A stretch of 64,000 nucleotides of DNA, taken from Apoderus coryli (taxonomy: Eukaryota; Arthropoda; Insecta; Coleoptera; Attelabidae). Location of the stretch: contig OU452205.1 of assembly GCA_911728435.2 (NCBI GenBank), positions 11,166,260-11,230,259 on the forward strand, written 5' to 3'. Below are positions 1-64,000 of this stretch, one piece after another; position 1 is the first letter of the stretch, and every line of letters starts with the position of its first letter. The notes below the pieces were generated by a model. It had not been told where the DNA came from, searched no databases, and was given only the letters and a program-made list of their open reading frames with translations. A program made the translations under genes and the position numbers.

Positions 1-526
1 TTTGAATGCTCTGTGGCTAATTTTTATGTAGTTTACTGCGTCTATGATACGTTCCAATACCAAATTCAATTCACAGCTCAACTATTTCGATGTAACTGCT
101 TGCTTATTGATGATGCATCATGTCTATATAGCATGCGGTGGTTTACTGCGAATAGGGGCTTGCAATCCTGCCAGACATTGATTGATTTGAATTTAGATTC
201 CGTAAAAGAGAAAACAGGAGTCCTTCATGGCGCCCCTGTTTACTCTTCACGGCATCCCAGGGCACTTCGGCGCACACTTTGGGAACCCCTGATTTATGTT
301 ATTGTTATTCGGTTAAGTCAAAATTGCATTTGATTGTTTCTTTTACACAAATCTGTTAGTTTTTTAATAATCTCGTTGTGAACATTACAATTCAATGGTT
401 TCATTGGTTTTAATTAAATTTAATTAAAAAATAAAATACTTACAGTTCATGAAAGGAAACTTGCAAACTCTGAGAAGAGATGCTTCGCCAACTATTGACT
501 CTAATAGATGTATCTTCTTTTTTTAG

Positions 527-817
527 GTTTATCCAGACGAATCTAATATTTTCCCACTGTTCCGATTGTCATACCTCTGGATAACTCCTGTTGGTGTTTC
601 TACTGTATTAATAGTTGGTATAATTGTTAGTTTTCTGACGGGGAAAACTGATACTAAACGGCTAGATCCAGATTTGATTTCGCCTATAGCTAAATGGATG
701 CTTCCGGCAGAGTGCCAGAGGTTTGCCGGATCAGCAATGAAAAAGTATCGTGAGCGAGAATCAGATGAGAATGAAAAAATGGTCACGGAAATGACTGTGT
801 CTTTTATTCAAGTTCGG
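527..817 (+). CDS. Internal exon of an SLC5-family sodium/solute symporter (host gene)
   Basis: The exon is preceded by a polypyrimidine tract ending in AG at 525-526 and followed by a strong GTAAGT donor at 818-823. It is 291 nt, phase 0 at both ends, and encodes 97 residues without a stop. The translation begins VYPDESNIFPLFRLSYLWIT, then a hydrophobic helix (TPVGVSTVLIVGIIVSFLTG, about residues 22-41), then a charged cytoplasmic tail containing LDPDLISPIAKW. The pattern 'LSYLW..PVG....IVG.IVSFLTG' followed by a DPDLI-type tail is what I know from the last transmembrane helix of insect SLC5 proteins (sodium-coupled monocarboxylate or multivitamin transporters). The family is a plasma-membrane Na+-driven cotransporter; the substrate cannot be told from this exon. 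Earlier exons lie outside the window. Confidence 0.8.
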
Positions 818-2021
818 GTAAGTCTAGTATAGATCTTTTTTTTTTTCTGTGAGGTTTTTGAACATTATTTTTTGGTTTTCTTGAGACGAAGTTCAATTCA
901 AACATTTAAAATGGATTTTGCAACGACTCTAGAAAGATCTCTTTCGTTCTCATCTTATTTGTACAGGGTGGTAGAAATTGGCCACTTTCTTATACATACA
1001 CCCTTAATTTTAAGAGATAGAAAAAAATTGATCTAGGTGTTTGGAGCTCAAATTTTATGAGAAAATCTCTTGCTCTAAAAAAGCTCAGCTATATATAAAC
1101 TTTTGCAACTTCTCGAATTTAGTCGATATCTGTTATTTCAAGAGTTTGCGACATAAAACCATGTTTTATTGAACTTTAAAATCTTCCGCTCTTATTGAAA
1201 TACCTTTTATATGCGATAATTCTGATAATTTTGGTTCAGATAGTAAAGAATTAATAGAAGTGTGAAGTAGGTGTACTCACATAATCAGATATTTTAGAGA
1301 GGACAAAAACTCTCTATATTTTACGTCTAACTTTTGATTGGTTCATGTGATTATTGGGCCCAAATGTTACTTTTATTTCTGTCTTTAAATTTAATGATCT
1401 AATATTATATAGTGTTTTTGGATATATGTGATACTATGTTTAACTTTTATCAGTTGATTTTTTTAGTTTTAAGTTACTCTGTAAATGGAAATATCTGTTG
1501 GGAAATAAATGCTTCTATTGTTCTTATATAGGATGATTCATTATGGTTGCAACAAACGAAAAATGGAGATTCCTTAAAGTAATTTAAGCATTTTTTGCCA
1601 TTGAACCCATGTCCGCAAATGCTTCGTTATCTAGATACAGCGTGTCGAAATTTAGTGGTCAAATTAGCTTTTTTGTTCATTTCTCAAAAACTAGCTAACC
1701 GATTTTGACAAAATTTTACATGCATTTGGGGACCGATAACCTAAAATAATCTGCATTATTTTGGCTTTCATTAACTGTTCATTGGCGTAGATATAGAGGG
1801 CATTTGGGTAAATTTTACACATAAATTAATTAAGGATATCTTTGACAATCTTCATTATTTAAAATTATTACTTTTTACAAAAGAGCAACTTATAAGCTAC
1901 CTATGTACAATGTTGTCACTATGACCTTGGATTCACCCTGTATATGTGATTTCTTGTATTTCTATGTATTACCATGTTTGAAGAATCGATAATAAAGTAG
2001 TAATCGATTAATCTTTTTCAG
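818..2021 (+). other. Putative last intron of the SLC5-like gene
   Basis: The stretch runs from a GTAAGT donor at 818 to a TTTTTCAG acceptor ending at 2021. It is AT-rich and shows no coding. It holds short 'acagggtggt' (964-973) and 'caccctgta' (about 1934) motifs, which recur through the window as edges of dispersed Tc1-like repeats. Confidence 0.5.
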
Positions 2022-2039
2022 GATCAGCAACATCAATGA
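2022..2039 (+). CDS. Probable last coding exon of the SLC5-like gene
   Basis: After a pyrimidine-rich acceptor (ctttttcag), the phase-0 frame carried from the exon at 527-817 reads five codons, D-Q-Q-H-Q, and then TGA at 2037-2039. A very short hydrophilic C-terminal tail is plausible for this family. The acceptor and matching phase support it; an alternative downstream acceptor or intron retention cannot be excluded without transcript data. Confidence 0.45.
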   Translation, partial: DQQHQ

Positions 2040-4089
2040 CAATGTTCTAAGAATTATGGGCAATTATCCAATAATTTTTAAAATCTGTGTGCAGGTACAA
2101 TATTAAATTAAATAGATTGTTATGTGATCTTTGGCTAAATTAATTAATATAACAGTATTTTTTTTTTATAAAATTGTATGTCTATTATTACTGAATTATA
2201 TTAAGTTTTGGTTTCCATATATCCACATGTCCTCGGATATGTTTAATACCTGAAAAAAAATGTCTAAATTTGCTTTCAGTTATATAACTATAAAAAAATA
2301 GTTATTTGTTTTATTAGGCAGAAAAGTGCTAGATTTGCCGCGGCTTGTGTTTTATAGATGAGGTGTAGCCGAGGCTAGAAAAGCAGCCAAGGCATTGACA
2401 TCTGCTTTTCTGCCGTGTGAAACACATCATTTTTTTTTTCTAATGACTTTTCATTTTTCACAAAAAAAAAGTCAATGGGTTTTATATACAATATACAAAT
2501 TGAGCGTATGTATTTGTATAAAACCCAGTATAAACTGTAGGTAATTGTTATTTACGCACAATTACCACAGCATTAATATAAGTACAGCATTCCGAGTCCA
2601 CGTTGGCACTTTGAACTAAATAATTTCAAACTGTGACGTATAACGCCGCCATTTTGGGTTAAAAGTCAGGTCCTGACTAAAAATAATTATAGTTTTCGGT
2701 TTCTAACCACAGTACTGTATTTTTATTTTTGTAAAAATATTTAAGTACATAATAATATCGCTGTCAATTTCAGAAATATTTGTGGTGTGTCATAGTGATT
2801 GAATACAGCCTTGAGTAGTGTTATTATTATTAAATGTTCACGTGATTGTGTGATTTTTAATAATAATAATAAACACAGTCATAATAAAGACTTTGTTAGT
2901 AAAAAAAAACATTTTTACAAAAGTTGAAGCAGTGCTTCCCAACTTAACCTAAATTTAAGTTATATTTTAGCTTAAACCTATCTGAAAATTGTTTTACATC
3001 GCTGGCCAAATTAAGTAGGTAGCTTATGTTTACAAATTAATTTGTTCTATTACGTGTCAGACAGCGCTCTTAAACGAAAACCCCTGTAAACTTTTTATAT
3101 TCTCCGGTAGAGCGTTGTAATATTTTCAAACCGTATAGGAAAATGACCGCTCAAAGATTGATGTTGAGTGTAGCGGTGGCGTAATGACAGTTTTATGAGG
3201 AATATTCACATGATACACATATCCCCGGAACTTCAATCTATCATATAAGTGTTCCGCCTTTTTCCATCTGATGATATTATTAATCAAAATTAGTGAATGA
3301 AAATCCGACGTTGTTTCATTCTTAACCAGCCGATTTCCTTAATCTTTGCGATACCCTCTTTCACCCCTACGAATTCCACATACAAGACGTGTGTGCCTGA
3401 ATTCTGCATTAACTGAATCCTGTTCTCTTATCGTCAATAATATAGCCCTTAGCTGATTGCGTTGTCATGCTATCTCGCCACGCGACAACTTGTGTTTATG
3501 TTTCACTTGCATTTAGTTTAAAAACATATTAGGTACTGTCATTTCGTAATATAAAATTTACGGTTATACAAATAGTTGTTATAAACGTAAAATTATCTAG
3601 CATTCATCTTTATTTTTACTTATTACTCACCTAACAGGATCTTTGGGGAAGCGAAAAAAATGTTTAGAGCAAGTATACCGCTTATTGGGACAACATGTTG
3701 CAGCACACACATGTCCCCCCTGATTGTTCATTGTATTAATCACAACACGTTAATAAAAATAAAATCCTTTTAATTCTCACAAACACTATACCAAAAACAC
3801 AAAACACAGAATTATATTACAAACACAATATTTATTTATCTCGTACACGCCGACTATGAACTATATATTGAACACAGGAGTGAACGGTATCTATCTACGT
3901 CTATGCGATTATTGTGACGTTTTAACCCATAACGGCGGCATGCGCGACGAGATGCGCAGGATGCCTCGCAAGCGGAGGGTCAGAATACTGATTATTTATT
4001 ATACTGTGCAATTACTTTGGAAATATTATCAACAATGGTGTTAATATTTCAAACATTTAGTTGATTGAATATTTGAATAATTATTTGAA
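2040..4089. other. Intergenic or 3' UTR sequence, no gene seen
   Basis: AT-rich sequence with short inverted repeats (for example 'gcagaaaagtgctaga' near 2320 against 'tctgcttttctgc' near 2400). I see no supported coding. The first part is presumably the 3' UTR of the SLC5-like transcript. Confidence 0.4.
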
Positions 4090-4428
4090 ATGGACGTAAT
4101 TGAAAGTGATGATGAATTATTCAGATTTAGACCACCTGAAATAAGAAGCTTGGCGGAAAATGTGGAATTAAATCTATTGCCAGAGAAGAATAAAGTGTAT
4201 GAGCTCACATATAGAAGTTCCATGGAATATAAAAGTCAAGTCAAAAATGCCATTGAAATTGATGGTGCCTATAGTCTTTATAGTCTTTATCAAGCCTCTC
4301 TGTTAATAACTAAAAGACTAAAAGTAAATATAATTTATCTCCATGTTTCAATTATATCGTCAAAGCTTCATGAAAATTGTTTAAAACAATGTCACTTGAT
4401 ATCAACTTGTTCTAAAACTCATACATAA
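4090..4428 (+). pseudogene. N-terminal fragment of a Crypton-type tyrosine-recombinase-like protein
   Basis: An ATG-initiated frame starts with an acidic stretch (MDVIESDDELFRFRPPEIRS) followed by AENVELNLLPEKNKVYELTY. This layout, 'SDDEL..F.PPEI...AENV..NLLPEK....YE.TY', matches what I know as the start of insect Crypton-derived tyrosine-recombinase-like proteins, which continue into a SAM-like DNA-binding domain and a catalytic domain with R-H-R-Y residues. Similarity stops near residue 55-60; the remaining residues (to 112) look like intron or random read-through, and the catalytic domain is absent. It is either a first exon whose partners lie elsewhere or a truncated relic. No donor was identified with confidence. 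Confidence 0.4.
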
Positions 4429-4962
4429 ATTCATATATTTTTAGCCTCCCAAATGCTACACCAATGCAAACCCAACACAGTATTAAGCAAGTCTCGAATA
4501 ATAATTAAAAGGAACACTATATCTATAGAACGACTACGGCAAGATTCCTAATTAAAACGTTATTGAATACCACTGTTCCCTCTCTATTTCTGTTAGGAAT
4601 TATTAATTAGGACTTTGGTAAATATTAAACTTCGTTAATGAATCGTAATAGTGTTTGTGCGCTTGATTAGTTTATTGATTGTGTTTTAACCAATTCTTCA
4701 TTATCATAACTTCTGTTTGTTATCTTTACGTTTACCATCTCCTTTTTTTTTTCTATTTATCAATCAAATAACTATTTGTTGGAATTTAAGGTGGCATTAT
4801 TCAAAATTGTAACTGTTTACATTCCCCATATTTTTCTCAACAAATAACATCTAAAACAACTAATTCTAAGCTAAGGATGAGGTATACTCAAATGTGAGGA
4901 GCTGTTTTCTGCGGCATGATGACGATAGAAGTTAGTGGTGGCAATCAGTGGCGGCTTGTGGC

Positions 4963-5028
4963 AGTTTAATGTGGTGAAGCATAACAAAATATATGACTTT
5001 ATTTTGTTATGCTTCACCACATTAAACT
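4963..5028. repeat. Perfect 28-bp-arm hairpin
   Basis: The left arm 4963-4990 and right arm 5001-5028 are exact reverse complements (28 of 28) around a 10-nt loop. It is preceded by 'cagtggcggcttgtgg' at about 4947, which resembles hAT-type termini, so the hairpin may be the subterminal part of a MITE; no matching right end was found. Confidence 0.85.
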
Positions 5029-7245
5029 ACGCCTAATAGGTAGCTAAAATTAATAGGGATATCCCTACTTCGTCAACTGCATAAAATATAGGTTATGTTT
5101 ATAAGTAGGTACCTCACCTAAGTATTGTTTTCTTTAAAAAGTGTAATTAGTATCTAGAATATATTTACCCACTTCATAATAATACTAAATAAAACACATT
5201 TTATGAAACTGTCAATCAAATTACTTTTATGCTACCTGTTAGCAAATCATAATACGTCTCATACCAGATATTATTAAAAGCTCTGCTTGTATGCATTTGC
5301 CTTTATTTATATTTATCAAACATTTATTTAAATCTGGAACAGGTGTGTCTGTATATTTTTAACTAGATTTTTCTGTTCTTAAAAGGAGTGTTGAATAAAA
5401 AAACTTAACTTTAGTTAAAAAAATCAAAAAATAAACATCATTTTTCATAATAACTTCGCTTACCTGATGTCAGCGTAAATATAAATTGTTGCTGAATTAT
5501 AGATGAAAATGCTTTGAGGCACGCTTCGTCTGCATAATAACGTGTATGATAAATACATTGGTGTGTCAGAGGACACAAGCACTGGCAAGGGTGTCAACTA
5601 CCGCACATAGGGACGAGAGAGACCGAAATAAATAATGTTTTACTATTATTACACGAATAAAAATAGAGAGAAATACCTATAGGTATGTAAATTAAGTATG
5701 TTAAATAGTTTTATAGGATAAAGCCTGCTTCAGATGAAGACGAAATTCAAAATTACAGTTGTATGGTAAAGCAGGTTGAAAATTAAGTATACATTAATTT
5801 ATAGATTAAATTTTATATGGAGAAAAATAATTACACAATAAAAAAAAATTAAATACTTAAATATTATTAATTTTACTGATTATTTAGGTGAATATATATT
5901 AATAAGAAGACAAAAATCAAAAGACGTCTTAAACTAAACATCCAATATAGTTTTTGAGGAATACTCCTTTAATCTGGGTAACATATTCTTTCCCATTTTA
6001 TTTCGAATTCATTTGGTCAGTTTCAGAAAAATTGTAATTATTGCGTAAGAATGTAACAAGACACACGGGCAATAGAATTTACTTTTATCCTACCGACTGG
6101 GCCAAAATTTTAGCGCAGTCTATATAGGATTAATTAGTTTTCTATGGATAGGATCAGTTTTTTATTAATTAGATTAGTTTTTTTTTTTGCACAGGATCAG
6201 TTATTTTATGGACAGAATGCATTTATTTTCGTTCAGATGCATTGTTTTTCGTATAAAATTGATTGTTTTCAGTTTTTTCTTGTTTATGATTCAGTTCATA
6301 GAGTTTTCTTTTAAATCATGTTTCTTTGTTGTTATTCATTTTCTTTATTACTTTTAATAATGAAATTAGTTGTTTTGAGCCCAAACAAAATTATGCAACA
6401 TCTAGATTAACGCTCGTTAAATATTATGTATTAAATTCGAACCTAGTGGTTAAATTAATTTTCTTATTAGGATTTAGATGGGATAATACTCTCTGCATTC
6501 ATTATCCTATCTATATATAACTCCGGTTAATTAGTTTTGCTACAAGAATAAGTTATTTGCTTCAAATTTTCGTTACAGAGGTGCGTATTCCGTATACTGC
6601 AATCGGTAGTTATTGTATAGTGCTTACATTTAAGGATATTTTCATTGCGGTGCAATTGTGAAAATAAAAGTAGAAAAAAATTCTCAATGATATACCTACC
6701 TATATTATGGTAGGTATTATATACACGCAAAATATGGATATTCGAAAGCAGCTTATATCCACCTGACGCTTTCCCGTCCGATTCCATAATATTATGATAT
6801 TTCTGCTTCTTCTTGTGAATGTATTTCATTCGAAAATAATCCCGTTTTGTGTACCTATATGTGTCTTTATATATTTCCAATTCCTTCTGTACATATACAT
6901 TTATAAATTTCCTTTTTACTGTCGTTTACAGGACACTGAATCCATCCAATAACAGTATTAAATTTGCTATTAGCTGTTATCGGTAAAACTGAATGAAATT
7001 ATATTACGTATCTTATGTTAAATAATAATAAACTTTTTCGACATCCGTACTATAATAATACACTCATATGCCAAAAATCCGTTTCATAATGAGATCCATT
7101 ATGATACAGATTTTTAACCAATAGAAACCCATAATTTTGCAATCAAGCATGCTGTGCATTTGACGTTTGTCAATACAAATATATATAAAGTTATTCATTA
7201 TTTATCGGGTGTAGAAAAAATAGCGTATGCAACTCTCATGTAATT
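5029..7245. other. AT-rich non-coding stretch
   Basis: No coding frame with family resemblance, no RNA gene and no clear transposon edge were seen. The short frames here have the composition of random AT-rich sequence. Confidence 0.4.
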
Positions 7246-7327
7246 GTTATTAATACACTCGCATAAACCATACGAAACTCACCTTCGGCTCGTTTCGTAT
7301 CCCGGTTCATGCTCGTGTATTAATAAC
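7246..7327. repeat. Imperfect hairpin repeat of about 36-bp arms
   Basis: The left arm (7246-7280, gttattaatacactcgcat onward) pairs imperfectly with the right arm (about 7290-7327, ending ctcgtgtattaataac). The centre reads 'gaaactcaccttcggctcgtttc'. Its layout resembles the hairpin at 43963-44032. Confidence 0.6.
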
Positions 7328-8879
7328 CATCATTATATGATCGCTGCATAATATACTATTATTCACTACGTTTTGTAATAGTACAATCATTGTAGTAAAT
7401 AAACAACATACAAACAATAAAATTTAGTGTTTATAAAATACAATATTTGTAGAAAAGTAAAAAAAACCATCTGCAGAACACATTTGCATCACACTGTAAA
7501 CAAACAACAATTATAGTGTGGCAAACGAATCTGTAACCACGAAAGGAATTCGGACAAACAAATCCGATATTGCCAAATTTAACTACAAAAAAGCAGCCGT
7601 AGTAGTAGCAGGTTTGTAATTTGAAACTCGATTTTTTACAATTACAAATAATAATAATAATAATGCAGAAAGGTCCGCATTTTTAAGTGGTTGTTAGTTT
7701 TATTTTTATTTAATAACTAAAATTTTTACCACTGAATATTAAAATAGGGAAAAGAAATTATGATCTTCTGTAAAATCGGCAATACCACGCGAAATGGATG
7801 TTTAGACGCCGTCTGAACAATCCTAATTGGTGCGTAGACCCTGGCACGTTTTGTCGCCATGCGGGTGTTCAAGTCGCAATTGATGGAAACTGAGTATTTC
7901 CCCGCAATTTTTGCCGACCCCCATGGAATATCGAGTAATATAGAATCATCCAGTGGCAGAGTGGTGTTATTTAAACCTTTGTGGTCGTGTATGAGTTGGA
8001 ATTTTACGAAATATTAATCAAATTATTATTGTATATTTAGTATTTTGTTACTTTAGTGTTTTGTGATTTTGAACAATTTGCTTTTTTGCTACTTTGTTTC
8101 ATTGTTTGTTAGTTGTTACTAGTTTTATTATTTATTTTTTAAAATGACAAATTTACTTGCAGAAAAACTCTCAATGGCCAAACAAGAGAAGTGATAGGGA
8201 ATGTTTATAGGTCGCCCCGTTTGACGGCATTCTTTTACTTACCTACCTGTTTTATAAGTTGTTTATTTTACGTGTTCTTATATGGTTGGCGAGGTAAAAA
8301 ATCACTTTTCGGATCCCTCTCGTATCTCGGAAACTATAACAGATTCTCGGAAATATATAAACGGCATGTGATAGATGTTTTTATGCGGGGTCCATAGACG
8401 TACATTTAATTTTTTTATTTAATCTCAGTTTCAAAATATGAACCAAACTTATGTTTTTTTTTTTAAATGGCACCACCCTGATTATTTTTAGCCATTTAAA
8501 TTGCATTTGCAATTTCTCTCTCAAATTATATATAACACTTAATAGTTTTATTTCTTGAAATATCAAAAATCGAGGGCGTTATAGAAAAATTTATTGTAAT
8601 GAAGTTTTTTGAACACCCTGTAATTTTGGTATAGTGTTAAATTCTGTCGATTAAAAAAAAAATCGGAAATTTTTTGAAAGGCGATTCGGTTAAATTTTAT
8701 TTTTCTCTACCTGCAGGTAAAATGTTTGTATTGAGTGATAGTTAACCCTGTATTCAACTATGAAATTGATGTTTTAAATAAAGAATGCTGAAGCACATAT
8801 AAAAATGAGACAAATACTTTTGCAGGTTTAATTAAAAGAAAACAATCAAATATTTACAATATTTTGTTAGTTTAAATTA

Positions 8880-8881
<2 letters not shown>

Positions 8882-8921
<40 letters not shown>
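8882..8921. repeat. (AAT)n microsatellite
   Basis: About 13 tandem AAT units followed by aaggccttt. Read on the minus strand this is '...aaaggcc(tt)tatta(tta)n', a form often seen as the 3' tail of LINE insertions, so it may mark a minus-strand LINE end. No coding part is attached. Confidence 0.8.
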
Positions 8922-10880
8922 GGCCTTTAATTGTCAAGACAACAGAATTCTTAAATAATGTAATAACCCGAGGATAACGCAAATATAAAAAAAATACGAA
9001 TTTTATCCCTCGTTGAAATTTATAATACGTTATTTCTAATTCCATCAAATAATAATAATAATGATTAGTATGATATACTGAAAAATAAAATATAAAAGGA
9101 TTATCCATGTTATAAATGTTCTGCAAGTGATTTACCCAATTTGATTGTTCAATTTATTAATCAACGAAAATTCCCCGGCTGTTAAGATTTATCGGTTTCA
9201 TCATGACCTCTAAGAAGTAATTTAATCGAATGCAATCGGTTCACTTCCATACCACGGAGATACAGGTTTTTCGTTACATTTTCGTTAAACTTTTGAATAT
9301 ATCGAATCTAATTAATGCTCGCTAATATTAAACGAACCCAATAAGGTGTATTGAATATGTAATTTGATTGTGACATCTTAAGTTTTACAAAAAATCGTTG
9401 CTAGCAATGTCAATATGCTGTAGTTTGGGACTTGGAACACAGTAGCAAGAAGAAAGGTCCCAAAATAGAACTCTGAAGGTAACAGGCAAACTGAGCAACC
9501 CAACTTTACTTTTGGACTGCTACTACTAATGTAGTTATGTCTCTCCGATTCTGACCTTCTCATCCAATCAAGTTATCAATGCATAGCTAATTGATTAAGT
9601 ATTACTATACTGCTATTTTTTAATGAAATTAATTTATAATAGGTCTACCGTCACGACATGATGAATTTCACTCGGATGCAACTTTTATATCCCACTTCTG
9701 TGGGTTTACGTCTGTTTAACTAACAGACAACCCCCTGAAATTTTTATGACGTAATAATCATAAAGTGCATGAGTGCCTTGTTGTCTAGTTTGTTGTATGT
9801 GTAAATATATATTTTTTTATTTTACATCTCTTCGTCATTCTCATGAAAGTTACATGTTACATGATGGGTATTTCGGATGGATGAAAGACAAGTTTTATTT
9901 CGTTTTGATAATACATGATGTTCAATTTATATACTGGGTGTCAGTCTAGAACAAATCGCCATAGATATCAAAAAAACTCTTAAAAGTTAGCAAGACATAG
10001 CTTGTGATATCTAAGATTATGATTTTAAGAAGGGGTATTATACTTATACGGTTGTTTTCAATATGAAATTCTGTAGGATGATCACCTCGAAATATTCTTT
10101 TGTCTTTTCTTGAGTTCTATATACGGTCGGACGACGGTAACTTAGACGTTAAGAAATACGCATTATTCTGAAAATTTGATTACTAAAGTAGGTCAATCAA
10201 ATAATCTATACGCATCGATAACATTTTACTATTTGTAACACTGCCGGTTATTCCGGAAGTTGATATAAACTTTCTTATTTCAAATAAAACATCTGGATAT
10301 GACCGTATACCAAATTTGAAAATGTTCTCTTTTTTAATGCTACAGATTTTATTAAAATCCTCAACGTGTATTGATATTATTAAACATTACGTCTATTTAG
10401 GTATAAATATTACTTAATTTTTCCCTTTATGTTAGCACATGTGATATTTTTCAAAATTTGATCCAAAAACATGTTGTTGGTGACGTTATTCTTACTGCTA
10501 AAAATAATTTCCCCTACTACATTGCGGATTTTTATTCTTACACCAAATATTTTGTAAGTTCATATAAAAATGTATTTCCCTACGAGCGTGCGGTAAAGTG
10601 CACTTTTCCGCATTTGTTTAGTGCGGTGAAACTTGTAGATATCTAATGGACTGGATTAAACACCTTTTATTTCGAATAACTATTTAATATAGAATTGACT
10701 AATTGATTCAAGTATAATTACATAAATATAGCACATAACAATAATAGCCGAACATTGATGTGTTCTTTTGACAATTATTTCACAACTCTAAAAAATTAAA
10801 ACAATGTATTTTTTTCGTCTTTTGTCCGTTTCTATGACGACATGGAATCCCGATTAAAACACTATAACATGCGGAAGGGT
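8922..10880. other. Non-coding stretch with an inverted partner at 13.5 kb
   Basis: No gene is seen. About 10130-10270 is a diverged reverse-complement match to about 13455-13610 (shared 'atatcaacttccgg' and 'ttttcagaataatg' blocks), so both belong to one dispersed repeat family in opposite orientation. Confidence 0.4.
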
Positions 10881-11092
10881 GCACTTTTCCGCCTCAGTGC
10901 TCTAAAGTTGCTTTTCCGCACTGTTTTTAATATTGCTATAACTGTCAAACTGACAATTCAGGTAACAACAATTAACAAATCTGTCAAATATGCCGTTTAT
11001 CATAATAATACTTTATATTAGTTATAGCAATATTAAAAACAGTGCGTAAAAGTAACTTTACAGCATTGAGTGCGGAAAATTTGCTTTTCCGC
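10881..11092. mobile_element. MITE-like inverted repeat
   Basis: Arms of about 62 bp (10881-10942 and 11031-11092) are imperfect inverted copies: 'cttttccgcactgtttttaa' on the left faces 'ttaaaaacagtgcg' on the right. The spacer of about 88 bp has no coding. Related 'gcacttttccgca' pieces occur at about 10599-10611. Confidence 0.65.
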
Positions 11093-11159
11093 ACGATTTT
11101 TCAAATGTATTAAGCTACAAACTTAAGATAGTTTATTACCATAATGCTGCTAGTTGTTG

Positions 11160-11680
11160 TCGCAAATATTCAATGTTTGGAGGAGGAAGAGATGTTAAAA
11201 GAAATCAAAATGAAAGTATAGAGAGACGTATAAGGAGATAAGTAAGTGACCCCTTTTCAATAGAGGATACACATACCTATACAGGATATGTCTCAGTATG
11301 TTTTTAATGAAATTCTGCCACAACTGGAAAATCAACATACTGATGTTCCATTCCTTGTAAAAAAATTTGCATTTGAAGACATTCTTAAGTTAAACATCAT
11401 ATGGAAGCTTTTGAATGTTCTATTTTGTTTATTATTAACCTACCTAGTAATTTTTTAATAGGTTACAGGAATTTTCGGCTTTTGGGTGACTCAAGCTATC
11501 CTCTTCAACCCTGGTTAATGACTCCTATTGAAGATGATCCAGATGGTCGAAGTGAGTTTTGCGAAATTTTAATGAGTAGGACAAATAATGATCCATTTTT
11601 CATTCGCAAAATATTTAATTCCGACGAGTCGAAATTTTGTCGGAATGGTGTGGTGAACAGACAAAACTGTCTATACTGAA
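11160..11680 (+). pseudogene. Chimeric relic: PIF/Harbinger nuclease fragment joined to a Tc1-like transposase fragment
   Basis: Scattered frames from 11160 read like HARBI1-type N-terminal sequence (PFSIEDT, then FNEILPQLENQHTD), followed by the Harbinger nuclease motif LLGDSSYPLQPWLMTPI at about 11480-11535. In the same frame, from about 11560, it changes to FCEILMSRTNNDPFFIRKIF, then NSDESKFCRNGVVNRQNC: the first-catalytic-Asp segment of the DUF4817-associated Tc1/mariner-like transposases also seen elsewhere in this window. Both parts are broken by stops and frameshifts, so no functional protein is expected. The join is seen directly at 11545-11560; the family assignments come from knowledge of the motifs. 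Confidence 0.65.
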
Positions 11681-12384
11681 AGCAAATTAAACCGGTGACA
11701 CAATATTCAGGGGATATAACGCACTAAAGAAAACTCCACAAAAACAAATCAACCCACACAATCAGTCAATTGATCCTATTTCTATTCTGAAGAATTTGAG
11801 TTGGCGTTAAATCACCAACACTATCAGAAACCCCAGGATCAAGGATATTAGAATATATTATGTTGACATCGTGGATATCTTTTCTTTTATTGAGGGTGTT
11901 TGAATTTATGGTGTTTTCAACCATTACCAAAAACAGTCACTTTCGTTGGTTTGCTTCCCTACATATAATATAATAATAATAATAAACAGTTTATTCATAG
12001 CTTTCAAAATACAAAATAATATATAGATTCTTTTATCAAAAAAGGAAAACTACAAAATGGGCCAGAATTTTGAGAGTTTTGAAAGAGGGAGAAAAATAAA
12101 TATCATTCTTTCATCAACGATGGCAACAAATTTTATATAATGTGGTACATAATTATAGAAATTAATACAACGAAAACAAAATATCAATACTTTTACAACT
12201 AATGCTTATTTTTACTAATACATACAACATACTGCAGTAATTTGTGACCTCATATCAAAAATGGAAGACTCCATCTATTTAAAAGACGAAACTACACACT
12301 TTTTTTTTCGGTGGGTCTGTTTTCATAAAAAAAAAATTAACTAAATTATTTTATGGAAAAGGGTAAGAGGGATGTGTAGGTATA
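11681..12384. other. Degenerate repeat sequence including a minus-strand LINE-tail-like (TAA)n
   Basis: The start continues the decayed transposase. At 11967-11990 a taataataataataa tract abuts 'acagtttattcatag', resembling the 3' tail of a minus-strand LINE. No intact gene is seen. Confidence 0.35.
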
Positions 12385-13276
12385 TACATTAAAATAAAGG
12401 CTGAAAATGACTTGGTTAAAATTAAAAATTGGTTTGACAATATGACACTAACAATTAATTTCGATAAGACAAAATATATTTGTTTTACATGTAATGCATC
12501 AAAGGCGCCATATTTTGCATCTTTAAAACTTATCCAGGAAAATACAATTTTTGTCATCGAAGAAACAAAAAGCATCAAATATTTAGGCATAGAAATTGCT
12601 AGTAATGTCAAATGGGATGTTCACTCCTTAGTAAAGAAACTTAGAATTCTTGTCTTCAAGTTTCACAAACTAAAATACATCCCTAACGTCCCACAGCTAC
12701 GTTTATCTTATTTTGCGTTAGTGTATCCTCTTCTACAATATGGGATATCGGGATGGGGATCCGCTTATCCATGTCATTTAAAAAAACTAGAAACCATGCA
12801 AAAAATTTCTTCTTAAGATCATATATAATAAAAAGAAAACCTACCCTAGTGATTTGCTTTTCACTGAAAGTCAAATTCTAGATATTATTCAAATTTACTT
12901 ACTGAAAATATTATCATACCAATATAAAACCAGACACAACTTGACTAATATAACACACATGTACGAAACAAGACACAAGAAAAATACACAAACACGGACA
13001 ATAAAAGCTTACAAAACTAAAGTACAGAGGTCGACATATTTTTTGGCTCTGTATGTATACAGATTGATACCGAAAGAAATCAAACATCAAAGAAATATTA
13101 AGGTATTTAAAAGAAAAATGATAGGCTGGTTGCACTCTAGAAGAAATACTTGTTACAATTTTATACATTTCAATAGTTTTCCATTTTGATATTGCAAGTA
13201 AAATATATCTACAAATTATTGGGAGTAGGGTATATATATGTAATATATATAAATATATAAAAAATAATAATAATCA
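12385..13276 (+). pseudogene. 5'-truncated jockey/CR1-type LINE relic (reverse transcriptase C-terminal part)
   Basis: The first frame (to 12816) reads KAENDLVKIKNWFDNMTLTI, then NFDKTKYICF and YLGIEIASNVKWDVH, then LSYFALVYPLLQYGISGWGS: the post-YADD region and thumb of jockey/CR1-like reverse transcriptases. A frameshift near 12815-12850 leads to a second frame (to 13189) with the basic C-terminal tail. The endonuclease and the catalytic YADD are missing, as expected for a 5'-truncated copy made by target-primed reverse transcription. The 3' end is AT-rich, closing with aataataataat near 13276. Not functional. Confidence 0.75.
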
Positions 13277-14313
13277 AGCTATTGTTTTGAATGTGTTAAC
13301 ATTTTTGAGTTCTATTAAATATAGGGGATGTTTTTTTTTAATGTATTAATTGTTGGAGTATACACATTTTTTATTGTTTTGAAACGAATAATCAGTTATT
13401 TTGTAATTTTTCCGATTAATTGTTCTGCTGTTGTTTGATTGCGAAAAATAGATATCAACTTCCGGTTATACCAGAACTGTTACAATTGTCAAAATATTTT
13501 TGAGATATAGATGAGATATATATTATGAATATATACTTAAGTAACAACATTTTCAGAATAATGCTATGTCTCGTTTTTCGTAAATGTAATCTACGGTATA
13601 CTCCACCGTGATTTACCCTGTATACTAATTAACAAATCTAATTTATAACTGAATAGTATCCACATGCAAATTAATTTCGAGGTTTGTATACCGAACCAAC
13701 AATCACACTACAGTTACTACCTATTATAAAATCTACAAATGTACGTTAGTGCGGAAGTGTGAGGAATGCAATTTGAATTCACGCGGCATGTAAAATTAAC
13801 CGTTTTAGATATTGTCAATAAAGTGGATTTAATTAATGTTTTAAGCTTTAAAAAGCATCTCAGAAGAGCAGAGAATACAGCGCACCACTAATGTTGCTAT
13901 ATATGGATATAGTTGCGAGATAGGTATGCTAATTTCACCCGACCAATTTGTGAATGTATTTAGCAAGGGCGTAGAGAAATATGCAGAAAATATTATTTTT
14001 AACTGAAGAATAATATAATATTAATGAATTTAACTACAATAAATAGTCATTAAAAAGGAATGCCTATTATGATTCGAATTTTTAATACTATCAGTAGATA
14101 ATAAATGTAAATGTCTTAATAAGAATAGATAAATATGTAGGTAGGTTCAAAATGGGTCTGCACCGGACTCTCTACTGCGACCGCCAAGGGTCTATTGTGG
14201 CTCTACCTAATTATTTCTTTATTACCCAACAGCTCAATCTTCTTAATGAAGTCGATTATTTTGCTGGGTGAGCTTTCTTTTAGACTCGTTAATAGAAGGG
14301 TTGCTTCACCAAA

Positions 14314-14763
14314 TATAGGGTGTTTCATAATATATGCGCAGGGCTTTAGGATGTGACAGCTCGTCCAAAAATATGAAAAAAAGTTTCTATTAAATTACCC
14401 TCTAAAATGCACAATTTTCGAGATACAGGGTGTTGAAATTGAAAAAAAGATCAGTTTTTTGCGAATATCTCCGGAACCGTTTATCGTACAGAAAACAGCT
14501 TTCGTAAGCATTGTCTACTCATAATAAGCTATGTTTTTTTGTAAGAATTTTTTGTTTTAAATTCATAATTGATGAAGATTTTGAAGGGGTAGTGGGTGTT
14601 TTTCTCCCCAATTTCTACGCCACTGGAAAAAGTATGGTTTTAAGATACCCAATTTCAACACCCTGTATTTTAGAGGGTAAGTTAATAGAAACTTTTATTC
14701 ATATTTTTGGACGAGCTCTCACATCCTAAAGTCCTGCGCATATATTATGAAACACCCTGTATA
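14314..14763. mobile_element. Palindromic MITE with TA(C)AGGGTGTTTCAT termini
   Basis: The left part (14316-14450: 'tagggtgtttcataatatat', gcgcaggg, the gctcgtccaaaaatatga block, a 'acagggtgttgaaatt' inner edge) is mirrored by the right part (about 14630-14762, ending 'atattatgaaacaccctgta'). Arms are about 130 bp. TA dinucleotides flank both ends. A second partial copy is at 30879-31110. It has no coding; it is probably a non-autonomous relative of Tc1/mariner-type elements. Confidence 0.75.
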
Positions 14764-15097
14764 TCTGGTTCTAGCTACCACTCGGAATTTTCCAAGAGAC
14801 ACAACCTCGTGGGATGATGATTCAAACAACAATGAGCAGTGTATAGTCCAACCAGGCAGCCCAGATAAGTTCTACACATACTCGAACTGGCCCTTGCCAA
14901 AAGTTCTGAATTTTTGCCGTCATCCAGGCATTAAGTATGTAAGGATAAACGAAACTGCGCCTGCTTCACAAATAAATCTTATTAAATTTTGTTCAAATTA
15001 TAGTATACCATACATGTTTCGAGACATAAAATTCTCATCTTCAGTGATACAAGAGGGAAAATTGAATATAGAAAAATTAAAAAATTGTTTTAAGTAG
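14764..15097 (+). CDS. Unrecognised open frame, 111 codons
   Basis: The frame is open upstream into the MITE, but the part of more natural composition begins about 14775 (ATTRNFPRDTTSWDDDSNNN) and runs to TAG at 15095-15097, including PDKFYTYSNWPLPKVLNFC and FCSNYSIPYMFRDIKF. Composition is less AT-biased than the surroundings, with balanced acidic and aromatic residues, which favours real or recently real coding over chance. I recognise no domain. It could be a last exon (a 'ggttctag' acceptor-like site is at about 14765-14772) or a piece of an unrecognised transposon protein. Confidence 0.35.
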
Positions 15098-15150
15098 AGG
15101 AGTAGCAGTATCTCTCTATAAATGCAAAACAAAGGGTACCGAAAACAGTG

Positions 15151-15157
15151 CCCATAC
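15151..15157 (+). repeat. Target duplication copy 1 (CCCATAC)
   Basis: First of four identical CCCATAC heptamers (15151, 15373, 15690, 18568), each abutting an element terminus of the form CANAG or CTNTG. Confidence 0.7.
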
Positions 15158-15372
15158 CATAGAATAATAACTATAGATAAGAAGGGTCAGTAGACGCTAA
15201 AAACGGCATCGACTCGTCGCAATCCCAGCCACATTCGGGCCCGCTACTATGTTATACTATATCTATATATACTATAAGATACTATACTATTACTATAGTA
15301 GCGGCGAATTGCTTTGACGACAGAGAGATAAAACGTTCCGACAGAAGTGAAGTAACTGTATATTAAACTGTG
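15158..15372 (+). mobile_element. Small non-autonomous element E1
   Basis: It begins catagaataataactatag and ends ttaaactgtg, with CCCATAC immediately on both sides. It is the reverse complement of the flanks of E2 (15380-15689), including the 'gggtcagtagacgctaaaaa' and gggcccgctactatg blocks. No coding. The centre is a TATAC/TATAG-rich tract. Confidence 0.7.
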
Positions 15373-15379
15373 CCCATAC

Positions 15380-15689
15380 CACAGTTTATATACAGTTACT
15401 TCACCTCTTGTCGGCACCTTTGTTACCTCTGTCTTAAAAGCAATTCACCGCCGCTAATAGTTTTAGTATAGTCACAGTTTACTATACAGTTACTTCACTT
15501 CGTGTCGGAACATTTTATCTCTCTGTCTTCAAAAGCAATTCGCCGCTACTATAGTTATAGTATTGTATCTTATATTATATATAGATATAGTATAACATAG
15601 TAGCGGGCCCGAAAGTGGCTGGGATTGCGACGAGTCGTTGCCGTTTTTAGCGTCTACTGACCCTTCTTATCTATAGTTATTATTCTTTG
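15380..15689 (-). mobile_element. Small non-autonomous element E2, inverted relative to E1
   Basis: It begins cacagtttatatacag and ends gttattattctttg, bounded by CCCATAC on both sides. It matches E1 in opposite orientation but is longer because the end segment of about 95 bp (cacagttta..tacagttacttcac) occurs twice (15380 and about 15474). No coding. Confidence 0.7.
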
Positions 15690-15696
15690 CCCATAC

Positions 15697-18567
15697 CAAA
15701 GATTAATCTACACAATAGATAGTCAGCCCAATGCATTAAAATCAGAACATCTCTAAGTATGCCTGCCACTACGTGGCGTAGACTAGCGTGTAAAGCATAG
15801 AGCAGTATTGTCACAGCCAGAAACCGTTTTGTAGTTTATTAATATCAAAAACAAAACGCAACGTATAACAATTATTTAGATCATTTGCAACAGATATGCA
15901 CCGGCAATGCTGTATTGTCAGAGAGAGAAATTGATGAAATTCTGTATTAATCTGGAGGGGATACGCAGGGAGGGTAGAAAAAAAAACAAGCGAATGTGGT
16001 GTGTGTCGTGCTGTTGCCAATTCGTCGGTAAAAGAAACACACAGGGTGATTTATTACAAGTACAGTATTGAAATAAAAGCCTAATCTCTATGAATTAAAT
16101 TTAATATAATAATATTTAATCCATGTCATACATGTTTCAAGACTAGACCAGTCCCATGATCAGTGGCGAACAATCGTTAAATGAAAAGCTTTTAGATAGA
16201 AACATACTTTTGACTAAATATTTCACGTAGACAATGTGGCAAAGATGTAACAAGATTGTTGTAGATCTTATAATACCTATAATAAAAAAATTATCAGTGC
16301 TACCTATATTATATTAGGTATACCTATTATAATAGTCTGTCTCTTCATCAGGTATAAGTTCCACTTTATCGGTTTAGGTACTTAAATTTTACTTCTTTTT
16401 AATGTTTCTTCGGGTAAATAATAAGTTCGGTAGAAATAGGGCTTTGGGTATGAAACAAAAAAGATAGAAAATAGAAATTTGATATAGGGGTAGTTCTAAG
16501 CATTTACAAGTTTGTGACGTGTAGCGATTTTCGATGCCGCCCCCGAAGGTATACATGAGGGCGGCGCAATGCCGTTTTAAATATCTCGTTTCGCTTTCTT
16601 GGAAAATAAAAAATTATAACTGATAACTGAAACTTAGTACTTAATACGTGGGCGTAAGAGGTAAACTCACTTCACAGGTCTCTATTAATGAAAGAAAGTT
16701 AATATTTTGAGCATCTGCGTAAAATTAAATGTATCCGTTTGGTGGGTAGTTTTGATTACAATAAGTCGGTGCCAAGCCCAAGCCCGAAACAAAATAAATC
16801 TATATTTACCTACTACCTATTTGGCTTGGTACCGACTATTATGTGCATTGTTGTCTTTTGAATGATATTTGTATTTTGTTATTTTTCGTATTTTTTATTA
16901 GTTCTTTTGACAGCTCTGGTGTCATCAATACACCTGTATCCCGAATTGCACCAAATTGCGATGCTATTGAACAAGCATATAATCCTAAATATAATATTCT
17001 TTTTGAACTACCTGTATCTCGAAAACCAAGCCGTAGCGGACCCATGTACATATGAAATTTGTATCTTAAAATTAGTCAAAGAATCACCCTTTAAAGTTTG
17101 TACAAGTACTTATGCAACACCCTGTATACATAGATACTTTGATTTGCAATTTGCAAATCTGTCAAACTAGGTAATGCTGTTTTTTTTTATTTACTTTCAA
17201 ATATGGTGTTATGTAATTGTATTCAAATTAAATGTTTGGGGATGATATTTACGAGTTTTATTTTTTTATATAGAGAAACTGTTATTCAGTTTTTAAGGAT
17301 CAATCTGAAGGAGACGATTGTACTTGTTAAAACATGAAAAAAGTTATTGTCGTGATACTTTTAACACCCTGTTGGTGGGTTTTTAAAGCTTTTTACGAAA
17401 CGTGTTAACAATACAATCTACATAAATCGTTAGTTTTTTAAAGTTTTATGATCATTGCACAAAAACCAATATTAGGGAGACTGTAAGTTTTTTTTCAATT
17501 CGGCGTTGCAGAATTTGAACCTAATTGTGATAATTGTGTTATTTTACTAGTATAGATATTTTTGAGTAAATTAATTCGGTTATAATCGATGAGTAGAATC
17601 TTTGGAGTAAAATACATTTCACAAAAACCCTGAACCATTTTTCTCAATAGATTTAAATTTTCATTAAAAACAGATTAAAAATTCTAATTTTTTACATCCT
17701 GCATTTCGAAACCGTATTTTTTTAAATAATTATTGTCATGCTGGAAATTTCAAACCTTATTTACTTCAGCAACTTGTAAAAAGCACAGCCTTTTTAATAT
17801 TAACATTTCTTAAAATCGATATTACGCGATAACGATGACTTTCTATCAATATCACAGAAGGATACATTTATTACGTATATAATTTGTTAGATTTTACATC
17901 TCCGAATTGAAACACACGCAAAAAATGTGCATAAAAAAGTTAGGGTAGCATTTCACGCCTGTATGCCCCTTTAATTTACCCGCCTCTGAGATTTATTTTT
18001 TCATAATGTTAACGACAAGTTGAATCTGCTGTTTGAGTTTGATCCTTAAAACTGAATCAGGTAATAGCCGGAAGTCCTATCTATAACGCCAAATTTCGTT
18101 AATTTAAATATAACTTTTTGATGCATCCTTATATCCGAAATTTAAAATTAAATGACTAAAATAATATTATTTTAGTCATTTAAAATTATTGTCTAAAACA
18201 TTTAATAAACCAGCCCTGTATATTTATACTATTATAGTAATTTCTTTTATTTTCGTCCATACACATTAATCTTTGCGTAGATAGGTATACGTATACCATA
18301 TAATTTTAAACAAAAACCACTGCTGCACAGTAGTACATATATGATACCTATAATATAAAAACAAACTCCCACCTCGTAGGGGAAAGTATACTCGTCCTTG
18401 TCTAACATTGCCCATATGATTATTTTATTTCAACACAATACATATAACGCCATCTAAATTTCCATGGTTGCATGTTTTTCTAATAGATGTAGCTCGTGTC
18501 GAGACAGTTTCAATTTTTGTTTTATTTCCCATATACGCTGACTATCTATTGTGTAGATTAATCTTTG
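15697..18567 (+). mobile_element. Non-autonomous DNA transposon E3, copy 1 (2871 bp, 31-bp TIRs, 7-bp TSD)
   Basis: The ends are perfect 31-bp inverted repeats starting CAAAGATTAATC (15697-15727 and 18537-18567). CCCATAC lies directly outside both ends (15690-15696 and 18568-18574). A second, almost identical copy in opposite orientation is at 60079-62938 with a different 7-bp duplication, which proves the boundaries. Neither copy contains a frame above about 100 codons, and none resembles a transposase, so the element depends on enzymes from elsewhere. A perfect 36-bp palindrome lies at 18148-18183. CA..TG ends with 31-bp TIRs recall P elements, but those usually duplicate 8 bp, so the superfamily is undecided. 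Confidence 0.9.
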
Positions 18568-18574
18568 CCCATAC
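18568..18574 (+). repeat. Target duplication copy 4 (CCCATAC)
   Basis: Right-hand 7-bp target duplication of E3 copy 1, identical to those at 15151, 15373 and 15690. Confidence 0.8.
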
Positions 18575-18839
18575 TATTCCTTATTTGTATGATGATCAGA
18601 ACCAAGCGCGTCTACCAACTGCCTCCAGAAAAGACTGGAACCGTTAGACAATATTTCGGGCAGATTTCATAGTGGTTTTACTGTCTACTTTAAATATCTA
18701 TTTTAAATATACTGTGGTAGTAGTTACAAAGTGCGATTATTGCTGCTTATCAAGATTCATATCAAGAACAGTATGGAATTGTCTATGTATTGAAAAATTA
18801 TAATATTACGTCTACATTCGTAATAAAATTGTCCGATTA

Positions 18840-19105
18840 TTTAAGACCAATAAAGCATCGTATCCTCTCGAAGCATCTGATGTATATAAGGTACAATGCT
18901 GATGTGGTAAAGTGTATTTTGGTGAAACAGATAGAAAAGTTTCAACCCGCTGAAATGAACATGACATATCGGTCAGACATCGGAATATAACGTCATCAGC
19001 GTTCCCCGAACATTTTGGAGAAACCGGAAACAATATTTTATTCGAAAATTCCAAGTTAAATGCTAATGACCCTTCTATTATCAGCATCAAATCAGAGAGT
19101 CACTA
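18840..19105 (+). pseudogene. GIY-YIG endonuclease fragment of a Penelope-like element
   Basis: With two in-frame stops, the frame reads ASDVYKVQC, CGKVYFGETDRKVSTR, NEHDISVRHRNITSSA and FPEHFGETGNNILFEN. The 'VY.V.C.CGKVY.GET.RK' arrangement with a following NEH is the GIY-YIG nuclease core typical of Penelope-like retroelements (also of related mobile GIY-YIG genes). The reverse transcriptase is not present. It is broken and not functional. Confidence 0.7.
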
Positions 19106-19799
19106 GAAATGTTCAAACAACCAATAAACTTAAATCGTGACCAGTGTGATCCATTTACTTAGTAAGTAGTATTACAATTTTGTTCGGCGTTTTCCCAAAC
19201 AATCTGAAGCATTTCGGGGGCTACTGCACCACATGCTACCACTTTTTAGTAACGAAGGTGTTCTAGAGAGGTAGGTTTAATTGACCCCACCAATAAAGTC
19301 TAATAGTTTTAAATCTGGTGATCGAAGGACCACTCAATAGTATAGTCTTTCTAATTTTAGTTTGTCGTATACCATCGTATATAAGCCGTGTCTGATACAG
19401 TGACTGCAAAAAGTTTCATTCACTTGAGGTTTTATTAAAAATTATTATCTAATTTGACAGATCTTCTTTCATTTTATTAATCTAAGAAAAACTATTGAAC
19501 AAATCATGATTACAATATTCTGCCACCGTGTTTTACTGTCGGACACAAATTTTCTTGTTTAAATTCCACATTAAGTCTTCGCCATACCATATGATTATAT
19601 TTAGATTAATCTGAGAAAACATGTTGCCAAAAATTATTTGTTTCATTTATATATTTATTTGCAAACGATTAATCATTAGCCCAATACTTTTTCCAGTCAT
19701 GTAGTTATTTTTATTACTGTCGGTATCCTTTGGCAGGCATGATTTATTATACGTCTTATATACGAGGGAGAAATGTTAAATTTATATATTTTAAATTAA

Positions 19800-20140
19800 C
19801 TTTGGATAAACTATACCTCTTTGTCAATTCAGTGCTCGGGAATATGTTTACTCAAACATTTACGCACCGGCGCTGCTTAGTGTGGTGGAGCACCATTCTG
19901 TTAAAAAAACGGTATTTTCTAGAATTTGGTTCAAAATGTACTGATTCCCCAATGTTCAGCCGATACATTCCACTCGTCTGGATGTTGAAAATATATGGAA
20001 TATTACGTTTTTATTCGCTTTATTTTATTATAATTTTACAAAAATGTTTCCGCACTAAATTCGAAATAAAACACGAAATTTTTAGCATATTTGTAAAGCG
20101 AATCGAAATACCTTTATATCAATGCTCCACTTCCGAGGGA
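19800..20140 (-). pseudogene. Decayed DDE transposase fragment (DUF4817-type Tc1-like family)
   Basis: On the minus strand around 19860-19896 the sequence reads NGAPPH, a stop, then AAPVRKCLSKHIPEH: the second-catalytic-Asp neighbourhood ('QNGAPPHYA..VR..L...FP') of the same family as at 22723-23625 and 45795-46820. Frameshifts and stops interrupt it. The 138-residue open frame on the plus strand here is a shadow. Confidence 0.5.
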
Positions 20141-20189
20141 ATGTAGCCTATAAACCCTTTAATTTTGCTATGGGTTGTACAATTGTATT

Positions 20190-21140
20190 TATAAAAAGAG
20201 ATCGGTATGAAGTTGAAACTGTCTAAAAAACAATGCACAGCGCGCTCTAGCGGGTGTCGTAGGTATTGTCAATAGCTGACTGAGCGTCATTGTGCAGACT
20301 GAAGTCTTGAGAACATAATAGTTGATGTGGTAATGTGATTTGTTTAAGGAAAATGCTAAATATTCGCAAAGAAAACGAGAGAATCCCGTCGGGGGCACAT
20401 GAACTTTTGCGAAGGTCAAAGCATGTAAGATGAGCCACGCGAGGGGCGTTGCTGACATCACAAGAACTTCATTTATTGAAGTATTGCACGAGTATTTGCA
20501 CCGAGCCATTCGGCCAGGATTGTTGTAAATTGCTATGTGCACCGATGTTTGAACCCGATAGCACATCCTAGCCGATGAGAAGCGTGAACTTGTGAAAAAA
20601 TTTAAGCCAAGCCTAACATTCATATGAAAGAGGCGTTTTTTTAATATCTTCCTACCCATCCCACCTATATTGGAATTGAAAATAGCTTTAACTTTAGCAA
20701 TAAAAAAAATCCAGGGCTGTATTTAAAAAACCAAGTTGATGATTGTTTTTCAAAAACGGAACGTCGTAGTGAAAATTGATCAACGCTATCTTATTCTCTT
20801 CAAAAAGTGGTTTTAATTTTTTTATATCTTTAAAAATAATGTCTGAAATAAATAAAAACTAAAATCGCAAAAATCGTTTTTTCAAAAATTCTCGAAAACG
20901 GCTAAAGTGAGTTTAATTTTGAAAACACCATTTAAAAGGTGTTTAAATTGTACAACTTTTCTCTAATTTAACCAATATTGTAACTCTTACCGTTTCCAAG
21001 ATTCCAATGCTATCCCATTGTTATCTTGGACACAGTGTAGGTATTTTGCAAAAAAAAACCTATTTAAATAAAAGTACCTTTGACGTTGTAGAATAACATC
21101 TATTTGCAGACATTTTGCGTGTACTAGTAAACAAACTTAA
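20190..21140. other. Unassigned repeat-like sequence
   Basis: A long minus-strand frame (20189-20659) is open, but I recognise no domain in it, and its composition (many C, S, T; no conserved blocks) suggests the reverse of decayed coding. From about 20660 the sequence is AT-rich and featureless. Confidence 0.3.
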
Positions 21141-21153
21141 CAAAAAATTAATA
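21141..21153 (+). repeat. Left 13-bp target duplication of the hammerhead element
   Basis: caaaaaattaata at 21141-21153 recurs exactly at 21831-21843 on the other side of the hammerhead insertion. The last base could belong to either the element or the duplication. Confidence 0.8.
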
Positions 21154-21377
21154 TGTAAAAGGATGTGTTTGGCGACATCTAGTTTTATCGTTGGTAGTAC
21201 GCCGAGTGAACAACAGTTCCTATATCGGCTGCCTGGGAGGTCTCTGACCCCATAAAGCAACTACCAACACATAGACGCGCCGATACTCCCTTAAGCGGGA
21301 TCGCATATATTTGAAATGGGCTTGTTTAACAAAACAAGACTTAAAATCCGAGAGTTTGTCTGTCAACCACTATACTT

Positions 21378-21421
21378 TCACCAGACGGCCGTTTCGTCGA
21401 TCCACGACTCATCAGTGGTGA
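21378..21421 (-). ncRNA. Type I hammerhead ribozyme, intact core
   Basis: Read on the minus strand: stem I UCACCA, core CUGAUGA, stem II GUCG-UGGAU-CGAC, core GAAA, stem III from ACGG/CCGU, then UC and stem I UGGUGA. All conserved core bases are present, and stem I (6 bp) and stem II (4 bp) pair perfectly. Stem III has no loop: the octamer ACGGCCGU is self-complementary, so the ribozyme would work best as a dimer or in multimeric transcripts, as described for short-stem-III hammerheads. Predicted cleavage is after the C of GUC. Confidence 0.9.
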
Positions 21422-21722
21422 TCGGTCAGCAGTTGACAGCCAAACTCTCGTAAATAATGTGGTATATACACCACACGGTATAGAGATGTAAAAGGATGTG
21501 TTTGGCGACATTTAGTTTTATCGTTGGTAGACGCGTCTATGTGTTGGTAGTTGCTTTATGGGGTCAGAGACCTCCCAGGCAGCCGATATAGGAACTGTTG
21601 TTCACTCGGCGTACTACCAACGATAAAACTAGATGTCGCCAAACACATCCTTTTACATCTCTGTACCGTGTGGGGTATATACCACATTATTTACGAGAGT
21701 TTGGCTGTCAACTACTGACCGA

Positions 21723-21766
21723 TCACCACTGATGAGTCGTGGATCGACGAAGCGGCCGTCTGGTGA
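21723..21766 (+). ncRNA. Type I hammerhead ribozyme copy with one core change
   Basis: Same fold as the copy at 21378-21421, in opposite orientation, with identical stem I and stem II. The only visible change is GAAA to GAAG at 21749-21752, which turns the conserved A15.1-U16.1 pair into G-U. Activity is probably reduced. Confidence 0.85.
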
Positions 21767-21830
21767 AAGTATAGTGGTTGACAGACAAACTCTCGGATTT
21801 TAAGTCTTGTTTTGTTAAACAAGCCCATTT

Positions 21831-21843
21831 CAAAAAATTAATA
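21831..21843 (+). repeat. Right 13-bp target duplication of the hammerhead element
   Basis: caaaaaattaata, identical to 21141-21153. Confidence 0.8.
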
Positions 21844-22379
21844 GCAAAACAAAAGTAACATTTTTGAATATCATGTACCTTATCATGTGGATAATGTTTG
21901 TTTTGTGTTTGATACTCATAAGAATAGACTCACCTAAAATGTTGTCTGCCAACCTGCATTTAATAATCCTCATCTTTTATTTAAAATACGATAAAATATA
22001 GTATTATATCCTGCTCTCGAGTAAAGTACTGTATAAAATGGTCCGACCAATGCGAATTTAATTCTACTCTACATGTACTTATAGTCAGATGTGTATTGTT
22101 CACAAAATTTTCAAACAATACCTTTTGAACAAACATAATATTATACGGATTTACGAAAACACTAGAGGGATTACTTACTACTACATTGCCTGTACAACAT
22201 CCATTTTGTTTTAGAAAAAAAAATATGTAGATTTATTTTATAATAATACGAAGAGTGGATGTAATCCATAATAATATCGTATGTGGTAAGTAGGTATATG
22301 AAAACTTTTGTGCCCTTAAAATATGCACAGTACTGGATCATAATAGAATAAAGTTAAAAAAAATAAACAGTTCCACAAT

Positions 22380-22700
22380 TATATTTTTCTACGACTGTCT
22401 TTAAATGTCTTTATTATATGTTCAATCATAGTTTGAAAATGTAGTACATTGTAATGCTGTTTTCAATATTTGATTTTCGAAATTTACCTATATTCGTCCT
22501 GTTGGCGTAAGCCTAAATACGATGAGTTAAAAGTATTAAATTGACTAGGTGCTGTTAAACTATAGTCACTATCACTATCACTTTTTTCATTATATAAATA
22601 GCTTTGAAACCTTCGAAATTAGCGATTTGTCATAACCGATGCTACTTTTGTCATTACCAGGAAATTTATCCGTGCATTTTTAAATATTTCCCACTAGTTG
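22380..22700 (-). repeat. Dispersed repeat related to 44040-44640
   Basis: Blocks such as tttttctacgactgtct, caatcatagtttgaaaatgt, cctgttggcgta..cctaaatacgatgagtta and 'gatgctacttttgtcatta' (continuing ccagg) reappear, some inverted and rearranged, at 44040-44640. No coding. It is probably a non-autonomous DNA element, here missing one end. Confidence 0.55.
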
Positions 22701-22722
22701 CCCAGTAAATATATGTCATTTC

Positions 22723-23625
22723 ATGTTCATTGCAAAATATACTATTTTCTACCTATCAAGAAATGCTACTTTTCCAAGGGAGGAGATATTTAGAGCGATT
22801 TACGGGCACGTTGATTATGTAAAAAAGAAACGGACCCGTACAGTAGTTGCGGAAGAAAATGAAGAACAGATACTGACATGCCAACCCCCACATAAGTCAA
22901 TGCGATGTAAGTAAAAATTTAGAAATAAGTCGAGATTCAGTTAAGCGCATTATTAAAAAAAATAAGTTTCACCCATTCCACGGACATTCATTAAACGATC
23001 AGATATCTGTGTGTGGATGCAAAACCAGCTAGCCGAGGATCGATATTTATTGAGCAATATTCTGTGTATTTGGTTAATTCGTCAAAAGACGAATCAACTT
23101 ATCACAAGAACGGATCGCTTGATAGACACAATGTTCACTATTTTTTTCCTTATTTTTCCTGCTCCATATATTATGGATAATTTTTTGGATATCATTATCG
23201 AGGTTTTTGGTTCGTATTAACAACAAAACTGAAATAAAAAAGAACATACATAATAACAAATAATTAATTTATCAATCTGCAAAAAGGAGTTAATGACAAT
23301 TTAGTATTGATCTAAGTTTAACCCCCCTGAAGAACACAAAGAGTCAAGTTAAGTGCCAGAATATTAATAGTTTTAGAGAAAATGTATAACAACAGCAAAA
23401 TTACATTTACATTATTTGATCAAGTATTTCAGGCAGGCAGAGATGAAATCTAATGATATCCAAAAAACGCAAATGTTCACTATTATTCAGACCATGTAGT
23501 TGGCCCATTTGTTTTCACTAATCTAAATCGCGACATGATCTTTTGCAAAATAACCCTGCTGACACAATCCAGAACATGTTGTTCCAACAAGATGGGGCTC
23601 CACATCATTTTGCAAGGCGTATTTG
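22723..23625 (+). pseudogene. Tc1/mariner-like transposase relic (DUF4817-type family)
   Basis: Pieces appear in order: NATFPREEIFRAIYGHVDYV and the HTH-like 'EISRDSVKRIIKKNKFHPFH' region (22930-22980), FCVWMQNQLAEDRYLLSNIL-like sequence (about 23005-23065), VGPFVFTNLN (about 23500-23530), and the second-Asp block MLFQQDGAPHHFARRI at 23578-23625. Stops and frameshifts separate them, and the first-Asp (FSDE) block is disrupted. This family cuts and pastes DNA with a DDE/D catalytic triad. The relic is dead, but block order is collinear with a complete transposase, so a once full-length copy is likely. Confidence 0.65.
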
Positions 23626-24009
23626 AAATTAGTTAAATCAAAATTTCCCGTGTGTACTTGTTTACTTGTCAACAAAAGAAATATCTAATTTTGTAATTAA
23701 TTTAACCTTATACGTTATTTTATTTAAACATAAATAATTGTCCAAAAATGTGTGTTTAAACGATTTTATTTTTTAAGAGCGTCTATTTTTAAATTATTAA
23801 AATAAAGCTGTAATTTAACTTTTTTCTTCTAAATAGAAAAAAAAATTACAATTACTAAAAATTGCCACTTATGCTGACAATTTTCTTTATTTTTTGTTTC
23901 AATAATTTTTGATAAAAAAACGGTTAGCCTTAATGGCAGGGTGGTCCACATAAAATTAACAGCTTCAATTAAAAATTCGCCTAATATGAATATGACTATG
24001 TGCATTTTC

Positions 24010-24420
24010 ACAGAAACGTCAAGAGTTATCCATAGGGAAGTATTATAATATTTGACAGATAATTACTTTGTGCATCTAATTTTCACCTCATATGCCGGGT
24101 GTTCCATTTGAAATAAACAAGTTATTTAGAATTAAAATTACTTTCAAATAACCTATAAAATTGGACACCCTGTAACTAGTATGGGTTTTTTTTTTAAATT
24201 TAGCATCATAAATGATGAGTTGGTATATTTCACAGTTCAGACTAGCTTAAAAAGAACATTCGTTTGTGAATTTTTTCATTAAAATTTTGTTTATATAAAA
24301 ACTGTAAGGTTTAGGTGAGATGTACTTTAATGAAAGTTAGGTTTATTTTGAACGGGGAATCAAAAAAATATTCATATACAGGGCATTCCATTTAAAAAAA
24401 CACAAATATGGTTCATAAAT
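24010..24420 (+). repeat. Solo arm of the long-TIR element family seen at 48957-50948
   Basis: 'gggtgttccatttgaaataa', a ttggacaccctgtaa block, 'gcttaaaaagaaca' and aggtttaggtgagatgtactttaa occur in the same order as in the right arm of the palindromic element at 50263-50948. Only one arm is present, with no transposase nearby. Confidence 0.7.
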
Positions 24421-24749
24421 CATAAAATCATAATTTTTTCATTGTTAATTTGGTGCTAATATCAAAATAAAAGATTGTAAAATAAGCGTCTTATTTTATT
24501 ACTTTACGATTTTGCGCCCTGTCTCGCCCATTCGCGCCCTCTTGAATGTCATTGGGGGGGCGCCTACACCCACGGCAACACTGGAGCAAAATACGAGTAT
24601 TTAATAATAATGGTCTGCGGTGTAACGTAGTTTGTTTCAAAGACGTGATACCATGTAGGATTTTGATGATGTGATAACACGATGGCCTTACGACGGGTAC
24701 ACAGCAGTTTCGTTTAGTGTCAGTTTAACCGCGCTCACGCAAAGTTCCT

Positions 24750-24786
24750 CTAAAGAAGCTGACAGGATGATCAGCGACACGTTAGC
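24750..24786 (+). ncRNA. Decayed hammerhead-like motif
   Basis: ctaaaga, then stem II gctga..tcagc, gacac and gttagc: this matches the hammerhead-like layout at 30525-30560 but with CTAAAGA for CTGANGA and GACA for GAAA. Not expected to cleave. The flanking gcgctcacgcaaa also matches 30507-30519, so the two are copies of one repeat. Confidence 0.45.
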
Positions 24787-25448
24787 CAGTATAAATTCGA
24801 CGCAGGATTTATCCAGTATTGATTCTATAATACCCCAATGGTTTATTTTAAATATAAAATAAAGCACTATGCATTTATTACATCAGTAGAAACATAACCA
24901 CTATATATTTTTAATGATTGAAATATTAATAATTTTGTATGGGAAATAATTAGCAACATGAAAGACAGAATTCATGCCAGACAAAAATGTCATGTTATCG
25001 TGTACGTACAACATAAAATATATAACTCGTATCGAAATTACATTGCAGAACAACCAAAAATTATTATTTGTTAATTTTTCTCCATATTAATTATTCAATA
25101 TTGTTCAAAAATAAACGAACTACATTTTATGTGTTCTGTTCATTTTAAATTAATATTTATAATTAAAAACGTCGGGAATAATTAAATTAACATCGCGTAT
25201 GGGCGTTTTTGCAATATGGTAAAACAGTGAAGGGCTAGTGATAGTAGCAGTGTGATGAATTTGTAAGCAATTGGGTTATAACCATAAAAAATATTTGTTA
25301 GTCGTTGTTTTAGTAACATAATTTGAAAGTTTTTCATAAGAAACTTAGCAGAAAACAGAAATATTAGAGAAAAGTGTCCAAATTTCGCAGACTTTGTTAT
25401 TATCAATTGTCAATATAGTAGTTATTTTATCAACATGTGCAATAAAAT

Positions 25449-25504
25449 AAACTGTTGCCGTCGAGGCATGAATAGCTCTCCATATTTAAGTATAAAAGTA
25501 ATAT
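25449..25504 (-). mobile_element. Solo 3' end of a Helentron-like element
   Basis: Minus-strand reading gives attacttttatacttaaatatggagagct and a terminal hairpin (tgcctcgacggca), ending at caacag. This matches the end of the 31202-33096 element. No body is attached. Confidence 0.65.
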
Positions 25505-25740
25505 TTTTGTTACTTTTTTGTCATTTATGTTACTCGTAAGAGAGAGTTGGTAACAAGCTATATTTCCAAACAATTTTTTTTTTTAGACATTAGCTATTTT
25601 TTTCACGGACGCTTATGGTACATCATTTTTTTGTCGTTTATTTTTAACACCAATTAAGGTGTGGATAGTCTTGACTTTTACTTGATGAAAATACATATTA
25701 AAGTTTTTGAAGATAACAACAAATGTTTTAAGTAATATTG

Positions 25741-26309
25741 ACAAAATTTATTACACACACGTAACAACTGTTTCATCAACACAGTGACTTCTTCAGATGT
25801 ATACTGATATGTAAACTACAAATTACAGACCATTTTTTCTTATAAACTAAAAACCGTATTTTACAAAACATGTTAGACCTAAGATAAAAGAAAAACTATT
25901 TTAAACAGGTGTAAGCAATGGAAATCCAACCACCTGTGTCCTATTAATATTATCTAAACATATTTAAAGTTCACCTCTTTTGGTTTCTAATTGACAATCT
26001 AAAATATATTGCGAATTTGAATTCTTAAGTTTATTACTTTCAAGAGATTCTAAAAGTGTGAGTTTTTTACTGTTATTTTCGACATACAGAATTTTGATTT
26101 CATTATTAAAACTATTTTGTTTGTTCTTCCAACAGTGGAATCTTCTTTTTGTTTGTCGAATGAGTAATGATGTTCCTTAAGCCGTTTTTAAAGGTTCGTC
26201 CCGTTTGTCCTATATATACTTCAGAGCAAATACCACAAGTCAGCTTATAGACTCCCGACTTACAATCTTTATTTGTCTTATCTCTATTATAACGAACAAA
26301 AATGTACAC
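25741..26309 (-). pseudogene. Penelope-like element 3' part: GIY-YIG frame plus terminal repeat
   Basis: The minus-strand frame 26309-26112 reads CKSGVYKLTCGICSEVYIGQ then TGRTFKNGLRN, a clear GIY-YIG nuclease core (GVY...VYIGQTGR, with the R that follows) as in Penelope-like retroelements, which use it for target cutting. Downstream of the frame, at 25762-25796, the terminal repeat carries a hammerhead-like motif. The reverse transcriptase is missing, and an LTR-like sequence abuts at 26311. The nuclease domain ends early (normally about 90-100 residues), so it is not functional. Confidence 0.75.
25762..25796 (-). ncRNA. Minimal hammerhead-like motif in a Penelope terminal repeat
   Basis: The minus strand reads CTGAAGA, one extra A, a weak stem II (gtca..tgat), GAAAC, then agttgttacg. 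CUGANGA and GAAA are present; stem II is short, and stem III with its UH is less clear than at 53060. Confidence 0.45.
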
Positions 26310-26310
26310 C

Positions 26311-26598
26311 TGTTGACAACACTGCTAGGCGCCTAGTCATACTCGAGCTGGCTGTGTCGGATATCGCCATAGAATAGAACAGAAGAGACTAGAAAGGTCC
26401 AGAGCATTCCAGTGCAATGTGGAACACGAAATGAGGTATATAAAGACAGTCAACTTCCGATAGCGAACAGTGACGTCTAAATAATAGTGAAATATGAAAT
26501 GAAATAGATATAAATAGTGAAAATAAATATAATCATATTAGTTCGTTAATGTTATTAGTTTGTTTAAGTCTTTATTCTAAGTTTAAATAAATTAGTTG
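26311..26598 (+). promoter_or_regulatory. LTR-like sequence with TATA box, interrupted by a Helentron-like insertion
   Basis: It starts TGTTGACAACACTGC, has a TATATAAAG box at about 26437-26445 followed about 25 nt on by gaacagtgacgtc (initiator-like), and an AATAAA at about 26586, which is the U3/R layout of a retrotransposon LTR. The right end was not found because the element at 26599 begins there. Confidence 0.5.
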
Positions 26599-27869
26599 GC
26601 TCTCCATATCATATAGGTATGTAATATATATATGGAGACTATTAGTTTCATGAACAACATTTTTTTTAATTTCACCGGAAATACTTGTTTTTGGTCATTT
26701 TATACATAAATAAGTAGTTTAAAAAAGATGTCTGTCTGTCTGTATCCACGAAAACGCAAAAACCACTTAACATATTTTAGCCAAATTTGGTGAAAAAATA
26801 CTATTGGACATGGCAAAGAGCTGATTAGATTTTGGGAAACATTGAGCGTAGGCAAGGGGTTTAAATGAGGGTTCAAAGATTAAAAAAAATCATAGTTCTA
26901 ATCCGAAATACTGCATAATTCTTTTCGTATTTAATTGAATATAACCTAAAATATTGAACATAAAATATTAGACCACATTGGCGTTCGAAAATAGTGTAAA
27001 ATGGGGTAAAAAGATTTAAAAAAAACGTGTTTCTTAAACATAGCAGAAATATTAACTAGTTATTTATAGCTTTTATAGAATATAACCTATAAAATGTGTC
27101 ATAAATAACTTACTTTCACAGGCGTTCGTAAATAGCGGAAAAGGGGTCAAAACATAAAAAATATATATTTCCTAAACTTATTCGAAATATGGAATAATTT
27201 TTAATAGTTGTGATACAATATAAGCTAAAAAATAATCCATAAAAGAATTGGTTGACACAGTCGTTCGAAAATAGTCTAAAAAAAGGGTCAAAAACGAAAA
27301 AAAAAATGTTTCCCAAATATACCAGAAAAATTGGTTAATTATATACAGGGTGTCCCGAAATTAAGTTAAAATAATGTAAGGGGACATTCTACAAGCGAAA
27401 ATAAGATTTTTTTGCATATGAACAAATATCGAAAAATGCTTCGTTTTTCATATACAGGGTGTTCTTTGTAAATTCCTGACGATGGGTTTTTTAGTAGTAT
27501 ATCCGAAACGCGTCTCGATATCAAACTGAAATTTGGCACACATACGTATCTTTGTAATAACCTACAACATGCAGCATAACAATTTTGTTTACATAGGCGT
27601 ACGTAAATAGTAGAATAAAATAAAACTAAAAAAAAAAACAACTATTTTGCGTACAAGAACTTGGCTTAGAAGATCTGAACTATAAAATATGTACGTATAA
27701 ATAGTGTCTCCCAAGAGAAGAAAAAGGAACAAAACCCGATACTTAAAAAAAATACCTGATGTCTAAAACAAAATAAATATATATACATTTTAGATAAATA
27801 ACAAAAAGGTCATAAAATTATTACTTCACTTAAATATGGAAAGCTATTGGTGCCTTGAGGCCAACAATT
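26599..27869 (+). mobile_element. Helentron/DINE-1-like non-autonomous element, copy 1
   Basis: The 5' end gctctccatatcatat and the 3' subterminal tatggaaagct form inverted subterminal repeats, followed by a terminal hairpin (gccttgaggc) and ccaacaa. Near the 5' end is a short tgtctgtctgt tract and the phrase 'aaaacgcaaaaaccacttaa'. The body repeats 'ggcgttcgaaaatagt'-type blocks. The 3' half contains a foreign piece beginning acagggtgtcccgaaatt (27346). The family is inferred from subterminal repeats plus a GTCT microsatellite plus a 3' hairpin, a combination known from DINE-1/Helentron elements. No coding. Confidence 0.65.
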
Positions 27870-28039
27870 TATTTTAATTAAAGAGCGTTATTATTTTACA
27901 CTACGAACCCAGAAAAACGTTACATTATTATTTTTTATGTATTTACTTACCTAAAGGATTGTTTGTTTTAAAAGCTATTGAAAGGTTTTGTTTTCTAAAA
28001 AAACGTGATATATCATTACTGTGTGTTCCGATATATTAA

Positions 28040-30080
28040 TGAATATGAAGAAGCCACTGTGATGGTAAAACAATTGTTATAAATAATATTCCTCAGGAAT
28101 TGAATCATCCCCAAAATATCAACAATTACTTTTTACAACATTTAAATTATACACTCCCAGATATTGAACTGGTAAATTATTATAATAACAACAAAAAGTG
28201 CAATTTTGAGCAGTTGTTTGAGTTTTCATTAGTTGATGAGTAGGCAGTTAAGGATTTTCTTTTGCAGATTAAAACAAATGCAATTGGTCCTGATCGGATA
28301 AATGTTGACATGCTGTTGTTCTGTTGTCCTCGTATACTTCCTTTTATCACACATATAGTTAATTCTTGTTTATTGTCTGGTGTCTTCCCCGATCTCTGGA
28401 AAATCAGTAAAGTTATTCCGCTGGCCAAGATTAAGGATGCCATTGATTTTGGTAACCTTCGCCCAATATCTATAATGTCACCTCTTTCGAAAATTTTGGA
28501 AAAGGTCATGGCCACACAAATTAAATTTCATTTAACAAAACATAATATACTACCGTCAACACAGTCCGGGTTTCGTAAGGGCTTTAGTTGTACGACTGCA
28601 CTTCTTGATATTGTAGACGACATTATGCGTGACCTGGATGGTGGTAAATCTTATACTCTACTTCTAATTGATTACTCTAAAGCATTTGATACTATCAGTC
28701 ACGATATTCTATTAGCGATCCTCAATTTCTCAGATTTCTCTTCAGGTGCTATAGATTTTCTCTACAGTTATCTACATGGTCGTAGTCAGTTCGTGGAAAC
28801 TCAAAATGGTTGTTCTGACGTAGGAGGCATATATTGCGGTGTTCCACAAGGATCGATTCTGGGTCCCTTACTTTTTTGCTTATATACGTCAAATCTTCCA
28901 TCTTGTCTAAATTTTTGTAGCCCCTATATGTACGCGGACGATAGTCAACTTAGATTTTCATTTTATATAGAGGATATCGTCAACGCATGTAAACAAATAC
29001 AACGAGATTTGACGTCACTTTTGTCTTGGTCAGATAGACATAATTTAAAAATAAATCCATCCAAGACAAAGATGTTGGCGTTTGGTAGGAACAAGACGTT
29101 GGTTAATCAGGGTCTTATAGTTAGCATTGGCGACACACCTATAACCTATTTTAATTCAGCTAGGAATTTGGGAGTTGAGATGGATTCGGATCTCCGTTTT
29201 ACAGGCCTATTCTGCTTTGAAAATGCTGTACCCACACAGACATAGTCTCACTAAGCATTTGAAAATCAAACTCACAGATGCACTTGTTTTAAGTAGCTTT
29301 AATTACTGTGATATTGTCTACGGCCCTTGTTTACTTCAGTCTGATAAGGATCGTATTCAAAGGGTGCAAAAGTCTTGCTTGAGATACATATACGGTATTA
29401 GGAAATATGATCCAATAAGTCACAAATTGATCTGCGCAAAATGGCTGTCAATGAAAGATAGAAGATTTCATCATGCTGCCTGTTTTTATCATTCATTGAT
29501 ACTTCACGAACATCCTCCATATTTATATCGGAAAATTGGCTTTAGATCTGACGTGCATAACCTCAACCTCAGGTTTAGAGGACTTTTATCGCCACCTCCT
29601 CACCGTACATTGTTGTTCGAGCGCTCATTTACTTATAACATTTATTGCACGTATAACGGAGTTCCGCATAATTATAAGACTTATAAGCCTTCGACGTTTC
29701 GATTAGTACTACGAAAAAGTCTATTGAATTTGGTATAGATATTGTTTGATACTTTTGTTTTTGGTGTTATTATCTATTTTATAATTGTGTTGTCCAGATG
29801 GTATTTATATATATATATATATGTATAATCTCTCTTTTTGGGTCATAAATAATTATATTTCATTTTCTGGGTTAGGATACACATATCAGTTTTACTGCCT
29901 TCTAACCCTTTTTGCAGATATTTTTTTTTTCTTGTGTATGTTGTAATTTTTTGTATATTATGTTGTATATTATGTTTATTATTGTTATTATTATTATATG
30001 TGTGTTATAAATTTTGTGAAAATTATTTAATACATTTGTTGTTACATATGATATGGAGAGCTATAAATAATAATAATTAT
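28040..30080 (+). pseudogene. 5'-truncated jockey/CR1-type LINE with reverse transcriptase
   Basis: Coding resemblance starts near 28085 (IPQELNHPQNINNYFLQHL), passes one in-frame TAG at about 28240, and continues as the reverse transcriptase frame 28262-29245: NAIGPDRINVDML, SGFRKGFSCTTALLDIV, LLLIDYSKAFDTISHDIL, GVPQGSILGPLLF and the catalytic YADD at about 28930. After DLRF (about 29203) the frame breaks, with about 10 codons missing relative to the sister copy at 34395, and resumes at about 29210 as AYSALKMLYPHRHSL through YNYCDIVYGP-like sequence (NYCDIVYGPCL) to 29738. The endonuclease is absent. The 3' end is AT-rich, with ataataataat near 30075. This makes cDNA at a nicked target in intact relatives; this copy cannot. 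Confidence 0.85.
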
Positions 30081-30429
30081 AACATGATAAAGTAACCCAA
30101 CTACCTAACAACTTTGGTCAGAAATAAAAAAAAAAAATTCCAAGAGCAGGGATCGAACCTCCCATTTAACCTTAGCGTTTACGAAAGCTCAATGCTTTTA
30201 TCTGGAAAACATGGTATATTATTTCAAGTTAAACATGATTGCTTCATAATAAAGTTTTAGAAAATTATACAGAGTGATTTAAAAACGATTAACCGATAGG
30301 AAATGGAATCAATACATACAATTATTTTATGTGGAATTGGACTGTGTATTAATTTACTGCCCAATCTATCTATTCCACTGTAACTATAAACTACTTATTT
30401 AAGTTTAATTTTGTATTGTTTCATTCAGA

Positions 30430-30600
30430 GTATAAAAGGCTTTGAATTCTTACATATTTCTTCAGAGCAACATTTCATGAACGCGCGGTTAAACTGAACT
30501 GAAGCGCATTCACGCAAATTTGCTCTGATGAATGCTGCCAGGATGACCAACGAAACGTTAGTTTAGTTTAATTTCCGAATACACATACATTTTTCAAAAA
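30430..30600 (+). repeat. Repeat with TATA-like box and hammerhead-like motif
   Basis: tataaaagg at about 30431 is followed by gcgcattcacgcaaatttgct and, at 30525-30560, ctgatgaatgctgccagg..caacgaaacgtta. A diverged sister is at about 24725-24800. CTGATGA and GAAACGTT are intact, but I see no good stem II, so ribozyme function is doubtful. It is probably a Penelope or retrozyme-related terminal repeat. Confidence 0.45.
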
Positions 30601-30878
30601 TATCAAGAATCAGAAGTGCCACATTACAATTACAATTCAAAACTGCAAAAGATAAGATGTTACAAACCACACCATTCATTGTTAACAAATTTCGAAATTA
30701 CCATTTAATTGAGAAAAATTTTATATATGGGAAAAAAATTACGACCAAAAATAAGACGAAAATCACTTACGTGGAAATTTCGAAATATGTCTCCTTATTA
30801 AATTATGACCATTTTGAATACTAAAATGAAGCAATTTTCGAAAATCAAATCAAATGTTCAACCGAAATATTATTATAT

Positions 30879-31135
30879 CGGGTGTTTCATAATATATGCG
30901 CAGGACTTTAGGATGTGAGAGCTCGTCCAAAAATATGAAAATAGTTTCCGTTAACTTACCCCCTAAAATGCACAATTTTCGAGATAAAGGGTGTTTCATA
31001 ATTGGTGAAGATTTTGAAGGGGTAGTGGGTGATTTTCTCCCCAATTTCTATGCCACTAGAAAAAGTACGGTTTTAAGATACCAATTTGAACCGCCAATAT
31101 TTTCTACACAAAAAAGGTACTCTTGGTCATAAGCT
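30879..31135 (+). mobile_element. Partial copy of the 14314-14763 MITE
   Basis: It shares 'gggtgtttcataatatatgc', the gctcgtccaaaaatatgaaa block and the tttgaaggggtagtgggtg block with 14316-14640. The right arm is missing. Confidence 0.7.
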
Positions 31136-31201
31136 CTAAAGTGGACCGTTTTCGAGGAAAATCAAATTCAGAAAATTGTTCAAGAACGTGGTCAATTTTT
31201 A

Positions 31202-33096
31202 GCTCTCCATATCATATATGTAATATATGTATATATGGAGACTATTAGTTTCATGAAAAAAAAAATTTTTTTAATTTCACCGGAAATACTTCTTTTTGGT
31301 CATTTTATACATAAATAAGTAGTTTTAAAAAAATGTCTGTCTGTCTGTCTGTCTGTCTGTATGTCTGTCTGTCTGTCTGTCTGTCTGTATCCACGAAAAC
31401 GCAAAAACCGCTTAACAGATTTTAACCAAATTTGGTACAAAAATACTATTGGACATGGCAAGGAGCTGATTAGATTTTGGGAAACATTGAGCGTAGGCAA
31501 AGGGTTTAAAAGAGGGTTCGTAAATTAAAAAAATTCATAGTTCTTAAACTTATCCGAAATACTGCATAATTTTTTACGCATTTAATTGAATATAACCTAA
31601 AATATTGAACATAAAATATTAGACCACATTGGCGTTCGAAAATAGTGTAAAATGGGGTAAAAAAGATTAAAAAAAAACGTATTTCTTAAAAATAGCAGAA
31701 ATATTAACTAGTTATTGATAGTTTTGATAGAATATAACCTATAAAATGTGTCATGAATAACTTACTTTCATAGGCGTTCGTAAAGAGTGGAAAAGGGGTC
31801 AAAACATAAAAAATATATATTTCCTAAACTTATTCGAAATATGGAATAATTTTTCATAGTTGTGATACAATATAAGCTAAAAAATATTCCATAAAAGAAT
31901 TGGTTCACAAAGGCGTTCGAAAATAGTTTAAAAAAAGGGTCAAAAACGAAAAAAAAAACGTTTCCCAAATATACCAGAAAAATTGGCTAATTATATATAG
32001 CTTTGATATAAGATAACCTAAAAAATGCATCATAAAATTTTTATTCACATAGGCGTTCGTAAATAGTAGAAAAAGGGGTAAAATAAAAAAAATTAAAATG
32101 TAAAAAATTTTATATTTAACTACATGAATTGGTGTTAAAAATACACGACAAAAATTAATGTACCATAGGCGTCCGTAAAAATTCTATAAAGGGTCAGAAA
32201 AAATTTATATCCGTGATAACTCAAAAACCACTTAACGGATTTTAACCACATTTGGTACGAAAATACTACAGGCTATTTATAGGTTGTGATTAACATTGAG
32301 CGTAGGCAAGGGGTTTAAAAGAGGGTTCAAAAATTAAAAAAATTATAGTTCTTAAACTTATCCGAAATATTTTATAATTTTTTATAGGTGTGATAGAATA
32401 TAACCTAAAAAATGTTACATAAAAGAATTAGTTCACAAAGGCGTTCGAAAATAGTCTTAAAAAAAGAGTCAAAAACGAAAAAAAAATGTTTCCCAAATAT
32501 ACCAGAAAAATTGGCTAATTATATATAGCTTTCATATAAGATAACCTAAAAAATGCAGCATAAAATTTTTATTTACATAGGCGTTCGTAAATAGTAAAAA
32601 AAAGGGGTAAAATTAAAAAAAATTAAAATGTAAAAAATTTTATATTTAACTAGTTGAATTGGTGTTAAAAATACACGACAAAAATTAATGTTCCATAGGC
32701 GTCCGTGAAAATTCTATAAAAGGGTCAGGAAAAAATTGTATCCGTGATAACTCAAAAACCACTTAACGGATAACCTACATCATGCAGCATAACAATTTTG
32801 TTTACATAGGCGTTCGTAAATAGTAGAAAAGAGGGCAAAATAAATTTTATAATAAAACTAAAAAAAAATCAATTATTTTGCGTACAAGAATTTGGCCTAG
32901 ATCTGAAATATAAAATATCTGCGTATAAATAGTGCCTCCAAAGAGAAGAAAAAGGCACAAAACCCGATACAAAAAAAAAAAAAAAAATAGCTGATGTCTA
33001 AAACAAAACAAAAATTTAGATAAATGACAAAAAGGTCATAAAATTATTACTTTTACACTTAAATATGGAGAGCTATTCGTGCCTCGAGGGCAACAG
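31202..33096 (+). mobile_element. Helentron/DINE-1-like non-autonomous element, copy 2
   Basis: The 5' subterminal repeat gctctccatat and the 3' atatggagagc are inverted matches. They are followed by a terminal hairpin (tgcctcgagggca), ending ggcaacag. A (GTCT)n tract lies at 31335-31388. The body has quasi-repeats of about 140 bp, each with 'ggcgttcgaaaatagt'-like or 'ggcgttcgtaaatagt'-like text (about 31630, 31772, 31912, 32052, 32166), and a segment of about 525 bp is duplicated in tandem (about 31900-32250 against 32430-32770). No coding, so any replication would need a Rep-helicase supplied in trans. Confidence 0.7.
31335..31388. repeat. (GTCT)n microsatellite inside the Helentron-like element
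   Basis: About 13 TGTC units with one TGTA interruption, followed by atccacgaaaacgc. Copy 1 at 26599 has only about three units at the same place. Confidence 0.9.
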
Positions 33097-33429
33097 CTAG
33101 TTTTTAAATAAATTTAATTTTTCTACTAATTAAACGTTAACTTTATAATTGCAAAATTAAAAAAAAGAAAAAAATCGAAGAATTGCTGCGTGCATTGAAG
33201 CTAACGGCGGACATTTCCAACATTTAATTTAACTGTGTATTATTTGTTATTGTTTTTTTTTTTAATTTTGCAATTATGAAGTTTCCTTTGGTTTTGTTAC
33301 TTGTTCTAACGTTTAAATAAATCTCGTTAAATTAGTAGAAAAAATAAAATTTTGACCCTTCTTCTTATTGTATATTTTTATGGTATATATTTTTGGGGTG
33401 TCGGTTCGTACATATTGATACACTATTTT

Positions 33430-33515
33430 AGGAAACAAAAATAGTTCATTTTTATTTCCGTGTCAAAATTTACAAACAACGTTTCGTTGCATTATTTGCA
33501 ACTTCTTCAGGTTTT
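33430..33515 (-). repeat. Penelope terminal-repeat fragment with hammerhead-like motif
   Basis: The minus strand at 33478-33510 reads CTGAAGA, one A, a perfect 5-bp stem II (GTTGC..GCAAC), GAAAC, GTT. Then follows an AT-rich aaataaaaatgaac segment as in other Penelope repeats here. No coding part is nearby. Confidence 0.55.
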
Positions 33516-34394
33516 TTTCTTTTTTTTTTAACTTTTTGACACAAGTTTACTAACAACTTTTTATTAAAATTGTGTATAAATAAAAAAACACAGAGTAAGA
33601 CATCATTTGAAATGCGTTACAATTACAAACACTTATTCGCAAAATAAATCTAATTAAAATCAATCCAATTATCAACAATTTAAACGACATGATTTTAATT
33701 AGATTTATAATATTATTATATATTATTTATAAATATAAACCATAAAAATTAGCACTATTTCTGATTGAAAATTGTGTGTGGATCAACAAGAAGATCAAAC
33801 ACATTCTTCCATTTGAAACTGCAATAGCTAAATTCGCTACAATACAAGTAGTAAAGGACGTACAGGAATCATACATTATTGAAGTTTGTAAAGCCCGTGC
33901 CTGATATACACCGATAGGTAGGTCAGGTCAGTTTTAATAGTCTGCAATGGACGTTTTTTAATTAGAGGTTTATTGGCAACATGCATATGCACAGACATTT
34001 CAAATTCGTCGGCTATTCAAAAAATAGGTTGAAATTTAATTCTGTTTTCGTTCCCGGAAGGCATCGATGGCCGATAATTAAAAATTTACGTTTATTTAGG
34101 CACGGTGCGCATTACACAAAGCGTGCTTTTCTGCCTCCCAAAAAATATTAAAATTTATTCTATTGTTAACTTTCCGATGGCAACAAACAACAGTCATGTT
34201 AATTCTCCTGTGAAAGAAAAAACATGAAATGTTTATTTGTTGATGTTTATAATTTTTTGTGTAAGGGTTCCGCAATACAATATCTACTAAATTACATACA
34301 GAGTGAAAATGGGACGGTCTCTTCAGTATCACTTCACAAACAAATACATACATAATGCACTGCGTATGTTGTGGCATTTTTGATTTTTGTTTCA
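33516..34394. other. Non-coding stretch
   Basis: AT-rich, with no coding resemblance found on either strand. The minus-strand frame at 34096-34434 looks like chance. Confidence 0.35.
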
Positions 34395-35215
34395 AAAATA
34401 AGATATAATTGATGGGGATATTTTGGAATACCAAGAATCGGCAAGGAATTTAGAACTTATTCTTGATCGTAAACTGCGATTCAAGAATCATATAACTTCA
34501 AAACTCAAGATTGGATATGGCATATTAAAACAGATATACCCACATCGACATTCCTTGAGTGTACCGGTGAAAATTCAAATGTCTGATGCTGTTGTCGCAT
34601 GTAAACTATTGTGACAGCATCTACGGTCCTTGTCTTGATAGTAACAGGAGAGTTCAGAAATTGCAGAACTCGTGTCTGCGGATGATCTTTGGAGTTAGAA
34701 GGAGACAACGAATATCTCACAAGCTTAAGGAGGCGGGTTGGATGAATATGTATAGCAGACGTATTCTTCATGCAACATGCTTTTATTATAAGACCATCAA
34801 ATACACCTCCTTATCTTGAAGAAAAAATTGTTTATCGGACTGATATCTATAATTTGAACATTAGACGCAAAAGTCTAATAACAGTTCCAGCTCATAAAAA
34901 AACTACTTAAGAGATCGTTTGCCTATAATGCGATTTGTGAATAAGGACTTTTCCCAAAGTTTAAAGATGTTTAAATTTGAATTAAAGAATAAATTGCTAG
35001 ATAGTATTTAGTCTCTTTGAATATTTTGGTTCTTTGTCTTAATTTATTATTAATTATTTTATTGTTCAGCCTTATTATTGTAATGTGTAGTTTGGTGTTG
35101 GTTATTAACTATTAAGTACCTTTAATATAGTGTTGTAATAAGTTTTTTGTTTCTTAGGTTTCAACAGCACCCAACTTAGAGGCTGAAAATTAAAGCCTTT
35201 TAGTTCTAATAATAA
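34395..35215 (+). pseudogene. 5'-truncated LINE tail, sister of 28040-30080
   Basis: The frame reads GDILEYQESARNLELILDRK, LRFKNHITSKLKIGYGILKQ, IYPHRHSL, shifts frame at about 34600, then NYCDSIYGPCLDSNRRVQKL, QNSCLRMIFGVRR and RRILHATCFYYKTIK. This is collinear with 29160-29738 of the other LINE and includes the KNHITSKLKIG stretch that copy lacks. It ends in aaagccttttagttctaataataataat at about 35215. Not functional. Confidence 0.8.
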
Positions 35216-35333
35216 TAATTTTGTGATGTACATCCCAAAAGTGATTTATGTAATATTTTTCTTAGAACTAATATACGTATTATTAATTTTATAAGGGTTC
35301 TCTATATACCTAAATACACAATGTTTTGATTTA

Positions 35334-36581
35334 TCGGGTCCGCCATCTAACGTTTTTTTTTCTGATTTGACAGATAATTAGTTTTATCCTTCCGCTGAAC
35401 GAATATGGTTGTGTATACGCTTGAACAACGCTGGGAAATATTGCGACATTACTTTGAAAATCATGGTAATGTTGCAGAATGTGTGCGAAAATTGCGTACG
35501 GATTTTGGAAGAAGAGAAGCACCGTCAGCTCCGTATGTTCGTTATCTCTTGAAAAAAGTGAAAGAAACTGGCATCCTCATCGATAAACCAAAGCGTGAAA
35601 AGCCAAAAACAGTGCGTACACCCGAGAATATTGCTGCTGTGGCAGAAAGTGTGCGTGAAGCGCCATCAACATCAATTCACCGACGGTCTCAACAATTGAA
35701 CATTTCGGAGACATCATTGAGACGAATTTTGCATAAAGACCTTGGTATGACGCTATACAAAGTCCAATTGGTTCAGGAGTTGAAGCCAACTGACCATCCA
35801 ATGCGTTTTCGCTTCGCTCAGTGGGCCTGCGATCGACATACAGAAGATGCCGATTTTGCCAAAAAAATCATCTTTTCAGATGAAGCTCATTTTGATCTTG
35901 GCGGGTATGTAAACAAGCAAAATTGTCGCATTTGGGGCACAGAAAACCCGCACGCATACATTCAAAAGCCGATGCACCCAAAACGAGTCACTGTTTGGTG
36001 CGGATTTTGGTCCGGCGGCATAATTGGGCCATTTTTCTTCGAAAATGAGCAAGGAGTGGCCGTTACAGTCAATGGCGATCGTTATCGGGCCATGTTGAAC
36101 GAATTTTTGTTCACAAAAATTGAAGAGGAGGATATTGGCAACATTTGGTTTCAAAAGGACGGCGCTACGTGCCACACAGCCGAAGCTACACTCGATGTTT
36201 TGCGCCCTGTTTTTGAAGATCGCATTATCAGCCGCAGAGCTGATGTCATTTGGCCACCTCGGAGCTGCGATTTGACACCGTTGGACCATTATTTGTGGGG
36301 TGCCGTCAAAGATAAGTGTTACGCCGACAAGCCAGAGACAATTGACGCTTTAAAGGACAATATTCGTGAAGCCATTGGTGGAATACAGATGCACACATAA
36401 TGTGCTTAAAAATTGGACCTAGGCTACTGCATGGCCAGCCGAGGCAGCCATTTGAATGAAATTATTTGTCATTATTAACCGGAAGTATTGTACTTTCAAA
36501 TAAAAAAAGAAATTTGAGAAAATATTCAGCAGTTTTTCTTTTATAGCATTTAAAAAAAAAAAAGTTATCTGGCAGACCCAA
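35334..36581 (+). mobile_element. Rosa-type (DD41D) mariner element, nearly complete
   Basis: Imperfect TIRs: the left end tcgggtccgccatctaac (from 35334) faces the right end gttatctggcagacccaa (to 36581). TA dinucleotides at 35332-35333 and 36582-36583 are the expected mariner target duplication. Length is 1248 bp, usual for mariners. It contains one long transposase frame. Confidence 0.85.
35405..36400 (+). CDS. Mariner transposase, DD41D rosa subfamily, C-terminus altered
   Basis: The 331-codon frame starts at an ATG 71 bp inside the left TIR end. Residues about 1-115 form the paired-like HTH DNA-binding part (YTLEQRWEILRHYFENHGNV, SETSLRRILHKDLG). The catalytic triad is D159 (IIFSDEAHF), D252 (FQKDGATCHT) and D294 (DLTPLDHYLWG); D252 to D294 are separated by 41 residues, the DD41D signature of rosa-type mariners. 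The frame stops after QMHT, yet the same reading frame 18-60 nt downstream resumes family-like sequence (GYCMASRGSHLNEIICHY) at about 36422-36475. Two small compensating indels therefore appear to have cut off a conserved tail of about 30 residues. All catalytic residues are intact; activity is uncertain. Confidence 0.9.
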   Translation: MVVYTLEQRWEILRHYFENHGNVAECVRKLRTDFGRREAPSAPYVRYLLKKVKETGILIDKPKREKPKTVRTPENIAAVAESVREAPSTSIHRRSQQLNISETSLRRILHKDLGMTLYKVQLVQELKPTDHPMRFRFAQWACDRHTEDADFAKKIIFSDEAHFDLGGYVNKQNCRIWGTENPHAYIQKPMHPKRVTVWCGFWSGGIIGPFFFENEQGVAVTVNGDRYRAMLNEFLFTKIEEEDIGNIWFQKDGATCHTAEATLDVLRPVFEDRIISRRADVIWPPRSCDLTPLDHYLWGAVKDKCYADKPETIDALKDNIREAIGGIQMHT

Positions 36582-36976
36582 TATTTTGTTCAGTATTGTC
36601 TATTACATACAAATAATATAACCTCACATTTTTTAATGTAGATTTTTCATAATATGCCTGATATTTCATATTATGCGGTTTTCAGCATTCAGTAAGTCAA
36701 AGTTTTTAAATGAATCATCAGGGGTCATTTGAAATCACTTACCTATCCATAACATTGACATAAAAATGAGTCACCCTGTATCTTTAAAAAGGAGCAAGGT
36801 AGTTAAAATCGGACTGTAGATACGTATGGTCGGTAAAATTGAAAAAAATATAGGCAGAATGAAATTCTGGCTAACAATGAAAATTAGCAAAGTTTTGAAT
36901 CTGTAGAACATACTGCACCCTGTAAAAGTCGTTAGATAAAATGTTACAGCTTGTCTAGACCTCAAGAGAAAGCGAA

Positions 36977-37326
36977 AATAGGGAGTTAAAGTTGTACATG
37001 AGACGAGACGTATCTATGCTGACGTAACGGAAATTATTTAGGATAAGTCAATTGAAAAATCTAGGACCAAAAATGAGTTAAAGTTTGATTAGCAACGTAA
37101 CGCATTTCTCTTAGGTTATGTTTATATTTGTTAAACTCGTTCGGATACCTCCGGTCATACAATCGAGGATTTCCGGTAGAATGCGTTCTCGTCTGCATGA
37201 CACGCAAGAGACCGTATCGATACGGGATACGTATCCGCAAACGAGATGAAAAATTCATCTGCGCATGCCTAGCTGTCAATAGATACGTATACGTTCTTGT
37301 CTCATGAACAACTTTAACTCCCTATT
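36977..37326. mobile_element. 350-bp MITE with TIR aatagggagttaaagttgt
   Basis: The left end aatagggagttaaagttgta (36977 on) and catgagacgagacgtatcta match the right end inverted (gatacgtat..cttgtctcatgaacaactttaactccctatt, to 37326), giving arms of about 45 bp. No coding; the frame at 37061-37279 is chance. Confidence 0.75.
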
Positions 37327-37444
37327 ATTAAAAGTAAAAAAAAACTAAAAACCGTATTTCACAGTAATTTTTAAGAAAGAAATCCACCTCAAAACGAATA
37401 TCCATCATAAGGTCCATATCGAATTTGACCAGTTTTTACCTATT

Positions 37445-37480
37445 TAGTATATTTGAGAGGGAGGTATCTCAAATATACTA
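37445..37480. repeat. Perfect 14-bp-arm hairpin at the mariner edge
   Basis: tagtatatttgaga (37445-37458) and tctcaaatatacta (37467-37480) flank an 8-nt loop, directly outside the end of the vertumnana-like mariner. Confidence 0.8.
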
Positions 37481-37483
37481 ATA

Positions 37484-38538
37484 CGAGGGTTGCTTTTGCC
37501 ACTCTGATTGAGGTATCTTGAAAACATGCATTCAGAATGCAGCAACCGCTTCTTCAGGTGTCGAAAAACGTGGACCTCTCAGTTTGTTTTTTACGTACGG
37601 GAATAAAAAGAAGTCATTCGGTGCCAAGTCAGCACTATACGGCGGATGACTGATGAAATCGATGTTTTGGGTGCTCAAAAATGCAGTTGTTTGAGCCGAT
37701 GTGTGAGAGCTCGCATTGTCGTGGTGAAGAGTGATCCGTCTTCGGCGGTTGGTTTTCCTGATTTCTTGGAAGACAACTGGCAAACAAATGGTTGTGTACC
37801 ACTCAGAATTGACTGTTCTGCGTTGTTCTAGTGGTACGGTTGCGACATGTCCAGTTTTTCCGAAAAAACAGGCGACCATTTGCTTGGAAGTGCTTCGTGC
37901 GCGAACTACTTTTGTTGGATTTGGCTCATATTGAAACATCACTACAGTCGACTGCTGTTTACTTTCGGGCTCATACGCGTAAATCCATTCATCACCTGTC
38001 ACGATGTCATAGACGTGTTTCGAAGCACCACGATCGTATTTTTTGAGCATTTCTTTCGACCAATCGACACGAGCCTTTTTTTGAGCGATTGAAAAATTGT
38101 GTGGGATCCAACGCGAAAAAATTTTTTTGACAGTCAAATGTTTATGCAATATTGAATGTTTGCTGCTGCACTAATGCCCAAAGTTGTCTCAATCTCTTGA
38201 TAGGTCACATGACGATCTTGCAATATCAGTTCGCACACAGCATCAATGGTTTTCGGAACAACAACTGATTTTGGACGACCTTCACGAAATGCGTCTTGGA
38301 GTGAACTACGACCACGATTGAATTCACCATACCATCGATAAACACTGGTCCTTGATGGAACTTCATCGCCAAAAATTGAATTAAGTTCATCCATCTGTTG
38401 CTGAGTTAATCCACGTCGAAATTTGTAAAAAATAATCGCACGAAAATGTTCACGATTTAATTCCATTTTTCGGCCGAGATGAATCTTTTAAGTTACTGTA
38501 AACAACACAAATAGCGCTCGTATGTCAAAATATTCTAA
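37484..38538 (-). pseudogene. Vertumnana-like mariner transposase (DD34D), frameshifted and 3'-truncated
   Basis: Minus-strand reading starts at ATG 38464-38466 with MELNREHFRAIIFYKFRRGL and an HTH region, goes off frame near 38150, and resumes (38149-37532) with WIPHNFSIAQKKARVDWSKE. Catalytic Asps lie in VTGDEWIYAYEPE (one residue shorter than the usual GDESWIY), LHHDNASSHT and SADLAPNDFFLF; the last two are 34 residues apart (DD34D). The expected SPD is SAD here. After a TGA the same frame continues MHVFKIPQSEWQK and then breaks into caaccctcgta, the probable terminus, so the C-terminal tail is deleted. The leader is interrupted at 38539 by the Ty3/gypsy insertion and resumes at 43744. Dead copy. 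Confidence 0.85.
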
Positions 38539-38543
38539 GTACG
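38539..38543 (+). repeat. Left 5-bp target duplication of the Ty3/gypsy element (GTACG)
   Basis: GTACG immediately left of the 5' LTR; the same five bases follow the 3' LTR at 43739-43743. Confidence 0.95.
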
Positions 38544-38895
38544 TGTGGCAACATTCCAATTAATAAAATTAAATTTCTGTTATCATTTTCCAGTATTAAA
38601 TTTAGTTATTGTTACATATTTGAAATTGTATTTATATATTACATATACCTACATAGTATTTTATATGTTTCTTTATAGTATAAGATTTACCTAGATCTAG
38701 ATGAGTAATAATACTTACTATACTTAGATATTTATATTTATATTCAAAAATAGTTAGTTGATTATTTACCTCGGTAGGAAATAGACTATAAGTAGAGTTG
38801 TTACAGTTTTATATATTCTTTTGTGCATAATTATTAAATAAAGTGTAAACGTGAAGTTTGTTGTTTTAATTAATTGTTGTTGATACGCTAGCACA
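38544..38895 (+). repeat. 5' LTR
   Basis: It begins tgtggcaacattcc and ends gatacgctagcaca. 352 bp, identical to 43387-43738. It contains AATAAA at 38837-38842 (poly-A signal). Confidence 0.97.
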
Positions 38896-38898
38896 AAT

Positions 38899-38916
38899 TG
38901 GCGATGAGGATGGAAT
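38899..38916 (+). promoter_or_regulatory. Primer-binding-site position
   Basis: tggcgatgaggatgg starts 3 nt after the 5' LTR. A TGG start is expected for pairing with the CCA end of a tRNA; the tRNA was not identified. Confidence 0.6.
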
Positions 38917-39110
38917 GGTAGTTTGGTATAAAACTCAAGTAGGTCAAACAAAGTATATTTGAAATTATTACTAGTTGTAAATTTTTTTTTAAGTATATTA
39001 AAATAATAATTTAAACAAGAATATATCTAACTACCAATTGAATAGTTTGAATAAATAAGCTGTTACCTAATGTTTTAGGCAGCAAAAACTGATAAGGCTT
39101 GAAGCCAAAA

Positions 39111-39283
39111 GAAAGGGCTGGGACCCATAACAAGGGCTGGGACCCATAACAAGGGCTGGGACCCATAACAAGGGCTGAGACCCACAACAAGGGCTGAGAC
39201 CCACAACAAGGGCTGAGACCCACAACAAGGGCTGAGACCCACAACAAAAGCTGAGACCCACAACAAGGGCTGAGTCCAACTTT
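39111..39283 (+). repeat. 19-bp minisatellite in the retrotransposon leader
   Basis: About nine head-to-tail copies of aagggctgrgacccayaac. The first three carry 'gggacccat', the later ones 'gagaccca(c)'. As 19 is not a multiple of 3, all three frames of the minus strand stay open and repetitive, which explains the overlapping false frames there. Confidence 0.95.
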
Positions 39284-39430
39284 GTTGACTTAAAAACAAC
39301 TTTAAATATTCGGTAAGATTTGATTTGTTAATAAATAATCAAATACAAAAAAAAAATATATATATATATATTATGAAAATAATAGGTGGTTGTGCACGCT
39401 ATAAGTAATAAACGGCATTACTTTCAGAAA

Positions 39431-39775
39431 ATGTCTGATGTTGGAATTAAACCATTTCTATGCGACAGTATAGATAAACCATTGCTTCGTGGGGAATGGG
39501 AAAAATGGCTCAGATCGCTGGAGTTGTATCTAGCGGCAGAGGACATCACGGACCCCACAAGGAAACGAAATAAGCTCCTTCATTATGGGGGGAGCCAATT
39601 ACAAGAGGTAGCATTCAATATCCCAGGTGCAATAGTAGAATATGATCCGGATAGTATAAATGATATATATAAGTTATTAGTTAACAAATTATCTGAATAC
39701 TTCTCACCTAAACAAAACTCAACTTTTGAACGTCATATATTTCGTAACATGAAAACTGAAGAAAATGAATCGTGA
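39431..39775 (+). CDS. Gag (N-terminal part), stopped early
   Basis: The first ATG in context is at 39431 (MSDVGIKPFLCDSIDKPLLR), although the frame is open from 39386. The 114 residues match the capsid-like N-terminus of Ty3/gypsy gag, with EWEKWLRSLELYLAAEDI and LVNKLSEYFSPKQNSTFERH. The frame ends in TGA at 39773-39775. Just there the 7-mer TCGTGAA is tandemly repeated (39769-39782), and gag-like coding continues in the +1 frame. A nucleocapsid with zinc knuckles follows in that other frame. The break may be a lesion of this copy or part of a recoding signal; the tandem 7-mer favours a lesion. Confidence 0.85.
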   Translation: MSDVGIKPFLCDSIDKPLLRGEWEKWLRSLELYLAAEDITDPTRKRNKLLHYGGSQLQEVAFNIPGAIVEYDPDSINDIYKLLVNKLSEYFSPKQNSTFERHIFRNMKTEENES

Positions 39776-39784
39776 ATCGTGAAT

Positions 39785-42700
39785 TCGACATCAGGCTAAT
39801 AAATGCACGTTTGGTAATTCGTATGTGGAATCCAAAGACATTAGCTTAAAGGATAAACTCATAGATAATTGGGCACCCCTTGAACTCAAGAGAAAGTTAT
39901 TAGAAAAAGAAAGATCACTTAGTGAAGTTATCGAGCTCTGTTTGGTGCATGAACAAATTTGTACTCAGTCCAAGGTAATGGATATGTCAGCTGTACCAAG
40001 CACGAGCGCGTTAACGAACGTGAATAAAATTACTTTACGGCCGAATACCAAGCTCAACAATAATATATGCTCTCGGTGCGGTAAAACCGGACATTTTCAA
40101 TTTTCTAAAGATTGTCCGGCTAAACAAGTCAAATGTCACAAATGCGACTTACAAGGACATTTCGCTTCAATGTGTAGAACTATACGAAAGAAACGTGCTG
40201 CTGGCAATGATCCTAGGAATAATTCATACAAACGGAAAAAGTCAACCCATCAAAGAGTTAACTTTGTTGATAATTCCGACTATGAAAATCGAACCGACAC
40301 AATTACAGATTTCGAATGTTTTAAAATTATATCAAGTCCATCAAACGATGTTAATGATGATATGATTCAATGCGAAGTAGGAGGAGTCTTAATAAATTTA
40401 TTGATAGACTCCGGTTCGAAAGTTAATATTGTTAATGCCGAATCCTGGGATTTTCTAAACTCACATAAAGCCATTGTTTGGGATGTTAATACATGCCCAG
40501 AGCATACTCTGAAGGGTTACGCTTCCACAAGTTCTTTACAAGTTACGCGCCAGTTTCATACAACAATTAGCATCCCCAATCGCGAAGAGATTATTACAAC
40601 TTTCTATGTGGTCGATCAGGGTGAAATTTCTATTCTAGGTAAAGATACTTCCATGCGGTTAGGTCTTTTAAAAATAGGATTAAATGTGAATAAAATTGAT
40701 AATGATAGTTGTTTTCCAAAAATTAAAAACATAAAAATTAAACTGACTATTGATCCTTCAGTGAAACCGGTTAGACAGCCCGTTCGCCGAATACCAATTT
40801 CACTAGAGGCTCAAGTGGAGAAAAAGTTACAAGAAGCGTTAGATGCTGATATTATCGAAAAAGTAATAGAACCTAGTTCTTGGATATCTCCAATTGTTAT
40901 AGTATTTAAACCTAACAACGACATTCGAATTTGCGTAGATATGCGCCGGGCGAATCAAGCTATACTACGGGAAAATTATCCACTTCCAACTTTTGAATCA
41001 TTTATGACAAAATTGCGGGGAGCCAATTACTTCTCTAGATTGGACCTATCTAATGCTTATCACCAATTAGAACTCGATGAAGACAGCCGATACATAACAA
41101 CATTCATTACCCACAAAGGTATGTTTAGATATAAACGTTTAATGTTCGGCGTGAACTCCGCGCCCGAAATTTTCCAGAGAGTTTTTGAAGAGTTACTTGC
41201 GTCTTGTAAAAATTGTTTAAATTACCTTGATGACATAATTGTTTTCGGTAACACAGAAGAAGAACATAATCACTATTTACAACAAATTCTAATAACCTTT
41301 AAGAATAATATTGTTCTCTTAAATGATACAAAATGTGTCATGAAGGTACGCGAATTACATTTCTTGGGACATAAATTATCAAATCACGGTATTGATGCGG
41401 ATGAAAAGAAAATAAGAACTGTTTTAGAATTTCGACCACCTAAAACTAAAGAAGAATTAAGAAGTTTTTTGGGTTTAGTAACTTACCTTGGAAAATTTAT
41501 CCCTGACTTAGGAACGTTAACTGAACCATTACGTCTCTTAATTAAACAAGATCAAACATTTACTTGGACTAATATTCACCAAGAGAATTTTGACAGATTA
41601 AAACGGTGTCTCGCAAAGCTTCCCACTTTGGCTTATTTTGACCCAACCAGACGAACTCGTTTAATTGCTGACGCGAGCCCAGTAGCATTAGGTGCTGTTC
41701 TTCTACAATTTAACGAATCTAATATACCACAGGTTATATCTTATGCAAGCAAATCTTTAAGTGATGTTGATGTTGAGAGTTTATCGTTAGTTTGGGCAGT
41801 AGAAAGATTTTACTATTATCTTTCTGGATTGGAATTTGAGCTTGTGACCGATCATAAGCCTTTAGAAGCGATTTTTAAGCCAAGTTCAAAACCTCCTGCT
41901 AGAATTGAACGTTGGATATTAAGATTACAAGCTTTTAAATTTAAAATTATCTACAAACCAGGAAAACAAAACATTGCAGATTCAGTCTCACGCCTCTGTT
42001 CAATTACTCAGGAACCTTCATTTGACGGGGAAGAGGAAAATCACATTTTTACTATTCTTGAACGTCACACGCCTAAAAGTATAAAAGTTTCAGCTGTAAT
42101 AACGGAGAGCGAAAAAGATAAAGTTATTTGTGACGCAGTAGAGAAGGTAAATAATAATAACTGGAATATTTCAGACAAAAATCCATATTTTCCATTTCGT
42201 ATAGAACTCGCTACCATGGGCCCAATTTTATTAAGAGGAACACGTATTGTTATTCCGGAAACCCTACGTGAACCAACATTAAAACTGGCGCACGAAGGTC
42301 ATCCGGGTGGAACCGTTATGAAGCGTCGGTTACGTGCTAAAGTGTGGTGGCCACTAATCGATAAACAAGTAGAGAAATTTGTAAAAATGTGCCGTGATTG
42401 TCTGCTAGTTACTTTACCTGATAAACCACCCCCAATGACCCGTCATCGGTTTCCTGATAAGCCGTGGGAATGTATTGCGATTGACCTAATGGGTCCACTG
42501 CCAAATCAAGAACAATTACTTGTAATAATTGACTATTTTTCAAGATATCAGGAAATAAAATTTTTAAAGTCTACGACATCTACAATAATTATTCAGCAAT
42601 TGTTAGAGGTGTTTTCGCGATTGGGTTTCCCGAAATCTATTCGTTCCGATAATGGGCGACAATTCGTAAGTATCGAATTCCGCACGTTTTGTGAACATCA

Positions 42701-43406
42701 TGATATAGAACTAATACATACACCACCCTATTGGCCCCAAGCAAACGGCGAAGTAGAGAATATGAACCGGTCCATTCTTAAACGACTCCAGATTTGCGAT
42801 GCCAATAAATTAAATTATCAAACTGAATTACAAAAATTTACACTAATGTACAATACTACCCCGCATGGAACTACAGGTAAATCTCCAACAGAACTGCTTA
42901 TGAACCGTAATATTCGCGACAAAATTCCTTCAATTAATGATCTTGTGAGCACACCAGTTAATGAAGAAGTGCGGGACACAGATTTAATTAATAAACATAA
43001 AGGAAAGGAAAGAGAAGATGGTACGCGACATGCTCAGGAAAGTGGAATTAAACCAGGGGATAAAGTATTATTACAAAATCAAATTTTCCCAAACAAATTG
43101 ACCACCCGTTATAATAACACAAACTATACAGTTCAGTCGCGCACCGGAAATGAAGTCGTCGTACAAGGTGACAATGGTCAAATATTTAAGCGTCATGTGA
43201 CTCATGTCAAAAAAATACCAGGCGAGGAGAAAAGTCCAGAAATGTCGCCTTCTCCAGAATATGCCTCTTTAGAAGTTGAAAATAATCCTGATTCTCAAAC
43301 ACCTCAAAAATTGGATTTACCACACACTTCCTGTCCCAAACCCAGTTCTATGCTTCCTCCTCTAAAACTGAAAAAAGTTGAGGGAATGTGGCAACATTCC
43401 AATTAA
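39785..43406 (+). CDS. Pol polyprotein with C-terminal gag (nucleocapsid)
   Basis: The open frame in +1 relative to gag; it has no ATG at its beginning, so translation must reach it from gag. Numbered from 39825: two CCHC-type zinc knuckles at about 84-125 (CSRCGKTGHF..C, CHKCDLQGHFASMC); aspartic protease LLIDSGSKVNIV at about 195; reverse transcriptase with SRLDLSNAYHQLELD and YLDD at about 467; RNase H with IADAS (about 614) and TDHKPLEAIF (about 675); integrase with HHCC finger (HEGHPGG..CRDC, about 820-855) and catalytic D-D-35-E (AIDLMGP, RSDNGRQFVS, NGEVEN). A GPY/F-like tail follows. The last codons run 20 nt into the 3' LTR before TAA. No internal stop. Confidence 0.95.
43371..43386 (+). 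promoter_or_regulatory. Polypurine tract
   Basis: aaaaaagttgagggaa directly before the 3' LTR start TG, in the expected position for plus-strand priming. It lies inside the pol coding frame. Confidence 0.8.
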
Positions 43407-43738
43407 TAAAATTAAATTTCTGTTATCATTTTCCAGTATTAAATTTAGTTATTGTTACATATTTGAAATTGTATTTATATATTACATATACCTACATAGT
43501 ATTTTATATGTTTCTTTATAGTATAAGATTTACCTAGATCTAGATGAGTAATAATACTTACTATACTTAGATATTTATATTTATATTCAAAAATAGTTAG
43601 TTGATTATTTACCTCGGTAGGAAATAGACTATAAGTAGAGTTGTTACAGTTTTATATATTCTTTTGTGCATAATTATTAAATAAAGTGTAAACGTGAAGT
43701 TTGTTGTTTTAATTAATTGTTGTTGATACGCTAGCACA
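43387..43738 (+). repeat. 3' LTR
   Basis: Identical to 38544-38895 over 352 bp; followed by the GTACG duplication at 43739-43743. Confidence 0.97.
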
Positions 43739-43743
43739 GTACG

Positions 43744-43795
43744 TATAACCTCAAAAATGTCCAACTTAACGATAGAGCTGTCAGTTGCCAGATTG
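43744..43795 (-). mobile_element. Displaced leader of the vertumnana-like mariner
   Basis: Sequence right of the gypsy insertion (tataacctcaaaaatgtcc onward) continues the mariner leader cut at 38538. The expected terminal inverted repeat is not clearly recognisable (gttgccagattgcaacacca is only partly similar to the cgagggttgcttttgcc end at 37484), so the outer limit is uncertain. Confidence 0.5.
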
Positions 43796-43962
43796 CAACA
43801 CCAGGGTTGCCAAATCCATCCAGATTTTGATAAAACTGCCGCTAAGTTCAAATAATACACACAATGTAAGAAATGTATTAATAAAAATTACATAAGATAC
43901 AGATTTTTCAATTAACAACGGTCGCAAATAGTATATTATGCAACGAACATGAAATGACATAT

Positions 43963-44032
43963 ATTTCCTACGAGTATGATCGTTTGCAGCATGAGCCACA
44001 GGCGAGTGCTGCAAATCATACGAGTAGGAAAT
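43963..44032. repeat. Imperfect hairpin of about 31-bp arms
   Basis: atttcctacgagtatgat..gcagcatgagc faces gcgagtgctgcaaatcatac then gagtaggaaat. The layout resembles the hairpin at 7246-7327. Confidence 0.7.
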
Positions 44033-44039
44033 GATGTGA

Positions 44040-44640
44040 GTTTCACACTATACTTTTTCTACGCCTGTTTTAATGCTTTGAAAGTTTAGGAAAATATTTG
44101 TTTTTCGAAATTTATCTATACTTGCCCTGTTGGCGTCAGTCTAAATACGATGAGTTAAAGTATTAAATTGACTAGTGTAGACTTAATAGTCTATTAGTAA
44201 TGAAAACTATGTATTTTCAAATAACCGGCCTTTATTAACTAACACAATTTGTATAAAAATAGTATCTACTCAATATTCGACTGTTTCATTGGAAACACAA
44301 AATGATAATGATAATAATTTTACATATATAAGAATGAAAAGATTTGAATGTAGGTGTACATATATAATTATAAAAACATATCGATCGATGTACCATACAT
44401 AAAAAGTAAAGCGCGTGAAGATAATAAATAGAATTACACATTTTATGAAATCATCCCTAGATGTATTTATGAATATACAGTTTGTCGATGCTACTTTTGT
44501 CATTACCAGGAATGTTATCCTTGCATTTTTGTGCAACTAGTGGGAAATGAAAAACAGCATTACAATGTACTAAATTTTCAAACTATGATTGAACATATTA
44601 TAATAAAGGCATTTGAGACAGTCGTAGAAAAAATATTTTG
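44040..44640. mobile_element. Dispersed non-autonomous element related to 22380-22700
   Basis: The outer parts (actttttctacgcctgt..aatgc on the left, ggcatttgagacagtcgtag then aaaa on the right) are inverted-like matches, and inner blocks recur at 22380-22700. No coding. Confidence 0.5.
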
Positions 44641-45054
44641 TAGGCAACACATTTCAATTAAAAATTAATTACTTAATCCTGACAGCACACAAACACTATA
44701 TATACAATATAGTCGGAATCACCCTCTCTCAATTCGTTCTATACCCATTTCTATTCACGTTGTGTGTGTCAGTTGTGCGTATAAATAAACATTTCTCCAT
44801 AAATTATTAATTAAAGTTTTTGCCACTCCAGATATTATGGAATCGTATATTTACTTCAATTAACCCTTCACATTCAGTTTTCGACGTAATATTATGATTT
44901 TGAAATATGGGTCTGCTGAATTTGATATCAAAGAACATTTATTTTAAGCAAACATAGGTTGAAGAGTTTTTAAATTCTAAAATTTGATCATGGTACATAT
45001 GTGGCTCAAAATTAAGAATTTTCTTATGTACCTTTTTTTCAAAACAAGATATTA

Positions 45055-45380
45055 TACAGGGTGTTCCATATTTATTATAACAAACAGGTGATAGAACAGT
45101 GAATTTTAAGCAAAAAACTTCCTATAAACATAGGTCCGCAAACGCATTTTAACCGAGATACAGGGCGTTCAAAATTAGCCCCCCATGATGGTTTTTTGTG
45201 AATATTTACGAAACGTTTTTAGATACATCAATCAAATTTTACACATGTATTTGATTTTTAATTCTTAATAAGTCAAACAAAAAGGATTTCCAAAATTATT
45301 GTATCAAACTAGAGAGGGCGGGGGAAATAACGTCCCAATTTTTTTTTTAAGTAAACTATCATCTAATTGAAATTAAAAAT
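45055..45380 (+). repeat. Left arm of a long inverted repeat (partner 52660-52990)
   Basis: It starts tacagggtgttcc and contains cgagatacagggcgttca, gtgaatatttacgaaacgtttt and tcaaactagagagggcggggg. The reverse complement recurs at 52660-52990 with moderate divergence. Confidence 0.7.
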
Positions 45381-45794
45381 AACTAAATTTTATAATTTGA
45401 ACTATCCATGCAGAAAATGAGAAACAAAAAAAACGTAAACAAATTAATGAATGAATAAACAGACAATAATAAAAAAAAAATACGCGTGCAGCACAGTACA
45501 CGTGATAGAAGTGAATACTTCTTTCACGAGAGAGGAAGGGAATACGAATGACGGTACAAAAGGGACAACCGAAGGATAGATAGGCAACGTTAAGCCGCTA
45601 TATACATAATAGTGTATGGTATAGGAGATAGTGTGTAGCAGACACCATCTCTGTCTCTCATTCTCCCTCATATTTGTTATATGCTTCATCTCTTTTGCGG
45701 GACGAAAATTTTATAAATCGTGCCGTGACGTGACCTTGAAAAATCACTCTCATGCGGCCAAAGAAGTATTCACTTCAAAAATTAAAACTAAATT

Positions 45795-46820
45795 GACACT
45801 ACTAGAAGAACTGTTCAAAAGTACCAGCATTTTTTTCTATGAAAAGCAAACATCTTTGTTGAATAGACCGCTGTACAGTGCGCAGCATAAAAGGTGTGAT
45901 GCTTTGGGCAGCATTCTGAATTCGCTGTGTAAGATCTTCAAGCCATCCCACTGAAGTTTCGTAAACACAATTTTTTATGTACTCCCAAAAAATCTCTAAT
46001 GGGGTTATATCAAGAGAGCGGGGTGGCCACTCAATAGCCCACTTCTTCCAATCCATCTGCCGTCATAATTTTCGTTAAGCCAATTTCTTAAAACTCTTGA
46101 AAAATGGACTGGATATCAATCCAATTGGAAGAATTAATGTCTCCTTATCACCAGAGGGATAGTTTCTAATAATTCTGCATAATTTTCAGTTCAAAATTGC
46201 AAAAAAGTTTGAATATCAACCCTTTCGGGTAAAAAAATGCCCCCAGACCAAATCTGCTACAACAGCCATCCAAACATTAACGTTTCGCGGTCTTTCGATG
46301 TGGGGATTCTCTGATCCACAAACACGCAGATTATGGAAATTTACGATACGAATCGTCAGTCCGTATTATTTTCTCAAGAATGAGAGGATCTTCTTCAATT
46401 TTTGCAATAATCCACCTACAAAATGCAAATCGTCGTTGTTGGTTACCAAGACGTAAAGCTTGGACTCCTCTGAAATGATATGCTTTATAATGATTTCGTT
46501 TTAAAGTTTTAAAAATTGAACTGCCGCAATATATGTACTTGTCGGCCGGCGCGTCGCATGCTGATTCTGTTATTATTTTCAAATAAATATAATATTCGGT
46601 GGTCTCTATTTCTAATAATTACATGTTTTTCATATGCTCTTCTTCTACCAAACCTATGCTCTCTAAAACTCTGGTGCACCAGACTCAAGACAATGTGACT
46701 CGGATTTGGAAAACGCCTACGGTACTCCCGAGCTGCTTGCCTTGCATTGCCAGTGCAGAATCCATGAACAAAATGTTTGTCAGCATATTCAAAATTGCTG
46801 AATCGAAACGGCATTTTTAC
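45795..46820 (-). pseudogene. DUF4817-type Tc1/mariner-like transposase, broken
   Basis: Minus-strand order: N-terminal FSNFEYADKHFVHGFCTGNA and RQAAREYRRRFPNP (46814-46710), the DUF4817-like helix-turn-helix region; then HYKAYHFRGVQALRLGN and RRFAFCRWIIAKIEEDPLIL with a damaged first-Asp block (IIRTDDS) at about 46345; then WPPRSLDITPLEIFWEYIKN (about 46030-45970), carrying the third catalytic position as E, and a C-terminal QRCLLFIEKNAGTFEQFF ending at about 45802. The second-Asp block is missing between 46056 and 46331. The order is collinear with intact relatives, so this was one gene. It lies inside the inverted repeat 45055/52990 and could have been that element's enzyme. Confidence 0.75.
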
Positions 46821-47317
46821 TATTCCAAAAACTTAAAAACTCACAAAAATAGCTTGATTTTGATTTAATAAGTAAACAAAATAAAATTTTGTTTCTAATG
46901 TTAAATATTTGACGTTACTATCTCACTATGACAGTGAATTGTCAATGTTCTTTCGAAACAATGCATTCCATGGCAATCCAAGAATGCGTATAGTCTTTCC
47001 AATATTAGTTTGAAATGACATAAAAAACCACAACTCCATATCCCTTTGTAAAGTCAATACCGATCGCCGCCGTCCATAGGCGCACCCTTTTAAGTTTTCA
47101 TAACAATACATGCCCCACGATATTTTAACAATCCTTTATGTATTAACAATTAATGTTAAATGTATAATTGTTTTGCCATTTTAAAAATATTTTTAAAAAC
47201 AAATATTATATATTTTGAACTTACTTAAAAACTAAGCATTTTATCAAAATTAAGGAAGACGAGTTTTTTTTAAGCAAATTACAATTCTTTTTTTTTTTTT
47301 TCTTTGACCTAATTTTT

Positions 47318-47458
47318 AAACATTTTTTTTGATAGTATTTTCTTGATTTTAGGTCAATTTGCAAATAATACTGCGGTTTTATGAAAGGCACATTGTATTT
47401 TATAAGAAATGTCGAATAAATTTTGACGTTTCGATCATTTTTTTGATCTTTCTCAAAA
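47318..47458 (-). repeat. Penelope terminal-repeat fragment with hammerhead-like motif
   Basis: Minus-strand 47458-47425 reads TTGAGAAAGATC, then aaaaaaat, then GATCGAAACGTC: a 4-bp stem II with GAAAC-GTC but a deviant first core. The adjoining aaatttattcgacatttctt and aatactgcggttttatg blocks recur inverted at 52538-52645. Confidence 0.55.
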
Positions 47459-47609
47459 TAGTCTGTATGGCATGAATATTGCTTAAGCACAAATCAACAA
47501 ACACATTATTACACAAAAACATATATTTCCAAATATTATAATGATATTCGGTTGTCGTTATACTTAGTTACCTATATATTTTTTTTATTTTAAGAGGGGC
47601 GTTTGAATA

Positions 47610-48120
47610 AAATCGTTTGCAGACCTATTTTTGCGCATGGTAGACTCCACTAATACGTATCTGATAGCAAAAATTTTGATAGGGAGTTAAAGAGTAAAGA
47701 TGGGATTAGGTATTGAAGTATTTTGAAGTTGAAATATTGGATAGTTAGTTCAAAAACAGAGTTAGAAAATCATCATATTTCGCTTTGCAGGCATAATTTT
47801 GCGCATGGTAGACGCCACTAAGACGTATCTGCTAGCAAAAATTTTCATAGGGTTTTAAAGACCAAAGATGGGATTAGGTAATGAAGTATTTTCAAGCGGA
47901 AAGATTAAATAGTTAACTCATAAATTGAGTTCAAACATGGGTAATTTTTTCAAATTTACAGATATATTTTTGTGGATGGAAATCTCCACTAATACGTATC
48001 TGGTAGCAAAAATTTTAATAGGGTCTTAAAGATTAAGGTTTGGATTAGGTAATAAGGTATTTTGAGGCTACAACAATAAATAATTACTTAATAAATTGAG
48101 TTCAAAGTCAGCAACTTTTT
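47610..48120 (+). repeat. Three diverged tandem repeats of about 170 bp
   Basis: Units begin near 47627, 47795 and 47966, each with 'tttttgcgcatggtagac'-like text, ccactaa(t/g)acgtatctg, tagcaaaaatttt and gggattaggta. Period is about 168-171 bp. No coding. Confidence 0.75.
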
Positions 48121-48616
48121 CCTCATTTTGTGCTATGATTCTAATATTTAATAATGATAATATTACTTTATTACCTAATTTATATATTTAACAATCACTT
48201 GTAATTAAAATTGTTCGTGAAAACTTTCTGTATTAGACAATATCCATATATAAAAAAAACCCTCATATTTCTCTTCAAATATCCGCCATTTTCTTATATT
48301 TTTTTTATAACTGTAGCCAACAAACAAGTAATTAGTAGTTGGGACAGCATTGAAGAGATGGCGCTGTTTATACACAGTGACACAAAAATCTAATGGTTTT
48401 GTCGTACTTATATTTATTAATATTTAGTTGTATGTGGTATAGTATATTATGTATATGCGTATGTACTAGGAGTAGGGATTATTAACGTTAGCCAGGTACA
48501 GTAATATCAGAGAATACATAAACATCTATGGTAATATTATGTAGGTATACCTACTGTTAGAGGATAAATACAAGAAGGGATAAAGTAGTAGTAGTTTGTT
48601 ACGTTAGTTTATTGGA

Positions 48617-48716
48617 AATAATACAATTATAATAATTATTAAAATTCTGTTTCGTTACGCAGGTCATATATTTTTGATTATATTATAACTAGTCGGGAAA
48701 GTTTTAGGGTGACACA
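48617..48716 (+). repeat. LTR-end-like dispersed repeat, copy 1
   Basis: ttctgtttcgttacgcaggt, a catatatttt block, gtcgggaaagtttt and ggtgacaca recur at 59301-59406. The upstream 48380-48616 stretch may belong to the same LTR. No coding is attached at either copy. Confidence 0.55.
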
Positions 48717-48956
48717 ACCGATTTTTTATGATCTATAGAGAGAATACAAGAACTCCCGACTGGTAGTTATTATAAAATTATAAGATACCCTTGGTAGGGG
48801 TTTAAATAGTGTTTAAAATTTCACCAGTTAGGTAGTTGGAACGTATATACAGGGTTATTCACGCCATACGACACGGAATACTGTGGTTAAACTATTTAAT
48901 TTCCTTGAAGTTTTATTCATGGGTTCGATAAAAATGATTTATGGCTACATTTTAAA

Positions 48957-50948
48957 AATATTGTGAGTCTATACAGGGTGTCCCAAATATGAGAAATTAA
49001 CCATAGTTGTGTTTTTTTAAATGGAATGCCCTGTATATGAATCAATTTCCCGTTCAAAATAAACCTAAATTTCATTAAAGCCCATCTCACCTAAACCTGA
49101 CAGTTTTTTAAATATTTATGTTTTAATAAAAATATAGACATAATTTGAATGAAAAAATTCACACCTATTTGTTTGTTCTTTTTAAGCCAGTCTAGGCTGA
49201 TGAATATCTCATCACTTGTTACGCCAAATATAAAAAATCCCCAATACTAAATACAGGGTGTCCAATAATATAACTTATATGAACGTAAAGTTTAATTCTA
49301 AATAACTTGTTTATTTCAAATGGAACACCCTGTATATGAGGTAAAAATTAGATGCACAAAGTAATTCTCTGTCAAATATTATAATACTTTCCTATGGATA
49401 ACTCTTGACGTTTTCGTGGAAAATGCACATATTCATAATATTATGCGAATTTTTAATTGAACCTGTTAATTTCATGTAGACCACCCTGTATTTGATGGTG
49501 ATGAAATTAATTATCTATTAATCACTATGAGGTTTTCTTATAGATATGTATATTTTTTTAATGTATGGAAAAAGCACATATTGGTATAGGAAGACTTTTT
49601 CAAAATTATATTCGTCAAGTCAGCCATGAGAATTTGACAAACCATAATTTAAACAATAACATAATAAATAAATACATTTTTAACTTAAATTAAATAACAA
49701 GATATACCTACATAAAAACTGATAAATTTTATAATAAATGTTCAAAATGATTGGACTCTAGGCACATTTCAATCCTTTTCTTAATCCTTCAACAACTTTA
49801 ATCTGGTGTAACGCTTCTAAACGCTTCATTTATTTGCTCCTTCAAAATTAAAAAAGTTTTCATTTGCGATGATTTGGTTCCTGGCCCATTTACAAAATTC
49901 AACACGATTTAAAATCAATATTGAAAAGTTCTTGATGCAGTTGCACTGTATTTGGGTGGTATCTTTCGTTAAACTGCCTTAACAGCCTCTCGAAGACCGC
50001 TTTTTTGGGGTGATTTTGCGCCAGGAACCTTTGAGCGTAAACTCGCGATTCCAGTAAAGCGTTTTTGGACCATTCTCCCAGAATAAAAATCATGTGTATG
50101 CTCTCTCCTTTGGAATAGGTTCGCATTTTTGAATTGAAGTGAATTAAATCAAATGTCACAGATAAAAAACTGTTTTATGAAAAATTCTCAACTCTTAGGT
50201 AAGAATTTTCAACCGACTATTTGACAGTAAATATTAAATTACAAAAATGTATTCTCTTCTTCTCAAATTCTCATGGCTGACTTGATAAATATTATAATTT
50301 TGAAAATTCTTCCTCTTATTGCCAATATGTGTGCCTCTTCCATGCAAAATTAAAGATAAGTATACATATCTATAAGAAAACTTTAATTTTTGCATCATTA
50401 AATACAGGGTGGTCTACATGAAACTAAGAGATTCAATTTCAAAATCGCCTAATATCATGAATATGTGCATTTTCCACAAAAACGTCAAAAGTTATTCATA
50501 GGAAAGTATTATAATATTTGACAGATAATTACTTTATGCATCTAATTTTGACCTCTTATACTGGGTGTTCCATTTGAAATAAACAAGTTATTTAGAATTT
50601 AACTTTACGTTCATATAAGTTATATTATTGGACACCCTGTATTTAGTATTGGGGGCTTTTTATATTTAGCGTAACAAGTGATGAGTGGGTATATTTATCA
50701 GCCCAGACTGGCTTAAAAAGAACAAACAATTAGGTGTGAATTTTTTCATTCATATTATGTCTATATTTTTATAAAAATTTAAATATTTAAAAAACTGTCA
50801 GGTTTAGGTGAGATGTACTTTAATGAAAGTTAGGTTTATTTTGAACGGGGAATCTAAAAATATATTCATATACAGGGCATTACATTTAAAAAAACACAAC
50901 TATGATTCATTTCTTATATTTGTGACACCCTGTAAATACTCACAATAC
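48957..50948. mobile_element. DNA element with inverted arms of nearly 700 bp and a deleted DUF4817 transposase
   Basis: The left arm 48957-49639 and right arm 50263-50948 are inverted copies along their whole length (starting tattgtgagt, acagggtgtc, and ending inside at 'gtcagccatgagaatttgac'). The 620-bp centre carries the remains of one transposase on the minus strand. Long internal 'ggacaccctgta' and 'gggtgttccattt' motifs recur in each arm. A solo arm of the same family is at 24010-24420. Long-inverted-arm structure is seen directly; assigning the arms to the transposase in the centre is inference supported by its position. Confidence 0.8.
49735..50159 (-). pseudogene. Internally deleted DUF4817-type transposase
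   Basis: Minus-strand 50159-49899 gives HMIFILGEWSKNALLESRVY, AQRFLAQNHPKKAVFERLLR and QFNERYHP, the DUF4817-like N-terminal helix-turn-helix. The first ATG in this frame is at about 50126. After a stop the next segment (49898-49735) holds FCKWARNQIIANENFF, then EAFRSVTP and CLESNHFEHLL, the family's C-terminal end. The catalytic core is lost. This ties the flanking long arms to this transposase family. Confidence 0.65.
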
Positions 50949-51420
50949 CTAATACCCTACTTAATTTTTTAAATTTTTACTGTTAAAATAAGTAATGTAC
51001 CAATCGTAAATCATATAGATAGGTACTATGTTAAACCGCATATTAAACTAAAACTTAATTTTTCTCGAAAATGCAGCATTCTATCATCTTGAGATAAGAA
51101 TACCTCATATTTCCTAAGAATGATCTCAGAATTCTCGAAAAGTTAGTGACAAAGAAGTTTTTATTAGAAATGTCCGTTGATACCCGTTTGGACGCCTATG
51201 TTCGCATATTTAATTCAGCAGTGTATGGCTAAAGAATGCTTCTATTTAGGGAAATATCTTTGTCACCTTTCACTCCAATGGCTAAAGGCGCTTTCGCTTT
51301 CTTTTAAAAACTATAACTGCTTTCGGAAGCAATTTCGCATTAGAAGTTTGCCATGAAATCTGCTCTACAATTTGTGGCTTTCGCTTGGTCCATTAGTTTC
51401 TGGACACATTGTATACTATT
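50949..51420. other. Non-coding stretch
   Basis: AT-rich, with no recognisable gene, repeat edge or RNA. Confidence 0.35.
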
Positions 51421-51718
51421 AGGAAAGACACTCTTTGATGCATGAAATAAACGCCTCATGGTTTTGAAACTGACAAACTAAAACAACAGGGCTAACCTAA
51501 TACATTTTGAAAAACACTGCAAGCATACAGGGCGGTCCAAAGAATAGATAAGTATGTATTATCATAGTTAGGAAAGACACTCTTTGATGCATGAAAAAAA
51601 CATCTCATGGTTTTGAAACTGACAAACTAAAACAACAGGGCTAACCTAATACATTTTGAAAAACACTGCAAGCATACAGGTCGGTCCAAAGAAGAGATAA
51701 GCATGTATTATCATAGTT
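51421..51718 (+). repeat. 149-bp perfect-register tandem duplication
   Basis: Units 51421-51569 and 51570-51718, differing at only a few positions (for example gggcggtcc against ggtcggtcc). Each unit contains 'gcatacaggkcggtccaaag'. Confidence 0.9.
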
Positions 51719-52370
51719 CTGGTTTTTTAAATAGAACACCCTGTATTGGAGTATTTAATAGTCCCTCAAAAATAACTGGGATTCAGTTTAAGGTGTCATA
51801 TACCTATGTTTTACGGTTTTCACACAAATCATCAATTTGTGAAAATTTAGAGGCTTGGCAAAAAAATAATATGTTGAAAATATTTAAAAATCTTGACTAT
51901 TTATCGTAAATAAAACCAGTTTTTTTACATTCATCCTTTTTATGTATAATAGTATGTAACTATAACTGGTCTAAGCGAAGATAAGCATCGAACGTATAAG
52001 AATGCTAGCACAAAAAAGAATGTGAAAATAATTTACGCAAAATAGAAATATGATATTTTGTGCCACTATGTATTAATTTTTGGCGACACCTATTGAGGAG
52101 AAGAATGTATTAAAATATTCTAGAAAATTACTCTAAGTTAAGAAATGAATAATTTGATATTCAATGAGATTCACTAGCGCCACCATCGGACATTTTTGTA
52201 AGTAACCATTTCAGATTCCCCTCTTAAGTTAAATATTGTTTTTTTTTTCGAAAAATAATCCATTATGACGAGGAGTGTTAATGTTACAAAACAAAATAAA
52301 AGTCGTCTACTCCACAATACAACTCTGTATAATTACACTAGATCATCATTGGTACAACCAAACCAAAAAT

Positions 52371-52399
52371 GTTTCGAAAGTTCAAACTTTCATCATCAG
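52371..52399 (-). ncRNA. Hammerhead-like motif with perfect stem II
   Basis: The minus strand reads CTGATGA, one T, GAAAG-tttgaa-CTTTC, GAAAC. Both core segments are intact and stem II is 5 bp, but one unpaired base precedes stem II, and the bases after GAAAC (atttttggt) give no GUC. Confidence 0.5.
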
Positions 52400-52515
52400 T
52401 GGTAAAATAACATAGTGTCAGGAAGCGAAAATTGGATATTAGTTCTACATAATTATAAGAATCTAAAAGTAATAGAATACAATAGAGAACTAGATTGTTT
52501 TGTTTAGGTGTATAG

Positions 52516-52645
52516 CAGGAGATGCACTCGAAACGTCAAGATTTATTCGACATTTCTTATAAAATACAATGTGCCTTTCATAAAACCGCAGTATTATTTG
52601 CAAATTGACCTAAAATCAAGAAAATACTATCAAAAAAAAAATTAC
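52516..52645 (+). repeat. Inverted partner of 47318-47458
   Basis: tcgaaacgtcaagatttatt, cgacatttcttataaaata and aataccgc-type blocks (aaaccgcagtattatttgc) are the reverse complement of 47318-47440. The hammerhead-like core here is decayed (caggaga for ctganga). Confidence 0.65.
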
Positions 52646-52659
52646 AATTCTTTTTATTA

Positions 52660-52990
52660 TGATGAACTCAAAAAGTGAAATATGCCAGTGACAAAAAAGT
52701 TGGGGCGTTATTTCCTCCACCCCCTCTAGTTTGATGACTATAATTTTGGAAATCCTTTTGGTATGACTTGTTAAGAATTAAAGATAAAATCCATGTGTAA
52801 AATTTCATTGATGTATCTAAAAACGTTTCGTTAATATTCACGAAAAACCATTATCAGGGTCTAATTTTAAACGCCCTGTATCTCGGGTACAATGAATCTG
52901 CAGACCTATGTTTATTCGAACTTTTTTCTCAAAATTCATTGTTCTATCACCTGTATTAATTTGTAATAATACATAGGGAACACCCTGTAT
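52660..52990 (-). repeat. Right arm of a long inverted repeat (partner 45055-45380)
   Basis: It ends ggaacaccctgtata, facing the tacagggtgttcc start of the left arm. Together with 52516-52645 it preserves the order of the left side (45055-45380 then 47318-47458) in inverted form. Confidence 0.7.
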
Positions 52991-53059
52991 AATGAATAGT
53001 GGTGGATTCTTAGGGCATAAGGACTTTGAAAAATGCTAAAAGCTTTTATTCATTTAAGC

Positions 53060-53092
53060 GACGTTTCGCCATATATTTACGGGCTTCTTCAG
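53060..53092 (-). ncRNA. Minimal hammerhead-like motif in a Penelope terminal repeat
   Basis: The minus strand reads stem I ...agc, CTGAAGA, one A, GCC-cgtaaatatat-GGC, GAAAC-GTC, gctt. CUGANGA, GAAA and the GUC cleavage triplet are present, and stem III is only the self-complementary ACGU, so it could act only as a dimer. One extra A separates the core from stem II. Confidence 0.6.
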
Positions 53093-53352
53093 GCTAAAAA
53101 TATATAAAAATTCATCACCTTTACTAACAAGTAGTACAACAAAAAACGAGCACACATGCAATCACATCAATAACACCACGACTTAGCATGTAATAATACA
53201 TATTTATCAATAACATACCTCTCTGAATACTCACTTAGAAATATACCTAATCAGATTAACGTATATTAAACTTAAATTATCCGTATCTCTTTGGAAATTA
53301 ATACTGTCAGGAGTAGAGTTAATATAGACCATTTCACAAGCGTTTCCCGTAA

Positions 53353-53897
53353 TTAAATTCTTGTGAGTATTTCTGGGTTTTCGAAATCAAAATTATGTCC
53401 CGTTGCAGAATGGTGATCGCTGAGAGCTGTATTGTCTTTTTTATAACGGCAGGCATTTTTGATCCTATTCTTTAAATAATTCTTGGTTTGTCCAACATAC
53501 TTGGCAGGGCAATCTTGTATAGTATCCTTGAGACTTGTAAATAACGATGAGATATTATTTTGATTGTAAGGGACAATCGAAATATCTTGGGATTGGAAAA
53601 GTGTTTTGAGACGATGGAAAACACCCGGTATATACAAAAGCTTCTTCATGTTGATAGTGTTCGATATATTGGTTACGACATCGTGTTCGCTGAGCCTGCG
53701 TGAGTATGAATAACATGGTTAGGGTATGAATTATCTTTCAAACTATTTTTGATAATATTGGTATTGTCATCCCAAAAACTCTCATGGGATATCGTGTACA
53801 TTCTCTTGACAAGGCCTTTGACCACACTTATTTTATGCGTCACACAGTGATTGGAATGGTAATTAACGTCGCTTAAATGAATAAAAGCTATTAGCAT
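53353..53897 (-). pseudogene. Penelope-like polyprotein remnant (thumb plus GIY-YIG)
   Basis: The minus-strand frame 53897-53673 gives VNYHSNHCVTHKISVVKGLV then KRMYTISHESFWDDN, the post-reverse-transcriptase thumb. After a frame change, 53649-53353 gives LLYIPGVFHRLKTLF, then DCPAKYVGQTKNYLKNRIKN, YKKDNTALSDHHSATGHNFD, a GIY-YIG nuclease in which the first GIY half is replaced by TIQDCPAKYVGQT-like text. The reverse transcriptase core is absent. Dead copy. Confidence 0.75.
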
Positions 53898-53936
53898 TTT
53901 TCAAAGTCCTTATACCCTAAGAATCCACCACTATTC

Positions 53937-56228
53937 AATATTGTTTGGACGAGAACTTATACAATTAACCCTGTATATCCGTCTTAAACTCAATTTTTTT
54001 TGTAGCGCGTTAACAATACTTTTCGTATGGGTCGGGAAAGTAAAAAAAACACATTTATTGCAATTTAAAATAGCGTAAAGTAATGTTTGCTGAATATGTT
54101 AAAAAAAAGTTATTTCTACATGCTGAAAACGAAATACCAAATAAATTATACACGCGCATTGGTATTAAATTAATGTCTTTGCGGTAACTTTCCCATAATA
54201 TACTTACTCAACCTCACAAAGCTACATAGGTACCTACTCATTTACATTGAAAACACAGGGAAGTTAAAATAAAATTAAAAAAACATAATTTAGAACTCTA
54301 AATGTGAAATATATGAATGCCACTGACTGTGGTGCGAACCTAAATAATAAATTTAAATATGTGTATGTATGGTATAAAATATTACTCCACTACCTACATA
54401 GCATGTAAAAAAACCATTGTGTGATTTGTTGTACAACGGAAAAACGACGTCCAGGGAGCCACCGTGAAGACGTATGAGGTATGCAAATTGCCTAGTTAAG
54501 TACCATATGAAACACGAACTACTAAAAATGAATGTTTTCTGCACAAGCTATATGCTCTATGTAGAATTGAACTACCAGGGTGTCCGTAAAGTCACGGAAC
54601 GGGTGATTATATTCAAAATGGTACATTTATAAAAGAAAAGCCGAGGTATGTCAGTTTTGATTTATGTTTAGCAACTTTGTAGCCCGTATTTGATCCGAAA
54701 TCTGCCGGCTCCACCATTTAAGTCATGTTTGTTTCAAATTGCAACTCCTATTTTCTGAATACAATGATGTGCCACATCTGGGGGGACCATAATAAAAATT
54801 TTGAGAAAATGCAGTTGCCTTCTTATCCACTTTTGGATGTGTCGCTTTGCCATTACGCTGCTCTAGAGTTACATATTCTTATGTTACAATTATACTGTTT
54901 TAAGAAAATTGAGGTTTAAAAATGGACTTTTATATTTAGATACTAAAATTTGCACGTGTGCTTTAATTCCCCTTGTAAATTTACCTTTTTATGGGAAAAA
55001 GGGCACAGTGTGGGTGGGCAAATTTCGATGTTTTTATACGGTACAGCCTAAACCCCAATAGATAGAGCGAAACTAAGTGACATGTCACGTTCGATTTTTT
55101 TGAGCTTAGTTTAATGCCGTAATCGGAGCGCGGCGAACTTGATTAGTTTTCTTTAGACAGGGCGATTTTCATTTTTTGTCATTTTCTTTTTTCCTTTATA
55201 TTTCGGTTGTCATTAGAGTTACGGGAAAAGTGTTTTTATAAAAGTTAGATATAATTTGATGCTTATTGCAGCGGCGTATCAACAATTTTTTTCAAAGTCC
55301 AATTGATCAAGATATCGCTATCAACTTTGTTTTCTTAAATGGGACACCCTATATATTACAGCGTCAATAGATTCCAAATTTCATTCCCTTTACAACCATG
55401 TATTATAACTAAGTAGCTACATATTTAGTAAAACTTAATAAAAAATAAAAACCAAGATGCTGTTATTAGTAACAAACAATTATTGTAGTTTGAGAAAAAT
55501 TTGTACTTTACGAGGAAGCAAGAATATCGCGACTAGGGACCATGTTATGAGCATCATATCAGTGGTATACTCCATGAATTTATGAAGCCAAAATCATGTA
55601 GAGCTTCCCTGTATAAGGAAGTACAAACATCTATAACAGGTCCAAATGCATACACAAAGCATTAATAATGATAAAATACATATAGAGGACCGACGACGAC
55701 GACAACGGGCGCATAATGGTTTCGGGGCCATCAGTAGTGTCTTAATTAAAAACAAACTCAGATCTCTGTTTGAACTTTGCCGACGACATGTTGTTATTGG
55801 TTCTTTTAATTATTACATCGTTTTGTCTTCTTCAACAAGATTTATTTGCATTATGGTTGTTTGTTTAGTATTTTAGCAATCATGTGCTAAGTATTATGAA
55901 AAGTGCATAATGGTTGATTTCAACTTAAACAGGAAAAATAGGTACATCAATTTAGGTAAACTAAATATTAGATATTTAAATACATGTATTCTACGACTAA
56001 TAATAAATATAATAATAAAAATAATTCATAGATTGTATACAATTCTTGTTATTATTATTATTCTGGTTGTATATATGCAAGCAATTCACAAAATTCGGAT
56101 CTGAGTGTAGTCTTTACGAGGTGTGGATATAAAACGAGACTATCATTGGATAACATTTTACTTTGAATTAATATTAATTAAACAAAACTTGAAGTCTTGT
56201 TACATTATGTATCGTTTCTGAACTCTAT
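53937..56228. other. Non-coding stretch
   Basis: I see no gene. It includes repeat-edge fragments such as ccagggtgtccgtaaagtca (54577) and gggacaccctatata (55340). Short frames here are not supported by composition. Confidence 0.35.
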
Positions 56229-56272
56229 ACATCCTTCCAAATAGAACAAATAGATGTCTAAACTTCCTTGAC

Positions 56273-57337
56273 GTGTCGACATCACGGACAAATAACAACC
56301 GATTATCATTCGCAATTGACCACAAAACTAGAAGTACAGATTCCATAATCGCTTATGCCTCCTATCACCCATATACACACAACTTCGCTGCCTTTAATTC
56401 CTTTTTCCACCGTCATTTCAATGTCCCTCTTGGTCGTTCAGATTTCAACCATGAACTTTCGTATCTTAAGGCTGTGGCTGCTAATAATGGTTTTCCTTCC
56501 TCGTCAATCATCAATCAAAATATTTTTAGACATATGAATAACAGGAACAAATATTTCGCCATCCCTTTCATGGATAATCTGTCTTATAAAATACAATCAT
56601 ACTTTCAATCTAAATATGAAATAAGCAGATCCTTCAATACTATGCAAAACTTAGGCTCCTTTTTGGTAAACTCAAAATACGCCATTCCCTTAACAAGCAA
56701 ATCAGGAGTTTATTGCCTGTCATGTTCGCAGCCAACATGCACAGCCAAATACATGGGCCAGTCGGGACGGAAAATACGCATACGTGTAAAGGAACACACA
56801 AACATCATAAACCGATATAGAACCAATAACCCTAACTTAATTAGTAACTATGATACCAGCTCCTCTTTTGCCAATCACATGTTAGACGACAATCATCTTT
56901 TTGATGCCGATTTGGCTTTAAAGATCCTCCATCTTTGTGATAAGGGAATTACGTTGAACCTGTTGGAGATGTTTGAAATTTACAGAACTGTCAAAAACGG
57001 AAATATCGTGTGTTTGAATGATCAATTAAAATTCGAACCTTGCACTTTCTCTGAGGCTTTGCTACATCTAAAATACTCCAAACTCTCTGTCATCTTTCCT
57101 GACATCTATGTATTGATGCTTGATGGTTGGGTTGGGGTCGATCATTGTTCTGTATCACCTGACATTATTTTATTTTACTTTATTTTATTTCTGTTTTTAG
57201 TTTACTTCTTTTGTTTGAGCATATTGACAAAAGAAGCAAATTGTTCACGTGAGTATGGAGAACCCGTTGTTGTGTTTAAACAAAGAAAAAAAGGGAAAAA
57301 TTACATTGATGTTTTTATTTATGTATTTAATAATTAA
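56273..57337 (+). CDS. Penelope-like polyprotein C-terminal half, open frame with GIY-YIG endonuclease
   Basis: The 354-codon frame is open (GTG at its edge, not a real start). Early residues (IIAYASYHPYTHNFAAFNSF, HRHFNVPLGRSDFNHEL) are the thumb and spacer after the reverse transcriptase. At about residues 144-180 lies the GIY-YIG core: SGVYCLSCSQPTCTAKYMGQ then SGRKIRIRVKEH; GVY and YMG stand for the GIY and YIG elements, and the R and H that follow are in place. MLEMFEIY-like (LLEMFEIYRTV) supplies the distal Glu region. A strongly hydrophobic segment follows (IILFYFILFLFLVYFFCLSI, about 297-316), odd for a nuclease and perhaps read-through. The nuclease domain looks intact, but without the reverse transcriptase the copy is not autonomous. 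Confidence 0.8.
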   Translation: MSTSRTNNNRLSFAIDHKTRSTDSIIAYASYHPYTHNFAAFNSFFHRHFNVPLGRSDFNHELSYLKAVAANNGFPSSSIINQNIFRHMNNRNKYFAIPFMDNLSYKIQSYFQSKYEISRSFNTMQNLGSFLVNSKYAIPLTSKSGVYCLSCSQPTCTAKYMGQSGRKIRIRVKEHTNIINRYRTNNPNLISNYDTSSSFANHMLDDNHLFDADLALKILHLCDKGITLNLLEMFEIYRTVKNGNIVCLNDQLKFEPCTFSEALLHLKYSKLSVIFPDIYVLMLDGWVGVDHCSVSPDIILFYFILFLFLVYFFCLSILTKEANCSREYGEPVVVFKQRKKGKNYIDVFIYVFNN

Positions 57338-57364
57338 TTGTAAATTTCAAGTCACCCTAGTGTC

Positions 57365-57395
57365 CTGAGGATGACTTAATAAATGTCGAAAAGTC
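57365..57395 (+). ncRNA. Minimal hammerhead-like motif downstream of the Penelope frame
   Basis: CTGAGGA, one T, GAC-ttaataaat-GTC, GAAA, AGTC. Both core segments and a GUC are present, with a 3-bp stem II and again one extra base before it. Confidence 0.5.
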
Positions 57396-57852
57396 AACAG
57401 AGGAGTTACTTTGTTTCTGTAATTGACCTAAAACCAACCAACTTCAATTTGAAAATTTAATTGAATTTCTTGAAAGGATATTCGGTTTCTATGTACATCA
57501 AATTAGTAATAGGCACAGTCTTGTCTTCCATTCTAATTTCAAGCTAATTGAAAAACTATTCAATTTAGTACAAATCCCATGACGAATGGATTTGTGAATG
57601 AACTCGTGAATGAAACTGGCTTGCCCTTGAATATAGTGTTAGTGATGAGTATAATATTAACCACTTTTTATAATAGGTATTCAATTTTATTTTATTAATA
57701 CCAAGGCGTGGGTACTATATTGTATTATTATATAATAATAATAATAATTGATGTTATGAAGTAAGACAAATTATAAATTGGATGTTGCTTCACGAGAAAT
57801 TTGCTGTAAATAAAATAAATTGAAACTTTTTTTTACAATGATTTCAGTTAAA

Positions 57853-57907
57853 TAAACTGTTGCCCTCGAGACACGAATGGCTCTCCATATTTAAGTGTAA
57901 AAGTAAT
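57853..57907 (-). mobile_element. Solo 3' end of a Helentron-like element
   Basis: Minus-strand attacttttacacttaaatatggagagc, then hairpin tgtctcgagggca and acag, matching the 3' end at 33070-33096. Confidence 0.65.
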
Positions 57908-58194
57908 ATAAACCGATTTGTCAAATGAAGTATCACCCTTTTAAACTAAATTTTTTTTAGCGCGGTACTTTCCCTATGGGTCGGCAACAGTGGCAGCCCG
58001 GGAGTCCTGAGGGTTGTGAAGCAGTATAAAGATAAAGATATAAAGATTTTTATATACAAATTGTTGATTACCAATTAATGAGAGTACCTATTCATACTTG
58101 AGTGGTAGTCTTTGCTGACTAGTTAATAGATAACTGTATATCTTGGGTTGATCAGCAAAATTCGTTTTGAATAAAACTATTTTTCGTTATGCCA

Positions 58195-58225
58195 AGCTTT
58201 CGATACATTTTTCTACCTTCTTCGG
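58195..58225 (-). ncRNA. Hammerhead-like motif in a Penelope-type terminal repeat
   Basis: The minus strand reads CCGAAGA, one A, ggta..tatc, GAAAGC, then ttggcataacg and an AT-rich segment. The conserved U4 is C here. There is no coding next to it. Confidence 0.4.
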
Positions 58226-58229
58226 GGCT

Positions 58230-60071
58230 ACAAATATAAGAGTAAGCTAAGTATAAATATATTTGGGAACATGGGAACCTCTACTTAGTCAGTTACGGTA
58301 TAAATGGCATTTCAAAAATTGTATGAGAGCTTTGAAAATGACCGCTGATATATTAAATAATTGGTTGAATCTTCTTCTTCTTCTTTCTTCTTATTAAATA
58401 ACTGATTATATCCCCAGAAATTTCGAATTTCTAAATCTACGTTTATTTGTACTACTGTCGGCGTTGGTGCACTACAGACTTGACCTACAACATCCATATT
58501 TTCCATACTATTAACCATTCCCTATCACTACACTAGCACAAAAAAATGCTTGCTTCACTTTAAGTATCTTTACACGAAAAATTACTAAATACCTATTTAT
58601 TTATTGTATTTATTGCCTGTCCCTAGTGTCCCTTAATTTATTACGATTATTATAAAGAAAAATCAGAAATGAAATAAATGTACAATCTACTGCATGATAA
58701 TTTACAAATTTCTCTTAATATAATAATAATATTATAATCAAAACATATTATAAGAAAGCAAAAGAAAACAGTAAAGTGAATTGAACAAAGATCAGTAGGT
58801 CAAAGCGAGAGAACACTAAGTAGTAAATGAAGGGGTATATAGACGGACGTGGATGGGGCATTTTACCCCTCATTAGATTGTCTTTGTCACTCAATGTGCT
58901 GTACATCTAACAACGCTTGAAGAGGCAATGTCGGACTTACCATCTTTGTCTCACACATTAATGTATTGCTACAGTAATACCTACTTTGCTAGACAGAATT
59001 TTGCAACTCCAATTGTTATTAATCTGTTTTAGTTTGATAGAGCTAAATGGAATGTGTACTCATATCATAAATGTACATGCCTGCGATGAATGAATATGCA
59101 ATTTATAGCAATACAATAGATAATAAACTCAACTCACATAAATTAGTGAACATAAATTTTTAAATTAAAAAAAAACTTAAAATGACGTTGACGTTGGTCT
59201 ACTCTCGATCTGCGTTCGCCGACGGGCAAGCCGCGGGCAGGGCATTGTTGCCTCACTGGATAGCGAGCATAGGACTAGCCGCCCCTGGTCGGGAGAATAA
59301 AATAATATAATTATATTAATAATAATTATTCAAGTTCTGTTTCGTTACGCAGGTCATATATTTTAGATTATATTATATTTTGTCGGGAAAGTTTTGTGGT
59401 GACACATCAAATCTGTTTAAACTAATGGATTTGAACAAAAATAATTTGTTTTCTAATTAATATATTATTTAATCATTGTTGTTTATAATCACATTTGATA
59501 AATACTACCAATTCATAAGTCACCAACAAAATGGGCCTCCGTACTTGTGGTCACAGGCAATAATTTACGACCGTACATTATATCCTGTTGGATGCAGGAC
59601 TACAAGGTGTGTGCAAGACAGAGACGGAAAATCCAGAGATACAAAGTGGGAAACAATTTAAGCGTCATATTTCAAGAGGGGCCAAGCACTGATGTAGGTA
59701 TTTCATTATTGTGCACATTAATAATTTAAACTTGATGTAATTTATGCGGAGTTTTTCCATTGCTCAAAATCTTCCACACCAAAAAGATAGAGAGAGCAAG
59801 ATACGAGTTTGTATGTTGTATACCTAATATGTGGTTGATGAATGAATGTTATAAATGTTATTTCAGAATTTTACCCCCATGGACACTTCATAGACTGTAA
59901 GATTAATGCTGCTATAAATTCGAGTTTTACTTTGTGTTCTGAGGATCAAGTGAGCTATTTATTATTTGATAATATGGGTCCTAATCAATCTTTTGAAGAC
60001 CAAAAAATTAATTAAAAACTAAAACTAGGTGATATAGGAGCCTGAGTCTCACAATGCGAAAATCGTATTGA
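58230..60071. other. Mostly non-coding stretch with one LTR-end-like repeat
   Basis: 59301-59406 repeats 48617-48716 (see there), preceded by a GC-richer block (59205-59290, ctgcgttcgccgacgggcaa). No gene is recognised; the small frames at 59476-59729 look like chance. Confidence 0.4.
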
Positions 60072-60078
60072 CTAACGG
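60072..60078 (+). repeat. Left 7-bp target duplication of E3 copy 2 (CTAACGG)
   Basis: CTAACGG directly left of the element; the same heptamer follows at 62939-62945. Confidence 0.9.
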
Positions 60079-62938
60079 CAAAGATTAATCTACACAATAG
60101 ATAGTCAGCGTATATGGGAAATAAAACAAAAATTGAAACTGTCTCGACACGAGCTACATCTATTAGAAAAACATGCAACCATGGAAATTGTAGATGGCGT
60201 TATATGTATTATGTTGAAATAAAATAATCATATGGGCAATGTTAGACAAGGACGAGTATACTTTCCCCTACGAGGTGGGAGTTTGTTTTTATATTATAGG
60301 TATCATATATGTACTACTGTGCAGCAGTGTTTTTTGTTTAAAATTATATGGTATACCTATACCTATCTACGCAAAGATTAATGTGTATGGACGAAAATAA
60401 AAGAAATTACTATAATAGTATAAATATACAGGGCTGGTTTATTAAATGTTTTAGACAATAATTTTAAATGACTAAAATAATATTATTTTAGTCATTTAAT
60501 TTTAAATTTCGGATATAAGGATGCATCAAAAAGTTATATTTAAATTAACGAAATTTGGCGTTATAGATAGGACTTCCGGTTATTACCTGATTCAGTTTTA
60601 AGGATCAAACTCAAACAGCAGATTCAACTTGTCGTTAACATTATGAAAAAATAAATCTCAGAGGCGGGTAAATTAAAGGGGCATACAGGCGTGAAATGCT
60701 ACCCTAACTTTTTTATGCACATTTTTTGCGTGTGTTTCAATTCGGAGATGTAAAATCTAACAAATTATATACGTAATAAATGTATCCTTCTGTGATATTG
60801 ATAGAAAGTCATCGTTATCGCGTAATATCGATTTTAAGAAATGTTAATATTAAAAAGGCTGTGCTTTTTACAAGTTGCTGAAGTAAATAAGGTTTGAAAT
60901 TTCCAGCATGACAATAATTATTTAAAAAAATACGGTTTCGAAATGCAGGATGTAAAAAATTAAAATTTTTAATCTGTTTTTAATGAAAATTTAAATCTAT
61001 TGAGAAATATGGTTCAGGGTTTTTGTGAAATGTATTTTACTCCAAAGATTCTACTCATCGATTATAACCGAATTAATTTACTCAAAAATATCTATACTAG
61101 TAAAATAACACAATTATCACAATTAGGTTCAAATTCTGCAACGCCGAATTGAAAAAAAACTTACAGTCTCCCTAATATTGGTTTTTGTGCAATGATCATA
61201 AAACTAACGATTTATGTAGATTGTATTGTTAACACGTTTCGTAAAAAGCTTTAAAAACCCACCAACAGGGTGTTAAAAGTATCACGACAATAACTTTTTT
61301 CATGTTTTAACAAGTACAATCGTCTGCTTCAGATTGATCCTTAAAAACTGAATAACAGTTTCTCTATATAAAAAAATAAAACTCGTAAATATCATCCCCA
61401 AACATTTAATTTGAAGACAATTACATAACACCATATTTGAAAGTAAATAAAAAAAAACAGCATTACCTAGTTTGACAGATTTGCAAATTGCAAATCAAAG
61501 TATCTATGTATACAGGGTGTTGCATAAGTACTTGTACAAACTTTAAAGGGTGATTCTTTGACTAATTTTAAGATACAAATTTCATATGTACATGGGTCCG
61601 CTACGGCTTGGTTTTCGAGATACAGGTAGTTCAAAAAGAATATTATATTTAGGATTATATGCTTGTTCAATAGCATCGCAATTTGGTGCAATTCGGGATA
61701 CAGGTGTATTGATGACACCAGAGCTGTCAAAAGAACTAATAAAAAATACGAAAAATAACAAAATACAAATATCATTCAAAAGACAACAATGCACATAATA
61801 GTCGGTACCAAGCCAAATAGGTAGTAGGTAAATATAGATTTATTTTGTTTCGGGCTTGGGCTTGGCACCGACTTATTGTAATCAAAACTACCCACCAAAC
61901 GGATACATTTAATTTTACGCAGATGCTCAAAATGTTAACTTTCTTTCATTAATAGAGACCTGTGAAGTGAGCTTACCTCTTACGCCCACGTATTAAGTAC
62001 TAAGTTTCAGTTATCAGTTATAATTTTTTATTTTCCAAGAAAGCGAAACGAGATATTTAAAACGGCATTGCGCCGCCCTCATGTATACCTCCGGGGGCGG
62101 CATTGAAAATCGCTACACGTCACAAATTTGTAAATGCTTAGGACTACCCCTATATCAAATTTCTATTTTCTATCTTTTTTGTTTCATACCCAAAGCCCTA
62201 TTCCTACCGAACTTATTATTTACCCGAAGAAACATTAAAAAGAAGTAAAATTTAAGTACCTAAACCGATAAAGTGGAACTTATACCTGATGAAGAGACAG
62301 ACTATTATAATAGGTATACCTAATATAATATAGGTAGCACTGATAATTTTTTTATTATAGGTATTATAAGATCTACAACAATCTTGTTACATCTTTGCCA
62401 CATTGTCTACGTGAAATATTTAGTCAAAAGTATGTTTCTATCTAAAAGCTTTTCATTTAACGATTGTTCGCCACTGATCATGGGACTGGTCTAGTCTTGA
62501 AACATGTATGACATGGATTAAATATTATTATATTAAATTTAATTCATAGAGATTAGGCTTTCATTTCAATACTGTACTTGTAATAAATCACCCTGTGTGT
62601 TTCTTTTACCGACGAATTGGCAACAGCACGACACACACCACATTCGCTTGTTTTTTTTTCTACCCTCCCTGCGTATCCCCTCCAGATTAATACAGAATTT
62701 CATCAATTTATATCTGACAATACAGCATTGCCGGTGCATATCTGTTGCAAATGATCTAAATAATTGTTATACGTTGCGTTTTGTTTTTGATATTAATAAA
62801 CTACAAAACGGTTTCTGGCTGTGACAATACTGCTCTATGCTTTACACGCTAGTCTACGCCACGTAGTGGCAGGCATACTTAGAGATGTTCTGATTTTAAT
62901 GCATTGGGCTGACTATCTATTGTGTAGATTAATCTTTG
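60079..62938 (-). mobile_element. Non-autonomous DNA transposon E3, copy 2 (2860 bp), inverted relative to copy 1
   Basis: It has the same 31-bp TIRs starting CAAAGATTAATC at both ends. The reverse complement of 15697-18567 aligns along the entire length with only scattered substitutions and small indels. Target duplication CTAACGG on both sides. No transposase-like coding. Near identity suggests both copies moved recently. Confidence 0.92.
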
Positions 62939-62945
62939 CTAACGG

Positions 62946-64000
62946 CAACGAGACAGCAATATGCTTTTATTTTTTCCTTACACACACCCGTAAAATTAGC
63001 CGAACGATCAAAATTTACTCCAAGTTTGACATCGATTTTCTCTTGTAACATATTGACATTTTTTTTTAATGTAGCTTGACTCTTGGACAACATCAGGATT
63101 GACCTATAGTTGATTATAAGCAATTGGTTCTTAAGTCATATACAGAGGTGAAAAGAAAGTAGGTAAAGATTTTTTGTTAATTTTTGCAGCAATCTGTGGA
63201 CTGAACGAATGAAAAATTGATATTTTCTGAGCAATTTGGTTTTGTATTCACTCTGAAAACTCCCTTATTAAGGAAGTTACAGGGTTTTCCTAAACAGGTG
63301 GATATTGGCACGAACTTTATGTGGATCCGATTGGGTCGCCGGATATTGCTTACAGACCATTCAAAATTAACGTTTTTGTTCTTGCATCAACTATCATCAA
63401 ATCGCGAGAACATATGTGATCTGTCAGCCCATCCCTAACCCTGAATTTAGTCGTGGTCATGTCCTTCCTAGCCGAAATAGTTGCCTGGATCTCCCTTATT
63501 TACTTGACTAGCGTAAGTACCGCGACTGATATAGAATATTTGGGCATAGAGGCTCTAATTTGCCACATCATTTATCTTATAGTTGAAAGCCCTCCATGAG
63601 TAGCTCCACAAACAGTGTTACAAGCGTTTCTCGTGCGGGCAACACCAGCAACCTGACATATATAATAAAAATGTGCTTTAAGTGAAATAAATCACAATAT
63701 TACCCAATTCAAAAAAATAGAAAACTTAAGAAAGAAGAATAGGTCAATTGCATGCATAATTTGTAAAATGAAATTTCAAGTTGAAAAGACATTGTTTTTT
63801 TCTGTGGTACATGAAATTCAATAGCACCGAGCAATTCAGGGGTGATTACAATGTTGTTCAATAATTTGTATAAAAAAGATACATCTTAAAAACCTACGAC
63901 GCTGTCTCAATTCTGGCAGAATCAAAAAAGTTAAAATATCATGACAACTTTAACGCTCAGATGGTATTCCCAATTTATAGGATATAAATCTAGCAATATG
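62946..64000. other. Unassigned sequence to the window end
   Basis: The 73-codon frame at 63217-63438 has a less AT-biased composition, but I recognise nothing in it. No repeats or RNA genes were seen. Confidence 0.3.

Follow-up and report, generated by a model that had tools for sequence, protein, structure and literature searches.

The window, the whole 64,000-nucleotide stretch of DNA analysed, contains a 677-bp insertion at 21154-21830 which, as the preliminary description had indicated, lies between two 13-bp direct repeats, CAAAAAATTAATA (21141-21153 and 21831-21843). The insertion is made up of two oppositely oriented copies of one 333-nt unit, a tandem extent of 1.13 units being followed by an inverted 0.91 unit (Table 1). 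A 45-bp end repeat, previously noted to recur head to tail at exactly 333 bp, was confirmed at that spacing with 44 of 45 positions identical, and the opposite orientation ascribed to the second unit is evident from two pairs of inverted arms, one of 221 nt (98%) and one of 127 nt (100%). Both copies were aligned to a head-to-tail trimer of the 333-nt unit, which served as the reference for permutation. Unit 1 aligned over 377 nt free of gaps, while unit 2 comprised sense positions 208-333 followed by 1-177, also ungapped and with mismatches at 4 of 303 positions; positions 178-207 are absent from it. The circular permutation of unit 2 is directly observed and is an addition to the preliminary description. 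The unit has a GC content of 45.3% and is non-coding, its circular form having 4-7 stops per turn in all six frames and a longest open stretch of 56 aa; in the insertion plus its flanks no frame was open beyond about 70 aa. Simple patterns for the Pol III A and B boxes had no match in the unit, and comparison of the unit with the rest of the 64-kb window gave a best match of E 0.66, that is, no second locus.

Table 1. Coordinates of the insertion, its parts and related hammerhead motifs in the window
Feature	Position	Strand	Remarks
Left target-site duplication, CAAAAAATTAATA	21141..21153		contains AATTAAT and ATT; A at 21153 assignable to the unit too
Unit 1, 377 nt, 1.13 turns of the 333-nt unit	21154..21530	sense -	RNA 3' side (presumed RT start) at left duplication
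45-bp repeat, outer copy	21153..21197	-	spacing 333
45-bp repeat, inner copy	21486..21530	-	44/45 identical to outer copy
Long outer stem I hairpin, 35-nt arms, round unit 1 hammerhead	21349..21450	-	inverted repeat and fold
Type I hammerhead, unit 1	21378..21421	-	RF00163, 33.8 bits; descriptor; predicted cleavage after C17 at 21384
Perfect palindrome, 12 bp, TAGACGCGTCTA	21528..21539		at head-to-head joint
Unit 2, 303 nt, 4 mismatches	21532..21834	sense +	circularly permuted; presumed RT start at right duplication
Long outer stem I hairpin round unit 2 hammerhead	21694..21795	+	inverted repeat; fold of 21670-21800, z -8.5
Type I hammerhead, unit 2	21723..21766	+	RF00163, 29.8 bits (1.2-kb scan); descriptor; C17 at 21760
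Right target-site duplication, CAAAAAATTAATA	21831..21843		first 4 nt assignable to unit 2 too
Inverted arms, pair A	21310-21530 vs 21614-21834		221 nt, 98%
Inverted arms, pair B	21153-21279 vs 21532-21658		127 nt, 100%
Minimal PLE-type hammerheads	15044, 33510, 52399, 53092	-	a single unpaired A or T separates CUGANGA from stem II in each
Minimal PLE-type hammerhead	57365	+	one unpaired A or T between CUGANGA and stem II

The target duplication had been given as 13 bp. A 13-bp match is indeed present, but the true length lies between 9 and 13 bp, as the 4 nt CAAA at the right edge and a single A at the left edge fit unit or target alike, leaving microhomologies of 4 and 1 nt at the insertion edges. 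Random flank pairs allowed the same slack matched over at least 9 bases in 534 of 2,000,000 cases (2.7e-4) and over at least 10 in 264, match lengths being tabulated up to 10. The 5' ends of the two copies meet at 21530/21532 within a perfect 12-bp palindrome, the A at 21531 being an extra base that fits neither unit; palindromes of at least 12 bp occur at 62 of the 63,980 centres in the window. Within the joint palindrome, the central CGCG alone pre-exists in the intact unit, the four outer matches having been created by the join. The palindrome fits joining via self-complementary cDNA ends, as judged post hoc.

Each unit carries a type I hammerhead motif. The preliminary description of a hammerhead-bearing unit stands insofar as both the Rfam model and a structural descriptor match, although both scores fall below the gathering score of 34 for RF00163, and a whole-window Rfam scan at the gathering score listed no hammerhead. 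The unit 1 motif was detected with E 2.3e-6 in a 1.2-kb scan and 1.2e-4 in the whole window; at E up to 5, the whole-window scan listed unit 1 and not unit 2. The strict descriptor, which required three stems (I-III), a core of CUGANGA and GAA, and U-H where cleavage occurs, found two sites in 64 kb, one per unit, each with full core and helices I-III. The two-polarity arrangement known from some viroids was ruled out, since the descriptor placed one hammerhead in each unit, on the sense strand only. In unit 2 the core GAAA is changed to GAAG (A15.1 to G), which probably weakens its predicted ribozyme. Helix III has 2 possible bp closed by a GGCC loop, and its letters, ACGGCCGU, are self-complementary; stem III could possibly be shared between two molecules in a dimeric form, and amphibian hammerheads are reported to act as dimers (PMC7229834). 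In the predicted fold, stem I consists of six pairs, an internal loop and the long outer stem. The hammerhead fold is dearer than the minimum free energy (MFE) fold of the same stretch by 8.7 kcal/mol in unit 1 and 8.1 kcal/mol in unit 2, energies which omit tertiary contacts. As a circle, the 333-nt RNA has a predicted energy of -117.8 kcal/mol versus -83.3 +/- 5.6 in 100 dinucleotide shuffles (z -6.2). Scans of two contig collections, viral_contigs (two scans) and genome_contigs, with hammerhead patterns found 0 matches; as the collections are viral and prokaryotic, this result has little weight, and the window's own genome is perhaps absent from them.

Both copies cross the predicted cleavage site (21384 on the minus strand, 21760 on the plus strand). 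Furthermore, unit 2 traverses the unit origin gap-free and unit 1 extends for more than one turn. Read-through of the cleavage site together with the extra turn implies that the template was a closed circle or an uncut multimer, an argument made stronger by the permutation of unit 2. A hammerhead-cut linear monomer was considered and rejected as template, as it would start and end at the cleavage site, yet both copies cross there. The earlier proposal of reverse transcription of circular or multimeric RNA fits the sequence. The presumed reverse transcription starts, which are the sense 3' ends of the copies, adjoin the duplications, and correspond on the unit to sense position 333 (left) and about 173-177 (right), 156-160 nt apart. 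No poly(A), simple or microsatellite tail was seen at either insertion end. AC-richness before the two starts is ordinary, 18% and 7% of the 333 unit positions being equally rich or richer; an AC-rich start motif of the kind found in Poseidon was thus dismissed as not distinctive at either start. As a side observation, on the sense strand the two retrozyme copies and a Penelope-like element (PLE) copy described below can each be read as terminating in TT, 0-1 nt, CA at their outer ends (21834, 21154 and 52993/53937; TTTCA, TTACA, TTCA); a shared start signal is possible, post hoc.

The copies are not identical. Mismatches between the two units fall at sense positions 6, 17, 57 and 95, and a further one, at position 308, separates the two 45-bp copies. 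On the sense strand, four of the five differences are A/G and the fifth is T/G (21153-21834). RNA editing of paired RNA, chance, later mutation or the use of two templates could all possibly explain the A/G excess, five being too small a number. Had a single circle been read twice, the 45-bp copies would be identical; the difference between them would thus require a reverse transcription error, later mutation or a multimer of unlike units.

PLE sequences occur in the same window. The frame at 56222-57334 had a single match among 1051 candidates, P0001 (E 4.5e-52). In a tblastn search, P0001 matched 56249-57061 (+, E 1e-59), 18867-19028 (+, 1e-4) and 26285-26133 (-, 0.002), with no match within the insertion at E up to 10, and the frame 53718-53356 (-) is a weak relative (blastp E 0.002-0.006). 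The first part of P0001 scores 25.6 bits against RVT_1, short of the 29.6 cut-off, and P0001 is also annotated with PF00078 and PF26215; GIY-YIG-like residues were recognised by eye in its later part. On the basis of this homology and these residues, the window frames are identified as PLE endonuclease remnants, the one at 18867-19028 lying about 2 kb from the insertion. Pfam identified no family in two of the endonuclease frames at E 0.001, the sole match at E up to 10 being an ABC-transporter model in one frame (E 0.077), and a search of solved structures with these frames gave nothing below E 0.6. A descriptor for PLE-type minimal hammerheads found seven sites in the window, whereas 60 shuffles gave 0.13 on average and never more than 1. 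These are unit 1 and six others, of which the site at 3268 is doubtful; those at 53092 (-) and 57365 (+) lie downstream of PLE endonuclease frames. Two PLE-like copies have head-to-head inverted arms, namely 52989-53941 (52989-53065 vs 53865-53941, 77 nt, 96%) and 47323-52639 (47323-47434 vs 52528-52639, 1 mismatch in 112), the latter being assigned solely by its hammerhead-like 3' core, with no PLE frame found between its arms. In both, the shorter arm starts inside the 3' core of a hammerhead-like motif, the shared letters starting at AACGTC (6 nt) in 52989-53941 and at TCGAAACGTC (10 nt) in 47323-52639, with lengths counted through the predicted cleavage-site C.

The window also contains other repeats. 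A reverse transcriptase frame at 28244-29242 (RVT_1, E 7.7e-29; 28244-29738 in a side listing) is read as LINE-type, and a PLE would thus not be the sole candidate enzyme. A Gypsy-type polyprotein frame with RVT_1, RNase H and integrase occupies 39783-43406, and transposase frames read as mariner-like lie at 35399-36400 and 37532-38487 (DUF4817 helix-turn-helix; DDE_3 just under cut-off). Tandem repeats are present at 51419-51718 (149 bp x 2, 96%), 47616-48106 (168 bp x 2.9) and 39113-39274 (19 bp x 8.5), none of which drew a match when the whole window was scanned with Rfam up to E 5. At 4951-5035 several microRNA models match both strands below their cut-offs, probably marking a short inverted repeat.

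Combined, these observations lead us to favour, with modest confidence and from one locus, insertion of an animal non-LTR retrozyme by two-sided priming at a staggered cut on circular or multimeric RNA, the enzyme probably being that of a PLE. An animal genome is judged probable from the set of transposons in the window. The 333-nt non-coding unit would be transcribed, self-cut by its type I hammerhead and maintained as a circle or multimer. A staggered cut made in AT-rich DNA by an endonuclease would free two 3' ends, both of which would prime reverse transcription on the retrozyme RNA, the left one at position 333 and the right one at about 173-177. One cDNA would extend for 377 nt and the other for 303 nt, their 5' ends being joined head to head near the CGCG self-complement, and fill-in of the stagger would generate the 9-13-bp duplication. 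The enzyme most likely would come from a Penelope-like element. Of this account, the unit, its ribozyme motif, the permutation, the crossing of the cleavage site, the duplication and the joint are seen directly in the sequence, while the RNA intermediate, priming from two sides and the PLE as enzyme are inferences. As the insertion has one hammerhead per orientation, no unit-length circle should be releasable from it, suggesting that it is probably a sterile offspring. Several points count against this reading: the hammerhead-active fold lies 8.7 kcal/mol over the MFE, the 45-bp copies differ by one base, and insertion by Poseidon in vitro proceeds without hammerhead cleavage (PMC11167929). 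Further, the starts are 156-160 nt apart where those of Poseidon are adjacent, and the AC-richness before them is ordinary; given helix III in its hammerhead, the unit is more than just the end of a PLE; the window also contains a LINE-type reverse transcriptase (28244-29242); and, in the ends searched, the PLE copy at 52989-53941 lacks any duplication of at least 6 bp. The more specific claim, in which retrozyme circles are mobilised in trans by the protein of a PLE that uses both strands of one staggered cut as primers for reverse transcription, is advanced only tentatively, as a proposal that could well prove wrong.

Twin priming, with which the preliminary description had compared the head-to-head arrangement, holds in that priming from both target sides fits the insertion. 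In its L1 style, twin priming yields inverted 5' parts, and a LINE-type RVT_1 frame at 28244-29242 could represent a source of enzyme for the same retrozyme RNA. This is nevertheless rather unlikely and L1 is not the best analogue, as there is no poly(A) or microsatellite tail at the ends and reverse transcription presumably began at two different points inside a circular unit. A PLE enzyme which cuts and extends both strands provides a better match (PMC11167929), PLEs with such a head-to-head layout have been published (PMC3846280), and the palindromic joint and AATTAAT target are better matched by published PLE insertions (PMC3846280). Self-priming, in which the 3' end of an antisense multimer would fold back and serve as primer for copying the same molecule before the hairpin is integrated, has been used to explain just such a head-to-head layout with a palindromic joint in A. 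vaga Penelopes (PMC3846280). However, unit 2 runs 177 nt beyond the point at which unit 1 meets the target and is thus not a copy of unit 1 alone, such that an extra truncation is needed, whereas two-sided priming accounts for the insertion without an extra step; the arms also differ at 4 of 303 sites, and we consider self-priming unlikely.

Capture of two unrelated retrozyme cDNA fragments, end-joined at a staggered double-strand break, would be compatible with ends that are arbitrary relative to the unit, with edge microhomology of 1 and 4 nt and with the extra base at the joint. It is improbable given that both presumed start sides face outward, which is one of four layouts, and given the 9-13 bp duplication and the palindromic joint. 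That the unit is the pseudo-LTR of an autonomous PLE rather than a separate retrozyme is suggested by the hammerheads that PLE pseudo-LTRs bear and their occurrence in inverted form (PMC11167929, PMC3846280), and by the PLEs in the window. Conversely, the unit hammerhead is canonical with helix III while the PLE-type motifs of the window are minimal, the unit closes on itself at 333 nt with circle frames open for at most 56 aa, and no other match to the unit occurs in the window below E 0.6, making this interpretation very unlikely. Long inverted arms are also a property of foldback DNA transposons, and a satellite fragment or assembly artefact might be envisaged; we give these explanations almost no credence. 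A terminal inverted repeat or foldback DNA element was rejected because the outer ends are not complementary, the left end pairing instead with the middle. A mirror-read assembly artefact was likewise rejected: the sequences on either side of the insertion show no mirror symmetry, the arms are permuted relative to each other, with differences at 4 of 303 sites, and there is a target duplication.

PLEs have been proposed as the source of the enzyme that inserts animal retrozymes (PMC7229834). Where both cDNA starts can be mapped, as in this inverted dimer, the insertion step has left a physical trace; this locus argues for a circular or uncut multimeric template and for machinery able to extend the two target strands, and its head-to-head layout is a signature which can be counted across genomes. 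If a PLE does act in trans, head-to-head retrozyme dimers with permuted units would be a fingerprint of PLE action. Since a circular unit reveals each cDNA start, such dimers could then decide between two-sided priming and antisense self-priming for PLEs.

Animal retrozymes are known, as the preliminary description had stated. Metazoan non-LTR retrozymes have type I hammerheads, RNAs of 170-400 nt that include circles, tandem repeats and, when present, target duplications of more than 4 bp (PMC7229834). They are further marked by many genomic copies, by expression as linear and circular RNA and by the lack of a PBS or PPT. The unit described here resembles them in its type I hammerhead, its length of 333 nt, inside the range of about 150-450 bp for such units, its GC content under 50%, its non-coding nature, its strongly self-paired RNA, its duplication of more than 4 bp and the co-occurrence of PLEs. 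Shared hammerheads, tandem layout and co-existence are the grounds on which a PLE was put forward as a strong candidate for mobilisation of animal retrozymes (PMC7229834). Metazoan retrozymes are arranged as head-to-tail dimers to multimers (PMC7229834), whereas the insertion here is inverted; the terms inverted, head-to-head and opposite orientation are all absent from the main text of that paper, and in the portions available of PMC11722881 and PMC7761336 "inverted" is not applied to retrozymes. An inverted retrozyme dimer was likewise not found in the literature as represented by titles and abstract starts, subscription papers and supplements lying outside that search. Plant LTR retrozymes similarly use a hammerhead-processed circular RNA template (PMC4918200) but have type III hammerheads, LTRs with PBS and PPT, a length of about 700 bp and 4-bp duplications (PMC7229834).

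The resemblance to PLE insertions concerns layout, joint and target. The purified protein of Poseidon, a PLE of Anolis, cleaves both target strands and extends each of them, favours an ATT motif and initiates reverse transcription at two adjacent sites within the RNA, hammerhead cleavage being dispensable for insertion in vitro (PMC11167929). In A. vaga Penelopes, pLTRs are inverted, the head-to-head form being the commonest, with palindromes at the inverted joint, a layout ascribed to self-priming on an antisense template; duplications of 8-10 bp, one of them GAATTAAT, occur in some copies and none in others (PMC3846280). Head-to-head copies, a palindromic joint and an AT-rich target with ATT or AATTAAT are found here also, and the duplication of 9-13 bp compares with the 8-10 bp of those A. 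vaga copies, whereas the starts are 156-160 nt apart and not adjacent as in Poseidon. PLEs carry a reverse transcriptase plus GIY-YIG frame and minimal hammerheads, in contrast to the non-coding unit with helix III described here. Thus, although layout, joint and target are PLE-like, the unit has helix III and is without a reverse transcriptase or endonuclease frame, and it is therefore filed as a retrozyme.
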